Shown one piece after another: positions 1 through 64,000 of a stretch of 64,000 nt of DNA. The notes below the pieces were generated by a model. It saw nothing but the letters and a program-made list of their open reading frames with translations. It had not been told where the DNA came from and made no database searches. Origin of the DNA: Umbelopsis isabellina (Eukaryota > Mucoromycota > Umbelopsidomycetes > Umbelopsidales > Umbelopsidaceae); the NCBI GenBank assembly GCA_016758905.1, contig JAEPQZ010000016.1:596779-660778 (forward strand). The letters are read 5' to 3'. The number at the start of each line of letters is the position of its first letter. Within the stretch, counting starts at the first letter, position 1. Both the position numbers and the translations under genes were made by a program.

Positions 1-766
1 GGATGTGTTATTAGTATCATGTCAGATGTGTTTTTGCACGACAAGCTGAACTTACTGAGTTCATTTGATTGTACTGTGGCTCCGGTCATACCATCGACAT
101 CCCTGTTAACGCCAGTTAGCCATCATCAGAAAGCTCTCACACTTGCATAATGGATACATACTCATCAGCATCGATTTCTTGTCCAGCTTGCATTCTAGCT
201 GCGAGAGCTGCTAATTCGGGTGGTATTTCCATTTCGTCTTCATCTTCTTCTTGGTCAGGTACATAATTACCAGTCAGGTGTACAGTGCTTAAAATGAGAA
301 GTACAATGTTGCCTATTAGTTTCTATTGGTGATCCTCGTATCGCAACATTTCCTTATTGCTTACTTTTTGCCTGTGGCCATGAATGTAACTTCTTCACCC
401 TCCACAAAGGTGTGATCCAAAGATTGCTGTTCACGCTATCAAAAGGTGCATTAGAGTTGTTAGTCACTGAATCTCACTGAATCTCACTTTCCAGCCGACT
501 CATTCACAAATATATACCTTATCAGGACACAGAGAGCAAAGTACAAACTCTTTGGAGTCAACCACAACTTTGACAACGGAACGGCCATCGCCGTGCAGAA
601 CCTCACCGAGTGCGGCCATGGTCACTCTGAATGAAGCATCGATGACTTGTGTGTAAGAGTTTTCGGGCTCGACTTGTAGACCTGCGAAATGAACAAGTTA
701 GCACTAGTAGCACATGTAATCGGCTTTTGTCGTGCTGTCCATACCCCAGAAGCCTTGAACGCTCAT
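1..766 (-). CDS. Nucleoplasmin-like FKBP-type prolyl isomerase, N-terminal part (cut by window edge)
   Basis: This gene reads leftward out of the window and is incomplete at its 3' end. The start is ATG at 764-766. Exon 1 (766-745) encodes MSVQGFWG. The next exon starts at 681 and reads LQVEPENSYTQVIDASFRVT, and later exons read VVVDSKEFVLCSLCPDK, REQQSLDHTFVEGEEVTF and VHLTGNYVPDQEEDEDEME. That order (FWGLxVxPxxxYxQ, then FVLCxLxPxKxEQQxLDxxF, then HLTGNYVP and an acidic stretch) is the N-terminal nucleoplasmin-like domain of the nucleolar FKBPs (Fpr3/Fpr4, FKBP39). These are histone-binding chaperones with a C-terminal peptidyl-prolyl isomerase domain. A GTATGT donor near 151 and an AACAG acceptor near 106 continue the frame (E-D-V-D-G-M), so the stop seen at about 137 is probably intronic. 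The isomerase domain would lie outside the window. It shares a promoter with the replication gene to the right. Confidence 0.8.
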
Positions 767-922
767 AGTATTAATATTGTCTGCTACAAATAAAAAACTC
801 TAAAGGCGAAGCAGCACTTAAAAATGATTTTTTTTTGTGACGGCTCATGGCCAGAGCTTAAGGCGCGTTCAAAAGCGCGTATTGGCTCCCTCCAGTTTCC
901 ACAATACCATACTCAACAGGAA

Positions 923-2802
923 ATGACCGGACTAGACAAACAGTGCAAGGTCTTGAAAAGAAAGCTTAAGGAATGGGAAGCTGCCTTCTTGAAAGAAAAC
1001 GGTAGAAAAGCAACTGTCGAAGACATTGCTCAGAATCCCGAACTAGGTATGAGCGCACGAAGCAACACTTTTTGGTCATTTGAAGTCATTTAGACAAGTC
1101 CTGATAGCTTTTAACTACTAGAATCTGAGTACAAGCAGTACAAAGTGCTGAAGAAAAAGCATTTAGAAGAAAGTAACCTGAACAAGAAGCAGGCAAATAC
1201 CGACAAATCTTCACGGCATAAACATGCGACACCCCAGGACAACAATAGTGCTAGCAGGAATACGCAACTACCGCTAACATTATCACAAAATGAAGAGCCT
1301 GGTACTCCATCTACTGCAAAAGGTTTATCTTTTGAGTTTGAGTCTCCTCGTATCAAGCGCCGAAGTGATTCGACACCAACCCGACGCCGATCCTTCAAAG
1401 TCGATGCATTTGTATCTTCAGTTGAAGCATCTACACGCCGCCATACTAGTGTGCACAAATCCGGTTCACAACCTCCTCAAAGTCCTCTCAATCGTCAACA
1501 TACAGTAGATGAAAGCCCAAGTGATAAAGCCAAACGCTTACTTAGAACTCCAACCAAGCTCAGCTCAGCATTGTTCACATCTCCACGTCCTATAAAATCA
1601 TTGGAGTCCGTTTTTCAAGAGGGAGAGAATAACCGAAAACAACCATTACTTGATCTTTTTGTAAATACCACCAAAAATCCTACAACGGGAGAATCGGATA
1701 GTCCCATCGTGCGACCGCCGTTGTCTCGAGGAGATGAAAGCGTTGACTTCTTTCTAGAAGGCATGGTTGATGTGAAGGCACAGCCTGACAATTCGACTGA
1801 ACCAGTAATAACGCAGGCAGTGCCTCGCCGCCGCGAGAAACAGCCAGGCATGGAGGGCTTTGCTCCAAGTAACTCATTAGATGATAAAGCTCACATGACA
1901 GACCAAGAGACTCAACAGGATTATAACCTGGAAAAGTCCCCAACTCGCATTAATATAAGCCAACCTAATCTACTGTCTCCTTTGAATTTTCAAATTGCCC
2001 GACCACCATTACCAACAACAAAGAGCAGCCCGGGTCCAGGGCAATCACAATTTGTGAAAAATATCATTATGCCAGGGTATTACAGTAGCCTTGCCGCAGG
2101 ACAAGACAAGAGGCGTTTATTGATGTCACCGGAGAGGAGACAACGATTGCTTCGACAGTTGTCAGATGGAGGCATCGGCAATACTCTTATTGATGATGCT
2201 GACGACACACTAGAGGAATTAGCGAATGAACAGTTGGTATGTGCACTATAATACTTCGTATCACTCCACCATATGTGACTTTATTGACAGATTACTTTGA
2301 AGCAATCACAAGATACCCCAGCACAAGAAGAAGTTTATAAGAAAAAGCCCATACAAAAGAGACAAACGCGACTACATAAAAGTACGTAGGAAACTGCAAG
2401 CTATCTAGTCTTTCAGGAACAACTGTAACTTACACAGTATGCTATTTTATTTTATTTAGTTCCTTTTGTTGATATGTCAGAAGTTCGCTTGAATGATAAG
2501 CCAAATAGACTTTCAGCGAAACGGTCTGTCGATGACCTACAGTCTGAATCTGAAGACCAAGTTGAAGGAGATGAGGCTATGAACGAATCTACTTCAATGG
2601 AACCAACACAGCGAAGAAGCACAAGAAAGAAGAAAGGATTAAATACTGGTCAGTGTTCTTTGCGATGTTCGTCCAACCCCCATTCATCTAATAACTAAAC
2701 AATGTGTTTATATTTTCAGGACGGCAAGTAAGCAATAACTTTGTGGCATTGAAGTTACGTGGACGAGGACGAGGACGAGGACGATTCGGTAGACGGCGAT
2801 AA
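923..2802 (+). CDS. SLD2: DNA replication regulator Sld2/DRC1 (RecQL4 N-terminal homologue)
   Basis: Sld2 is a CDK target that, once phosphorylated, binds Dpb11 and helps load the replicative helicase at origins. Five exons are supported: 923-1046, 1122-2236, 2291-2381, 2460-2648 and 2720-2802, all with GT-AG junctions that keep frame. The N-terminus carries the family signature LKRKLKEWEAAF, then GRKATVEDIA and, across intron 1, EYKQYKVLKKK. The last exon gives NFVALKLRGRGRG followed by RFGRRR, which is the conserved Sld2 tail. The long second exon is disordered and rich in S/T-P sites; four fit the full CDK consensus (TPTR, TPTK, SPTR, SPER). An in-frame ATG at 824 would add 33 residues unlike the family, so I prefer 923. 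No helicase domain follows, so this is Sld2 rather than full-length RecQL4. Confidence 0.86.
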
Positions 2803-3292
2803 ACGCAACATACTTGATTCATATACGTTATCTATTGTAATATTGTAATTAGCATCATACAGTTGAGGATATCAACAAATCACCATTTTTTTAATATGTA
2901 AAATGTATACAAAATCATAAGGCGTACTGGGGCTCTCATTTTTAAACCAAGCAATGAAATGTCAAAGCTCCCAAAGCCATAACAAACCGAGAAAATAAAA
3001 TAATAAGGAAAAAGGGCAGAAAATAAGAAAAAGAAAAAGGGAATTGAGCATACGATGTGACAAGTAGTCCGTAGTTCATTTTTACAATCAAACAGAAGTA
3101 GAAAGGAATATGAGGAAAAAAGAAATAGAACGTAACCCTGCAGTGGCCTACTATAATACAGTTGCACAACAAGACTAATCCTTGCTATGCTCCATTTGCC
3201 ATCTTGTTTCTAAATATGATTAATCGATCTGCGAGCAGCAGCGTCAGTAAAGAACTCAATGAAGATTGAAACGCATTGCTATAGTCAAAGTA
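2803..3292. other. Convergent 3' region between SLD2 and NOT1
   Basis: About 490 bp separate two genes that point at each other. The stretch is A/T-rich and purine-rich on the + strand around 2990-3125, with AATAAA-like hexamers near 2993. It probably holds both 3' untranslated regions. The open frames on the minus strand here are low-complexity and phenylalanine-rich, without family features. Confidence 0.5.
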
Positions 3293-6200
3293 TTACCTTG
3301 ATACACTTTCAAATAGTCTCTCAATGTCAGCTGCGCACCGAGTGAAAGCGTGATTCCAGAAGTTGTATCTGGGGTTCTTGATAAGTTCGATGAAGGTGAT
3401 AAGCAATCCCCACGGATGTGGTCGGTTAACAATCAGGCGTTCAAGAAGCACCCTACAGGAAGAAAATATCAGCATATGTTATCTTTGGCCAATAGTACAC
3501 TGTCCACTATCAATATATATACCTGGTGACTTGCTCTTTGACAATTTCTTGATTGCCCTCGGAGAAGAGGTACAATAAGATGCAACTGAAATAGTGAGTG
3601 TGGCTATTGGGGAATCGAAGCTGATTGGCAATAGCACTCAAGAACAAATAACGACCTAAGGTACATTGTGTTAGTGCACCGGGTAAACAACCTTTTACTG
3701 GTTTCAAACAGCTGTTCTTACCTTCTGAATCAAGTTCAGCGAGCAAATGTTGGAAAATCTTGATGGGCGCACCTTGAGTCATGGGAAGACCAAGCTCGAT
3801 AGCACGGATTCCAACATAGAACACCAGTGAATTGATAACAGAAATATCATATCTGGTATCATTGCCGTCGTTGTCATAATCTTGAACGTCCGTAGTGAGC
3901 TTCCCTGGCAAATCAGCCAAAAAGTTTGCTGGTTCTTTATCCTGCAAATATGCATCAATATCTTGCTTGAGATTGTTAGGGACCAAAGCCGAGGTATAAT
4001 CCGAGAGGACTTTAGGTTGTTGATTGATTTCAGGTAGCAAGTCAACCTTCAAATTGGGAGTGAATGGATCGGGAAGTCGCATGTTTCTTGGGAAAGCGCT
4101 AAGAATCAAGTTTCGTAGTTGTATGCATGAGGTTGGTATAACATCACAGAAACTGAAATGGTATTCACACAAAAACTCGGGGAAGTCATGCAACAGTACT
4201 AGCAGAACTCGCAATGTGCCGCGGTATAGCAAACGTGTGGTGTCCTGCAGCTCCACATTACGCAAGAATGGCACCAAAAATTTGAACAGACTGATCAACA
4301 GACGTTGAAAGATTGGCCATCCTATTTGATTTTCCACCAAGAACAGCTTAGGCATAAACTGTCGGTGAGAAATAAGCTGCAACCAGGCAAAAGTAAAGCC
4401 TGGGAAGTAGAATGGTTGCAAAGCGAAGAAGGTGTTTCCAAGAGCTTCCAAAAGCTGAAAGTGAATGGATTGCAATGCTTGCTCGTTCTGGCTGATCTCA
4501 CTGAGGAAGCTGGAGAAGATGCGCAAGAATGGCTTTTGATTGAACTGCTGTCGGCGATGTTCATGCTGTTGGGCTAAGACAAGGACAATGATCGAAAGCA
4601 CACGAGTAAACTGATCTACTGGGGCAGAGTCAGTTTCACCCTTGGCATTCTCTACTTGCATCTTTAAGATGAGCACAACGAGCTTAGCAAATGCATCAAT
4701 AGGTTGATAAGCAGCAGCTGGTGTAGCTTGCTCTGATAAAGCCTTGAACTTGACAGCATGGTCAATGCAAGTTTCGGTACAAATGCGGAAGAACATGGAT
4801 GAAATATCTTCAACATTGAATACACCTTGCTGTGAAAGTTGTGTGATGAACGCAGCAAATGCCTTTTCATTTGATGAAGGGTGTTGGAAAAGTCTAACCC
4901 ATTCAGCAAACAAAAATTGTAATTGTTCACGTAGACCTCCGGCTTCTTCGTCTTCAGCCTCTTTAGGTCCACCTTGTGATCGACGCCTGATCTCTTCTTG
5001 CAGTACAACGACACTATCAGGTACTTTACCACGTTGAATCAATCTACCCAATGCTTCAAGCGATGCGGAGAAATCTTGTCGCGTGGCACAAGGAGGATCT
5101 TCGAAAACGCATGCTCGCATCAAGCGTGCTGTGAAGTCAATCACTGTGGGTCTTCCGCTGTCAATCAGCTTGGCCAATTCCAGATCTTGTTCTGGTAGAA
5201 TAATCAAACCGGCCTTGATCAATGCAGTGGTTACAGGAACGTTATACTTGCGCTCATCATCAGCGTGTGTGAGCCAAGAAGTCACTTCCTTGGCAACGCT
5301 CATTGAGGTTTCGCATAGTCGTTCCAAAAGCACGACATAGGTTTCTCGAGCCAAGTTGGAATCGCACTTGTAAAGCAACTGTACAACCTTTTGAGCAAAG
5401 GTGAGAGCGGCTTCGACCTTATCAAAGCTGGACAAAGCCAGTATGGGTATTTGGCGAACCAACAAGCGGATGTCGTGATTGGCAGGTAGAGCATTGAATG
5501 TAGAGACATTGGTTTGGCTGACTTGCTTATCGAGCTCCGTAACATACTGAGCAAACTTTTCGAGAATCTGGTGTGCACTAGCTTGTGCATTGTCAAATCC
5601 AGTAGCTTGAGTAGCAGTTGAAGCAGCAGCATTGCCATAAGCATAACCAGGAGCAGTCTCGGGACGCACGTTGCGGGTACCACGTTCTGATTCCATAGAT
5701 GCAATTTGGTTAGAGATAGCGCGGTTGATATGTCCAAAGTCTTCATAGACGCGCATCTGTGGTTGTTGCAAGCCATTAGGCTTTAATCTAAGTGGCTCTG
5801 GCAGCGTCAATGGGTAATGGGATGCTGAAAGAACATTGACATCAAAGTAAGGCTGATTGATGCGCTGTTCTCTGTGCTTCACACGAAGAGCATAAGCACC
5901 AAGGAGAGCCTCATCAATCTCTGAGACTGCCTTCTCCATAGCTGCCTTTTCAATAATAGTACAAACAAGGTCCAAGTTATCAGCAACAGTCAACAAGATG
6001 GCTTGTTCAGAGATTGCCTATAGAAGTTATGTATGTTAGTTTCCGGGTAATGATGTATGTGGTTATTATAAAATAAGTCTTACATCAGTGAAACCATTGG
6101 CAACAAAGATGCTTCGCAGGTTGGAGGTCATGCTAATGCGAAGAGGTTCTTTGCACGTAACCATGGCAAGGTTACTAGCAAGGTTTTGGACCATGAGATG

Positions 6201-9200
6201 AGCCGCCTTTCGCATTTTGTTTTCATCTGCCTCCATTGCGAAATCTTTGGCGATAAGTTCTCTTGTAGAAATCACCGCAATAGCAACGGATCTATCGACA
6301 ACTGGACCAATGATCTTTTATAAAAGAAGAATGTTAGAATAAGTCAAGCTCACAATGCTTCCCAAATAAATGCCTATTTACCTCGCGAACGGCAGCAGTG
6401 AGTGCTTGAAGGACCCAACGCTTCGAAGCTGGTTGAGATGTATAAAGTACCACCTGAGGATTGAATGTAATATAAGGAGCCAGATTGGGAAGAACCACAG
6501 AAAGATCCTCTTGGTTATTCAGCAAACCAGCTTCAGCATTCATGCCTTGGTTGAGACCACCAGCGGCAGCACCTCGTCCAAGTACATCGAACCCGTCTTC
6601 CAATCCGGAAACAAGTCCGTCTCCCATTGACAAAGCATTTCCGAAGCCCTTTGGTCTGCTCTTCAGGAGAGAGGTAGGAGAAATATCTGCATATACAATC
6701 AGATTAGCAATTACGAGCATTGGAAATATGAGCTATATGACATTATACACACCATTAAGTTCTATGTTCAAGGATTTGCAAAGAACCTCTATCTCAAATT
6801 TGAGATTCAGCTTCAGGTCAGCAAACTGGTACAATTCCACCAAAAGCTTGAGTATGGCCATCACCCAAGGATTTGGCGGTTTGAATATTGATGTCTTGCT
6901 GCCTTGCTCCAGAACTTTACAAACGAATGGGATTACCACAATCAATCGATGTGTATCATACCCTTCTAATAACAGTTCCTACAAATAAAATGCATTAATA
7001 TTAAAATTGAGGCTTCCATACCCGTCAACTTGTTGATTATTAATAGTACTAACCTTGAATGCAATATGTTTATGTTTAATCGGTCGGTTGCGAGCGATGG
7101 TCATTGCACCAAGCCAAGAACCAAGATTCTTAAGCAGAGTTCTTTCTGATGATGACTGGACAGTCTTTTCAGAGTTGAGAAGGATCTTGATGTTGGCATA
7201 TGTTTCTTTCAAGACATATTCGTTCAAAGCCTTGCTATCAATACCCTCGAGGAGTTGGAGATAGAGTTGATGGTAGTTTGGCTCAATACTAGCCCGCTTA
7301 ACAACCAAGTAATTGCTGAACCACATGTAAGCTGATTCTGACAAAACTTCCTTGAGCTCATTGGTCTTGGACTCTAGGTTGTTGGGAGCAACATTGTTAA
7401 TGATGAACAAAACTTTGTCTTGCGTGGTTTCTGACGGCGCTTCGTGCTGCTTTTCATCGGAAGCCGAAATCAAAGTTTGCACGTTCAAGGATGAAAACGC
7501 TGGTTTTTGATCCTTTCCCTTGCCCTCCTCTTCATGAACCACATCGGTCAGTGAATGAGACAAAGTTTCGGCCGAAATGGAAGGATCGGACGCCTTTGAA
7601 GTGCTAGACTGAAGTGCTGCATTGACTTTTCGAATAATCTCAGGGTGAGTTTGCTGCAACTGAGAGATTTGAAGAATATGGGTACAATATTGCGGCCACT
7701 CAGGAAGCCGAGATAAGAACTGCGTGAGCGATTGAAGTCCAAATCTAAACAATTTGGAACCTGGCGGGTTGCGCAAGGCATCCAAGACATATCGAAGTGC
7801 GATGCCCAAAGGCACATAAGATACCAAGTGGTGTTGGATCAGACTACCAAACAACACACTGGTGATGGCCAATTCCTTATCGGGATATTTTGAGAAGAAG
7901 TGGAATTCGTCAAAGAGATTGTGAATCATACAAGCAAAGATGTCTTGTTCTCTTGATTCGCTCGAATTCTTGAACTTCTTTAACAAATCTATCATCTGTT
8001 CGATCGTCATTTCACCACTATAGATGCGTTCGTAATATAAGTTTGCTTCATCTTCTACATCAGTTGAAAATGATACTTCGCCGCCAGTTGACCCGGGCTC
8101 GGCTTGCGAACGAATATTCATGAGTTTGGGGTAAGCTTGAAGACAAATACTTTGAACTTCTTTCAGCATTTCTGCATTTTCGGTTGACATTGAGCTATGC
8201 GATGTTTTGATTTTAGTATTAAAGCCAAGTTGCAAGGTTTTACATACTGCGGCGAATATTACCTGTCTCCTAGAACCTTCAAGAATGTTCCCATGCATTC
8301 AATGGAAAGTGGCACAGTAGATGGCACAGATTTATCACGACGAGATACATCTGACGCAATCTTGTGTGTCAAGAAATCTAAGCAAGCGCTGATGAAAGCA
8401 TCTTCATGCTCAGCAATTTTGTCTTGCAACCATTTCTCAAGCTTGAGGTATTCTCTTCGCGACGCGAGAGCAGCCAAATCGATAGCAAATCCAAATGGCT
8501 TGGCATTTAAGATTTGGGGCAGTATCTATGAAACAAGAAAGGTCAGCACACCTCCATCATCAGTCCCACTGTTATTATGCAATTATTGACGTACCTTGAG
8601 CTCCTGCGCAATATCTAATGTGCGAGAGATTGAGGTGGCATCCTTGTTGTAAAATTCTATAAAGCTGGTCATCAACAGATCAGGAGCTATTTGCCATAAT
8701 TTGGTCATGACAAGCAAGGAGTTAGCATGTCCACTTAGGAATACTATGAGGAATCGAGCAATCAAATCTTCATGAAGGCTGTTGCGTAAAGGCTAGAAGG
8801 AGAGCCGCGTATAAGAGACTTTTCATGGCTATAAAATCAGAATTCCAATTCAGGACATACCTCTATTTCCACTAAGCCAAGGAAAACAAGCTCGGGTGAT
8901 CGGTTGATAAGGAAATCCAAAAAGACCTTGGCATCTTCATGAACTTCAGTATCAACAAATCCAATTACACTCTCAATCAATTCATAAGAATTGAATTGTG
9001 ATGTAGCAACTTGGCTAGCGCTATTGCGTATGTTTGCATTTGAATTAGCAATATCCTCCATGGTAATGATTTTCTTGGTCGCACAGTCATTAACATTCAC
9101 AAGATCTTGAGGAGCATTGACTATTTGATATAAAGCACTTAGTTGCCCCTTCAAATTCTTCCATTTACCAAAGAAGCACTCGAGAGGGAATGGTTCACTA

Positions 9201-10595
9201 GCGTCAGTGGCTTCTTGCCATGACTGTACGAGCATCTCGAGACCAGTGGCATCATACAATAGAAAATGCTCGTAATCCAGGCTTTGTATGACGGTTTTCC
9301 AATTCAATGAGGGATGCTACCATTACGAAAACATTGTTATTAACGCGAAAACCTATTTACTCCATTTCTTCCCGCTCCCTCGAAACTTACTGTCTTCTTT
9401 ATAGCATTGGCAAAATTGCGTACGTTCCAGGTGTTGCCTTCTGTGCCATCGCCGACACCGTTGAGATTCGTATGTGTCCTAGCCATCAGACCCAATGCTT
9501 GAGCAACATCTGCTTCTTTAACATCCCCAGCCTGTTGAATTAAATTCTCTAGTGATGAAACTGAAGAGCAGCAATCATAGCCAGCTTCTAACAGAAGACT
9601 GCTCAGTTTCGAATTAGCACCAACGCCTTCAGATGGTCTATAAGAACAAAGGTTGTCAGAAGTTAAGCAAAGTGACCGAGTTTTCAGATAACCTTTGACC
9701 AGGTACTTACTGTGCCATTTCGAGATTCAATATATTTCCTGATTGCTGTTGACTATTGATGGCTTCTTTTAACTTGTCTATCTCGGCTGTATCCAGGTTG
9801 GCAGCGCTTATATTTTCCGGTTTGCTAATAAATTGCAGAATCCAGGTAAATGCAGCCTCTGATTTGCACTGATTATTGATGATAGACCAGTACGCGTGTT
9901 GGAAGTTTGCTTTGATAAAATGTAAGGCTGTAAATACAACACAGTTAGCGACATTTATCTTGTCAGTTACATAGCTCACAATAACCGTATATGCATACCC
10001 TGTTGCGAAATATCCTGCTTGACTTCTGGTTGGAGTGCACAAGCTAGCGCGAACGATTCAGCAGCAGTAAATTGGAGTTGTTCAAATAGAGTTGCTAATT
10101 CAAACGGAACGATAGAGTCGCTTTTACACGCGGATATTAAGGCTTCACAGAAATAAGCTAGAGGAGTTGTTGACTTTTGGAGGGATAGATGGGCGCTTTC
10201 TTTCAAGAGGCGAAAAGTTGGCAACGTTTCTAATTGCTGGTTGATATCTTTCGAATGCTCTATCAATAAGAAGCGTAATAAGTGGACTAAAATCTCGGGA
10301 CCGTGAGTTTCGATAAGCTACAAAACACCAAAACAACGGTTAAGAACACTCTAATAACAAGCATGCTAGTACAGCGATAAGCATTTGAAAAGGTGATTTG
10401 CCATACCGATTTGATCTCTGATGTGTTTCGTGTATAGTTGTCCACGTTTAGATTAGACACCAGTAGAGTAACTTGGGCTTTAACTATCCGCGTTAAGCTC
10501 GATTTCTGGGACTTTAGATTGGAATTACGATTCGGGAAAGAGGATACTTTCGGACTTGGATTCGAGGAAGAAGAGAAATCGGAATCACTACTCAT
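3293..10595 (-). CDS. NOT1: CCR4-NOT complex scaffold NOT1 (CNOT1/Cdc39)
   Basis: NOT1 is the scaffold of the cytoplasmic and nuclear CCR4-NOT deadenylase, holding Caf1/Ccr4, Not2-Not5, Caf40 and RNA-binding adaptors. The start is ATG at 10,593-10,595 ([10 protein letters not shown]). About fourteen exons read leftward. The N-terminal HEAT part includes [15 protein letters not shown] near 10.3 kb. The central HEAT region reads [20 protein letters not shown] and [20 protein letters not shown] (8.05-7.8 kb). The Caf1-binding MIF4G domain reads [36 protein letters not shown] and [17 protein letters not shown] (7.4-6.8 kb). The Caf40-binding domain surrounds [14 protein letters not shown]-like sequence near 6.2 kb. 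The last exons hold the NOT1 C-terminal domain, ending [20 protein letters not shown] and [16 protein letters not shown] estimate about 2,000-2,100 residues, which suits the family. The stop overlaps a possible donor (AG/GTAATA). A further six-residue exon near 3.22 kb is conceivable. Confidence 0.95.
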
Positions 10596-10987
10596 AATGA
10601 GAACTTGCCACTAAAGCATATTGTGGCCAGCCAGCACAAGAGAAGAGGGTAGGTGACGGGGTTGCGACGGATCAATCGATGGGTCTAATTCCTTACGAGT
10701 AGTAATGACGAAGACAATGGATTGAGCAAGTTTGCAATGGTTATAAAACAACGATTCTCCACTGTAATCCTAAAAGAAAATCAAGATATTTTCAATAGTC
10801 AAAGTGCGAAGGGTCTTTGGGGGGATATTGTTAGCGCTACCGTGTTGGAGAAGCTACCGACCGCGAAACGTCAGCAGGTGGCTTTTCGCAGTCCTACTTT
10901 GGGCTTACCCATTGGCCTGCCCTGCCTGCCCTATTAGGTATATTGGGAATCCGCTCCACGTAGCATTGGCCTGCCAACATTCTTGCA
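10596..10987. promoter_or_regulatory. Divergent NOT1/SUS1 promoter with two CCAAT boxes
   Basis: The 392 bp between the two divergent start codons contains a duplicated motif CATTGGCCTGCC at about 10,910 and 10,964. Each copy holds an inverted CCAAT box (ATTGG at 10,911-10,915 and 10,965-10,969), about 75 and 20 bp before the SUS1 ATG. CCAAT boxes are bound by the HAP/NF-Y complex in fungi. The 71-codon open frame at 10,722-10,937 shows no family features and I do not call it. Confidence 0.45.
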
Positions 10988-11479
10988 ATGTCAATATCCA
11001 ATGCTGAATTGAAAGCAGCTGTCGATCGCCGCTTTGTATTGTCTGGAGAGCGTGCAAGGTTACTATTTTCACTGTTGTAAACTACTTGATATATATACTT
11101 GTTTAGACACTAACTATCAGCTTGGACACAGGCTCTTGGAATTTATTAAATTGCGATTAGCAGAGACTGGTTGGAACGACGCATTGCATGCCCACTGCTT
11201 TGGTATGAACCACCTTTCAGTGATTTGATATGGCATGTTTTTGGCTAATCTAACATGAATTATATAGAGACTTTCAAAACACGCGGCATAGACAATGTTT
11301 CCATGGCGAGCCTATTGACCGATTTTTCAGATCATGCTCGAGGTATAGTATGGCCCATGCAAGTGGATATATACCATGACGATATACTAATTGCCTTGCT
11401 TCTAGCAAATGTGAATGAAAGCATTAAAAAAGAGTTGTTGGTCCAAATCAAGCAATTTTTAGATGAGAATCTCGATTGA
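10988..11479 (+). CDS. SUS1: Sus1/ENY2, shared subunit of SAGA and TREX-2
   Basis: This small protein of about 95 residues sits in the SAGA histone-deubiquitinase module and in the TREX-2 mRNA-export complex at nuclear pores, linking transcription to export. Four exons (10,988-11,058; 11,132-11,205; about 11,267-11,342; 11,406-11,479) join in frame to MSISNAELKAAVDRR, LSGERARLLEFIKLRLAETG, WNDALHAHCF, NVSMASLLTDF and NESIKKELLVQIKQFLDENL. The GERxRL...KxxLxExGWxDxLxxHC and VPxSxKKELLxxIRxFL patterns are diagnostic of ENY2. The first intron uses a weak donor, GTTACT. Yeast SUS1 is also unusually intron-rich for its size, and retention of its introns is regulated. The gene is read away from NOT1 and converges on the acetyltransferase gene. 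Confidence 0.9.
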
Positions 11480-11662
11480 GACAAATTTTCTCCCCCTCCA
11501 TATACTCAATGACCATGATCCTATGAAGGGCTCTTGTTCCTTCACATTTGTATTCCAACCTAACAATTTATACAACCATTGTACAGTTCTAAGCAATTTA
11601 TTTCTTTTTGTTTGTTTTCTTCTTTAGATGGGGATATAACGTATATCCATTATTCATCTATC

Positions 11663-12377
11663 TCAATGCGCTACGGCTGTATTAATCTCTTCTACAACGC
11701 CTCGTGGCACCACTTTCTTGGTATCAATAAGATTTTTTCGCATCGCATAAGCATCCTCTCCATCTGCATAATACTTCTTCTCGATTCCGTCCACATTGAA
11801 TGTGAGAGTATCTTTATATAATGACAGAGCAGCACGGTTGGTCTTGCGGACATGCAAAGAGCAGTAATGTGCTCCGAACACTTCCACCATCTGCTTCTGG
11901 GACTGGGTCATCAGCTTCTCAGCTAAACCAAGTCGTCGGTATGTTCGCAAGACGGCAAGGGATGTAATGTGTCCGTGAGGGACGTCAGTTGGCTCTTCTT
12001 CCCTGAGATAGCCAAAAAGGTGTTAGTAGGCCAGCCGAGAACGGTGTTGAACAAATACAATAGATCCCAAACGTACATTTTAGCCAAAACATAACCAACA
12101 ATTCTGCCTTTGTGATCTTCGGCGACGTATGACAATTGTGGCCACGAAAGAGCGTGATACAGATCTGTTGTAAAAGTATAATGGTGAATCAAGCTGGTAA
12201 CTGACGTGTTCAGACAGTCCAATACGTACAGTATTTCATTTGGTAGTTTTCTGGCAAGTTGAGCAAGTTGGAGTTTTGCATGGACATCAAGTCCTCGGGC
12301 TATACAATGTGGTCAATTCAGTGATGGAGACGGTGCATGTCAAACTCTGCACTTACTGTAGCTTGCCGAATGTTCAT
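11663..12377 (-). CDS. NAA10: N-alpha-acetyltransferase catalytic subunit Naa10/Ard1 (NatA)
   Basis: This is the catalytic subunit of the ribosome-associated NatA complex. It transfers acetyl from acetyl-CoA to N-terminal Ser, Ala, Thr and similar residues after methionine removal. Four exons from ATG at 12,375-12,377 give [75 protein letters not shown] and [27 protein letters not shown] is the acetyl-CoA pyrophosphate loop (R-x-x-G-x-A) of the GNAT fold. [15 protein letters not shown] is the conserved final helix and strand. The length of about 173 residues fits the compact fungal form without the long mammalian tail. The stop is 183 bp from the SUS1 stop, tail to tail. Confidence 0.94.
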
Positions 12378-13338
12378 GTTGATTGCTGGCGGGTGGAAAG
12401 CAGTATCACCGACCAGGATTTTGTTCAGCTGCTAATCCAAGCCACTGAAACTCAGCTTGGGCCAAGTCGATTTTCCATTGATTGATTGAGGAATTTCATC
12501 ACAACTCAATAAAACGTATGATAGATACTATTCATCTCTCCAGGATCCACATGGCCCTCGATAGTGTGAATTTTATTTTCATATAACCCAAATTTCCTTC
12601 CAAATAACGTGTGCTTGGGCAAGTTAGTGGACAAACTGCAGCCTTAAGATACGAGATATTACCTTTCTAATATGCTTCACTATATAATATAAATGTCGCA
12701 TAGCTACCCTACGGCCTTCTATCCAAAGCCAGTAATTGGTACTCTTACCCTCTAAGCTTATGCAACTTCGTTTGGAGTTGCCACACAGTAAATGCAACAT
12801 AATGTGCACGAAAAATAAATCTCTACTGAACTCGATAAGAAAAACCAATATTAACATGTTTGGAACCAGTTGCAGACTTGATTTTGTAAGTTCATATACA
12901 CCATTCGAGCCTATAAAATGAAAAAATGCTCACTTGACAGCTATCGTAATACAGGCTTCTGTAACCTTAATTTACTTCCACCCCATTACTCTACATTTTC
13001 CTACTCAGTTTAATTTGATGCCACTTCATGTAAGCGTTGAAGCTCAATAATGGTTGATTGGAGTCCACTGCAGATCAATTGCTCCATATCAATGGGAATA
13101 GTAATACGACGATAGAATTAGTGTAATGTAGGAATATCATCGCGATAGGCAAACTTTGCTCTTCATGTCACTACCTTTCGCGAGTTGCGTTGATACATTG
13201 ATTTATGCCGTGCTATTTTAGCACTAATTATTTATTACTACTTTCTTTTTCCAGAGCAATCACTTTAAATCTGATGTCTTTGATTTGATGTTGACTACTG
13301 AAATCCAAAATTATAGGAAAAAAACGAGCAAAGTGAAT
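12378..13338. other. Gene-free stretch between NAA10 and EMC6
   Basis: About 960 bp. The left part is the NAA10 promoter and the right part the EMC6 3' flank. The open frames here (for example 12,624-12,857 minus) are short and show no family motif. I see no tRNA, repeat or recognisable small RNA. Confidence 0.4.
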
Positions 13339-13686
13339 TTATTGATACAAATGGACCAAGCCATATAAGAATGTATGGAAAAGAATATAAGAGAGAAGAC
13401 CACCAATAAGACCCTCAGTAAATATGTCCTTGACGCCGCCTTTGAAAAATAAGTGAGGTTTGAATTGAGTCTTCACAGCGAGTAGGAGGAAGGACATAAA
13501 GATCCAACTGACAGCGTAGAATGCGAAGCCTTGAAAGTTCTTGAGTCCGAGAATTCCAGCGGCCGAACCACTTATTGCTGCTAGACATGCTCGAGCAAAC
13601 TGCATGGTCTTTGCATTGTGCATGATATATGGTAGGACATATTTGTGAACATCTTCACTGCCAGAGCCCTGTGCATCCGCGCTCAT
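13339..13686 (-). CDS. EMC6: ER membrane protein complex subunit 6
   Basis: EMC6 is a small core subunit of the ER membrane complex, which inserts tail-anchored and multi-pass proteins into the ER membrane. The single exon encodes 115 residues from ATG at 13,684-13,686. The pattern matches the EMC6/Rab5-interacting family: a hydrophilic N-terminus, then ARACLAAISGSAAGILGLKN with FAFYAVSWIFMSFLLLAV (two hydrophobic segments), then FTEGLIGGLLSYILFHTFLY ending GLVHLY. The GLIGGL...LFWTFLYGxVHxY ending is diagnostic; here the usual W is H. No signal peptide is present, as expected. It is transcribed away from the karyopherin gene with a shared promoter of about 125 bp. Confidence 0.95.
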   Translation of the reverse strand: MSADAQGSGSEDVHKYVLPYIMHNAKTMQFARACLAAISGSAAGILGLKNFQGFAFYAVSWIFMSFLLLAVKTQFKPHLFFKGGVKDIFTEGLIGGLLSYILFHTFLYGLVHLYQ

Positions 13687-13812
13687 GAATGTTATAGATG
13701 CTGTTGGTCAAAGGAGGAAATCCAATTTTCGGACTGAGTTTTCAATTCTACCCAAAAAAAATACTCTGCTCGACAGTCTTTCGAGCGTTGAGTTGACCAA
13801 GTAGAGTTGTTA

Positions 13813-16800
13813 ATGGAGCCAGTACCGACATCTCAAGTTGAGCAGGTATATAAAGAACTTCAAAAGTTATCTACTGAAGTCTCTCGAACAAACCCCATAT
13901 GGTAAACACGACAATGGTGAAATCTAAAATATTACGTAAATAGCTCATAGAACAACTATACTCGATCCAAGATCCTCAAGCTACAAAGCAGATCCAAGAG
14001 GCTCTGCAAGTGATTCAAAGACAACCGTTTGCTTGGGAGACAGCGTCACAGCTTTTGCTTTCTACGGTAAATCCAACTTGACAGGATAGCCAGGTTCTCC
14101 AGTTTTCTAACATATCCATAAACAGTCCTTCAATGCAAAGTTCTTTGGTGCTCATACATTTCTGGCTAAAATAGGCCGCGATTGGTAATTATCTTGATCT
14201 TTGTTGGACCTTGTATTGTTCTCTAAATACCTTGCTCATCAATTCAGGGCCTCTCTGCCAGAAGAACGCATCGATTGGCTACGTCATGAGCTTTTACAGG
14301 CAATAGCCCGATGCAACGAGGGGCCGGCTTTCATTGTTACGAAATTATGTCAAGCAGTAAGCGTGTGTCTCCTTGAGGTTGTTTACTTCTGAATTTTTCT
14401 TAATTGAATTTCATAGCTTACTGCATTTGCCATTCAAGCTGTGCCCCAACATTGGTCCAACTTCATAGTCGAAGCGTGTCAATATTTCGAATCATTGGAT
14501 CAATCACTCGCACATAACGCTTTTCAAAAGCAACTAGTTGTATTAGAATTCCTAACAATCGTTCCGGAAGATGTTTCTACCGCACAACTTATTGGTGGTC
14601 GCAAGTCAGTTTTTCACTTATTGATTGTCCAATGCTTCAAATATCTAAACTTCTGGCTCATGTTAGGCTTCAGATTTTGCAAGAGATGAAAGATGGGATT
14701 CCTTATGTTTTATCCAAACTGGAGAGCATTCTTGCAGATTTCAACGATTCATCTATTCCCGATAGATATTGTATAGATCTGAAGAAAAAGGGATTGAAAT
14801 GTTTTCAAAGCTGGATTCAATATGGCATATCATTAGAGTAAGACACTTGCGAACCGTTTTGGCTCATCGATCCAAAAATTTCTAAACTTTCTTTCTAGAG
14901 ATGTGCACAAACTTATGCACATATCCGCCTATTTAATGACGAATGATGATTTTCTGGAAGACGTCGCGGAAGTTCTAATAGAAATAATGCAAATGCCCAA
15001 AGTCACATCATGGAGAGGCATACAAATTAGCTTGAAAGAGTACATATGCAGCCAATGGTTTATGGCAAAACTTGATTCAAGTATAGAAGGTACATATGCT
15101 GACTGTAAAAAACATACTTGATATTATATCTGATTTTCAGAATTTCCCTCCTCCCTTACTTTGAATAGAGGAAGATGAAAACACTGCTAGAGTTTTAGGT
15201 CGGATCGCAGTAACATTTGGCGAAACCTTTGCAGATGATCTAGCATCGCAGTTTCACCAGGCTTCGATAATACACTACTTGCAATTGATCATGCGCTTGA
15301 CTGGTTATCCTGGGTATTTTGGTGCAGACCAAGAAGTTGGAGAGATAACTCTCAACTTCTGGTACGTCTTGCAAGAGACGATCGCAGATCTAGGAATCTT
15401 ACCTCTTGATAAGCGGCTACAGCATGCAGAATATGCCGATAACTCACATGAAAACATATTTGCGGCTTACAAGCAGCTTGTTTTTGTTTTAAGAGATAAG
15501 GCAATGGTCCCACCGGATCATGAATACAACAACTGGTCAAAAGGTAAGTACGAGTTAGTGCGAGTGTGTATTTGTACAATCATGTTCTAAGAGTTTCAAC
15601 AGATGTGCGGGATAAATTTCGCATTTACAGACGCGATATTGCCGATACCCTCAATAGCCCCTACTTTGTCATTGGGGCAGAGATGCCTTTGCTGCTTTTA
15701 AATGAGATCATACTGGAACTATCTAAGCAAGATAGTAGCGATTATAATGAGCAGGTAACATATGTCGATCATCTTGTATATTAAAAGTGATAGGTTCACT
15801 GAAACATAATCGCAGAGATTGGAGGCTACATTCTTTTGCTTGCGTAGCATCAGTGACGAGATACCAGCAGATAGCAGCGGTCAAGTTGATCTATTATTCG
15901 AATCGAATATATTCAGCCGAATACCTGCCAATTCTGGTCCTCGACTGCAAAACTCTGTACTTGGAACCTTGGGTGAGGATCGATCTAAAAAGTAGTCTGC
16001 TATTTCGAACGACTATTAACTTGACCTATTTTGAAGGCTCATTTTCGGAGTGGCTGAAGCGTCACCCACAGTATCTATTGACAGCACTGAATTATATTGT
16101 CCCGGCTCTCAGCAACGCCAAGTTGGCCCCAACTGCAGCTACGGCACTTAAGAATATATGCGATACCTGTCGGAGTGCTTTAATTGAAGGGGTAGACAGC
16201 CTTATCGCCCTTTACAAGGATGTTGTCAAGATTGGTGTTGAGGTACTTATCTAAAAGCCAAACTCGAATATCGTATATAGCCATGGTCTGATTTGATATG
16301 AATAGGCCACCGTCAAGCAAAAAGTAGTAGAATCAATCGCAGCTGTTATTCAAGTATTTCCCCCAGAAAAAATGATACCACCACTCATGGTAGGAAGTCG
16401 CTGGTGCATTGATGTTCAGCCGCTTCGTACACAGAATTAATCATATTCTATAGGTGCTAACTGCTGATATTGTCCATGCCATACAACAATCTCTGGCCAA
16501 CTCCTCGCCTGATCCGGTGGCTGCTGCTAACAATATCCGAGCTCAACTGCAGTACCTAACGGCATGTTGTCGCGGCCTTCAGTCGCCTGATGATGATTAC
16601 CAATCGCTTATAGATAGGAATGCTGCTTATGACATGTTCGCTAGCGGCTCTATCAACACTCTTTATGAGAGTGTTCCTGGTGCTTCCGAATTTTCTCAGA
16701 CTGTCAACGATACCATAACCCAAATTGTATATATGTATTGTAACGATCCGGAAACGATGGGGGTAATGTATATAATTACAGCTGTAGTGATGCCCTATTA

Positions 16801-18012
16801 CTATTCTAATATAAGCATTCACTCTAGATACTTTGCCAATATTTGGACGCTGGATTACGATCGACCAGCCCGCTGGCGTGTTTGCAATTGTCGACTTTGT
16901 TGGCAATCATCCAGCACAGCTATGAAAGCATGCCGCTCACGCCATGGCTTGATACGGCGGCTTTGGTCATTACAGTTTATGGTGGCTACGATGCCCATAA
17001 AGAAAGCCTCCGACAGCTGTTAGCGGTATTAACGACTAAGACGCTGAGTGGTATTCACACTGTACAAGGTAGGTTTTTTTAACCACCTACAGGCTACTAA
17101 AACAATCCTTAACTAAACACAATTTGCATAGCAATGGAAGAATTTCCCGATATCACACATTCATATTTTGGTCTTTTATCGAGGGTAAGCACCAAATAGC
17201 ATGTACAGCCGACGATGATTCAAGGCTAACAACTGAATACAAACTTTCAGGTTATGCGAAGATGTCCACTTATCTTATTTCAAATGCCATCTGAAATTTT
17301 GAAAAGCATATTTTCGGTAGCTGTGGCCGGCATGACATTACAAGAGCGTCTTGCTTTAAGAGCTGTCATGTCATTTATAGTCAGTAGTTTTTGGTTTTTT
17401 TTTTTCTGTGGTTTGCTGCGCTTTCGTATTTTGCTTTGTGACTTACGCTTTCTTACTTTTTCCTTTTTATTCAGGCTGAATTGGTTGCTATTGACGCTGC
17501 CGACGGCTCAGAACTGCGTCATTTTGTGGACGATGTAGTGATGAATATCGGCTATGCACTGACAGAAAAGCTTTTATTGGTAAGCAATCGGCAAGCGAAT
17601 AAGCAAAATAGTATTTGATAAAAATAATTCACAGTCAATTAATTGATCTTCCAAAAATTACAGGGTATCGGCGGACTTGTACCAAGGTCCCTGATGAGCC
17701 ATTTGGTCGATGTTTTATACAAATTGACTGGACGATACATCGAGGCAGCGCGGCATTGGATCCAAAACCTTCTCTCCCAAGTAAGTGATGTATAAACAGT
17801 GTTTCGTCGATTTTCTGTGTTATAACCCCTGATTTCTTTTTTTTTTTTTCCAGGATGGGTTCCCTTCTCCACATGTAACTCTTCACGACAAGGAACTGTT
17901 TATGAAAAGCGTACTTGCTACTAGGTCAGCCAAACGATTCAAAGAGGTCACGACTTCATTCAGCGTTAAATGCCGTAAAATGGACAATACACTGTTTGGT
18001 TCAGCTGTTTAA
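13813..18012 (+). CDS. Importin-13/transportin-SR family karyopherin (Kap111/Kap122-like)
   Basis: This is a HEAT-repeat nuclear transport receptor of the beta-karyopherin superfamily. Related proteins import SR-type splicing factors, Mago-Y14 or TFIIA-like cargo. The ATG at 13,813 starts MEPVPTSQVEQ. Splicing at 13,846 (GTATAT) to 13,944 gives VEQ-LIEQLYSIQDPQATK, whereas reading straight on hits a stop. The next blocks are LQVIQRQPFAWETASQLLL, FNAKFFGAHTFLAKIGRDW, ALTAFAIQAVPQHWSNFI and EVGEITLNFWYVLQETIADL. The C-terminus reads GIGGLVPRSLMSHLVDVLY and ends VTTSFSVKCRKMDNTLFGS. The W-ETASQLL, LNFWY and final F-x-x-x-CR-x-x-GT patterns are typical of the IPO13/TNPO3 branch. About 17 exons encode an estimated 950-1,000 residues. 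Which of IPO13, TNPO3 or Kap122 is the orthologue cannot be settled by eye. Confidence 0.82.
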
Positions 18013-18217
18013 TAACATGTATTTTTTGTAAAACAATCGTAATAATAAAAGCTTTTGCCCATTCGCGTGAGGACGATCTTCATTCAGGCTGAGTTTTGAA
18101 TAAGGTCACACAATGGTAAATGGGAACAGCCATTTCAAGGGAAAAAAAGAAGGCAAACGGTGAGAGGAAACTTTTAGTTGCACCAACACTGTGTAGGCGC
18201 TTTTGTTCTATACAAGT

Positions 18218-20297
18218 ATGGGCGTTCCTGAAGTTGACTCTACCGGTCACGATATGCCGTCCCCTCCAAAGTTATGCACAAAACTTATCACCGACTCTAT
18301 GTTACAGATGGCCACAATATATAATCCGATCCAGCTGGCAGCCATCTCCAACTACAAGCTGGCCCAACTCACATTCACCACTCCTGATGACTCTTCCTTG
18401 CTGAAAACCGCTTTGATCAAGAATATGCTGGAGAAGTTGTATGAAGTCACTCCGCCAGAGTGGTTAGACCAAATGACGAGATGGGAGTTTTTTTCGCCAG
18501 AGTAAGTGCCGTGCGGTCGTGATCTTCGAAGTATGCAAGTGAGGATTGCCTAACCACGATCTTGTAACAAAACTTGTCGTTTCATTCGTTTTTTTTAGAT
18601 CAATGGCTGATATGACCCAGCAGGAACTAGAAGAAATATTTGTGCAGTATGCGTATGCCATGGAAACACCAAAGCAGCCAATGGTACCTATTTCGCCAGT
18701 TGAAGACGAGTTTTGGACGGATGATGTGGACTGGGAAGGAGATTCAGAAGAGCCTGTAAGCAAAAGGAACTCTTTATTTTCTCAGCCTAATGAGACAATC
18801 ATATCTTCTGAATCGGTCGATTCAACCAGTGGCCGATCGAATGGAATTGTGAGTGATGACATTTTGAAATCAAAAGCCTTACCAGCCAGTCCTCCAATTG
18901 AAGAAAAGCCAAGAAAAATATCAACGAACCCGTTCCGAAATCGGTTGAGCTGGGGTAGTGAACTGAATACTTCCGGGTCACCGTCCCAGCACCTAGCGTC
19001 AGAGTTGATGTCCTTGTTTGACATGGAGTTCAAAGTCGATATACATATTAATGACGCACCCAAGCTACCAGAACTACCATTTAAGCCATCACAAGACAAA
19101 ACCAAAAAGTTGGCTAGTGATAATCATTCCATAATGTCGCTAGTTAGTGAACTGGAAACATTCACGATCGAAGATTTGGAGGTTAGGCAACCCAATCCGC
19201 TGATGACTTTTCCACCTCCACCCAGTATACCCCCTTCACTCGAACGACGTACGTCACGAAGGTCATCTAGTTTGGCCTACAATGCTAATTCAAGTTGGAC
19301 GACCCGCAAACCCATCGAGAGTACGGTACCAAAACGATCGTCGTCTTTGTCAGTGGCGTCATCACCGAGGGTGAATACCCAGAAGTTGGAGAGAAACTCT
19401 ACAATCGCTTCTCTTCCGGAAGAAACGAAGGCACCTTTAGCGCATTCCAAACAAGCTGATGATAATGGTAAGAAGGAGGGTGACCTACCGCGACAGCACA
19501 AGAAGCTCAAGAAAAAGAGCTCCTTCCGACATTTGGCAGACCTAATGACCATAAAGAAATCGACTTCACCATATGCCATATCGAATCAAAGCAAACCCAC
19601 TACATCATCTTCTTGGGTATCTTTACCGGAAATGGGAAACGAGGCTGATCCTAAAAATTACTCATCGTCTCAAGCTTCAGTCGTAACTGTACCTGGAGAG
19701 GTAACAGTGGCTGGAGTACTCCCTAATTCACCACACAAGCGAAACCCAACTGCAGTCGTCAGCAACGAGCATCTCCCAAAAGGTAATCAAAATCCTACCC
19801 GATCTTCAACCATGAAAAACAAACATACTAACAAAAGGCGTTCAGTGGAACACGCCAAGCGTTCTAATACCGCACCTGCTGGCTATGACTTTGGACGAGA
19901 AAGCATAGTAACGAGTCAGCCTTCACAGCAGGCCAAAACAAGACTGGCAGCGACTAGGGAAGCTGATAGAAGTCGGCAGTATGGCGTTAGCAAGCGTGAA
20001 GTGCTGCCTTACAATGGTAATGGCCATGACTTGAATAGGGAGGCTGAAGATGAATTTTCTAGTCAACGAAAAAGCATATTAGCACATCGTCGGTCCCTAA
20101 CTCCAGCCGGACTGGATTTGACTGATGGCATACCAGTTGAGGACCCAGGGTTTGTGACCATTGGCAAAGGAATTGGTAACTTTAGTAGTACGACGAGCCA
20201 CACCAAGGATCCTCGTGCTAATGCTACAGGCAAATTCATCAAACGCATGGTATCACTGGGTCGGGCCATGCGTGTTCGTAACGGCATTCCTGCTTGA
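18218..20297 (+). CDS. Unrecognised, largely disordered protein
   Basis: I do not recognise this protein. Two exons (18,218-18,501 and 18,599-20,297) join in frame across a GTAAGT...TTTTTTTAG intron and give about 660 residues. The first ~170 residues look folded: KLCTKLITDSMLQMATIYNP, then IKNMLEKLYEVTPPEWLDQM and EEIFVQYAYAMETPKQP, followed by an acidic patch DEFWTDDVDWEGDSEEP. The rest is low-complexity and rich in S, T, K and R. It has short ordered-looking motifs (NPFRNRLSWGS; KKKSSFRHLADLMTIKKS) and a basic C-terminus, GKFIKRMVSLGRAMRVRNG. The basic serine-rich clusters suggest phosphorylation or membrane and cytoskeleton association, but that is only inference. It follows the karyopherin gene in tandem (205 bp) and converges on the Sec2-like gene. 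Confidence 0.7.
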
Positions 20298-20653
20298 ACC
20301 ACAAATTTTGCGTCCTTACCCACTTCAAACCACAACAGTGATAACAAACCAAACATGAAAAAATGCATGTAAATGATTCCAAGTTTTTTACAATCATAGC
20401 ACATACACACACACCCTTATATTCCCACTTGCGCGCAACATTGCAATGTTGCGTATCATAAAGCATAAATGTCATATATCCTTGAAGCATAACCTGTCGG
20501 CCCGCATTAGCCATAATTGTTTATTTATACACATTGCCTTTTTGCACGCATCAACCAGATTTTGCACCTTGTAATATCTATCTACAGTTTGGTAACAAGT
20601 AATGTTTAAACATGTCCGTGCCTTTTTTATATCGTTCTTGAGATGAGCGAGCA
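20298..20653. other. Convergent 3' region
   Basis: These 356 bp lie between the stops of the disordered protein and the Sec2-like gene. They include a CA-rich run near 20,400 (ACACACACAC). No gene is seen. They probably hold both 3' untranslated regions. Confidence 0.45.
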
Positions 20654-22051
20654 TCATGTTGAACGAGCCGTTGGCATGCCGTCAAAAATGATACCAAATC
20701 TTGCTTGAAACATTTTTGACTTGAGCTGTACGCTTTGGTCATAGAGTTTTTGTTTAGACTCAAAGCAATACAAACCATCCAGAATATTCCGAATGAATGC
20801 ATAATATTCGCAAACTGCTACCAGCTTTTGTCGGCAAGCCTGATCAATGTATATCCAATCATTTTTCTCGCTTAGCCGGAATCGAAAACTTGCACTCTGG
20901 TTGCCCAAGCATAATAGACACCCGCTTTGGGTAGAAAGCATCTTTCGACTGGGTAGCCAAGTAGACGGACGTCTTTCACTCATTTGGCCATTGTGTCCCT
21001 CAATGAAACATGATCGTTTGTGAATAGCTTGAATGATTTTCTTGGCAGAAACTATAGATTGATTTCCAAACCAAAGACACGGCTCCACATCTTCGATTTG
21101 ACTTCGCTTAATATACGCTAGGGAATAGTGATACTTTGCAGGCGTGCTTCTAAATGTCGTCAAGAACTCTACGAATTCCTTGTATAAAATACTATTTACA
21201 AGATTGGCTGACTCAGAAGTGTTGTTACTGCAGGCAACAATTGATTTAAGTCACAACTAGCCAAAAAGGTCATCACAAAGATACTATGCAATCACAAACC
21301 TTGACACTGTATCTGCTTTTTTCTCCGTCAATGCATCGGTAATATCTTGATGAGATACGTCGAGTTGTGATTGTTGATATGAATCATTTTCTATACGGAT
21401 CTTTTCTTTTAATTCTGTCAGCTGTGAAGTTTCGTCTACCAATCTTTGTAAGGTATCGGAAAGCTCTTTGCACAGCCGTTGATTGTCGGCTTCAACTGCT
21501 CGTGCAATGCGTTTTTGATGCGCAACCATTTCATTTGCTTGCTGAAATAATGACACGGTCAAATCTTCTAACTCATGTTCAAGCTTATTTTTCTCGCGTG
21601 CGATATCGTCCAACCTTCCAATATCTCTGGTATACTTTGCATTAAGTACATGATAGTCGGCTTCAAGTGACTTTTTGGCCTCTTGTTGCTTTTTCAGCTC
21701 GTTTTCTAATGATTTCGCTCGTTCCTGCGTCTGGCTCAATGATTGCTGTAGTGTTTGTATGATCTCCGTATTATTATCGCATCGCTTGCATGTATCGTTA
21801 TTTTGTATTTTGTAACCGGGAACACCGAGCCATTCGTTTCCGGTCATTGTGGATAGTGAAGGCTTGGGTGTTATCGGAGTAATGATGGCGCTGGAAGAAC
21901 TGCGTCGAAAGGCGGATAGGGAACCGCTTTTGTTAAAAGGGCTCGCTTCATGGTACTTGATGCTGATATCTTTTTGCTCAGGGTAGGCATTGAATCCCTT
22001 CGCCGCTGCTCGATTTGGAGATGGTATCAGACAAATAGGCGTATCTTTCAT
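20654..22051 (-). CDS. Sec2-type Rab GTPase exchange factor (Rabin family)
   Basis: Sec2 activates the secretory Rab Sec4 (Rab8/Rab3 in animals) on post-Golgi vesicles. Exon 1 (to 21,300) holds a disordered N-terminus, then a coiled coil of about 140 residues. This includes the GEF core LEHELEDLTVSLFQQANEMV, which matches the Sec2/Rabin signature LExLTxSLFEEANxMV. After an intron with donor at 21,299 and acceptor before 21,227, exon 2 continues as the fungal Sec2 C-terminal module: FVEFLTTFRS, SQIEDVEPCLWFGNQSIVS, FRFRLSEKNDWIYIDQACRQ and KLVAVCEYYAFIRNILDG. The first in-frame ATG in exon 1 is at 22,049-22,051. A TTTGCAG acceptor just upstream (around 22,073) leaves open a further 5' exon carrying the true start. 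Confidence 0.82.
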
Positions 22052-22504
22052 ATTAGAGTTGTTGAGTAACACTGCAAAGGGAGAGAAGAAAGTGGCACCA
22101 GTCGTTCATGATTGAAATGGAAGCAAAATTTTGCCCTGACCTGACCCGAACATGGCAAATTTTGTTCGGATGATTTTTTGTCATTGCCATTCGTGTCATG
22201 GTTGTAATTATGATTATCACTTGCTTTGATTCAATGTGTTTGATATTGAATATGGAACTTGGAAAAACTCTAGCGGAGCTGAAACTGTATAGTACAGGTA
22301 TAATTAACAAGATATTGCGTTATATGTGAACATCACTGCTCACGAAAATCTAGTTCCGAAAAGGTTTTTCGCCACAATATCCCCAGTCAAGTGTGAAAGC
22401 TACCAGACAAAATGTGAAGGCTACTGGTTTATCGTAGCAATGAGATTTATTTATTTTTACTGATTTTGATGTCGCAGAGTCAATTGTATTTTTATTATCT
22501 ACAT
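22052..22504. other. Intergenic region, Sec2-like 5' side to ASL 3' end
   Basis: About 450 bp on the 5' side of the Sec2-like gene and the 3' side of argininosuccinate lyase. An additional 5' exon of the Sec2-like gene may lie between 22,080 and 22,310. I see no other gene or RNA. Confidence 0.35.
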
Positions 22505-24122
22505 CTAATGAAGCTGCTGCTGAGCGGTGTGCAACCAGTCCTTCAGCAGTTCTATTTGAGCCAGAACAGTCTTCTTGCTGGTTCCTCCAGGAGTATTGCG
22601 GTTTTCAATGCTAGTCTCATAGTTCCAAATCTTGGTGACATCTTCACCGAAAGACGCATGAAGTCCCTGCAAGTCTTGCACTGAAAGATCACTCATATCA
22701 CACTTGCGATCTTCAGCAAGCTTGACAGCTGCACCAGCAATGTGATGGGTTTCACGGAATGGAACACCCTTACGAACCAAGTACTCTGCCAAATCCGTAG
22801 CAAGCATATCTGTACTCAAACTTGCCTTCATTCTCTCGGCATTGATCTAGAGATTCACAATCAGCATCTTATCTGACAAAGTGCGCCTAGCCATATTGAC
22901 AACGAGCACGCCTTTTAAAACTTACCGACAAAGTGCTAAGAACGCCCGAAGTAATCTGCAATGACCCAGATAGCGTATCGACAGCGTCGAAAAGTGGTTC
23001 CTTGTCTTCTTGAAGATCCTTATTGTAAGTGCTTGGAATACCCTTATAAGACATCATGAATCCAGCCATCTACAAATTATAATACATTATGAGTACATAT
23101 ATCGTCTGATGCTACAAGTCACGGATATTGTGTACTCACGTCTCCAAAAACTCTTCCTGATTTACCACGAAGAAGCTCCAAACTATCAGGGTTCTTCTTC
23201 TGGGGCATCAAACTTGAACCGGTGCTATAAGCGTCGGCCAGTTGAACGAAACCGAACTCGCCACTTGAATAAATAATCAAATCCTCAGCAAATCGGGAAA
23301 TGTGTGTCATGGTGAGTGAGGCCCAGAACAGGAACTCAGCAACAAAGTCACGATCGCTGACAGCGTTCAAAGAGTTTTGAATGATGCCACGGAAACCAAG
23401 CTCCTTTGCCATGAACTCACGATCAATGTTGAACACATGTCCTGCCAATGCTCCAGAACCCAAAGGAAGCAAGTTGATACGCTCAATATACTGACCAAGG
23501 CGTTCAGCATCAGATTGCCACAAGAATGCATAAGAAAGCAAAAGGTGTGACCAGCGAATAGGTTGTGCCCTCTTTAAAAGACAAAGTCTTAATACACAAT
23601 CGCCTCGTTCTGCATAACTCCATAATCACATACCTGCAAATGGGTATATCCTGGCATGATGACTTCAGTTTCCCTCTCAGCTCGGGATACGGCAACAGAT
23701 ATAAGCTCTCTGACATGAGCAAGAACCTTGGTTGCCTCCTCACGAATCCAGATTCGCATATCGGTGGCGACTTGGTCGTTGCGACTTCTACCAGTATGAA
23801 GTTTACCTGCAACAGATCCAACAATCTCTCCCAAACGACGTTCGTTGGCAGTATGAATATCCTCATCACCGGGCTTCAGTTCAAAAGTATTGCCCTCCCA
23901 TTCCTCTTGCACTTTTTCCAAACCACTGATAAGCTGGTCGCGCTCTTGCTCCGAGATAATACCATTTTTGGCCAATGCCTTACTGTAGACAATAGAGCCG
24001 ATAATATCTGCAGCATACATTCTTCTATCGAAATGAATGGAAGCATTGAAGGCGTCCATAAGTGGATCGACGGCCCCGGTGAACCGTCCTCCCCAAAGCT
24101 TTTTTGGTGCGGCTGAAGACAT
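22505..24122 (-). CDS. ARG4: Argininosuccinate lyase
   Basis: The enzyme cleaves argininosuccinate to arginine and fumarate, the last step of arginine synthesis. It is a cytosolic homotetramer of the fumarase/aspartase superfamily. Four exons run from ATG at 24,120-24,122. The N-terminus is [16 protein letters not shown]. The family blocks follow: [17 protein letters not shown], then [38 protein letters not shown] across intron 1, and the superfamily signature [20 protein letters not shown]. The last exons give [19 protein letters not shown] and the end [14 protein letters not shown]. The total of about 465 residues is the usual length. An in-frame ATG at 24,185 would add 21 residues over a T-rich run and a probable promoter site, so I reject it. 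A Gcn4-type site lies 56 bp upstream. Confidence 0.96.
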
Positions 24123-24177
24123 ATGTGTTAAGAAAAGATGAAGATCAAAGTGGATTTTTTTTTTTACTGGGATGAAA

Positions 24178-24184
24178 TGACTCA
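24178..24184. promoter_or_regulatory. Gcn4/Cpc1 site (TGACTCA) upstream of argininosuccinate lyase
   Basis: TGACTCA is the exact consensus of the fungal bZIP general-amino-acid-control activators Gcn4, Cpc1 and CpcA. It lies 56 bp before the chosen ATG of an arginine biosynthesis gene, where such a site is expected. That this protein acts here is inference. Confidence 0.6.
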
Positions 24185-24192
24185 CTTCAAGT

Positions 24193-24198
24193 CACGTG
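24193..24198. promoter_or_regulatory. CACGTG E-box in the ASL/AKR divergent promoter
   Basis: A palindromic E-box (TCACGTG context) sits 9 bp beyond the Gcn4-type site, about 70 bp upstream of the lyase ATG. bHLH factors such as Cbf1 bind this hexamer in fungi. Chance occurrence cannot be excluded. Confidence 0.35.
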
Positions 24199-24652
24199 TT
24201 AGATAACTAGCTCACTTTTCAGTTTGATGGTTGCTCTATGTCCAGCAACCCTCTATCAAATGGTTTGCAGCAATGACACTACTCCTTTAAAATAGCCCTA
24301 TATAGATCAAGATGTATACATAGCATGAACTTCATTTGGTTTGTTTGGTTATCTCAAATAGTGTTAATAAGTAAAAATGACAACAAAAGACCGGGCATAA
24401 CAAAAAAAACCATAACAAATGTCAAAACGGCCTCTGTCAATTTATCGGAATTTATGTAAAAGCTTCGAGAAAGCTCTAGGAATTTAATACGTCAACATGT
24501 ACAGCAATATTAGGTTTCTTGAATTCCGTGGTTCCAGTAGTGTATTTTCCTGCCAGTCAGGTTGCAGCAACATGCTTCGGCCATGAAATAAACATGAATT
24601 AAACATCGGACTTTGTGTGACGACTATTTTACAGCAGCAGGAAATTGCAGGT

Positions 24653-24658
24653 TATAAA
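24653..24658 (+). promoter_or_regulatory. TATA box of the aldo-keto reductase gene
   Basis: TATAAA (in GGTTATAAAAGACC) lies 55 bp before the reductase ATG. A clean TATA box together with the C-ending codon preference of this gene suggests strong, inducible expression. Confidence 0.55.
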
Positions 24659-24712
24659 AGACCGAAATTTGTAATGCACTCTTTATCACATATTAAACAA
24701 AAAATTCAAAAC

Positions 24713-25887
24713 ATGTCTCTCGGTCGTACTGCTAAGCTTAACACTGGTGCTGAAATCCCTCTTGTTGGATTGGGTATGCTAATTTCTTATGCCTATCATG
24801 TTTTGAGTTGTATGTTAACATGGTTTTCTATAGGAACTTGGCTCGCCAAAGACAACGAAGTCAAGAACGCTACTGTTCATGGTATGTTGTTGGGAACCAA
24901 AGGTTGATTATTATAGTTCACTTAACTAAACTATCCTCATACTAGCCATCAACCACGGCTATCGCCATGTTGATTGTGCCCATGTCTGTAAGTATTATCG
25001 TCCACGATGTTTTACGCGCTAGCATAATTCTGACATCATCCATATCAGACCGTAACGAACACGAAGTGGGTGACGCTTTGAAGAACATCAAGACTCCCCG
25101 TGAGCAAGTTTTCATCACTTCCAAGCTCTGGAACAATAGCCACCGCCCCGAGAAGGTTGAGAAGGCTCTCGACGTTACTCTCAAGGATTTGGGTGTCAGC
25201 TACTTGGGTAAGTCGAATATTTAAATAGGGTCAAAAGATATATAAGCAAGTGCTGATAATTGATCCACAGATCTCTACCTTATCCACTGGCCCGTCGCTT
25301 TCAAGCCAACCGATGACTTGTTCCCTCTTTCCGAAGATGGTAAGACTGCTCTTGACGATGGTGTTACTATTGAAGAGACTTGGGCTGCCATGGAGAAGCT
25401 TTTGGACACTGGTAAGGTCAAGGCTATTGGTGTATCCAACTTCACTATCCCTAAGCTCGAGAAGTTGTTGAAGACCGCCAAGGTTGTTCCTGCTGTCAAC
25501 CAGGTCGAACTCCACCCCTACCTTCCTCAAAATGAATTGCTTGACTGGTGCAAGGAGCACAACATTCACTTGACTGCTTACAGTCCTCTTGGAAACAACC
25601 TTGCTGGCGCCACCCGTGTCGTTGAAGATCCTACCGTCGTGAAGATCGCCGAAAAGAACGGAAAGACTCCTGCTCAAGTTTTGATTTCTTGGGCTGCTCA
25701 ACGCGGTACCAGCGTCATTCCCAAGAGTGTCACTCCTTCTCGCATTGAGTCCAACTTCCACGACTTTGAGTTGTCCAAGGAAGACTTTGATGCCATCAAT
25801 GCTCTTGGTAGCAAGAAAGTGCGTTACAACGTGCCTTCCAGATATGATCCTGCATGGCCCGTTGATGTCTTTGGTGACGGCTTGTAA
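24713..25887 (+). CDS. Aldo-keto reductase (NADPH-dependent, Gcy1/GLD-like)
   Basis: This is a TIM-barrel oxidoreductase that reduces aldehydes or ketones with NADPH. In fungi the closest groups include glycerol dehydrogenases and xylose/aldose reductases. Five exons begin at ATG 24,713. The catalytic tetrad is visible: Asp and Tyr in [14 protein letters not shown], Lys in [12 protein letters not shown], and His in [11 protein letters not shown]. Further signatures are [33 protein letters not shown] and the cofactor loop [14 protein letters not shown]. The total is about 310 residues, full length. Introns are small and all junctions restore frame. Codons favour C in the third position (CTC, AAG, GTC) more than neighbouring genes, a mark of high expression. 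The exact substrate cannot be read from the sequence. Confidence 0.93.
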
Positions 25888-27168
25888 ATGGCGCTAGTGG
25901 TAAAGCCATTTGTACATAGATGATCTGAATAAAATACAATCTTTCATTTCAATAAGTTCGGGATGCACCGATGATGTAAAGAATGCTATCAGAAATACTT
26001 GTTATCTAATAATATGGGATATGGCTTGTGATGGCAATGTGTATACAGCTCGCAAACGTTCGGGCTAATGTAAGGAGGACTGCGGGCCAAACATTGGTAG
26101 TTAAAGCTATGTTAGATTTTGAAATTCGAAATCATGGGCTTTAAGGGTTTCTACGGTAGAAAGACTATAAACCCCGTTCGAAGCAAAGCAAGAACTTTTT
26201 TCCAGCACAGGTATATCCACCGGTTCCAGGTATTTTGACATCTATCTTCCACATCCTCTAAGATCCTTCTAGTTTCTGTGAATCATTAATTAAGATGTAA
26301 TATGCCCAGGCATGTTGGTATTGCATATTGAATAAATGTATTCGTGTAAACTGGCATTTGATCCCCTATGTGTATAATTTCATACCATTTAGCAGTCATG
26401 GGGATGAAATTACACTTGCACTGAATGTCATTTCTTCCCATACGACTGAAGAATATTTGGACGCAGTGGTGTAACTTTGTTTTGGAGAGTTTTTTCAGAC
26501 CATATGTACACATCGAATTCTTATGCTATTGAGAATTCTTTCAAAGCTACAATGACACGACTCACTATTCTTGGATGCTTTGCTGCTCCAACTCTTACTA
26601 TGTAGTACGATATGGTCGGCTCGTTACTGACACTCGATCAGTTAATCAGATAAACACTTGCTTCTCTACAAAAACATATACAATATCATAGCATTAAAGA
26701 GCAATCACCTCTTAGGTCAAAAATATTCCCCGTCCCCTAAAAAGTTGGAAACAGCTTATATTTGATGGGCAGCTGACGGTATCTAAGCCGCCGTTACATG
26801 GAGTTTAAAAGTAAAGACATGGAGTTTGAAATGGTTTTGCAGCAGGAAGACGGTAAAAACAAGTTGAAACTGGAGGTTGCGAAAGCTTTAAAATGAAGAC
26901 AGCTATGGACAATATTCTCGAACGCTATATCTGTTGTATTGCAGCTCATATTTCACAAGTACTAAAAATCAATATAGCATGCTTTAGCTCTAATCCTGCT
27001 ATTGGATGCTTTGCCAGCCCATAAACGTCATCCATTTAATTTTCCATTAAAAAATTGTCAGATGGGTACAAGTCGTGTCATGCATTGACTATAGCGTTTT
27101 GCTATGTTTGTTCTCTATGTATAAATACTTGGTTAGCCGTGAGCGAGAGGGAAATTATATATTTTCTT
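25888..27168. other. Long intergenic stretch between AKR and DCAF6-like gene
   Basis: About 1.28 kb. The first part holds the reductase 3' end (AATAAA-type signal at about 25,930). The rest is AT-rich, with only short open frames lacking family features. I see no tRNA or long repeat. The last 200 bp presumably carry the promoter of the WD40 gene. Confidence 0.4.
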
Positions 27169-30100
27169 ATGGAGACCACAAGACAAAACGTTTTAGTGAG
27201 TTGACCTTGCAATACTTTAGCTTGTCAACCAAAACGCTGCATACTCAATACTAGTTCTAGTACCAGCAACCTACGCCGATCAGGCCATAGTATCAAAGCT
27301 CGATCTACACAAAGAATTGGACGGCCATTCTGGATGTGTCAATAGCTTATAGTGAGTTTCTTTTTTTACATGTTTACAAGGTATTTCCCAAAAATCTAAC
27401 AACGGCAACCAACACTGTATGAAAGCTGGTCAAGAGAAGGTGACAAGCTACTTTCAGGTTCAGACGATACGCACCTATGTATATGGCAAAAGAACGATGA
27501 TTACCGGCTTGCTTGTAACATTGAAACTGGTAAGTTCATTGGCTTCCATTTTCGCCTGGGCATACTGAGCTGACTTGAGCATCAAGGTCACCGAGCAAAT
27601 ATTTTTTCTGCGAAATTCATGCCGAAAACGTCAGACAGCGTGGTCGTATCAGCAGCCGGCGATTCAGAGGTTCGAGTATTTGATGTCTCTGCGAGATCCT
27701 TACAAGTTGGCCGACTATCTGGTGGAAGTGGACTTCGCCATGTATATACCTGTCATAGGGATCGTGTCAAACGGATAGCGATAGACGATCGAAATCCATA
27801 TGAGTTCCTCACTTGTAGTGAAGACGGTAAGCATGCCCTGCTTATTTTGCTATTTTACTCGCCATCACTAACTCTTATCTTACTAACCTTTACTCGACTT
27901 TTCTAACGCCCTCACCAACTCTTGACTAACCCTTGCTCATGATAAAGGGACGGTGAGACATTTTGACCTGAGAAATCCACACGTATGCAGTCACCACACT
28001 GTGCGCTCCTTTCTGCTGGCGTCACATCGGCCAGCACGATCGTATCCGAACTCAAACCTACCTTCAGACGCTCCAGAAGGTTGTCCCAACCCATTGCTAA
28101 ACTATTACCCCTACGATATTGACTTGAACACCATAACACTTAACAAACTAAATCCACACTATTTTGCGGTGGCAGGTATGGATACATATATATACCTGCA
28201 CGACCGTAGAATGATTGGATCTGGCGGAGGTGGTGCAGGTCGAGCGCCAAATTTTGCAAAGATGTCACGCTGCATTCGAAAATTCGCCACCAACAATAAC
28301 TCTGGACCCAGAAGCGCAAAACATGTTACAGCTTGCAAGTTCAGCGAAGCAAATGGTCAAGAATTAATTGGTAGTTGGTCTTCGGATGCAGTGTATCTGT
28401 TTAACATGAACGATCCACCCATACGCCGCACTCGAATCAAAGGTTACAAATCCAGTTCAAAGAGAAAGAGGTCGACTCGAGAAAGCTCTGAGATACGTGA
28501 GCAAAACTTGAGCGATATGAAGGAGATCATAGCTACGCTAAACAGCGGAGACATTGACGAAACCATTGTCAAAGCCAATACTTTTATTGAGAATCAGCAC
28601 ATGAACACAATCGCAAATTGGACAGCCAGATTGTATCATAATGATCAAAACAAGGAAGAGATTCTAATCCGAAAAGTCTGGGGATTTGGCATCGAAGCCG
28701 CCTCTAGAAAAGTTCGGGCAGCCATTTTCGAACAAGGGGAGAACACAAAATCCGATGACTCTGAGGCTTTACGTGATATGATGCTTGCCGAACACATTGC
28801 TCCGAAAACGTGGAGAGGAGCTTGGTGTCTGGCCGTAGCATTCTGGATAGCGGGGCATAATAATGCAGAGAAGGATTTGGATCAAACATTAGAATGGGTT
28901 CAGAAAGCACGAAGTTTGGCAAGCCAAGCACTCGAATTATACTCTGCTTCCATTGCTGAGTGTCCTGTAACCTCGCCGAGCAGCTCGTCGCAAGTAAGAT
29001 CTGGAGTAGAGTCCAGTACAGAAAATTACAGTAACTTGGAAGATGAATTCTCCTTTTCAAGCCCTGTCGGTATGATTGAAGCCTTTCAAAAAGATATGAA
29101 GAAAGCAGAGGAAATAGTAGAACAGTTTGTCGAACAAGACCAAGAATCACGTAGCTCGAGTGAAAATATGCCGTCGTCACTCACAGAAAGATTGGATAGT
29201 GCCATTGTGTTTCGATGGTTGGAGTATATGTATATTTCTAGCCCAAGCGGCGTAGACAGCGATGACATGAGCTCCAGCCCGAATGTGAGCAACGACCCGA
29301 AAATGAGTCCAGGAATAGGCACATCAGTGGACACTGTTGCGGCAAAAGACCTCGGTGCGCCTGAAGATCAGGAAACAGACCTCGGTAAGTTGTCTTATCA
29401 GCAAGTACCAAAGCTTGAATGTATATTAATGACTGTGCAGCTTCGGATAAATCAGTTTTTGGCTCTGCATCAAACGCGAGTGTGAACACTGTACCCTCTT
29501 CTTCGAGGCAGACTGCGAAAGCAAGCCCTAAACCATTGGACGAGCCTGAGCCACTGGACGAGGATATTGATATGGAAGGAGATGCCTTGAAAAGCAGTGA
29601 CCTCAGCATGTCAGAAAATCTCATAGAAACCGTGGGCAAATTTAACAGTGATGATAGTAACGATGATCTTGAAATATCCATGCACAGTCTCTCTGATATT
29701 GGCAGCGATGACGATCATGATACCGACAGCGACACTGCACTTCATGACAAAGAAGAGTCGGAGGGTGATCTTGTCAGCGATGAAGACCATGAAGACGAGG
29801 AAGGGGATGACGACGACGACGACGACGATGATGATGATGATGATGATGTTGATGACGACGACGAGACCGATTCTGACGATGATAATGACTCTGATGATGA
29901 GTGGCTACGCATACGAAGCAGTACAAACAAGGACCGTAGCCACTTGGAGCACGACGTCGATGTTATCGGACATCGCACCAAGTATATGGGCCACTGTAAC
30001 AAGAGGGTATGTTTCACAAATAATCATGACTTGGCACTGGCAACATCAACTTAACCACATAAGCTTGCAGACTGTCAAAGACGTGAATTTCTTTGGGCCA

Positions 30101-30679
30101 AATGATGACTACGTCGTGTCGGGTAGCGACGACGGAAATGCATTCTTTTGGGACAAGAAAACAACAAAAATTGTACAAATATTAAAAGGAGATGATGATA
30201 CGGTCAATGTTATACAGGTACAAAGCATCCTTCACAACTTTAACAATACTTGCGTTTACCAAACTCTAACAACATTTGCTTTCACAACTTTCGTTCACAA
30301 CTATCTCATTCACAACCTTAATCATACTTCAAAGGGTCACCCTTACGAACCGGTAGTGGCAATGTCGGGCATCGATAACTCTATCAAGATATTCACGCCA
30401 AGGGCTAATCATATCACGACATCGCCGATAACGGAACCCACTGCCAAAACTTCATACCCAGAATCATCACGAATGTGGCAACTGGATCAAATTGTAGCTA
30501 ATAATCGGGAAAGTAGCGCAGTGAGTGAGGGCGAAGAACTGTTGACTCGCAGCATGTTGGCAGTATTGTCGGCTAGACTGACTGCGAGAAGAAGATGGAT
30601 CGAGAGGAACAGAGGTGACGGGGATATAGATGATGAGGAAGATGATGAAACAGAAGGAGTGGCCTGCGAAATGCAGTAA
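27169..30679 (+). CDS. WD40 protein of the DCAF6/Iqw1 family (CRL4 substrate receptor)
   Basis: DCAF6-type proteins carry WD40 repeats that bind DDB1 in Cullin-4 ubiquitin ligases and recruit substrates; S. pombe Iqw1 is a fungal member. The first exon probably starts at ATG 27,169 (METTRQNVL). Following exons give LDGHSGCVNSLYWSREGDKL, LSGSDDTHLCIWQ, RHVYTCHRDRVKRIAIDDR, YEFLTCSEDG and TVRHFDLRNPHVC. A long insert follows with a helical segment (KTWRGAWCLAVAFWIAGHNN), then an Asp/Glu-rich stretch. The C-terminal WD repeats read TVKDVNFFGPNDDYVVSGSD, GNAFFWDKKTTKIVQILKGD and GHPYEPVVAMSGIDNSIKIF. The VKxVNFFGPNDxYVVSGSDDG and GHPYEPVLAxSGID blocks are typical of DCAF6/DCAF8. The N-terminal exon join (acceptor near 27,282) is my best guess. 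The gene ends 71 bp before serine racemase, on the same strand. Confidence 0.85.
29806..29872 (+). repeat. GAC/GAT trinucleotide repeat coding for an Asp run
   Basis: An imperfect (GAC)n(GAT)n microsatellite inside the DCAF6-like gene codes for a run of aspartates with one valine, within a wider Asp/Glu/Ser-rich region from 29,640 to 29,910. Such tracts are prone to length change by slippage. Shadow frames here read as poly-Ser or poly-Met and are not genes. Confidence 0.8.
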
Positions 30680-30750
30680 CGTGATCAAACCTTCTTATTC
30701 AAAGCTAGTATGTCGAGCTATTGTTGCTGCTCCGCTGCCCATTGACCTAG

Positions 30751-31815
30751 ATGACAGGATTATCTTTTAGCGATATTGAAGCTGCTGCAGCTCGAATTCA
30801 AGTACATAAAACAAATGTAGTATCTTCCAGCATTCTTGATCAAATTGCTGGTAGCGAGCATTATGCCAAACATCTCTTGTTTAAATGTGAATTGTTACAA
30901 AAGACCGGATGTAAGTAATCGACTGATTGCCACCTCCGCTCAACCACCCTTTTAACACTCCCATAAGCCTTCAAATTTCGAGGCGCCAGTAATGCAGTCA
31001 TGTCCTTGAACGAAACAGACGCTCGAAAAGGTGTCTGCACACATAGTTCTGGAAACCACGCTCAGGCATTAGCGCTGGCTGCCAAAATTAGAGGCATTCC
31101 AGCCTATGTAGTTATGCCCAGTAACTCACCACAGGTCAAAAAATCGGCCGTTCGTGGCTACGGAGCCCAAGTAATCGAATGTGAACCAACTCTGCAAGCT
31201 CGAGAGGACGCAGCAAAAAAAGTGATTGAAGACACTGGTGCCACCTTCATTCACCCTTTTAACAATTACAATGTCATGGCTGGCCAAGGCACTATTGGTC
31301 TGGAATTTGTGCAACAAGCCCAAGAAATGGGAACGCCATTGGATGCCGTTATTGTTCCTGTCGGTGGAGGAGGAATGCTTTCCGGTATATCCACAGCTGT
31401 GCGACACCTCAGCCCAAATACTAAGGTGTTCGCTGCCGAACCTATCAACGTCAATGACTGCTCGAGGTCGTACTCAGCCAAGAGCCATCAGTTGAATGCT
31501 GTGGGAGCGACGTCAGTTGCAGACGGTCTGTTGACAAATGTTGGAACCAATACTCTTCCTATTATCATGGAAAAAGTTGACGGTGTTTTCACGGTATCAG
31601 AAGAGGACATCATTCGTACCACAAAGCTAGTCTGGACATATCTCAAGCTATGCATTGAGCCAAGTGCTGCTGTTGGTGTTGCAGTGGCGCTGTATAACAA
31701 GGAGTTCCGAGCAAAAAGTGAAGAGTTGGATTTACGTAACATTGGCGTGATACTATGTGGCGGGAACGTCGATATCGTTAAAATTGCTAGACTGATTGAA
31801 TCTATAGAGGCCTGA
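30751..31815 (+). CDS. Serine racemase-like PLP enzyme (threonine dehydratase fold)
   Basis: This is a fold-type II PLP enzyme that interconverts L- and D-serine and/or dehydrates serine and threonine. Exon 1 (30,751-30,910) starts MTGLSFSDIEAAAARIQVHK. After the intron the active-site block reads KTG-SFKFRGASNAVMSL, where Lys of KFRGA forms the Schiff base. Then come the substrate loop SSGNHAQALALAAK, the PLP-phosphate glycine loop VPVGGGGMLSGISTA, KVFAAEP and the C-terminal CGGNVDIVKIARL. The absence of a C-terminal ACT domain and the total of about 325 residues fit serine racemase (Srr/Sry1) rather than biosynthetic threonine deaminase. Racemase versus dehydratase activity cannot be told from the sequence. 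It follows the WD40 gene closely, on the same strand. Confidence 0.9.
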
Positions 31816-32070
31816 ATATATAAAGCTAAACCCAGTGCCAACCATTCTTGCTACGCAGTGTTCAGTACCACAAGTGTTTTATTAACCATAGTGCAGGTTG
31901 CTTCTATTATGACAGTAAATTTATATCATGATTGTCTCTGACAATTGACTGAAATTTCCTTTTAAAGAAATTGCAACTGACTTGAGCCCCTCACGAGTGC
32001 CACACTCTGCCGGCTGATTTTCCCCAAGTGGCACTTTACAGTCCTTTGATCGCTTGCACTAAATCATAGA

Positions 32071-33682
32071 ATGGGTGCGTGGATCTCCCGACAAAAGGTA
32101 ACAGACGAGGCGATTTAACTGCCAAGCGGACTCAGGCTAATCACTAATGCTCGCATCCTCCACTCAAATTGTTACCATTTGTCTAGAAAACCGACGATGG
32201 AGATTATGAAAAGATCTTGTCCGAGCTCGATTCCAAGCTTCAGACTGCTGAACTAAAGCTCTCTGAAATCAAAATAAGAGAGCGTAGAATCAACGTCATG
32301 TTTGTGCTGTACGGCTTTGCGCTGTGGGCCGTCTACCTTGCGTACTGCTTCGCGACGCTCCACAACGCCGAAGTGGAAGCTCAGACATATGCTATCAAAA
32401 TCGCTCCTGTTGTTTTGATCCCGGTCATGTTCGTATAAGCGTAAACTCTCGGCGAATACAGTGGTATATTTGCTAATCCTGCCATGGTTTAGATTATATT
32501 TTGGGAGACGCGGACTTAAATGGTTCTATACTCGCAAGCAAACAAACGAAGGTACGTTGTTTTTTTTGCAAACCCCATCGCGGAAATCAGGCAACTAATA
32601 AACCGCTACCTCAACAGAATCTAATGTGGCAAGCTTGCGCGCACAGCAAAAACTCAAAGTGGAGGAACTTAAGAAGAAAACTGCGTATTACACTACCAAA
32701 TCACTCTTGGAACGTTATGACGAATCTTCCAGACAGAAGGCGAAACAGCCAGCACCCGGAGCAGCACGGCCGGCGCAAGGGGCAACACCGTTAAAAAAGA
32801 ATGCCAATGAACGAGATCCTAATTGTAAGTGGACGTTTCGGCATTATACCTTGCAAGTAAACTCATCTATTTACGACTTATACTATAGTTGGTCACAAGC
32901 CGTCGCCTATGATTCAAAACAATCCACTGCTACACAAACAACCGCAACCAAATATGAATATGAATATGAACATGCATCAACCAGGGCATCCCAACAGTAG
33001 GTTACATGATAATTGCTACACTTCCTGATAAAGATTCTAAATTGTTTCTGTATAGTGCAACCCCCCAATATGCGTCCTACCCAGCCTGCTCAGCGAGAGT
33101 GGTATGATAAGCTCGTTGATGCAATTGTAGGAGAAGAAGGCCCTGAAACCAAGTATGCTTTAATATGTAATCACTGTTCAACTCACAATGGTCTGGTTCT
33201 TCCCCAAGAAATCGAAACCATTCGTAAGTAACGTTTAGTCATGACAGTGGCCATGAGTGCAACACATCATTAACATTATACTCGAAAAAGAATATGTATG
33301 CCCCAAATGTGGTCAATTCAATCCTTCTAGACGGTCAAGACAGCTACATCCCGGTGGCCCAGTTCTTCCGCCTGGTATTTCCCCAGCGCAAAGTCGGTCT
33401 ACTTCACCAAAGGAAGTGAGGAGTTTGAGCCAGAACCGCAGCGGACCCCGAGGCGTATCGCAAACACGAGACTCGAGTGAGGATGCGCAGCGCCGAGGAA
33501 GATCAACTTCGTCACGTCGCGTTCCGGCCTCCAGTAAAGCACGTGATGAGGACCAGGACAACTTTATACAAGAACAAGTGCCAGAAGCCGACTCATCGGC
33601 GTCGGGTGACTCAGATACCATTGCCTCCCGTGTTCGACTTCGAAAAAGACCAACCTCAGAGGAACTTGAAGTATCTGATTAG
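32071..33682 (+). CDS. LNP1: Lunapark, ER three-way-junction protein
   Basis: Lunapark stabilises three-way junctions of tubular ER. It has two membrane segments near the N-terminus and a C-terminal zinc finger, both termini being cytosolic. Exon 1 encodes MGAWISRQK, whose MG start suggests N-myristoylation as in other lunaparks. Exon 2 gives DYEKILSELDSKLQTAELKL and a membrane segment VMFVLYGFALWAVYLAYCFA. Later exons give YFGRRGLKWFYTRKQTNE, AQQKLKVEELKKKTAYYTTK with SLLERYDES, then REWYDKLVDAIVGEEGPETK. The zinc ribbon is CNHC (in YALICNHCSTHNGL) paired with CPKC (in YVCPKCGQFN). A disordered S/R-rich tail ends LEVSD. The second intron needs a weak donor (GTTCGT at 32,429) to join frame; the obvious GTATAA donor gives a stop. 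Confidence 0.88.
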
Positions 33683-33980
33683 ACTGTATATGCAGCGAGG
33701 TCTCTGGTTTCACGGCAATCTAACAAACATACTTTTCTTGATGTTGTCAAAACATACTCGACTTTACGTCACTTCGTCAAAGATACTACATCAATTTTTA
33801 CAAACTTTCAAAATGCTAATACAATCAAAAAATGACGTGAATGTTATTGTGTCTTGTTGTGTGTGCTTGGAAGAATTTGGAAAAACACCAGGGTCAAGTA
33901 GAGCAATTACAGCATACTAGCTAACGACTACAAGTCTCTACAGTGTCTAAATCGTAAATGTACAGGAATGCATGCCTATT

Positions 33981-36900
33981 CTACCATTCTATATCTGCGG
34001 CTTCCTCTTCACTATCATCGTCATCCGAGGAAGAGTCTTCAACCGCTTTTGTGCCATTGACTTTACCATTAAGGCTCAGCTCTATTTCAAAGCAATTAGT
34101 ATACCGCCTGACACATTATTACCCACTGCATACATATCATTGAATTTCGTACCTGAAGTCTTGGCGAAAAAGTCTCGCATTGAATCAAATGTAGGAGGTA
34201 AAACTACCTCTTGCTGAACTTTGCCGTTGGTTATTGTTTCAGACATCACAACCTCTTGAGCGGCCTCAGTCTCGGACTCATCATGAGAGAAGCTTGCATC
34301 TACTTCTTCTTCCATATCGTCACTATTGGCTTCCTGTTCTTCGAAAGCAGATCGTTTAGGCATGATAGAGTCCATGAAAGATTCAAAGACATTGTCAACG
34401 CCAGGTATGATGTGACTTGGTGCATCCAAAACAGATGTTTGTTGGGCATTTCTGCGTGATCGAGTAGCAACATGGCTTCTTGAAGCACTGGCTGCTTCTT
34501 GTCGCAGGATTTCTGCTGTCTCAATGCGTTGCTGATCCCATCGTCGGTCCTCGTTGGACTTGCTTCGCTTGCCAAATATGTCGGTAAATAGTGAGCGCTC
34601 CATATCTTGGTTACCCAAGCCTGTCGTCGTCTTGTCGGTCTCGTTATCCTGGTCTTCCTGAGCCGCATGAAGCACCTGCAAGTCATAGTTGTGATTCAAG
34701 TATACCAAGTTGGATTTCAGAGCTGAAGTGTCAGCTTCATCATGGTCGATTGGTATCCATGCTAAAGCCTTGCAAGTCTCCGCAACAGCATGTACAAACT
34801 TGGGAACCGGGGTAGTTGGCTCAAACACGATAAATCGGCATTCATGTGCTTGCTGACCGTGAGCATTGCAGGCTACAGCAAACATGCCAGTTTGCTGATC
34901 GACTGCAAGTTGATCTATTTGTATATTATAACTCCACCATACTAGAGTTCAAGGCGTTAGTCAAAAGTACCTGCCAGCATGTCTGACGAAATTCGTGCAA
35001 CTTACCAGTACAAGTGAGTAGATTCCAAACATATAGATGTGAAGCGGTGGTAACGGCAATAAAAGGAGTGTTTCCCAAGAATGCAACTCGTCGAATATGA
35101 CATTGCTGTGGGGGAAGTGTCAAAGTACCTTGAATGGTGTTGCTAGTTGGATCCCAAATGGTCAAGATCTGACCAAAAGCTACTGCCAGCATGCTTCCAT
35201 CATCCGAGAAACAAGCTGCAGTAGGTATATTTTCCCGATAAAAGCCCACAGATCGACAAGACCAAGCTGTCTCATCAGCAGTATGATGACGTCCTAACTC
35301 GCTAGTCAAATGCCATATTTTGAACTTTTTATCTTCGGACGTGGTAATGGCCATTGGCAAGTCATCATTGGTTCCGCGTCTGAACGATAGGGATGTGATG
35401 GTTGCAGAGTGAGGATAATCAACTCTGGTCTTCAAAATGTATGATTGTGAATTTGGATCCCACGCCCAAAACTTGAGATATAACTCAGGAGTAGTGATTC
35501 TATCGTCGCGAGAATCAACGGTAGCCATCCATGAACCGTCATCCATAAACGCGACGTGTCTGACCAGTGAGTGGACTAGCTCGTTTTCATCCGCTCGAGA
35601 AATACGAGTCAAGGGTACAATCTCGAGATCAAGAACATGCGAATCCAAATATGGGTTATAAAATTGAACACTTCCAGGAACACCATTCAACACAACGTGG
35701 TGATTTCGAGGTTCAATGACAAGACCAGTATATAGTGGATAAGTGTTTGAAGCGGCTTGTGCTTTGAGAGATATTAGTTCTGGGTATCGGGTATTGCAGC
35801 GCAGCGCAGCAAAATACTTACCATACTGCAATCCTTGTATAATTCTAACTATCTGTTGTGAGACGGCGTTGATGATTCGGATGGAGTTGTCAGCTTGGCT
35901 GAGAGCGTACAAGCTTTGATTCGGCGATATCGTGATTGATTTGATTTCACCACCCACTCTGGGCAAAAATTGCTTATGACCAGTTTCCAATTGCCAAAGA
36001 ACTAAAACCGGCTCCTCACCACCAGACAGAAGATATACTCCATCAGCTGTAAAGGTCAAAGTATTAACAGGTCGATGATGCCAATGCAACAAAGCTGTGA
36101 CGGGATTCTCGGTAGTTTCGGGACTAAAGCAGTAGTACTGAGTGATCTTGCCGCTCTCGTCACCTACAGCAAGACAAGGCTCTGTAGGGCTGAATTCGAT
36201 GCATGTCACAATTTCTGGACAATTATATCTACATGGAAAAGTCAAGTCAGCAAATACAAAATATCTTGCATGCACAATCTTTTCAATCCTTACGTTCTCA
36301 CTCCGGCTCTGATAGAATCAGTGCTTTCGCGCAAATCCCAAATATTAATCTTGTAGCGAGCTCCAATGGCCAAAAAGTTACCATCGGATGACATGGCCAT
36401 CGTAGAGCAATCCCTTGTTTTTATGATATTGAATAGCTTTTGAGATGGCTGGCCCTGGAGAGTGAATCTATAGACAGCCGCATTGTTTTTGCCTTTGCCT
36501 ATACGATGATATAAGTGATGGTACGGTTCAATTGACTTTTGCCAACTCAAACATACCTTGTGCTTGATCATCCGAAGCTGTATCGAGTTTCTTGGTAAGA
36601 ATATATGCGTGCTCGGGATGGTGAGGCGAGATAATCATATTCTCAATTGGATGGCCGACTGAATAAGTCTATCGAAAAACATGACAAGTCAGTTATTTGC
36701 TCACTTTGCGTTTGCCCGTTCCTGGGCTTGGCCTATTATTACCTTTAACAAAATATTGTCGTTGTAATCCCATAACTTAATTGTACCGTCAAGACTGGCC
36801 GAGAACAGTTGTAGAGGGTTTTTGGCATTCAAGCTGAGGGCTGTGACAGTGAGACGATGACCTCCCTGGGCTACAGATGTCGAAAGAGTTTTGACAACTT

Positions 36901-37307
36901 CACCCGAAGAGACGTTGTAGATCTTGATAGTGTTGGATACACAACAAAAAAAGTATCTAAAAGACGAAACATTTAGCCACCCATTTGACCATAATACCCT
37001 CAAAAAGGTCATATGCTTACTTTGAGTCTTTTGTGAATACGACAGGGAATCTACTCAAAACACCAGCTAGTGCTTTTGTCTGATACAAGCTTGAGCCATT
37101 CGAGCTATCTGCTCTAGTGCTTTTCGCAACATCAGTAGAACCTGCATTGCCATTCAATTTACGCTGTCCTTTCGAGATCTTGCCGGCGGAATCCTTTCTG
37201 TTCGCTTCAGACTCGGTAGGAGCGATCTCTGCTGTAACATTTTCGACAGTCTTGCTGATTTTTGACTTTTTCGTCGCTGACGTAGGTTTCTTTTGGGACA
37301 TTTTCAT
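33981..37307 (-). CDS. UTP17: U3 snoRNP t-UTP protein Utp17/Nan1 (WDR75)
   Basis: Utp17 is a t-UTP subunit of the small-subunit processome, needed for rDNA transcription and early 18S pre-rRNA processing in the nucleolus. The ATG is at 37,305-37,307 (MKMSQKKP; a second ATG at 37,301 is possible), followed by a Lys/Ser-rich nuclear-targeting tail. Exons then give tandem WD40 repeats: YFFCCVSNTIKIYNVSSGE, LFSASLDGTIKLWDYND, NFLAIGARYKINIWDLRES, LHWHHRPVNTLTFTADGVYL, LSGGEEPVLVLWQLET and KSITISPNQSLYALSQADNS. The LHWH...LSGGxExVLVxWQL block is the WDR75 hallmark. A second propeller follows (DLPMAITTSEDKKFKIWHL). The final exon, after the intron at about 34.16-34.08 kb, ends in an acidic tail SSSDDDDSEEEAADIEW. 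It converges on lunapark. Confidence 0.9.
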
Positions 37308-38081
37308 CAAGGTTGTTGAGAATGAGGACAGAAACGCTGGGTCTTTGACTAGTAAATGCTGATCTAAACTCGTGGAAACTGCCTTTCTTTTTTTTAGGGC
37401 AATGAAAAAAATCCGCTTTTTTTTTGTGACTTGCTACTTCTTTTTGTGATGAAATTCAATCCTGTTGAAATTGTGACGCATTACACTCTCGACCGGAGCA
37501 AGTTGCGATGCTAGTATTATGGAGCAGTGGTGGTATTGGCAGCAGCAGCTGCAATCAATTGTGATTCAACACGCTTTCATGATACAACGGCAAGCTATTT
37601 ATATCGGAAAAGTACATGGCTTTCGATATCCAATGGCAGCCATTATATTATTTCTACAAGCACTCCATACAATATCCACTGGTATCTTACGATATTCACT
37701 GGTATCCATACAATATTCACTAGTACCCAAACAATATCCACTAGAACTCCATTTTTTGTATGAGAATAAAGCGTAATAGCCACAGTTGTCCTGTATTATC
37801 GTCATAGGTACTAGCTTGCTCAACTGGACACACTGAGGGACACGAAATCGCAGAGACATTATAGAAAATATGTTATGTTCAGTATTGCTTAACCTTCCTA
37901 TGACCTTCGCTCGGCTGCGGCTGAGCTCTATGTAGCTCACAAAGCTTGATCCAGCTAGTAGTGGCAACACTGCACAATGGAAAATAGTCTGAGAGTCAAT
38001 TGCATGAGAATGAGGCAGTCACGCGGGCTTCCAGTTCTACCTTTCTAAGCTCTCTACTCACCCAACGTGCATTGATGCTAC
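37308..38081. promoter_or_regulatory. Divergent UTP17/TSC2 intergenic region
   Basis: This 774-bp region separates two divergent starts. T-rich tracts lie near 37,385-37,445 beside UTP17, and a small tandem repeat lies in the middle. The open frames across 37,519-37,776 come from the repeat and neighbouring low-complexity sequence. No TATA box is obvious on either side. Confidence 0.4.
37667..37750. repeat. Degenerate ~21-bp minisatellite (four units)
   Basis: Four imperfect units of about 21 bp follow each other. The shared core is AATATYCACTRGTAYCC (start near 37,671), with units differing by a few bases and the last one degenerating. The array lies between the UTP17 and TSC2 start codons. 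Confidence 0.65.
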
Positions 38082-41000
38082 ATGGCTAACAAAGGATCTC
38101 CAACGACGGCTACTTCGGGGTGGTTGTCAAACTTGCTGCGTCCTAAAGGATCAGGACTGACCATTGAATCATGTCTCAATCTGAACAACTTGAACTCAAA
38201 TGCCCCTTTGGATGCACGGCCAATCATTCCATTGTTGGAAGCTAGCCAAAGTCTTGGATCCAGAGCAAGGCTTATAAAAGAGTTTACTGTTATATGCCAA
38301 AGATACACTTTCACACATTTGGAAAATGTGTTTTTCACTGTACAAGATATAATGGAACCGTCGGCGCCAAAAGATGCTCGGCACGTTGTGTTTGAGTTTA
38401 TGGCAGCTTGCATAGATAGCCACTACGAGAGTCTAGGAATGGCCAGAGTCACATTTTACAACGCTTTGAAGGATCATCACGTTTATGAGGATTTGAAGGA
38501 CATGCATATGGTATTCTCGAAACTTATCAAAGACGGACGGGATATTACCAACTTTGAAAAGAACATTATAAAACTGCTGATCTCATGGCTCAACATGGCC
38601 ATCGCCCATTCTCCAGCCGAGAAACCAACAGCTTCTATCAATGCCCATCATTCCGCGCCTCAAACAACTGACGCAACAAAGTCAGAAGGTGCACAGGCTG
38701 TTGTTCACGATCCTTCTGGAAAACTTGCCATTCCACATCTAGAACAGATTGTCCGACTTATCACGGCAATCATGAAATTCAATTTTGCCATGTTCGAGGA
38801 GAAAGAAGTGACGGAACTAATATTCGCAATCAAAGAAACCTTTTGGCATTCTGAGGATACAAATGATCAGCGAGCTTGTTTAGAGTTTGCAGATGTTATC
38901 GTTCCATACGGGTTTGTACCTATTAACGGATTGCAGCCGTATCTGGACATTCTTTGCCGAGCAGTTGCTGTTAATGACTCGTACGCTTCGTCACAACAAC
39001 TTGCTACGCTCTCCATGTCGATTTTCAAAAATTTGCTGCGGTCTCATTGTGCGCATAGTGCCGTTTTGACCTTGTGCAAATCTATGAATCAGACATTGGC
39101 TTCTGGCTCTACTGAAGAACTAATTGCTTTTGGATCATTAGTACTATTATCACATGCAGCTTGGACTTCCGAAAGTAGAGCAACTAATCTTAACAATGTT
39201 ACATCAAGCACTGTGCTGCTTTCATATATGCGTCGAGCTTTGAAACAAAACAATGCTATAATCAATGTCCAAATTTTCAAGAGCCTATTGTCCTATGTCC
39301 AAAACCAAACTATCAGCATGACCGATTGGGATATTTTTTGGGAAATTTGTCGCGAGTATTCTCAAACTTTGTTGCTGGTTGACGACGATACTGGCAGAGA
39401 AATCATCACTGCCGTTGTGAAATCTGCACAGTTGGCATATGCTGGAAACTCGAGTGAAACTACCCCAGAACCACTTTTGAACGCCAGTCCTTCGAATGTC
39501 GTCCAACAATATTTTATACTTCTCAATCATGTTAAACATCTCTATGACAAGAAAGAATACAAAGGCCCCTTGGACGGCTTCATGCACATTCTTCATATGC
39601 TCAGAAGCTATCTTCCCCAGGATATGGCCTTAATATTGCTGGCATATTACGATAAAGAACATATGTTTTTGCCTTCCTCCGATGGCTGGCTCTCATTGTT
39701 AGAAGAAACTTCAACTACATTCTTTATCTCGCAATCATCATCTCGAGACGTTCGTTTGAATATGCTCGACATCATATTGAAAGTCTGCGAAGCCACTTAC
39801 GATCTGTATTTGAACAAACTTGTACTCAATATCATCATACCCATAGCCGACATGGTACGGACTAGCAGAGATAAGCAAGTCATTGAAAAGTCTGTTAGCC
39901 TGATTGTCAAGGTTGCAAGCGATTGCACCGATCGTGACGCTTTTTGTCGTCTGATATCAGCCCTAGAGTCCTGTTCCAAGTGTAAATGTCTAGAGCACCC
40001 AAAATCTAGTCATGGCGAAAAACTCTCTACCCATCAATCGATCAGCGAAAGAAAGAGAGCCGTGAGCCAGATGACTCGTCAACCTCCAAAACATTACACG
40101 CAAGGAAAGCCCCCTCGACCAACAGCCTCCCTGTCTTCATCCACCGCTTCAGATTCCAATTCAAAGTTTCGAACCAACCCATCTTCTCATGCATCCTTTT
40201 GTTTAGGTACAGCATCTGCAACTGGTTTAGCACAAATATTTCAACGTCTACTTCACGGCTCCGATCCAGAGCTTTGCTTAATTGTATATAATTGTATCAT
40301 CTCTATCGCGAAAGGTTACACTGACAACACTGCCGTTCATGATACATCTAGACTTGTAGCTTTGGATGTTTTGCTACGCCTGAGATGTAGACCAGACCAT
40401 AGAATCTTCTTATCCACGTCAGTGGAAGCTACTACACAATATTCATTCGCCTTTGGAGATCGAAGTCTTCTGGGGACAGATGGCGATGCTGCCAGAACTA
40501 ACGTACAAGCTCAGAACATGGCGACGTCCACTCAAGATACCCAACCCAACAACAGCCATTCTGCAGGCCAAACTCAACGTAACCGGCCTGAACCTGATGG
40601 CCTTGGAATCGACCATACCTTCAGCCTTCGCGATGATGAAGAAATGTCATGGTACACCGAACGACCGAGTAGAATTCTTGTGTCATATAGTGCATCTGAT
40701 AAAACAGAGAACAGCAACTGTCGAGTGCTTCCTGCAACCGAATTACTACATACTCTATTGGAAGTCATCACAAAGGACACCAATTGGACTACTGTCTCCT
40801 TTGTCCTTGAAGCGCTACCGGCACAATTGAGTAACAAGCATCTTTTCTGTGGAGCGACACAAGTTCTTCAACAACTGAGATCGACTCTCTGTGAAGTTAT
40901 AACCAAGCATAGCTTTCTGGAGAATGTTAAAAACATGCCGCCAAATCTCAAGCGTAATGATCTCAATATTATGGCATATAAACTTTTGACCATAATGATC

Positions 41001-43160
41001 AGTTATCGACGCATCTTTAGCAAGCAAAGGCAAGACGAGATGGTATTTTGCTTTTACTCTGGTATCATGCAGATCACCAGCGCAACCAGAGCATGCATCA
41101 ACGCTCTTACTGTCTGCTGCCATGAATTACCGCTATCTGTATCAAAAATGCTCAACGAGATCCTCCTAAAGATGTCTCAGATTATTTCGGTCAGCAGTGT
41201 TTCTGTTCACATTTTAGAGTTCTTATCTGGACTAGCAAGGCTGCCAAATCTGTATGCCAACTTCACAGGAGACATGTACAAACCAGTATTTGCCATTGCT
41301 TTGAATTACATACAATACTCTCGTTCGTTGACCAACCCACATCAGTCACCGACAATGAACTCGCCAACAACCCAGTCACCTAGTACTTCTAACCAGCCCA
41401 GCGATGGCAACAATGTGACATCGACTACCAATCAGCCATTTCAAAGTGCCTTTGCGCAATATCTATTAATAATGGCATATCAAGTCATAACCGTTTGGTT
41501 CATTGCCGTGCCATTAAGAGAACGTCGTCGACATGTAGCTTTCATCATTAAAGGCTTACTGAGCGCCAACTCTGCAGCACAAGTTATCGACGAACAGACG
41601 TTGACCTGCATTGACATGCTGTCGAGATTTAGCTTTGCCAATGTGGACTTGGCACCAAAAAAATCCATTGTTTCAAATATTTTAATGACTGCTATACCAT
41701 CATCAAGCTCATCTTCACATGATGCTATCTCGACTAGTAAACAAATTTCACGAACATGGGTGCAAGGCAATACACTCTTCACTCTAAAAACGGCTGCAAC
41801 TACTGGTTGGGTGGAAGCCACCATACGAAGACCATCCGGAACAGTCTCTCTCATGTGCAGAGTGGAAAATGAGTTACGCGGTAGTGACATTGACCATCTC
41901 ACGCTGCCTGCATTCTTGATGATGCATTATAATCCAGATCCTGGTCTCGCTCTACTCAGTGCTGAAGAGTCTGCTACACATTCAAGTGATGGCGCGAGTA
42001 AAGATGATGTGTCGGATCCTTCGACACATCACACAACTGGTGAACCTATTCACAGCAACGACCCAACTAAAGAGTCTTCAACTAATACCGTAAGAGAAAT
42101 CTTGACCTCTTCTCCCTCGAGCCAGAACAACGGCCAAGCATTGAGCCACTTGCGTAAAGATGAGCATTCTTTCGACCCCAGCTTTCTTTATCTACAATTT
42201 GGCAACTACCCAGATTTATCGGGTCTTCGAGATATAATCCCTCCCATACCCGACGATGAAACTCATCAGCGAGCTCTGAGTATGCTTGATCGTGTTGCCG
42301 TGGTCAACTTCCACAAGATAGGTGTCATATATGTTGGTCCTGGTCAAACTCATGAAATTGACATATTAGCCAACCAACATGGCTCTCCAGACTATGTCAC
42401 TTTCCTCAATGGTCTCGGTACTATTCAAAAACTGAATGGCCGTACTGGCAACACCGGTGGTCTCGATAGAGAAATGGACATTGACGGAAAATATGCTTAC
42501 TTTTGGAATGATGATATCACGGAGATGGTGTTCCATGCTGCAACTCTTATGCCCACCGATCTAAGCAGAGATCCTCAATGCAGTGGAAAGAAACGTCATA
42601 TCGGAAACGACTTTGTTACCATTGTGTACAATGATTCTGGCAAAGACTATGCTTTTGATACCCTACCTGGTCAGTTCAATTTTATTAATATCGTAGTCTC
42701 CCCGCACTCTGAGGATACCTCCAAAGTTATCCTTGGCTCGACAGAAGATCAACGAGTCTCCACTAGCGCGGCAGCGAATGCTTTTGCAGCTGGTCAACAC
42801 CCAGATCCCTACACAACTTCTACAGGCGTGGATAATACCTTTTTCAAAGTGGTGATGCAGCGACGACCAAACATGTCAGAGATTGGCCCTTTGACAGAGT
42901 TCAAAATGGTGTCTTCACAAACACTGCCAGGTTTTATAAGACAAATGGCCCTTCATGCCAATATCTTCTCACAAGTGTTCTTGGAATCGGGTGCTGGCGG
43001 TAAACATGAGTATGTATCGAACTGGTGTGAACGGCTCCGGCAGATCAACAGAATCAAAGAACGTCTGGCCAGTAGTAAAAATGATATGCCCTCTTCTAAA
43101 TCCAGTAAAGATGGTATCATGGCTCTTGAACCCATGCTGGATTTTACTAGATATACCTGA
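38082..43160 (+). CDS. TSC2: Tuberin (TSC2), Rheb GTPase-activating protein, single exon
   Basis: Tuberin forms the TSC complex with hamartin and inactivates Rheb, restraining TORC1. The uninterrupted frame encodes 1,692 residues from ATG 38,082. The N-terminal two thirds is alpha-solenoid (DUF3384/tuberin type), including SVHILEFLSGLARLPNLYAN then FTGDMYKPVFAIALNYIQY, a block typical of TSC2. The C-terminal RapGAP-like domain reads HKIGVIYVGPGQTHEIDIL, YAYFWNDDITEMVFHAATLM and KKRHIGNDFVTIVYNDSGKD. The Asn in HIGNDFV corresponds to the catalytic asparagine thumb. The end reads RQMALHANIFSQVF and WCERLRQINRIKERL as in human tuberin. Every neighbour of comparable size is split by many introns, whereas this gene has none. 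S. cerevisiae lacks TSC2, but fission yeast and many other fungi keep it. Confidence 0.95.
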   Translation: MANKGSPTTATSGWLSNLLRPKGSGLTIESCLNLNNLNSNAPLDARPIIPLLEASQSLGSRARLIKEFTVICQRYTFTHLENVFFTVQDIMEPSAPKDARHVVFEFMAACIDSHYESLGMARVTFYNALKDHHVYEDLKDMHMVFSKLIKDGRDITNFEKNIIKLLISWLNMAIAHSPAEKPTASINAHHSAPQTTDATKSEGAQAVVHDPSGKLAIPHLEQIVRLITAIMKFNFAMFEEKEVTELIFAIKETFWHSEDTNDQRACLEFADVIVPYGFVPINGLQPYLDILCRAVAVNDSYASSQQLATLSMSIFKNLLRSHCAHSAVLTLCKSMNQTLASGSTEELIAFGSLVLLSHAAWTSESRATNLNNVTSSTVLLSYMRRALKQNNAIINVQIFKSLLSYVQNQTISMTDWDIFWEICREYSQTLLLVDDDTGREIITAVVKSAQLAYAGNSSETTPEPLLNASPSNVVQQYFILLNHVKHLYDKKEYKGPLDGFMHILHMLRSYLPQDMALILLAYYDKEHMFLPSSDGWLSLLEETSTTFFISQSSSRDVRLNMLDIILKVCEATYDLYLNKLVLNIIIPIADMVRTSRDKQVIEKSVSLIVKVASDCTDRDAFCRLISALESCSKCKCLEHPKSSHGEKLSTHQSISERKRAVSQMTRQPPKHYTQGKPPRPTASLSSSTASDSNSKFRTNPSSHASFCLGTASATGLAQIFQRLLHGSDPELCLIVYNCIISIAKGYTDNTAVHDTSRLVALDVLLRLRCRPDHRIFLSTSVEATTQYSFAFGDRSLLGTDGDAARTNVQAQNMATSTQDTQPNNSHSAGQTQRNRPEPDGLGIDHTFSLRDDEEMSWYTERPSRILVSYSASDKTENSNCRVLPATELLHTLLEVITKDTNWTTVSFVLEALPAQLSNKHLFCGATQVLQQLRSTLCEVITKHSFLENVKNMPPNLKRNDLNIMAYKLLTIMISYRRIFSKQRQDEMVFCFYSGIMQITSATRACINALTVCCHELPLSVSKMLNEILLKMSQIISVSSVSVHILEFLSGLARLPNLYANFTGDMYKPVFAIALNYIQYSRSLTNPHQSPTMNSPTTQSPSTSNQPSDGNNVTSTTNQPFQSAFAQYLLIMAYQVITVWFIAVPLRERRRHVAFIIKGLLSANSAAQVIDEQTLTCIDMLSRFSFANVDLAPKKSIVSNILMTAIPSSSSSSHDAISTSKQISRTWVQGNTLFTLKTAATTGWVEATIRRPSGTVSLMCRVENELRGSDIDHLTLPAFLMMHYNPDPGLALLSAEESATHSSDGASKDDVSDPSTHHTTGEPIHSNDPTKESSTNTVREILTSSPSSQNNGQALSHLRKDEHSFDPSFLYLQFGNYPDLSGLRDIIPPIPDDETHQRALSMLDRVAVVNFHKIGVIYVGPGQTHEIDILANQHGSPDYVTFLNGLGTIQKLNGRTGNTGGLDREMDIDGKYAYFWNDDITEMVFHAATLMPTDLSRDPQCSGKKRHIGNDFVTIVYNDSGKDYAFDTLPGQFNFINIVVSPHSEDTSKVILGSTEDQRVSTSAAANAFAAGQHPDPYTTSTGVDNTFFKVVMQRRPNMSEIGPLTEFKMVSSQTLPGFIRQMALHANIFSQVFLESGAGGKHEYVSNWCERLRQINRIKERLASSKNDMPSSKSSKDGIMALEPMLDFTRYT

Positions 43161-43440
43161 AAGCCTACAAATAAAAATTATAATTGTTATCGGGCATCAC
43201 CGACCCGGTGGTAGCCTCTATTCAAGCAATAGTAGCTGTCGCGAACACAGCATGTGGCAATTGACAACATACTCCAATTACTATCAATGCAACCTCTCAT
43301 GTGTCATACTTAGTTTTGCTATTTACAGAACCGATCCAATTATTTGAATGGAGAAATCCAGATGGGAAATTAAGCTTAATCAGAGATGGATCTACTGCGC
43401 AGATATATATAGTAAAAACTGGTCGTCATCCACAACTACA
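43161..43440. other. TSC2 3' flank up to first tRNA-Asp
   Basis: These 280 bp form the boundary between the gene-dense part and the repeat-rich part of the window. They contain the 3' end of TSC2 (AATAAA at about 43,170). No other feature is seen. Confidence 0.4.
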
Positions 43441-43512
43441 TCTCAGTTAGTATAGTGGTGAGTATCCCCGCCTGTCACGCGGGAGACCGGGGTTCAATTC
43501 CCCGACTGAGAG
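43441..43512 (+). tRNA. tRNA-Asp (GTC), copy 1
   Basis: This is a 72-nt cloverleaf without intron. The acceptor stem is TCTCAGT/ACTGAGA with discriminator G. The A box overlaps TAGTATAGTGG, the anticodon loop CCTGTCACG carries GTC, and the B box is GGTTCAATTCC. A run of nine T follows directly and would terminate RNA polymerase III. Solo LTR A begins 83 bp beyond its 3' end. Confidence 0.97.
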
Positions 43513-43594
43513 TTTTTTTTTGGTTAGGTCAGAAAGCTTCACATTTTGATGCCTACTACTACTACTAGCGATACCGATAGCTAACTTAGCAACT

Positions 43595-43815
43595 TGTCAG
43601 CCTAACTTTGAGGACGGTCGCCAATGTGACTTTGACTTGGAGTCATATTGGACACCTCTTTAGAATAGTCACGTCTAAATATTTTGTTAGAAATCAGTCA
43701 CACCGATAAGGTATAAAAAGAGAATTAGACATATGAATAAAATGGGATCAATTAACCTCACGAGAAGTTCACTCGTCTGCAGGGATCTTATCAGAGACTA
43801 AAATAGAGAACGACA
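43595..43815 (+). mobile_element. Solo LTR A of a tRNA-associated LTR family
   Basis: This 221-bp sequence starts TGTCAGCC and ends GAACGACA. It is nearly identical along its length to copies at 54,224-54,447 (inverted) and 57,599-57,824. It contains a TATA box (GGTATAAAAAGAG) and a polyadenylation hexamer (GAATAAAA), as LTRs do. The flanks are CAACT and ACTTA. A 4-bp ACTT duplication fits only if one T was lost at the left edge. No internal coding region adjoins it. Confidence 0.8.
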
Positions 43816-46563
43816 ACTTAATAGCTGTCGAACTTTTACTATTCATATTTCAGGTGTAATCAATTATACCAAAATTTTGAAGGCTGATTATTTCCAAAAT
43901 ATCCAAGCAAGATAGGGACATGGGAAGTTGAGATTGACGACCCTCCTGGAAGTAAGGTCTAGGCAACCTACTTATGTTTCCAAAGGGAGCAGCATAGGAT
44001 CTGCTGATGAAGATGAAAGACCAAACTTATTGCTTGGAAAAATACCGAGTCAAGCTTTATATCCGCATAAGCAGCGATGTTACAGTCTATGGGGCACAAC
44101 TCGTCATTGGGTTCCAAAAAGTATCGAGATGATTGAAAGTGAAGAAAAATTATACATTGCAAGTATAGAGATTTTAAGGGCTAACAGCAATTTCAATAGG
44201 TATGAATTTTCATAATTCGCCATCTTTCGTCATCACCAGTAATCATAGCTTGACACTCCAATCATAGTTTTAAAAGAAAAAGAAGCAGCTTTAATGAACA
44301 CGTGTTCGGCAACTGGATGTAAGTTATATTGGATAAATTGTAACTTACAATGTTCTATCAGTCAATATAAGAGAAAATTTTTAAAGATTTGATTAAAAGT
44401 ATGTATTTAGAACTATGACGGACCTGTTCAGATTCAGTGAGTCTTCTGCACCATCCTCACTTCTTCTTTTCATGTAGATCCTTATGTTTGTTGGCGGAAA
44501 CTCGAGCACGAGATATTTGCAAGAGAGGAACTGACCTGTTTGCGTTGATATGATGACTATAATACATGTATTTTAAATCAACAAACTTATTCTCGCTGTC
44601 GGATGGCCACAAAGCACATATTAAGCAGTTGGTTTTACTGTCGTACAACTTATCAACTTCAAAATTATCACTACTCACCCTTAGGTGAGATGCATAATAT
44701 GCTACTACACCACAAACAGCTGATTCAGATCACTTCTGTGAGGTACCTGATCAGTTTATACCATATTCCGATCAAATACTTATCAGAAAGATATTATCGG
44801 AACAATGTTTGACGGTACAGAAAATCGAAAATAAGCGACGTTACTAATCATTATGTGTGATTCCTATTACGGAAATCAGTAATCGAGCGTAAATGAGTTG
44901 CAAATACTGTGAATTTCAGATATGTGCTATGACCCTGTCGGCTTTTGATTGTTATGTTATGTTGTTGCCTTCGTTGAGCATGGAAGCTAGATGTATAAAT
45001 TGATATTCTTTATCTTCTATGTCCGATAATTGTTAGATTCTAGTCGCTATTGCTGTTGCTTCTTCCTTTAGGAGCTCCGTACAATTACCCATACTTACAG
45101 CACTCCACAGCTGTTAATATTTAACTTGCGCTTAATCGAGTTTCGTAGAGTACACCCATGCACCTGCTCGTTACGAAATGACGAAATAAAAATGTCAAGC
45201 TTGTATTAATCTGTAAAGTAGGACATTATGCTAGTCCAGACCACACTGGAAAGCGCAATTTTTTCAACATTGATTGAAATATTTACAGACATACACCCGA
45301 ATTCAATGCATCATAATTGAAAGTAAGTATATATGAGGTGAACAACATACCATATATGCGATATCGAGAAAAAATGAGATACCCAAAATGACGAAGTAAA
45401 GCAGAGCTGAAGTGACCTGAGACACTTAAGTTTTTAAATGAGTATATATTTTACATATGTAACAGAAGCCTGGGTTTACTTTCCAATCAAGATATGACTA
45501 AAGTGCTATAAGTTACGGAAGACAACAATGGAGGTGGCAGTAAGATTTGTGACACTTCATTCGCGTTATAAACGACAAATACCAGTCCAGCACTTTCACT
45601 CCAATGATAGTATGGCATACTTACACCATTTCTAAATTGTGTTATACTTACTCTCCAAAATCTGACATCAATGATTTGGAATAATCAGTGAATATCAAGA
45701 TCTGTAGAGTGTGCCATCCAATAAAGTATTTGTCTATAGATATCATAGCTGACAGTACATAGTCAGCTGTAAAAGCTCAGGAGTAGAGGCTGAAGAATTT
45801 TTTGGAAAAAAATAAAAATAATTAAATAAAGACTGGTATGCTAATTTTAATGTAATAAGATGAAGCAAGGCAAGGGCAGAACTTCGCAAAAATGAAGACT
45901 TACTTGCCAAGGTTTAAAACTAATGTAATAATAGGTCCAAATCAGCCCATTCTCCATTCTAGACATGGTAATCATCAGATGACACGTAGCTAATAATCTT
46001 TTGTTTGACATCTTAATGTATTACCGGCAATGGGAGCACAACCACGAGCAAAATTGTCGTGGCTAGTGATGTTAATTTGTCTTGCTCCTGTTGGGACAAG
46101 CATGCCAATGTGTCCCAATCTGTTGCAACATAGCAAGTCCTGTTATCTTCTTGACTCAGGATATCTGACTCATGATACCTGTGATCTATCAGTGTGTGGT
46201 CATTTGTACTGCTTATGCTCCTATATATACTCTTCTTTCTTGTCTAAACCCTGATATGGACAAAACTTGACTTGGTCAAGTATAGCAAACGTTTGAAACA
46301 GCAAACATATGGAAACATATGGAAGCAAACTCGAAAGTGATAATAAGAGCCCAGGCAATAGACTATGTGAAGCCAGCTTAGGAAGGTAAAACCAACAGAA
46401 AATCCAGAGATTACAAATTACAAAAGTTGGAACAACTTTTTGCAAAAACTATTGGTAATATACTGTGATAAATATTATAGTAGACATCATGGCACAAATA
46501 TGTTTCATGTCGCTTGTATCTAGAAAACTCTTAAGGGAGCTGTCGACCAAAAAAATAACCACA
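43816..46563. other. Gene-poor, AT-rich stretch between solo LTR A and tRNA-Asp 2
   Basis: About 2.75 kb with no gene I can support. One 95-codon open frame (43,928-44,215 +) includes QRCYSLWGTTRHWVPKSIEM and looks more protein-like than the rest. It shows no family motif and is followed by frames full of stops, so it may be a decayed fragment. The remainder is low-complexity AT-rich sequence with scattered short frames. Confidence 0.35.
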
Positions 46564-46635
46564 TCTCAGTTAGTATAGTGGTGAGTATCCCCGCCTGTCA
46601 CGCGGGAGACCGGGGTTCAATTCCCCGACTGAGAG
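46564..46635 (+). tRNA. tRNA-Asp (GTC), copy 2
   Basis: It is identical over all 72 nt to copy 1, with GTC anticodon and intact A and B boxes. A terminator of CTTTTTTTTT follows. The next ~90 bp of 3' flank are similar to the 3' flank of copy 3 on the other strand, which indicates that the two arose by duplication of a unit larger than the tRNA. Confidence 0.97.
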
Positions 46636-47598
46636 CTTTTTTTTTATCAGGTTTCAGATGACCTGTTATCTTTTCTCGTTTCGATTGGCTCCTTTTTACT
46701 ATCTGTCAATTTTGATTGGCTTAATTAGCGCTGCTTCTAAGAACCTTTTTACCATGGTCCGGGTTACTAGATGATAACCCTATTGTTCCATAAGTAACTC
46801 AAACAAATTACGGAGCTTCACGGGCCCGTAAGTGTATTATCCTATATGTTGGGGATAACCGCCTATTTCAAACTAAAATTTAGGAACTTATGTTATTTTT
46901 ATTGATCTACGGTATTTGCTATCGTATTATAGTACAGTTAATAAAAACTGAATCTCTTACAACAGCACTGAGATATTGAACAAGTACACTGAAATCACTC
47001 AATTATGTATTGATTGACCCAATCGTTGCAACCAACCTCACCTTTAAAGAACCAATTTAAGAAGATATAACCATTTTACACGATTGGCTGATTGAAAAAA
47101 ATTGAGCATCGATAAACATTTATGAATTCCAGGCATGATAGTACATTGCCATACAATGCTATAATTGATATGAGTTGCAGCTAGTGTGATTATATTGCTA
47201 TTTACCGCCTATTCAGGGAGGGATAAGAATATTGAGAAAGGTGTGCTAATATAGAAGAAGCAAACCCACTGTGGACATTGAGTCAGAGAGCATTGCTAAT
47301 AGTGATGCAATATTTTCTATTCGTATTTAGACGGATAAGCTAGGTTTTGCGTGGGTTCTTCAGCAAGTGGCAATAACGGCAACACAGAGCTTGCTATAGT
47401 ACTCGTATTCTGTTTGGTCCACGAGTCGGATGATGAGTAGATAGTAAAAAAATCTTGCGAAGCCACCACCCCAGGTAAAACGCTACATGAGCCTGCAGGG
47501 ATGTTGTAAAATTGTCCAATCAAATTGATAGATATTGAAAAAGTAGCCAATCAAAACGAGGAAATTTAACAAGTCATCTGAAACCTGATAAAAAAAAA
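46636..47598. repeat. Spacer between tRNA-Asp 2 and 3, ends in inverted duplicated tRNA flanks
   Basis: The left end (46,636 to about 46,728) and the right end (47,598 to about 47,508, read on the minus strand) are homologous. Both read a T-run, ATCAGGTTTCAGATGAC, then a CTCGTTTYGATTGGCT motif and a CTATCAATTTGATTGG-like motif. The spacer is thus bounded by inverted copies of the tRNA-Asp gene plus flank. The interior has no recognisable gene. A short palindrome GGGTTA-ctagatga-TAACCC lies near 46,763. Confidence 0.6.
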
Positions 47599-47670
47599 CT
47601 CTCAGTCGGGGAATTGAACCCCGGTCTCCCGCGTGACAGGCGGGGATACTCACCACTATACTAACTGAGA
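47599..47670 (-). tRNA. tRNA-Asp (GTC), copy 3
   Basis: This is the exact reverse complement of copies 1, 2 and 4. The T-run terminator lies at about 47,590-47,598 on the minus-strand reading. Its 5' end faces a gypsy-type LTR whose edge lies about 20 bp away, in the region where RNA polymerase III initiation complexes assemble. Confidence 0.97.
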
Positions 47671-47689
47671 TGTTCTTGTCGAAACGCTT

Positions 47690-48117
47690 TGTAATGTCGT
47701 ACTGATTAAGAACCTCGTTGAGGTATGTGGACTCGTATTGGGCCAACTTCTAAAGAATAAGTTAAAGAGATGTCAATCCTCCTTTATTCATTGTCCGAAG
47801 ACAGAGAGTATTTATATAGGCAGGTAGAGCCACAGGTAAGCGCCATCGTGCGCCACCTGGGCTGACCGAGAACACAAATGGTAATAAAATAAGGGAACAG
47901 AAGTGGTGACGACACGGCAATACAAGACTCATACGTTTCCGTATCATTTCCGTATTACGTCCCCCTCCCAGAGTCGGCAACACCTAAAAGCATTGGCAAT
48001 CGACAGAAACACAGAAATAAGGAAACAGAAAATAGAAAAGGGATTCTACATCAAATATGGTAGATCCACAGAAACTTCACGAAAAGTAGAAACCTTGACA
48101 ACACAATAGCCCAACAA
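47690..48117 (-). mobile_element. Probable LTR of the adjoining Ty3/gypsy element
   Basis: Read on the minus strand, the segment starts TGTTGGGCTATTG and ends GACATTACA (TG...CA). It contains a TATA box (CTATATAAATACTC, at about 47,805-47,820) and a following AATAAA (about 47,787). It directly follows the integrase open frame (stop at 48,135), as a 3' LTR should. A purine-rich stretch (GGAGTGAAGGAAGAG) lies just before it and could be the polypurine tract. The exact edges are uncertain; a narrower TG...CA pair is 47,771-48,103. I found no second copy in the window. Confidence 0.55.
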
Positions 48118-48134
48118 TGAGCAACACTCTTCCT

Positions 48135-51100
48135 TCACTCCGCTGAGAGATTCCTTCTCTCCAAAAAGGCTTGTAGCTGATCACGAACTTCGGCCGAATT
48201 CTGCACCTCTGGTCTCATAGCCGCGCGTTTATGCCAGGGTTTCAAATGGTATCCATTCACAGCCTCCTCAATCCTTCTGCCAAAAGGCCCAACCAGGTGG
48301 TAGGTGCCGTTGTTATTAGCTCTCGATACAGCCAACGGGTCAATCCACTTGTTATCAAGTTTGTGTCTGGGATAGTGGTCCCTCAGCAACATCAGATCTC
48401 CTACTTCGAAAGTCCTAGGTATAACCGTCCTGTTATACCTCGCCGCAGCACGCTGCCTCCGTACCTCGTCGCGAGCACGCGCTTCTTTCCAGAACTCCCT
48501 CATAATGCCGTCAATGACATGTACTCGCCCCAGTACTGCTGCATCATATTCACCTTCCACGTAGTCCCGTGACGGACTTGGCCAAATTGCTGGTGTCCAA
48601 ATGTCGTAACCATATAGGAGTTTCGCCGTTGTATGACCAGTTGACTCATTCGGCATTGAACGAATGGCCAACAGCGCCGAATCCAGAAAGATGTCCCAGT
48701 CCGTCACCCTCTTTTCCACGCGGACCAACTTCGCGAGAACCGAGACGATAGTCCCGTTCATCCGTTCACACAAACCATTGGTTTGTGGCCGAAAGGCGGT
48801 AGTCGTGAGATGCTTGACCTGCATAGCCCTCAGAAAGTTGTGCACATAGTCTGATGTAAAGTTACCACCGCGATCCGTCAGGATGTACTGGGGCAACCCA
48901 TGTTGGCACTTCACTTGGCGGTAGAGAAACTCGGCAGTAGTGACAGACTGGACACGTGCGCACCAATTCCTTCACGCGGTCGAACATTTGATATCCTTCG
49001 TATTTGATACGCAACTGTCTCCACGTATTCTGAACCTTAAGTGGCCCTCATTGTGGACACGTTCCACATAACCAACAATGTTTTCTAAAGAAGGACCTCT
49101 GGACCAAGGTCGTTCCTTCCTAATCGCTTGTATAGCGCATCGTTTTGTACAATGTAGGGTCTGGAGATCCTTCTCAGATTCTCCCGTTGCCTTCAGTTGT
49201 AAGCACTTGGGTAAATTCTTTCGGTCAGATAGCTCTTGATAAGATTGTATTTTTGTACTACCATTGTGTTTAAAAAGGCATCCATGAGCGACAGGCAGGA
49301 GCGTCACCTGGTTTTAGTGTCTTGTCTGACGGCGTTTTCAACGTATGCACTGACGGGTATTTAATACGATCCCGTCTTTTCCTTGACGCAATATTTTAAG
49401 GGAAGTTAGCCCTGATTTTAACGTCTTCACTGACGTTTCTTGATATTTCTTACAGCAGACGAGAAGCGCATCCGCAGGGTTCTCGGAACCCTTCCGATAC
49501 TTGATCTCGAAATCTTACTCCATGAGATCTGCAACCCATCTGGTCATCTTATTAGACGGCCTTGGGTTGGAGAACACATATTGTAGTCCTGCGTGGTCGA
49601 TAATCAGGACGAATCTGCGACCAGCCAAGTAGTGACGGAAATGCCTCACTGCCCATACCAAGGCCAATGCCTCGAGATGAGTGGTGGCGTATCTTGTCTC
49701 TGGGCTATGCAGAGCACGCGACGCATAAGCAATTACAGTTTCTTCATCTCCCGTCTTGCCATCAGGGCTTTTGAGATAGGACAGCACCAAGTCCCAAATT
49801 GGACGCATCAGTTGACAAAATCTGCACCTGTTATTCATCCGGGAATGCTAGTAAGGGTGGATTGCTAAGATGCTCCTTGACAACGTTGAAAGCATTCAAC
49901 TGCTCAGGTCCCCAGAGGAATGATTGTGGTCCCCTTAGCAGCATCGCGAGAAGTTCGATGACAGAAGCAAAGTTGGGAACAAAACGACGATGGTAGCCAG
50001 CGCTACCTAGGAATGTCTGTACTTCGTCCTTGCTCCTCAACTCTCTCATGTTCAACAACTTGCTTACGTTCTCGTTTTTAGGCGAGAGCCCACTAGACTT
50101 TATAGTGTGACCCAGATAGACCACATCTTCCCGGGCAAACACGCACTTCTTCAATTTTAATCGTACGTTGGCTTCTCGGCGAGCCTGCAGTACCTTTTTG
50201 ACATGATCGACATGATCTTCGCGGTTTCTTGAAAATACCAAGATGTCATCAACAAAAATCATAGCAAAGACACCAATATCCTGTCTCAGAAATTGAGTCA
50301 TCGTTCGTTGGAGCGTCGACGGCGCAGCAGACGACCAAAAGGCATCACCAGAAACTCATAAGTACCATACTTAGTTATAAAAACCCGTCTTTGCGATTGA
50401 CTACTCTTCCATGGCCGTTTGCCAGAAGCCGGAAGCAGCATCCAAGGTAGAGAATACCTTAGAACCTCCAATTGAGTCTAACAGCTCGTCAATATGGGGT
50501 AGGGGGTAAGTGTCCCTCACCGTCTTCTTGTTAAGCTTCCGATAGTCAACGCAAAAGTGTAGTTCACCGTCTTCTTAGCCACAAACAAAACAGGTGAAGT
50601 CCACTTCCCATCAGGCTCGCGGATCAAACCTAGACTGTTCAAATTGCTAAGTTCCTTCTTCAATTGCTCCGACTCTTGCCACGTAGTACGGTATGGTCGA
50701 CTTGTAACGGGCACATCGTCAACAGTTTGTATTTGGTGCATGGCACCGTTGATTACACCAAATTGCTTGTACTCAACAAAACAACCTACATATTCTTTTA
50801 CCAATCCTGCCATATCCGGATCTTCCGCAACCTTGATCTTTTGAGAGACTTCGTCGGGCCGTTGCTCGACAGATCGAACACACACTTGATAAGCCCTCGG
50901 CCTGTTAACATCAGATCCAGATGGCATGGCGGAGACGGTGATGTTGAACTTTGGTATAGTAACAGTCCTACCTCCAAAATCGGTCAACACATCGTACTCC
51001 GCCAACCAAGGCCTTCCCTCAACACTTCGTTCATTAGCCGCTGGAAGGTGACTAGAGCATTGGTGAGAGGTGTGGCAAGGCTTTTAAAATCACGTATAAT

Positions 51101-51190
51101 ATGGCGGTAGTGCTGAGCTAAACCAATGAACTGGCGTACCTCTTGAACTTTGGAGGTCGTTTTCATTGCTGGATGGCCTCAACCTTGGAA
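48135..51190 (-). pseudogene. Decayed Ty3/gypsy retrotransposon pol
   Basis: Read on the minus strand, the domains are in order but broken by frameshifts and stops. The pre-RT segment (to about 50.5 kb) includes DGKWTSPVLFVAKKT. The reverse transcriptase follows with FVDDILVFSRNREDHVDHV (an F-V-D-D active-site box) and VVYLGHTIKSSGLSPKNENV. RNase H reads VIAYASRALHSPETRYATTH then LEALALVWAVRHFRHYLAG. An H2C2-like piece reads VERVHNEGHLRF (about 49.05 kb). The integrase core reads LPQYILTDRGGNFTSDYVHN and FRPQTNGLCERMNGTIVSVL, ending in a 259-residue frame that stops at 48,135. The right end (51,190-51,000) is a misplaced RT connection segment (VQEVRQFIGLAQHYRHIIRD), which suggests a mosaic of two related elements. 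Confidence 0.85.
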
Positions 51191-51679
51191 TCACATGGAA
51201 GAATGCCAGCTGCGGAGGTCTCGACTTGATACAAATTGGCGTTTGCATGTTGTTAAGAGAGTCACCCCTTCCTTCAGATAATCAATTTTTCGCTTCTTTG
51301 CGTTAGTATCCTGGACATCGTCGTCAAGCATGTCTATGGCTTTGTGATATCGCAATTCTGCATCTTCAACGACACGTAAAAGGCGACCTGCCATTGATTC
51401 ATCCACCGTGACTGATTTTGAAAAATCTGCTTTGCGGTGTAGTATAGATGCTGAATGAAGGGATCATGATCATGATCGGCCAAGAATTGCTTCTACTCGA
51501 TAAAGAACGAGCCAAGAGCATCAATTGGGTCCAATGGTGTTTTCTCCATATGCGAATTGTTGACAATCGATTGAGCTTCTTGCAGTTTTTAAGAAAACGG
51601 CGAACATGGCTCTGGTGCTCTGCTTCACTACGGCTGAAAATCCAGTGTCATAAAGGTAAACCATAACAACTTTATCAAT

Positions 51680-52150
51680 GAACTAATGGTAGTACTTTGA
51701 ATTCGTAGTGACCATATCGGACGGTGAACGCGGTTTTCGGCATCATCTTTTGGTTGAATGCGGAGCTGATGATAACCGCTGACAGAATCAAGTATCGTGA
51801 AATGCGATGCTCCCCTGAAGATGCTCTAAATATTCGTCGATTCGTGGCAAGGGATACTTGTTGCCGATAGTGACTTTGTTCAGAGCTCTGTGATCAATGC
51901 CGAGGTTCATCCAACTCAAGTGGACTCATTTTTAATGGTGGTCGATTGAGCATGCGAGGCAGTTCTCGGGCAAGTTCAGGGAAATTAGCGACGTATTGAG
52001 CCACACTGCCAGTCTGTTTCAGCACAAGCATTTGTTGGCGCGCCATAGCCTCTCAGTTTCCTGGCTTGAACTCTAGGCGAAGCAAAAGCGTGAAGTCACT
52101 CCAAAAATCCACTAGAGGGGTGTGTCCCGGGAAGAGGAGTATTGCTGCCA
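51680..52150 (-). pseudogene. Second gypsy remnant: gag fragment joined to RT fragment
   Basis: On the minus strand a gag-type helical block (LVLKQTGSVAQYVANFPELA, about 52.05-51.97 kb) runs directly into reverse transcriptase motifs ([20 protein letters not shown], then GYHQLRIQPKDD and AFTVRYGHYEFKVLPL, down to about 51.68 kb) in shifting frames. Protease and the start of RT between gag and this block are missing. This is therefore an internally deleted remnant, distinct from the element at 48.1-51.0 kb. Confidence 0.7.
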
Positions 52151-52199
52151 TCATAAGATGGCATCGTCGCAGAGGCAGATCGTGGCAAATTTCACTGCT

Positions 52200-53010
52200 T
52201 GGTTATCCGTCATACCGGTTGCTTCCGTGTAGCACTGCTGGGAAAAAACCAGTTTTCCGCAGCGGACGCAGTACGCACACCATGATAGGGCTCAGAGAGG
52301 CTGCTCTCCTAACGTAAAAAAGGAAATACATTGTCTTCGATTTGATCCGTATCAGCTGAGTGTGGTATTGGGATGTTTGCAGGCCGTTTTCCACTACGAA
52401 CATGTCGTCTAAATGCGCTGCCATTCGTATTCCTTTGCGGCGAGCCCATTTGAGCTCCGGCCGCATTTTGGTGAAGACGAGCGGAGACAAAGAAAGGCTG
52501 AATGGCAGTGCTCTAAACTGGAAATAGTTCGCCTTCCCATTGAAATTATGGATACCTGCGGGATGCCTCGTGGACTAGAAAGTGACAAAAAGGTGTCGTA
52601 CAGGTCGATGTTGGCAAACGATGGCTTTGAATTATTCATTGATAAGTCGTTTTCAGCGTCTCCATCTTGTCGTGGCGAGCTGTATTAACCTGTTGAAGGG
52701 TCTTAGATTGAGGACTCGACGCCTTTCCCCAGTTTTCTTGAATCCAGTGAAAAATTGAGAGCGTATCTCCTCTGTAGACGGAGATACCGCTTCGATTGCT
52801 CGTTTGGAGAGAAGTTGAATGATCTCGTCCTCTATAATTGTTCTGTCTTGATCCGACTGGTAGAGCGGATGAGATTGAGGCGCGAGGCCATTGCAGGAGG
52901 AGAAAGTGAACGGAATCCAGATTTCGCGTGGATATGAATTGGACGCATGACTTGTCGCTTAAACTTAGCCCCAAGCCGAGTGGAAGAACTATGAGCGTCA
53001 TCCTACTGAG
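52200..53010 (-). pseudogene. DIRS-like reverse transcriptase remnant
   Basis: On the minus strand, fragmented frames give KMETLKTTYQ, then ASIDLYD-like sequence (PSFANIDLYDTFLSL), then LVFTKMRPELKWARRKGIRM with AAHLDDMFVVENG. The FKMETLK, S-x-DL-D-A-hh and F-T-K-hh-R-P-hh-x-x-x-R-x-x-G-h-R-hhh-Y-LDD pattern belongs to DIRS-type (tyrosine-recombinase) retrotransposons. It is not found in gypsy or copia elements. Several stops and frameshifts show it is dead. Confidence 0.65.
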
Positions 53011-53029
53011 ACGTTTTTGTTGTAGTGAT

Positions 53030-53440
53030 TCCGTTTAACCGCTCAGTGGGCTATAAAGTAGTTCGATGGCAGAGTTTTTGATAACAGTATACTGTCGAAT
53101 TCTGACAACCCAGACGATTTATAAAAGGAAGTCATCCCATTTGTTTTCTAAATTGTCGTCCAAGTTAGTGAGGATTCTTCCAAGAGAGCCATTGTAAAGT
53201 TCAATTTTGCCGTTACTTTTGCGAGTGAGATGCGAAGGCTAAATTTTGGTCCTCAACAGCACCAGCCGTCCTTAGAGTAATGTCAAAGAAGTTGGATCCG
53301 CGACCTGTTAAGATCTCTTGTGAGCTGAGCCAAAAAATCTCTAAATTATGTCGTGGTATAGAAATTCAATGACAGCTTCCTCTAAGGCCACAGGTATAGC
53401 CTTGGCAATATCTACGTAGTCAAACGAAGCAACACAGCCT
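53030..53440 (-). pseudogene. Ty3/gypsy integrase core remnant
   Basis: On the minus strand, pieces in different frames read FDYVDIAKAIPVALEEAVIE, EILTGRGSNFFD (the D-R-G-S-N-F block with Gly for Asp) and SNGKIELYNGSLGRILTNLD, followed by AIELLYSPLSG. This is the DDE integrase core of a chromovirus-like element. The second catalytic Asp position is changed and stops interrupt it. Its order relative to the neighbouring gag-RT piece shows rearrangement. Confidence 0.6.
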
Positions 53441-54091
53441 TGACTCCTTTAATTGGTGTATACCAGCTATATAACCGGATATCGACTACCGACTGGCTAA
53501 GGTCAAAGAGATTTTGACACATGTCCTGTCGTGATGGACCGTGGAATGAGCAGTGACATTCATGAATGCTTTATCACTCTACATGATACATTGCTTCCTG
53601 TTCACAACATAGATTGGCTCACCTTTTTGTAACAAGGATAGTATGAACAAGGTCGCTGACGAGATCATAAAGTCTTAGGCGGGCTGGTGTGTATAGAGCC
53701 TATTCGATACACTGCTGAATTTATTGATTTTGGTATATGCACACGAACGTGAAAGGTTGGCCGAAAGCGTGCGTCAAATGTCAGCTTAATCAGCAGAAAT
53801 AAAAAGCTCACCGCGAGATCAGTTACGAAAGATATCGTTGTCTACTGCTACTAGCGATCTCGACAGTATTACAAAGACTAATATTGGAAAGACGATTCCA
53901 CAGGTGGTTATGAATGAAAATAACGGATATTTTGTTATTTCAACTCTATGCGTTACAGCTAAACAATGCATATTTTCTGAGAATAATCAACTGATGCAGC
54001 GTTTATAGTTTGTTTTTAGATATTGGCCAGTAATAAATATGTAGGATATCATAAAAATATAAAGACTGCTTTCTGTTACACAAACAGAAAA

Positions 54092-54163
54092 TCTCAGTTA
54101 GTATAGTGGTGAGTATCCCCGCCTGTCACGCGGGAGACCGGGGTTCAATTCCCCGACTGAGAG
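54092..54163 (+). tRNA. tRNA-Asp (GTC), copy 4
   Basis: Identical in all 72 nt to the other copies, with a nine-T terminator. The 3' flank (CGTCAGGTATTATCTGAC...) resembles the flanks of copies 2 and 3 until it is interrupted 60 bp downstream by solo LTR B. Confidence 0.97.
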
Positions 54164-54223
54164 TTTTTTTTTCGTCAGGTATTATCTGACTACGTTTTTT
54201 TAAATTTGTCATTTGATTGATCA

Positions 54224-54447
54224 TGTCGTTCTTATTTTGGTCTCTGATAATATCCCTGCAGACGAGTGAACTTCTCGTGAGGTTAATTGATCCCGATTTA
54301 TTCATATGTCTAATTCTCTTTTTATACCTTATCGGTGTGACTGATTTCTTTCAAAATATTTAGGCGTGACTATTCTAAAGAGGTGTCCAATATGACTCCG
54401 AACAAGTCAAAGTCACATTGGACGACCGTCTAAAAGTTAGGCCGACA
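54224..54447 (-). mobile_element. Solo LTR B with perfect 4-bp target duplication
   Basis: This is a 224-bp inverted copy of the LTR at 57,599. On its own strand it reads TGTCGGCC...GAACGACA, so the ends are TG...CA with TGTCG/CGACA inverted termini. It is flanked on both sides by ATCA (54,220-54,223 and 54,448-54,451). TATA and AATAAA signals are kept (the latter inside TGAATAAATC). It sits 60 bp past the 3' end of tRNA-Asp copy 4, in opposite orientation to the tRNA. Confidence 0.88.
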
Positions 54448-54869
54448 ATCAAATAACAGCGTTTGCAACTTCCGGGATTTCTCATCGACACGACTTCAAT
54501 GACAAAGCTCAAGCAATCGCGGTTGCGGTTATCCCAGCCAGGCTTCACACCCGAGCACCGCAGGCGAAAAATCAAGCGTCTATGCGAACAGCACGCGTGT
54601 CATTCATGATAAATCTCACATCGCCAGCATTTCGGGAACTGCCTTGCTGCGCGATCTACTGTCACAATGAAACGGACACGTTTTGCTTCCGAACACTCCT
54701 CAAAGCGGTTCTTGACAGATGCATCGTACGAGGGACCGGGCATCGTTCGGAACAGCAAAATATGGCAAGGCTCATGGTCACCGATGAGAATGCTCTTTCA
54801 CATCAATTACAAGGAACGACTTGTCATTTGAAAGACCATAAATATCACACAAAACAAGGCTAAATCCTC

Positions 54870-55940
54870 AAATTATAATGCCACAACATGATAATCATCG
54901 CCTACGTCAACACTTTGGGAGCACAAACTCACCACTCTGTTGGAACTGGCTCAACGCAATCGAAATTATTTCTGCGCACAGACACACGCTTAATTTTAGT
55001 GTACATCCCGACAAACTTCGACCAGCGGACAACAAGTGGAATGGCGCATCGCGCCAACTTCCGTTCAGCGACTGAATTGTTCGTGGGGCTCACGCAACTT
55101 TTATCTGTGCCACGCGCGATAATTGGCAGTGACTCGGTATGTGTCATGGAGATGGGAGGAGGAGGCTACGGCGACTGACCCTCCATGGTGGCCATCCGCT
55201 ATATGGTTACCCTTTCTGCAATTACACCGACTGATCATACGCGTTCCAATTCCGCGACACTAAGCTCTTCCCGATCCCGGTCAATTGACTTCGCTTCTCC
55301 AGCGAAATCTTCCCTCACTGGGGAGGCTTACAGCTTGGAGCATAAGCTTCGACGGCTGGAACTAACTGGAACAGAGCCAATGGCTGCTGACATCAGGGAA
55401 GCCCAATTTTCCAGTGCTGTCCGGCAAAACTCTATACAGGATGCCTACATCAAATAGTGTCTGACCAATGCCCAACCCCTTCAAGAGCCATAATCTCTTG
55501 TCAACTATTTGGCACCTTATACAGAGACCGCCAACTGGCGGTATCTACTCTCGCTGTGTACTATTCTGCCATTCTAGATCTGTTGGATGTCAGCCTCGAC
55601 TCACGCATCTCCACTGCTAAAGACTTTCTTCAGGCTTTACAAAAATATAGTATTCAATCGGATATTACGCAATCAGGGTACATCAGCCCAGCTCTCGCCC
55701 AGTGCGTCCATCTGAAGTTCTTGATATGCACACTCCACGATCATGCAAACCCATTTTCGCTCAAAGGATAGGCAAGTATATCAAGTCCGTGATGTCTTAT
55801 ATGCCCAGTAGTCTCAGTATCAATGGTGGGCTCTGGGCTCTACCCGTGCCCTCGCCGCCGCGCTTGGGCCGCTAGCTAGGAATACGTTTGGTACTTTTCG
55901 TCAGTTGTCCACCGAACATCACAAATTTTTTAACCAGAAG
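54870..55940 (+). pseudogene. DIRS-like element remnant: RNase H and tyrosine recombinase
   Basis: On the plus strand, overlapping broken frames at 54,880-55,085 give IIIAYVNTLGAQTH, NSPLCWNWLNAIEI and LRTDTRLILVYIPTNF. This corresponds to the RNase H segment of DIRS elements (AYVNxLGGT-SP...). Further on, frames at 55,330-55,770 read AAVRQNSI-type and then LAVSTLAVYYSAILDLLDVS and SGYISPALAQ, the N-terminal part of the tyrosine recombinase. TFGTFRQLSTEHHKFF at 55,890-55,940 looks like its C-terminal end. Many stops show it is inactive. This order (RNase H, then recombinase) is normal for DIRS. Confidence 0.6.
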
Positions 55941-56229
55941 TGCGTATTGAAGTAGTCTCTGGGGATTTATGAGCTGGAGAAAATCGGAAGGCTTGGTATG
56001 ACTTTTAATAAAGGTGGTATTAGGCAGTCGAGATTGCAAACTACGGATTATCGACAAGTGTGAAGAGCAGGCAAAACTATTTGGAAGCTGCACACGTGGA
56101 AGTCGACACAATGTCTCTAAGTTGTTGGTCGCAGCCCAGCAGCGTTTACTTAGAATATGAGAAAAGTGGATTGTCCACCCACAGTACCCAACAAAGACCA
56201 GTCTCTTGAGATGATGATATACTTAGTTC

Positions 56230-56316
56230 AGAAAGTAAATTATTCTTAGTGTTCTTCTCAATAATTACCATCTTTTTGGGTTTCAATGAGAAGAACAATT
56301 TAATAATTTACTTTCT
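56230..56316. repeat. Long hairpin (about 30-bp arms) 5' of the DIRS gag-like frame
   Basis: The left arm starts AGAAAGTAAATTATT and ends GTTCTTCTCA. The right arm (reverse complement) starts and ends identically, and only four or five positions in the middle differ. The loop is about 26 bp. It lies 58 bp before the gag-like ATG at 56,374. Confidence 0.75.
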
Positions 56317-56373
56317 ATACTGCATCTATATCATCTTTCTTCTCACTTGACTGGTACTCAACCTCTAGTAACA

Positions 56374-57337
56374 ATGTCCAATGACCAAAACATTTTGCAA
56401 GTCATTGCTTTCTCCCAAGAAAACCTATTCAACACCGTGGCAGATCTCCAAGCTCGCATCCAAGCCATGGAAAGCAACCCCAGTGCCTCTGCCATGGATT
56501 GGGCAGAACATCAAGAAGACGAGTATGTTCAAGCTCGTCTACCCGACACGGATTCACCCCACATCCCAAGTTTTTGAAATCGTTACCTTCATCCAACATG
56601 ATTTCTTCCGCACCCCTCTGCCTGACATGGATAGGAGACGTTTCCTGGCCGATTGCCCACGCAATCTGCTCAGAAACTATCAACCATCACCTGTTCACTC
56701 AGTCAACATGGGATCTATGTCGCGGAAGTTCGACACCCAATTGTCGGATATTCAATACCGCTTGTCCGGCTTCACCCAGCCCTTGGTCTACTTCTTGCAC
56801 CGAACTCTGCAGCAAGATGCCATTACTCAAAAACACATCATTGATTTCGTCAATGCCATGCACGAGCTTCTTATGGACACGGCGTCCCAGACCACGCAAA
56901 CACGTATCGACAATTTGTACCGTGGAACCGGTATGCAAGGACAAGCACCACGCTTGGATGACAGCCATCCCGCTCCACTACTGGACCTCAGGACCCTGTT
57001 GGAACACATCAGTCTACAGAAATCCCTGTTCACTGTCGGGCGCCGCCCACGTCCCCAATCACAACGGATCAAGCCAAACCTACAGGGGAGTTCCAACGCA
57101 GTCGACAATCTGTCTTCCGCAAGGGGTTTCGGCCGGGCCCAAACAATTGCAAAAGGAAACCGTCCAACAATCAGGACCAGTATGAGAACGTTTACAGTCC
57201 TTCCACAAAGCCTGGGACAGGTCAACCGACGAGTCGTGTGTCCGATCGTCATTCAAGACGAATACAAAATTCCATTCACTTCTCCTTCTCCAATTGCTGT
57301 AGGACCTCCATCTCACCCGATCTACCAGTCGGATTGA
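56374..57337 (+). pseudogene. DIRS-type gag-like gene with one frameshift
   Basis: The ATG at 56,374 opens a frame (MSNDQNILQVIAFSQENLF, then a coiled-coil like VADLQARIQAMESN) that stops at 56,577. Coding resembling the gag of Mucoromycota DIRS elements goes on in another frame to 57,337. It includes DRRRFLADCPRNLLRNYQPS and QLSDIQYRLSGFTQPLVYFL, then HRTLQQDAITQKHIIDFVNA. One frameshift near 56,570 separates the two parts. Downstream, RT and RNase H are missing. The sequence passes within 60 bp to a short recombinase C-terminal fragment, so this copy is internally deleted. The gag assignment rests on my recall of related elements. Confidence 0.55.
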
Positions 57338-57598
57338 GACAAAGTGATTCCCATGGTAACTGGATCTCTAGGGATACCTTTGAGACCTTTTATCGGTTGT
57401 CCACCGAACATCACAAAAATTTCACAGCTTAAACGCTATCCGAAACTCTGGAGCCACAATTCAGGGATCCACCATCCGAAATATAATGTCTATAAGGCTG
57501 AGATCGCAGACCGAAAGCCTTTATTCATTATATGAGGATAGTGGATCCCTGGATTGTCCACCCACCACACCCTACATAGAACAGTCTCGTGAGACGAT
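57338..57598 (+). mobile_element. DIRS-like right end: recombinase C-terminus and terminal sequence
   Basis: DTFETFYRLSTEHHKNFT (57,375-57,430) parallels TFGTFRQLSTEHHKFF at 55,890-55,940, and the DNA shares the block GTTGTCCACCGAACATCACA. Further on, a palindromic GTGGAT...TTGTCCACCCAC block and CAGTCTCGTGAGACGAT match CAGTCTCTTGAGATGAT at about 56,200. The two places are therefore homologous right ends of two copies of one element. Confidence 0.55.
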
Positions 57599-57872
57599 TG
57601 TCGGCCTAACTTTTAGGACGGTCGTCCAATGTGACTTTGACTTGTTCGGAGTCATATTGGACACCTTTTTAGAATAGTCACGACTAAACATTTGGTTAGA
57701 AATCAGTCACACCGATAAGGTATAAAAAGAGAATTAGACATATGAATAAAACGGCATCAATCAACCTCACGAGAAGTTCACTCGTCTGCAGGGATATTAT
57801 CAGAGACTAAAATAGAGAACGACACGATAATGAATACAGGCGCTTTCGGTCTGCGACCTCAGCCTTAAAGAC
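57488..57872. repeat. Inverted repeat (about 44-bp arms) split by solo LTR C
   Basis: The arm at 57,488-57,530 and the arm at 57,828-57,872 are reverse complements with only a few mismatches. Shared core on the right arm: TTTCGGTCTGCG, then CTCAGCCTTA. Without the 226-bp LTR and one CGAT, the arms would be about 70 bp apart. The LTR therefore landed inside an older foldback at the end of the DIRS-like copy. Confidence 0.75.
57599..57824 (+). mobile_element. Solo LTR C with perfect 4-bp target duplication
   Basis: This 226-bp copy reads TGTCGGCC...GAACGACA with TATA box (GGTATAAAAAGAG) and GAATAAAA. Its flanks are CGAT (57,595-57,598) and CGAT (57,825-57,828). It lies 97 bp past the 3' end of tRNA-Asp copy 5, which is on the minus strand. 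It is the closest match to copy B, differing at a few positions. Confidence 0.88.
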
Positions 57873-57921
57873 GAGAGCAAAAAATAAGCCGATCAAAATG
57901 GGAAAGCAGATTTTAAAAAAT

Positions 57922-57993
57922 CTCTCAGTCGGGGAATTGAACCCCGGTCTCCCGCGTGACAGGCGGGGATACTCACCACTATACTAACTGAGA
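57922..57993 (-). tRNA. tRNA-Asp (GTC), copy 5
   Basis: This is an exact reverse complement of the 72-nt sequence of copies 1, 2 and 4. The terminator is weaker (ATTTTTT), and its flanks are unlike those of copies 2-4, so only the tRNA body is conserved here. Confidence 0.96.
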
Positions 57994-59994
57994 TATTCTT
58001 ATTGAGGAATCAAAAACTTTAATTATGTATCGGTGAGTACAGACACGACTTTAGGTGGAATTTTCAAGGTTAAACTTTGCAACTAATACAAGCATCACTC
58101 ACGATAGTTCTTAAGTACGCTGTTGAATATTGAGTACCAATTTGTACTTTAAAGTGATAGCTTTCATTATTTAAGGGAGAAATGATCTCTTGCAGCTTGT
58201 TCATTCTCTCTTCTCTCTTATAATAGCTATCTTGTCTGATAACTCGATAGAGTTCAAAGAGAATACAGTCAAATATGTGTCATCACGAGCTGTGGAAGTA
58301 AAGCGCTGTTATCTGAGATTCCAAACGTCTTTGTTTGCTAGCATTTACTAAAGAAGCAAAGTTACGACTAGGTATGCATAGAATTGGGATGTGCTTTTGA
58401 CAGGTCTAGGTAGAACATGTCGATTTTGGTTCCTTCATATGCCTTTCTTAATTGGTCCAGGTACTGTCTTTCTATGAGGTTTTTATGAGAAACTGCTAAT
58501 AACGATGCTTAGGGCATAGGTCAAATAACCATGATGGAATCGATTTTTAATTGTTACATAATGAAAGAATAGCCGTTAAGTAGTTGAGAGCCAATGAATA
58601 AGTCTCAGGCATCTGGAATGTTTTGTGGATTTACGCCGATATACAAGCAAACTGACACTTTCAGTAAGCCTTCCAACGACTGTAAATGATATATGTTTCA
58701 TGTATCTAGAAATTGTTATTTTAAAACGTTTACTGTGATATCTTTCTTTCTCTACACTGTTCAGCTTAAAGATCTATTGAATGAAGGGAATCATTGTGAA
58801 AGCAATGATTTTGCTATTTGCTGGCTCCATGTTAGAGATTGTCAAGACTGTATGTTTTCATCTCTAATTAATCCGATGATCATCTTTTACCCCTGAATGG
58901 TTTAAAAGAAATAAGTAGCATCGGCCAATGAGCGAGTTAACCACTCATTACAGATGCACTAAATGCGATGCTATAAATGTATTTACATTAAATACAATAA
59001 TATTTAAAATTATAAACGCCATAAACTGGTTACTTCGTACATTAATCCACCATAATAGTGAAAGATACTCTCGTTACATTGCATGGTGAGAAAAATGTGT
59101 ATGCAGTATGACGATCGTTACCCGGTCTTATCAAATTATGGGAACTCTTCTTCCAGATGTCTTTCATAGACCATGAGACAAGAAAGCGCCTCGGTAAGAC
59201 CGACTCCCAGTCTGCAAACTTTTTGACCTCCATATCCTTCCAATGTAACAAATCTTCCCCCAACTACATTCCCTATATGACAGAATAACTTTAGTGTCAG
59301 TTATGCTGCAGCTGTTACTTCCAACACAAATTTCAATGCTTTAAATTTGAAGAAACACACTTTATTGAATAAATGTCCATATTAAATTGGATTATCAGAT
59401 TGGTGGTTGTTGCCAGAAAATATTTCTTAACAAAGAAAGGAATAGAGCATGTGAATTGCAGCTCAAACATAAAGCAAGAAAAAGGAGAGAGTAAAATAAT
59501 AATAATAGTAAGAAAACAACTTCGATAAAGAAGATGCTTTAAAGGTGAGTAATGAGTGATTAACGACTGACTAACGAGTTACCGAAGGAGACTAAGCAAC
59601 GGCCAAATAATTATTATAAAGTATTAAGGCGGTATATCTTTTGAACAGTCTTTATTAAGCTACAAATGAACTAGAAGAGAATCAGATTATGAAATTGGAG
59701 CACCTAGTTATGCAAGCCCAATTTGATGGAGCCTCCTTTTGATGTGGCCAAGAAAATGAATGAGGTTGATGCGAGAATGGTTTTAAAGTCTGAATATGAG
59801 AAAAGAGTACGATTTGAGTCAATTAGACGAGATTGGTGAAATTTGGAAGAAATTGGAGGCAAATTGGTATTAGACAGCAAGCAAAGTAAGAACTTTTCGT
59901 GGAGACAACAAAGTAGGAAATGGGGCAAACCAAATAATGTGAGAACGATCCAAACCGAAGAGTGATAAATAACACCACAATTGAATGCATGAAG
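57994..59994. other. Gene-poor stretch
   Basis: About 2 kb of AT-rich DNA without supportable genes. Open frames (for example 58,693-58,896 + and 59,042-59,263 -) lack family features. Confidence 0.35.
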
Positions 59995-60175
59995 GTCAGT
60001 ACTTCTAAAGGCAATATGCATAAGACGATTAGCATTATAATTAGCCAATAACCACGGCATAAGGGTGGTATGAACCAACCTCAAGGCTAATACAAGATGG
60101 TCAGTAAATTCAACGGCAATATGCGTAAGGCGATGTCCATTGTAAATTAGTCCAAACCATTGCAAGAGTGGTAAA
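59995..60175. repeat. Diverged direct repeat, about 80 bp, two copies
   Basis: Copies at about 59,995-60,078 and 60,097-60,175 align along their length: GGTCAGTA, then GGCAATATGC, RTAAG-CGAT, ATTAG-CCAA, ACCA and GTGGTA. The period is about 102 bp. The 153-codon minus-strand frame across this region is produced by the repeat and is unlikely to be a gene. Confidence 0.6.
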
Positions 60176-60329
60176 ATTTTACTTACCAGTGGGCGGGCAA
60201 GTATGCGGGCAAGGAAGGCACTACAATGTCCGTTATTTAATGCATTATAAGTTGAAGAGAGCTTGGCCTGAAAGATGAAACTGCCTCATGTATGTACCGG
60301 CGACTTATAAAATAAAAATTGAATGGAAA

Positions 60330-60441
60330 CAGCCCAGTAATTATTGGCCGCAACCTGGGCAAATTTGATACAGAGTAAACTATTACAGCCCAGTAATTTT
60401 ATTAGACCCAACTTGGGCCAATTCAATACAAAGTACATAAC
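60330..60441. repeat. Tandem 56-bp repeat with internal GCCCAG/CTGGGC hairpins
   Basis: Two adjacent units, 60,330-60,385 and 60,386-60,441, share CAGCCCAGTAATT, then a GGGC block, and ATACARAGTA. Within each unit GCCCAG (or GCCCA) is followed by its reverse complement about 20 bp later, so each unit can fold. Confidence 0.65.
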
Positions 60442-60756
60442 CATTTGTACCAAATTTTTTTTGTAAGGCTTATCTACACCGAGCGTGCAAACTACATCAC
60501 ATTTGCAGTACCATGTCTAAGTAAATGCTCATGTCGATCATTTCCTAGAAAGGCATAAACCTTCCTGAAAAATGATATTTTCAACCATCAAAAAATCAAA
60601 ATTGAGTGGAATGAGATTCAGGAAAACGATATTGTGCTCTTCTACAAAGTGCATTGATTGCATTGATGTTAATTTTTAGGTATATACATAGTTTTCACAG
60701 TTGCAGTGTGCCATCCTAAAAAAGCCAAGATCCCAAAATCTGCTAAGTGTTTCAGT

Positions 60757-61410
60757 CATTGTCGCTACTTTCCCTACCCTCATTGTCGCTACTTTCGTTA
60801 CCCACAGAGGACGGTCAGCAAGCTGACCTTTCCTCTTCCTCTCCCCTCTTTTTTTTTTCCTTTTCCTTTTGCCTTTTTTTCTCTCTGGCGTCTAGTTTCG
60901 TGTTGCTACTGTGGAAAGTGCCACTAACTAATGGTTTACAATGGGTAACGGCGGCTCATTCTGCTCCACACTTTTACTTGGATCTTCAGAATCTAGTAAG
61001 CCATATCCCTTCCTTTTCCCATTCATACTTAGACTTTCTGACAGATCTTTACTTACTTGGTAAGTTGAACGAAAAAGCGTGGTCATCGATGACAGCGTCC
61101 ATCATCTATAGGTGAGTCAATACTTTTTCTTTTCTCTTCACTTTGATTCATCACCCCAGTTTATCTATTTTACTTTAGTGTTGACATTATTTCAGTATCT
61201 CATTTCATTTCATTTTCCTAGTTGTTTAACTTTACTTTAACCGCTACACAAGGTCACAACTCTTTTGTGCTTCTCCATTTTTTTCATATATTCATCCGCT
61301 GAGATTAAGCTCTTGTTGGATAGATTTGTTCTCTTATGAGAACACCTCTTTTCCTATTCTCTTTTACACAACTTTTATTTTTCTGTCTGTGACTGATAGT
61401 AGCGACAATG
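60757..61410. repeat. Segment bounded by inverted CATTGTCGCTACT repeats
   Basis: CATTGTCGCTACT occurs at 60,757-60,769 and 60,781-60,793, and its exact reverse complement at 61,398-61,410. The second left copy extends the match to CTCATTGTCGCTACT. The enclosed ~600 bp contains a long polypyrimidine tract (60,829-60,888) and short frames. This may be a non-autonomous DNA element or a coincidence of simple repeats. I see no target duplication. Confidence 0.4.
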
Positions 61411-61930
61411 AGAGTTTATCTATATTTGTGTAGAATATGGAGGAGGAGAGAAAGTGTTACATTCCACTTATCTTATTGATAATTTTTTCTAGCGCCGTTT
61501 GGACTTGAGTATATTTTGTTTGCACTCAATATCTGTACCAAGATTTGCGCCAAGCTTCGCCAGTAAGTTTGTCGCCAACATTAGCGTACTGTTACGTTGG
61601 GATGGTGAGGGCTAAGATTGTTGTCGACAACGTAAAAAAAATGAAGGTATCGACAACAATCCTTTGGTTTTTTTCCCTCCCCAAGCAAATTTTTTCTCTA
61701 AACACCAACATCAACCGCCAAGTTCTGTTTGAATCTCCAATACCAATATTTTTTCTTTTCACAAGTAATTAGTTTCTATAGCTTTGTATTCTTCCAGTAG
61801 TGGATGAAGGTATGCTTCCGAGGCATTCGTGTCCAGCAGTTTGGAGAGAATTAAATGGACAAGCAAGCGTCCACAAGAGAAATAAGTAAGTAGAAAAAGG
61901 GTCAAGATCAATCAGCAGGGTTTACTCTTG
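61411..61930. other. Stretch before the 5S gene
   Basis: About 520 bp without a supportable gene. It is T-rich, with a short frame at 61,545-61,772 showing no motif. Confidence 0.35.
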
Positions 61931-62048
61931 AACTACGACCATACAAACGGAAAAGCACCGGATCCCGTCTGATCTCCGCAGTTAAACCCGTTATGGCCTT
62001 GTCAGTACTATGGTGGGGGACCACATGGGAATACAGGGTGTTGTAGTT
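61931..62048 (+). rRNA. 5S ribosomal RNA
   Basis: The sequence follows the fungal 5S pattern through its whole length. It starts AACTACGACCATAC, continues with CACCGGATCCCGTCTGATCT, CCGCAGTTAAACC and TAGTACTATGG-like TCAGTACTATGGTGGGGGAC, and ends GGGTGTTGTAGTT. The 5' AACTAC pairs with 3' GTAGTT to form helix I. A T-run follows directly as RNA polymerase III terminator. The length of about 118 nt is normal. It lies alone, so 5S genes here are dispersed rather than, or as well as, in an rDNA array. A dispersed pseudogene is possible, but I see no disabling change. Confidence 0.9.
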
Positions 62049-64000
62049 TTTTTGCTCAATTTTGTTTTATCTTTATTTTGCCTCAACCAGTCTATATTTT
62101 TGAAACAGTCGTTACATGCTTGTGTTGCTTTTGATGACGAAGATTGTATTTTTGAAGTCATAAGTAACCAAGAAAAGTAAACAACGGTTTAATTTGCAAA
62201 AGCTTAGTTTTTATGACAAAATGACATATAATGATGGACGTCACTACCGAATAATAACATGATGTTTTTTGAGGCGACAAAAGGGGACAGTATGAACAGG
62301 TTTTGTAGTGAAGCCTCATGAGAACTAATTATGCTAAACGTCATGCATGAATGTTGCTGGTTGTAAGTATTGTGGAGAAGCACTCTCATTGTGACTGAAA
62401 AAAGTACCTTTATTTTATTTTTTATTATTTTTCCCTTTAGAAGATATTACAACGGATATTGCAACAAGAATTGCCGCATACAGGCCATAATATGCGACTA
62501 TAGAGCAGCTCATATAGAAATAATATTTATTTTCTTATGATGTGATAGCCAAGGTAGGTCATAGAATAATCAAACTAATGAAGTCTAGCACAACAACCAT
62601 CTGTAGCCTTAGCAATTTTTCATTAAGAATAGCCAATTTCCAATGTAATTAAGGCAGATTTTGGACATAATAAATGAACTTTTTTTGGAGATAAAATATC
62701 ATTTGGAATTGCTTCTCTTAAATAACTACGATAGAACAGGCTTATAGATATTATTGCTTCATATAGAGCACTCTAAAGTGGGCCAAAGGCAAGCCAGAAC
62801 TGGGAAATTAAGGCATGAAAAAGCAGCCACAAAATACTTAAATTGCATTCTCTATGAAACCCCCCGTAAACTTGCTTCTAAAAGCAAGTTTACGCGCTGA
62901 AAAATGGAGATCAAAGCATAAAACGCGTATACTACAAGAGGAATGCATTATTTTTGACAGCTCCTTTAATAGTAAACGAGATAAATTATTCTGAAACCAC
63001 AAAAAAGCTTGTGTAACATGACAATACCACGCGAATTCATCATGAAATAAAGAAGGCCAAGCCTTCAAAAGGCTTTGAAGCAATGAAGAATTACGGAAAG
63101 GCTCAAACATGTTTACCATGTTTATCATGTGCCAAAATATGAGTAAATGATGGAGGAAAAAGGGATACATGGTGTAACGCAAAAGCAGTCACGGCATACT
63201 TCTTTACTTGGTTCGTAAAGAGATGTACCTGGTTCATAAAATGCCTTAGAGGCAAGCCGTAATTAATCTGAAACATTGTAGGTTAATCAATTGACAAAAA
63301 AGAGTCTGATTTATAAGGAAAAGTCTTATATATCCTATATATCCATACAATAAACGTATCTCTTAGATTTTCATTGTTCTGAAAGAGCCAATGATAATCT
63401 CATATTTTGCAGGTGCTGATATACGTGCTCCCTGAAGCCGATGATAGTTTGGTGCTATCATAGACCACACAGGGAAAATTTGAGCCGAGAAAACTATGAT
63501 TTGAGGTAGCTAGCCGAGTTCAGAAGCAAAAGGGCTGAGTTTAAATATCTGCACCATATATAGGGCGGAGCTGCACCGCCACACATTTTATGATGAACAT
63601 CCGCTCTAGAAGAATGAATTCCGCTGCCTGTAGGATCTTGATAGCTCCTACTAAAAGAAACATCTTCAAACTATCATATTTAAATATGAAAACAAATCGC
63701 TAAACGTATTACGGGAGAAAAGGAAGTAAGAGTATGAAGACTAGGCTGAACAAGCCGCTTCAGATTCTTTACTCATTTCTCCTATGTAATAGTCTCTGGC
63801 TGGGAGTCTCTTTTTGGGTGGGCTTTTGTCCCCATTTGAGATTTCAAACTGAATTTTTCATTTGAAAAAGTTCTCAGAAATTTTTACATTACACTCACTA
63901 AATCAAGCTGAATATGTTTGATGTGGTTAGGAAGCGCGAAAGCCCATGCCTACTACACAATTTCGTCCAGCTTGAAGCTACATTGATGCCTTTCTTCATT
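62049..64000. other. Gene-free right end of the window
   Basis: About 1.95 kb of AT-rich sequence with no supportable gene. It contains the perfect hairpin at 62,865-62,894 and a small palindrome ATGATAG...CTATCAT near 63,443. The minus-strand 114-codon frame at 62,838-63,182 overlaps the hairpin and shows no family motif. Confidence 0.4.
62865..62894. repeat. Perfect 13-bp-arm hairpin
   Basis: CGTAAACTTGCTT and AAGCAAGTTTACG are perfect reverse complements separated by four bases (CTAA). There is no T-run after it, so a bacterial-type terminator role is not implied. It may be a remnant of a foldback element. Confidence 0.7.

Follow-up and report, generated by a model that had tools for sequence, protein, structure and literature searches.

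Why do all three copies of one short repeat in a 64,000-nucleotide stretch of the genome of the soil fungus Umbelopsis isabellina (the window) lie just behind tRNA genes, and does this position reflect how the repeat is inserted? The three copies (A, B and C) are 93-95% alike, and each lies 3' of a tRNA-Asp(GTC) gene (Table 1). The initial annotation listed five such genes in the window, all of which are present. Its orientations of copies A, B and C relative to their tRNA genes (same, opposite and opposite) are confirmed, as are its distances, except that copy A lies one base closer than the 83 bases given for it. Copies B and C are flanked by perfect 4-bp target duplications; we looked for one at both ends of copy A and found none. 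The chance of finding all three copies 3' of a tRNA gene is 3.5e-10 if the genome holds 129 tRNA genes, and 3.5e-8 if it holds 600.

Table 1. Positions within the window of the tRNA-Asp genes, the repeat copies and features associated with them.
Feature	Position	Strand	Remarks
tRNA-Asp(GTC) gene	43441..43512	+	putative target of copy A
Copy A (putative LTR)	43595..43815	+	221 bp; 82 bases 3' of tRNA-Asp; same orientation as tRNA
tRNA-Asp(GTC) gene	46564..46636	+	260-bp 3' flank without LTR copy
tRNA-Asp(GTC) gene	47599..47670	-	260-bp 3' flank without LTR copy
tRNA-Asp(GTC) gene	54092..54163	+	putative target of copy B
Copy B 4-bp target duplication	54220..54223	.	tRNA-proximal; ATCA on +
Copy B (putative LTR)	54224..54447	-	224 bp; 60 bases 3' of tRNA-Asp; opposite orientation
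Copy B 4-bp target duplication	54448..54451	.	distal; ATCA on +
Copy C 4-bp target duplication	57595..57598	.	distal; CGAT
Copy C (putative LTR)	57599..57824	+	226 bp; TGTCG...CGACA; 97 bases 3' of tRNA-Asp; opposite orientation
Stem-loop in copy C	57625..57661	+	arms 57625-57636 and 57650-57661
Putative TATA box in copy C	57721..57729	+	TATAAAAAG; by motif
Poly(A)-signal-like motif in copy C	57744..57751	+	GAATAAAA; by motif
Copy C 4-bp target duplication	57825..57828	.	tRNA-proximal; CGAT
tRNA-Asp(GTC) gene	57922..57993	-	putative target of copy C

Position of the repeat across the genome

We searched the 22-Mb U. isabellina assembly with copy C and merged the 26 matches into 24 places (joining C2:404634 with 404741, and C5:817068 with 817167). 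At 18 of these 24 places, the repeat is found 3' of a tRNA gene at a distance of at most 120 bp (P = 2.3e-52, assuming 129 tRNA genes), and at none of the 24 is it found within 700 bp of a tRNA gene on the 5' side. The gap between repeat and tRNA 3' end is 44-118 bp at the 17 places where it can be measured; the eighteenth place holds a truncated copy that touches the end of its tRNA gene (L022), and three of the gaps differ by 6 to 19 bases between two measurements owing to eroded edges (L016, L019 and L020). When restricted to copies at least 200 bp long and at least 91% identical to the query, 14 of 16 lie within 120 bp on the 3' side. The whole genome shows the 3' pattern far more strongly than the window does, and these distances lend strong support to the initial proposal of a fungal element with position-specific insertion 3' of tRNA genes. 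The narrower idea of a landing strip specific to tRNA-Asp is not borne out: the tRNA genes with a copy no more than 120 bp behind them serve 12 amino acids (Asp, Asn, Gly, Thr, Arg, Val, Ala, Ile, Cys, Glu, Met and Trp). Two further copies stand outside the 24 places, one 81 bp 3' of a tRNA-Trp gene (L074) and one in a stretch with no tRNA gene (L038:2863).

Six of the 24 places do not follow this pattern. Near-full-length copies at two of them are located 5' of a tRNA gene, at 754 and 1438 bp, and the one at 1438 bp has a perfect target duplication. At another two, old copies are on the 3' side of a tRNA gene but farther away (215 and 279 bp), and around the last two the stretch examined contains no tRNA gene. 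ARAGORN runs allowing introns, together with permissive Rfam searches, identified no overlooked intron-bearing tRNA genes at these exceptions. Among the 18 copies behind tRNA genes, 13 are in the opposite orientation to the tRNA (one of these, L021, is rearranged) and five in the same orientation, a bias that is not significant (two-sided P about 0.1).

The same asymmetry is seen from the tRNA genes. Our tRNA census was partial, with 63 of 1073 first-look candidates scored, and nine genes on contig C17, which carries mitochondrial genes, were dropped to leave 54 nuclear tRNA genes found regardless of the repeat. Ten of these 54 have a copy within 260 bp on the 3' side and none has one in its 5' flank (one 5' flank, at a contig start, is 52 bases long). 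In all, at least 70 distinct nuclear tRNA genes are in hand, compared to 129 in the published U. isabellina genome paper. The 3' flanks of 70 tRNA genes, searched on the plus strand for external B boxes as found in Dictyostelium, gave no exact and four one-mismatch matches; the 5' flanks, on both strands, gave four matches, and external B boxes are therefore not supported. Among other Pol III genes, scoring 47 of 604 candidates yielded at least three 5S genes, all near contig ends.

Anatomy, mobility and source of the repeat

The repeat has fixed ends on both sides. Gypsy-type elements end in the pattern TGTNR...YNACA (PMC2836005), and this pattern is present at the 5' end in 14 of 17 copies and at the 3' end in 14 of 17. 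Perfect 4-bp target duplications flank five of the 15 copies with both ends traceable, compared to 2 of 210 mismatched pairs, and all five are different (CGAT, TGAT, CGTT, CAAG and TTAT). The other ten traceable copies lack a perfect 4-bp duplication, and none of the 15 has a perfect duplication of 5 or 6 bp. Both arms of the stem-loop mapped in copy C are present, with at most two mismatches, in all 17 copies checked. Within the 14 copies of the main subfamily, motif matching finds a perfect putative TATA box in 13 and GAATAAAA in eight. Judged on sequence features, the repeat resembles a gypsy-type solo LTR in its TGTNR ends, 4-bp duplications, putative TATA box and poly(A)-like signal. We considered and rejected a tRNA-derived SINE: the repeat has no A-box match, and its best B-box match has two mismatches and occurs in copy C only.

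Copies behind a tRNA-Gly and a tRNA-Thr gene on different contigs are 99.6% alike, indicating movement rather than descent from a shared locus. The 3' preference persisted over time: of the old copies, which are roughly 74-82% like the young ones, one is found 63 bp behind a tRNA-Met gene, one 118 bp behind tRNA-Glu and one 81 bp behind tRNA-Trp. Paralogous tRNA genes also reveal uninserted sites. An uninserted tRNA-Cys gene (C2:399870) and an inserted one (C2:404927) agree at 59 of 59 flanking bases before the insertion point is reached. At the uninserted gene, a 45-base stretch right past that point is 76% like the sequence beyond the LTR; the inserted copy is rearranged and has no perfect target duplication. 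Similarly, the tRNA-Glu gene of L024 is 84% like the inserted tRNA-Glu gene of L025 over 203 bases, ending at the LTR edge, and is then collinear with a second, uninserted tRNA-Glu gene of L025 (77% over 265 bases). These uninserted paralogous sites argue against block duplication.

Among the 26 matches in the whole assembly, no two in the same orientation lie 3-10 kb apart, and we found no LTR pair, interior or intact integrase in the assembly. Using the diverged copies L024 and L025 as queries added no new place, and viral_contigs contained no match to either of two words of the LTR. Profile searches of the assembly returned one rve and six RVT_1 matches, none found linked to this LTR. The sole rve match is a broken piece within the window (48135-48914), below the family cut-off and unlinked to the LTR. 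Two RT loci on contig C21 were rejected as a source, as they appear to sit in tandem LINE-like units (judged from their reading frames), and the stretches around the RT loci on C11, C16 and C24 contain no match to the LTR. Since no full-length copy was found, we infer both the integrase and its tether. The window also holds a second LTR-looking repeat (46060-46330), which has no other match and is therefore unusable as a control family, and a gag-like element at 55.9-57.9 kb, for which the rest of the genome yielded a single weak Gag match.

Explanations for the 3' placement

We consider it probable (roughly 0.7) that a gypsy-type Umbelopsis retrotransposon, with integration sites about 44-118 bp behind tRNA 3' ends, left the repeats as solo LTRs. 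Such an element would choose sites behind the 3' ends of many kinds of tRNA genes, beyond the Pol III terminator, and would leave 4-bp target duplications on integration. Its integrase complex would most likely be anchored by a protein on the downstream flank of the tRNA transcription complex, with TFIIIC over the B box or terminating Pol III as candidate anchors, and would cut the first accessible DNA past that complex. The coding interior would later have been lost by recombination between the two LTRs.

Alternatively, the copies could be non-autonomous DNA elements (MITEs) of a gypsy-integrase-related transposase of the Ginger type, with the transposase, in place of a retroviral-type integrase, finding the tRNA 3' side. 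No copy has a partner LTR or interior, copy L021 is made of two 3' ends in inverted order, and Ginger elements are described as sharing TGTNR ends, mostly with 4-bp duplications, with a Ginger2-type gene in a fungus (PMC2836005); genomes of Umbelopsidales are reported to contain one Ginger element (PMC7928374). The two ends of our repeat also show some imperfect likeness beyond the terminal five bases. Only those five bases match perfectly, however, compared to inverted repeats of about 40-270 bp in Ginger1 and about 50-180 bp in Ginger2 (PMC2836005). Moreover, Ginger1 duplications are CCGG or CCGT, unlike the five found here, and the putative TATA box and poly(A)-like signal stand in LTR order. 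The assembly contains no rve match of a Ginger, and it yielded no H2C2 match in a search that had no positive-control signal and carries little weight. Overall, we regard a Ginger origin as quite unlikely. An LTR retrotransposon might also reach the 3' side because replication forks stall or chromatin is open there (compare Tf1 and Sap1), rather than through contact with a Pol III factor. A fork meeting a tRNA gene head-on comes from its 3' side, which counts for this route, as does the breadth of the 44-118 bp window; we hold it to be possible, if doubtful.

The initial annotation had also raised the possibility that LTR and tRNA gene are always amplified together as one block, which the uninserted paralogous tRNA-Cys and tRNA-Glu sites contradict. 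Some tRNA genes are duplicated flanks and all: the two tRNA-Gly genes of L011 are inverted, both with a gap of 74 bases and with flanks 98.7% identical across 77 bases, and may represent one event. Copies B and C can be aligned together with their tRNA-Asp genes (82% over 405 positions), but their gaps (60 versus 97 bases) and duplications are different. Across the copies, isoacceptors, distances and target duplications differ, and 3'-flank similarity outside the LTR is confined to same-amino-acid genes, bar one weak 47-base match between tRNA-Asp and tRNA-Gly. Block amplification is refuted for most copies, and is extremely improbable as a general account. Scarcely more credible is random insertion followed by selection that purged copies except behind tRNA genes. 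With 9030 genes in 22 Mb (PMC7928374), the genome is compact and gene-dense, which favors such purging, but the 3' target offered by 129 tRNA genes totals only ~15 kb of those 22 Mb while intergenic DNA presumably amounts to megabases, and the 5' side, within 700 bp, holds none of the 24 places.

Returning to the retrotransposon, we lean slightly toward a fungal LTR lineage having evolved, independently of dictyostelids, an integrase that recognizes the tRNA transcription complex by its downstream face, and having kept it through at least two ages of activity, represented by the copies up to 99.6% alike and those ~75-80% like them. A 3'-side habit in a fungus shows that the tRNA 3' side is usable outside dictyostelids. 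The Umbelopsis element provides a second system in which to look for the tether, and in which TFIIIC, the terminator and fork stalling can each be tested as the mark of this side.

Comparison with known tRNA-targeting elements

The initial annotation drew parallels with 3'-side insertion by TRE3 and DGLT-A-like elements in Dictyostelium. The parallel with TRE3 stands: this dictyostelid L1-type non-LTR element is reported 40-150 bp 3' of tRNA genes (PMC5911963), matching the placement of the Umbelopsis repeat. TRE3 is inserted in tRNA orientation, however, whereas the Umbelopsis repeat has two fixed ends, 4-bp duplications and mixed orientation. DGLT-A is instead a 5' element, reported 13-33 bp upstream of tRNA genes (PMC5006619, PMC5911963). 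The other 3' parallel is Skipper-2, a dictyostelid gypsy-type chromovirus reported 8-23 bp 3' of tRNA genes for four of eight copies in D. discoideum, 26-97 bp in D. fasciculatum and 54-136 bp in P. pallidum (PMC5006619). Both it and the Umbelopsis repeat lie 3' of tRNA genes; Skipper-2 has an amoebozoan host and copies known to carry a diverged chromodomain behind the integrase, while the Umbelopsis repeat is fungal and known from putative solo LTRs alone.

Fungal LTR elements that target tRNA genes include Ty1-Ty4 in budding yeast, Tyl3 and Tyl6 in Yarrowia, beta/Tca8 in Candida (PMC5911963, PMC7175516, PMC5014426) and Tj1 in fission yeast (PMC4600332). These sources describe all of them on the 5' side, in contrast to the Umbelopsis repeat, whose census shows no Ty1/Ty3-like upstream insertion within 700 bp and two copies beyond (754 and 1438 bp). 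Ty3-like elements of Rhizopus oryzae, LTR elements of another zygomycete-type fungus, often co-localise with tRNA genes (PMC2699053). Within the literature cited here, every fungal tRNA-targeting element whose side is stated lies upstream, and 3' targeting is reported for dictyostelids only.

Repeat copies and tRNA genes

In the window, ARAGORN and Rfam identified five tRNA-Asp(GTC) genes. Three of them are followed on their 3′ side by a copy of one repeat, at gaps of 82, 60, and 97 bases; the first copy has the orientation of its tRNA, and the other two are opposite to theirs. The initial annotation had these orientations, and its gaps (83, 60, and 97) were correct to within one base. A convergent tRNA-Asp pair has 3′ flanks 88% alike over ~84 bases, with no LTR within 260 bp of 3′ flank. 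The window also encodes a 1692-aa tuberin-like protein whose best named relatives are Umbelopsis proteins (86% to Umbelopsis sp. WA50703 over 82% of the searched part).

We searched the assembly (22.03 Mb, 24 contigs) with the 226-bp sequence of copy C. A published table for U. isabellina lists 22 Mb, GC 42%, 82 contigs, N50 1,335,078, 129 tRNA genes, and 37 transposable elements (PMC7928374). The search gave 26 matches, which merged into 24 genomic places. Eighteen of these lie on the 3′ side of a known tRNA gene and no more than 120 bp from it, one being a truncated copy that abuts the tRNA end, and none lies on the 5′ side within 700 bp, in keeping with the 3′ excess anticipated by the initial annotation. 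The 17 measurable gaps span 44-118 bp; the median, 63.5 bp, comes from an 18-value list that spans 44-116 bp, takes slightly different edges for some copies, omits the truncated copy, and includes a copy behind tRNA-Trp. Under uniform insertion, the probability of at least 18 of 24 such places is 2.3e-52 for 129 tRNA genes and 2.4e-40 for 600. Six places are exceptions. Two, both near-full-length, lie 5′ of a tRNA gene at distances of 754 and 1438 bp; two more, both old, lie 3′ of one at 215 and 279 bp; and for the last two no tRNA gene occurs in the surrounding stretch examined. Permissive Rfam scans found no further Pol III genes at the 5′ and tRNA-less loci. Loci L027 and L038 hold just the last 60-80 LTR bases in similar surroundings, and the stretch examined at each lacks a tRNA gene. 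Three 5S rRNA genes, among 47 of 604 candidates scored, each lie within ~2.2 kb of a contig end.

Starting instead from tRNA genes chosen blind to the repeat (Rfam tRNA model; 63 genes, 54 nuclear; 63 of 1073 candidates scored), we inspected ~260 bp on both sides of all 54 nuclear genes, one 5′ flank being 52 bases at a contig start. The repeat occurs in ten 3′ flanks and in no 5′ flank. One of the ten is the old tRNA-Trp copy, 81 bp behind the gene and 78% alike over 83 bases, which was absent from the genome-search matches. Overall, these data confirm the 3′ location of the repeat and extend it genome-wide, and they support the proposal of position-specific integration 3′ of tRNA genes in a fungus.

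Insertion, duplication, and the nature of the repeat

The target is broader than tRNA-Asp, the gene singled out initially: tRNA genes for 12 amino acids are followed by a copy at no more than 120 bp. This breadth, together with uninserted paralogues, rules out, for most copies, duplication of tRNA and LTR as one block. At C2:399870 lies a tRNA-Cys gene that lacks the insertion seen at its paralogue at C2:404927; their 3′ flanks are identical (59/59 bases) as far as the insertion site, beyond which 45 bases of the uninserted flank match the sequence past the LTR at 76%. Similarly, over 203 bases that end at the LTR edge, the tRNA-Glu of locus L024 is 84% alike to an inserted tRNA-Glu of L025, and it is collinear with a second, uninserted L025 tRNA-Glu (77% over 265 bases); compared directly, the two L025 genes share far-side support of a single 30-base match. 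Two copies on different contigs, one following a tRNA-Gly and the other a tRNA-Thr, are 99.6% alike. The sole case set aside is the L011 tRNA-Gly pair, whose inverted, near-identical flanks may reflect a single event.

Judged by sequence, the repeat looks like a solo LTR. TGTNR-pattern ends, as in gypsy LTRs (PMC2836005), are found at 14 of 17 5′ ends and 14 of 17 3′ ends. Among 15 copies with traceable ends, five have perfect 4-bp target duplications (vs 2 of 210 mismatched pairs) and none has duplications of 5 or 6 bp. By motif, 13 of 14 main-subfamily copies have a perfect TATA box and 8 of 14 a poly(A)-signal-like GAATAAAA. A stem-loop in the 5′ half has at most two mismatches in both arms in 17/17 copies; it is retained even in copies just 75-78% alike. 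The longest stop-free stretch of copy C is 36 codons. The main alternative is a Ginger-type MITE, but such an element would be expected to have inverted repeats of ~40 bp or longer (PMC2836005). An LTR retrotransposon is most likely the element behind the repeat. Rearranged or doubled LTR copies at four loci look like repeated hits or self-integration.

Retroelement remains

Among the genome matches in the 22.03-Mb assembly, we found no paired copies of the repeat. The assembly has one rve match, a broken piece in the window, and six reverse-transcriptase matches, of which two on C21 are LINE-like and the window one is Ty3-like; the enzyme and its partner are therefore not readable from this genome. 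Between the end of the integrase frame of the Ty3-like remains and the 5′ end of tRNA-Asp 47599 lie 464 bases. Copy C lies inside the remains of a different retroelement; the last piece of this element stops 49 bases 3′ of that copy's tRNA-Asp. Its named relatives come from Umbelopsis ramanniana and Fennellomyces, and its Gag-like ORF may resemble DIRS-type Gag. On C21, LINE-like units stand in tandem; the 5′ edge of the last unit's first frame and the 5′ end of a tRNA-Ile are 139 bases apart, and a truncated LTR copy stands 3′ of this tRNA gene.

Coordinates of features (window positions unless a contig or extracted locus is named)
Feature	Position	Detail
Repeat copy A	43595-43815 (+)	
Repeat copy B	54224-54447 (-)	
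Repeat copy C	57599-57824 (+)	
Stem-loop, copy C	57625-57661	
Tuberin-like protein	38082-43160	
Convergent tRNA-Asp pair	46564-47670	
Ty3-like pol pieces	48135-51005 (-)	broken; partial integrase core, partial reverse transcriptase
rve match	48135-48914	
Second retroelement	55876-57872	
Gag-like ORF	56381-57337	enclosed by a repeat pair
Similar repeats	55876-56215 and 57368-57598	flank Gag-like ORF
Inverted piece	57827-57872	second retroelement
LINE-like units	C21:480-499 kb	L031-L032
5S rRNA genes	61931-62049; C5:2125-2243; C20:883-1001	
LTR 3′ pieces	L027:2984-3062 and L038:2863-2942 (C20)	
Rearranged LTR copy	L021:3035-3268	two inverted 3′ ends
Two LTRs	L011:3001-3464	inverted 13-base LTR end between
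Adjoining LTR copies	L023:2866-3215 and L013:2929-3226	partial and fuller

Site choice and known systems

Of 70 tRNA genes, 69 have a terminator-like run of at least four T no more than 30 bp from the tRNA end. Going by position, the element would insert beyond the Pol III terminator, leave the A and B boxes intact, and choose sites in mixed orientation regardless of isoacceptor, which fits tethering to the tRNA complex at its downstream side. Alternatively, fork stalling or chromatin, not a tether, may select the 3′ side.

Two dictyostelid elements share the 3′ side: TRE3 inserts 40-150 bp 3′ of tRNA genes (PMC5911963), and Skipper-2 8-23 bp 3′ in D. discoideum and 26-97 and 54-136 bp in relatives (PMC5006619). 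DGLT-A, offered initially as a parallel, uses the other side, 13-33 bp upstream (PMC5006619, PMC5911963). Unlike the Umbelopsis repeat, the fungal elements Ty1-Ty4, Tyl3, Tyl6, beta/Tca8, and Tj1 insert upstream (PMC5911963, PMC7175516, PMC5014426, PMC4600332). One review confines downstream insertion to dictyostelids (PMC5911963), and among the matches listed from open-licence literature none describes fungal 3′ targeting. Ty3-like elements of Rhizopus oryzae co-localise with tRNA genes (PMC2699053), and a related habit may exist there. The Umbelopsis repeat places 3′-side targeting of tRNA genes, most likely by an LTR retrotransposon, in a fungal host.
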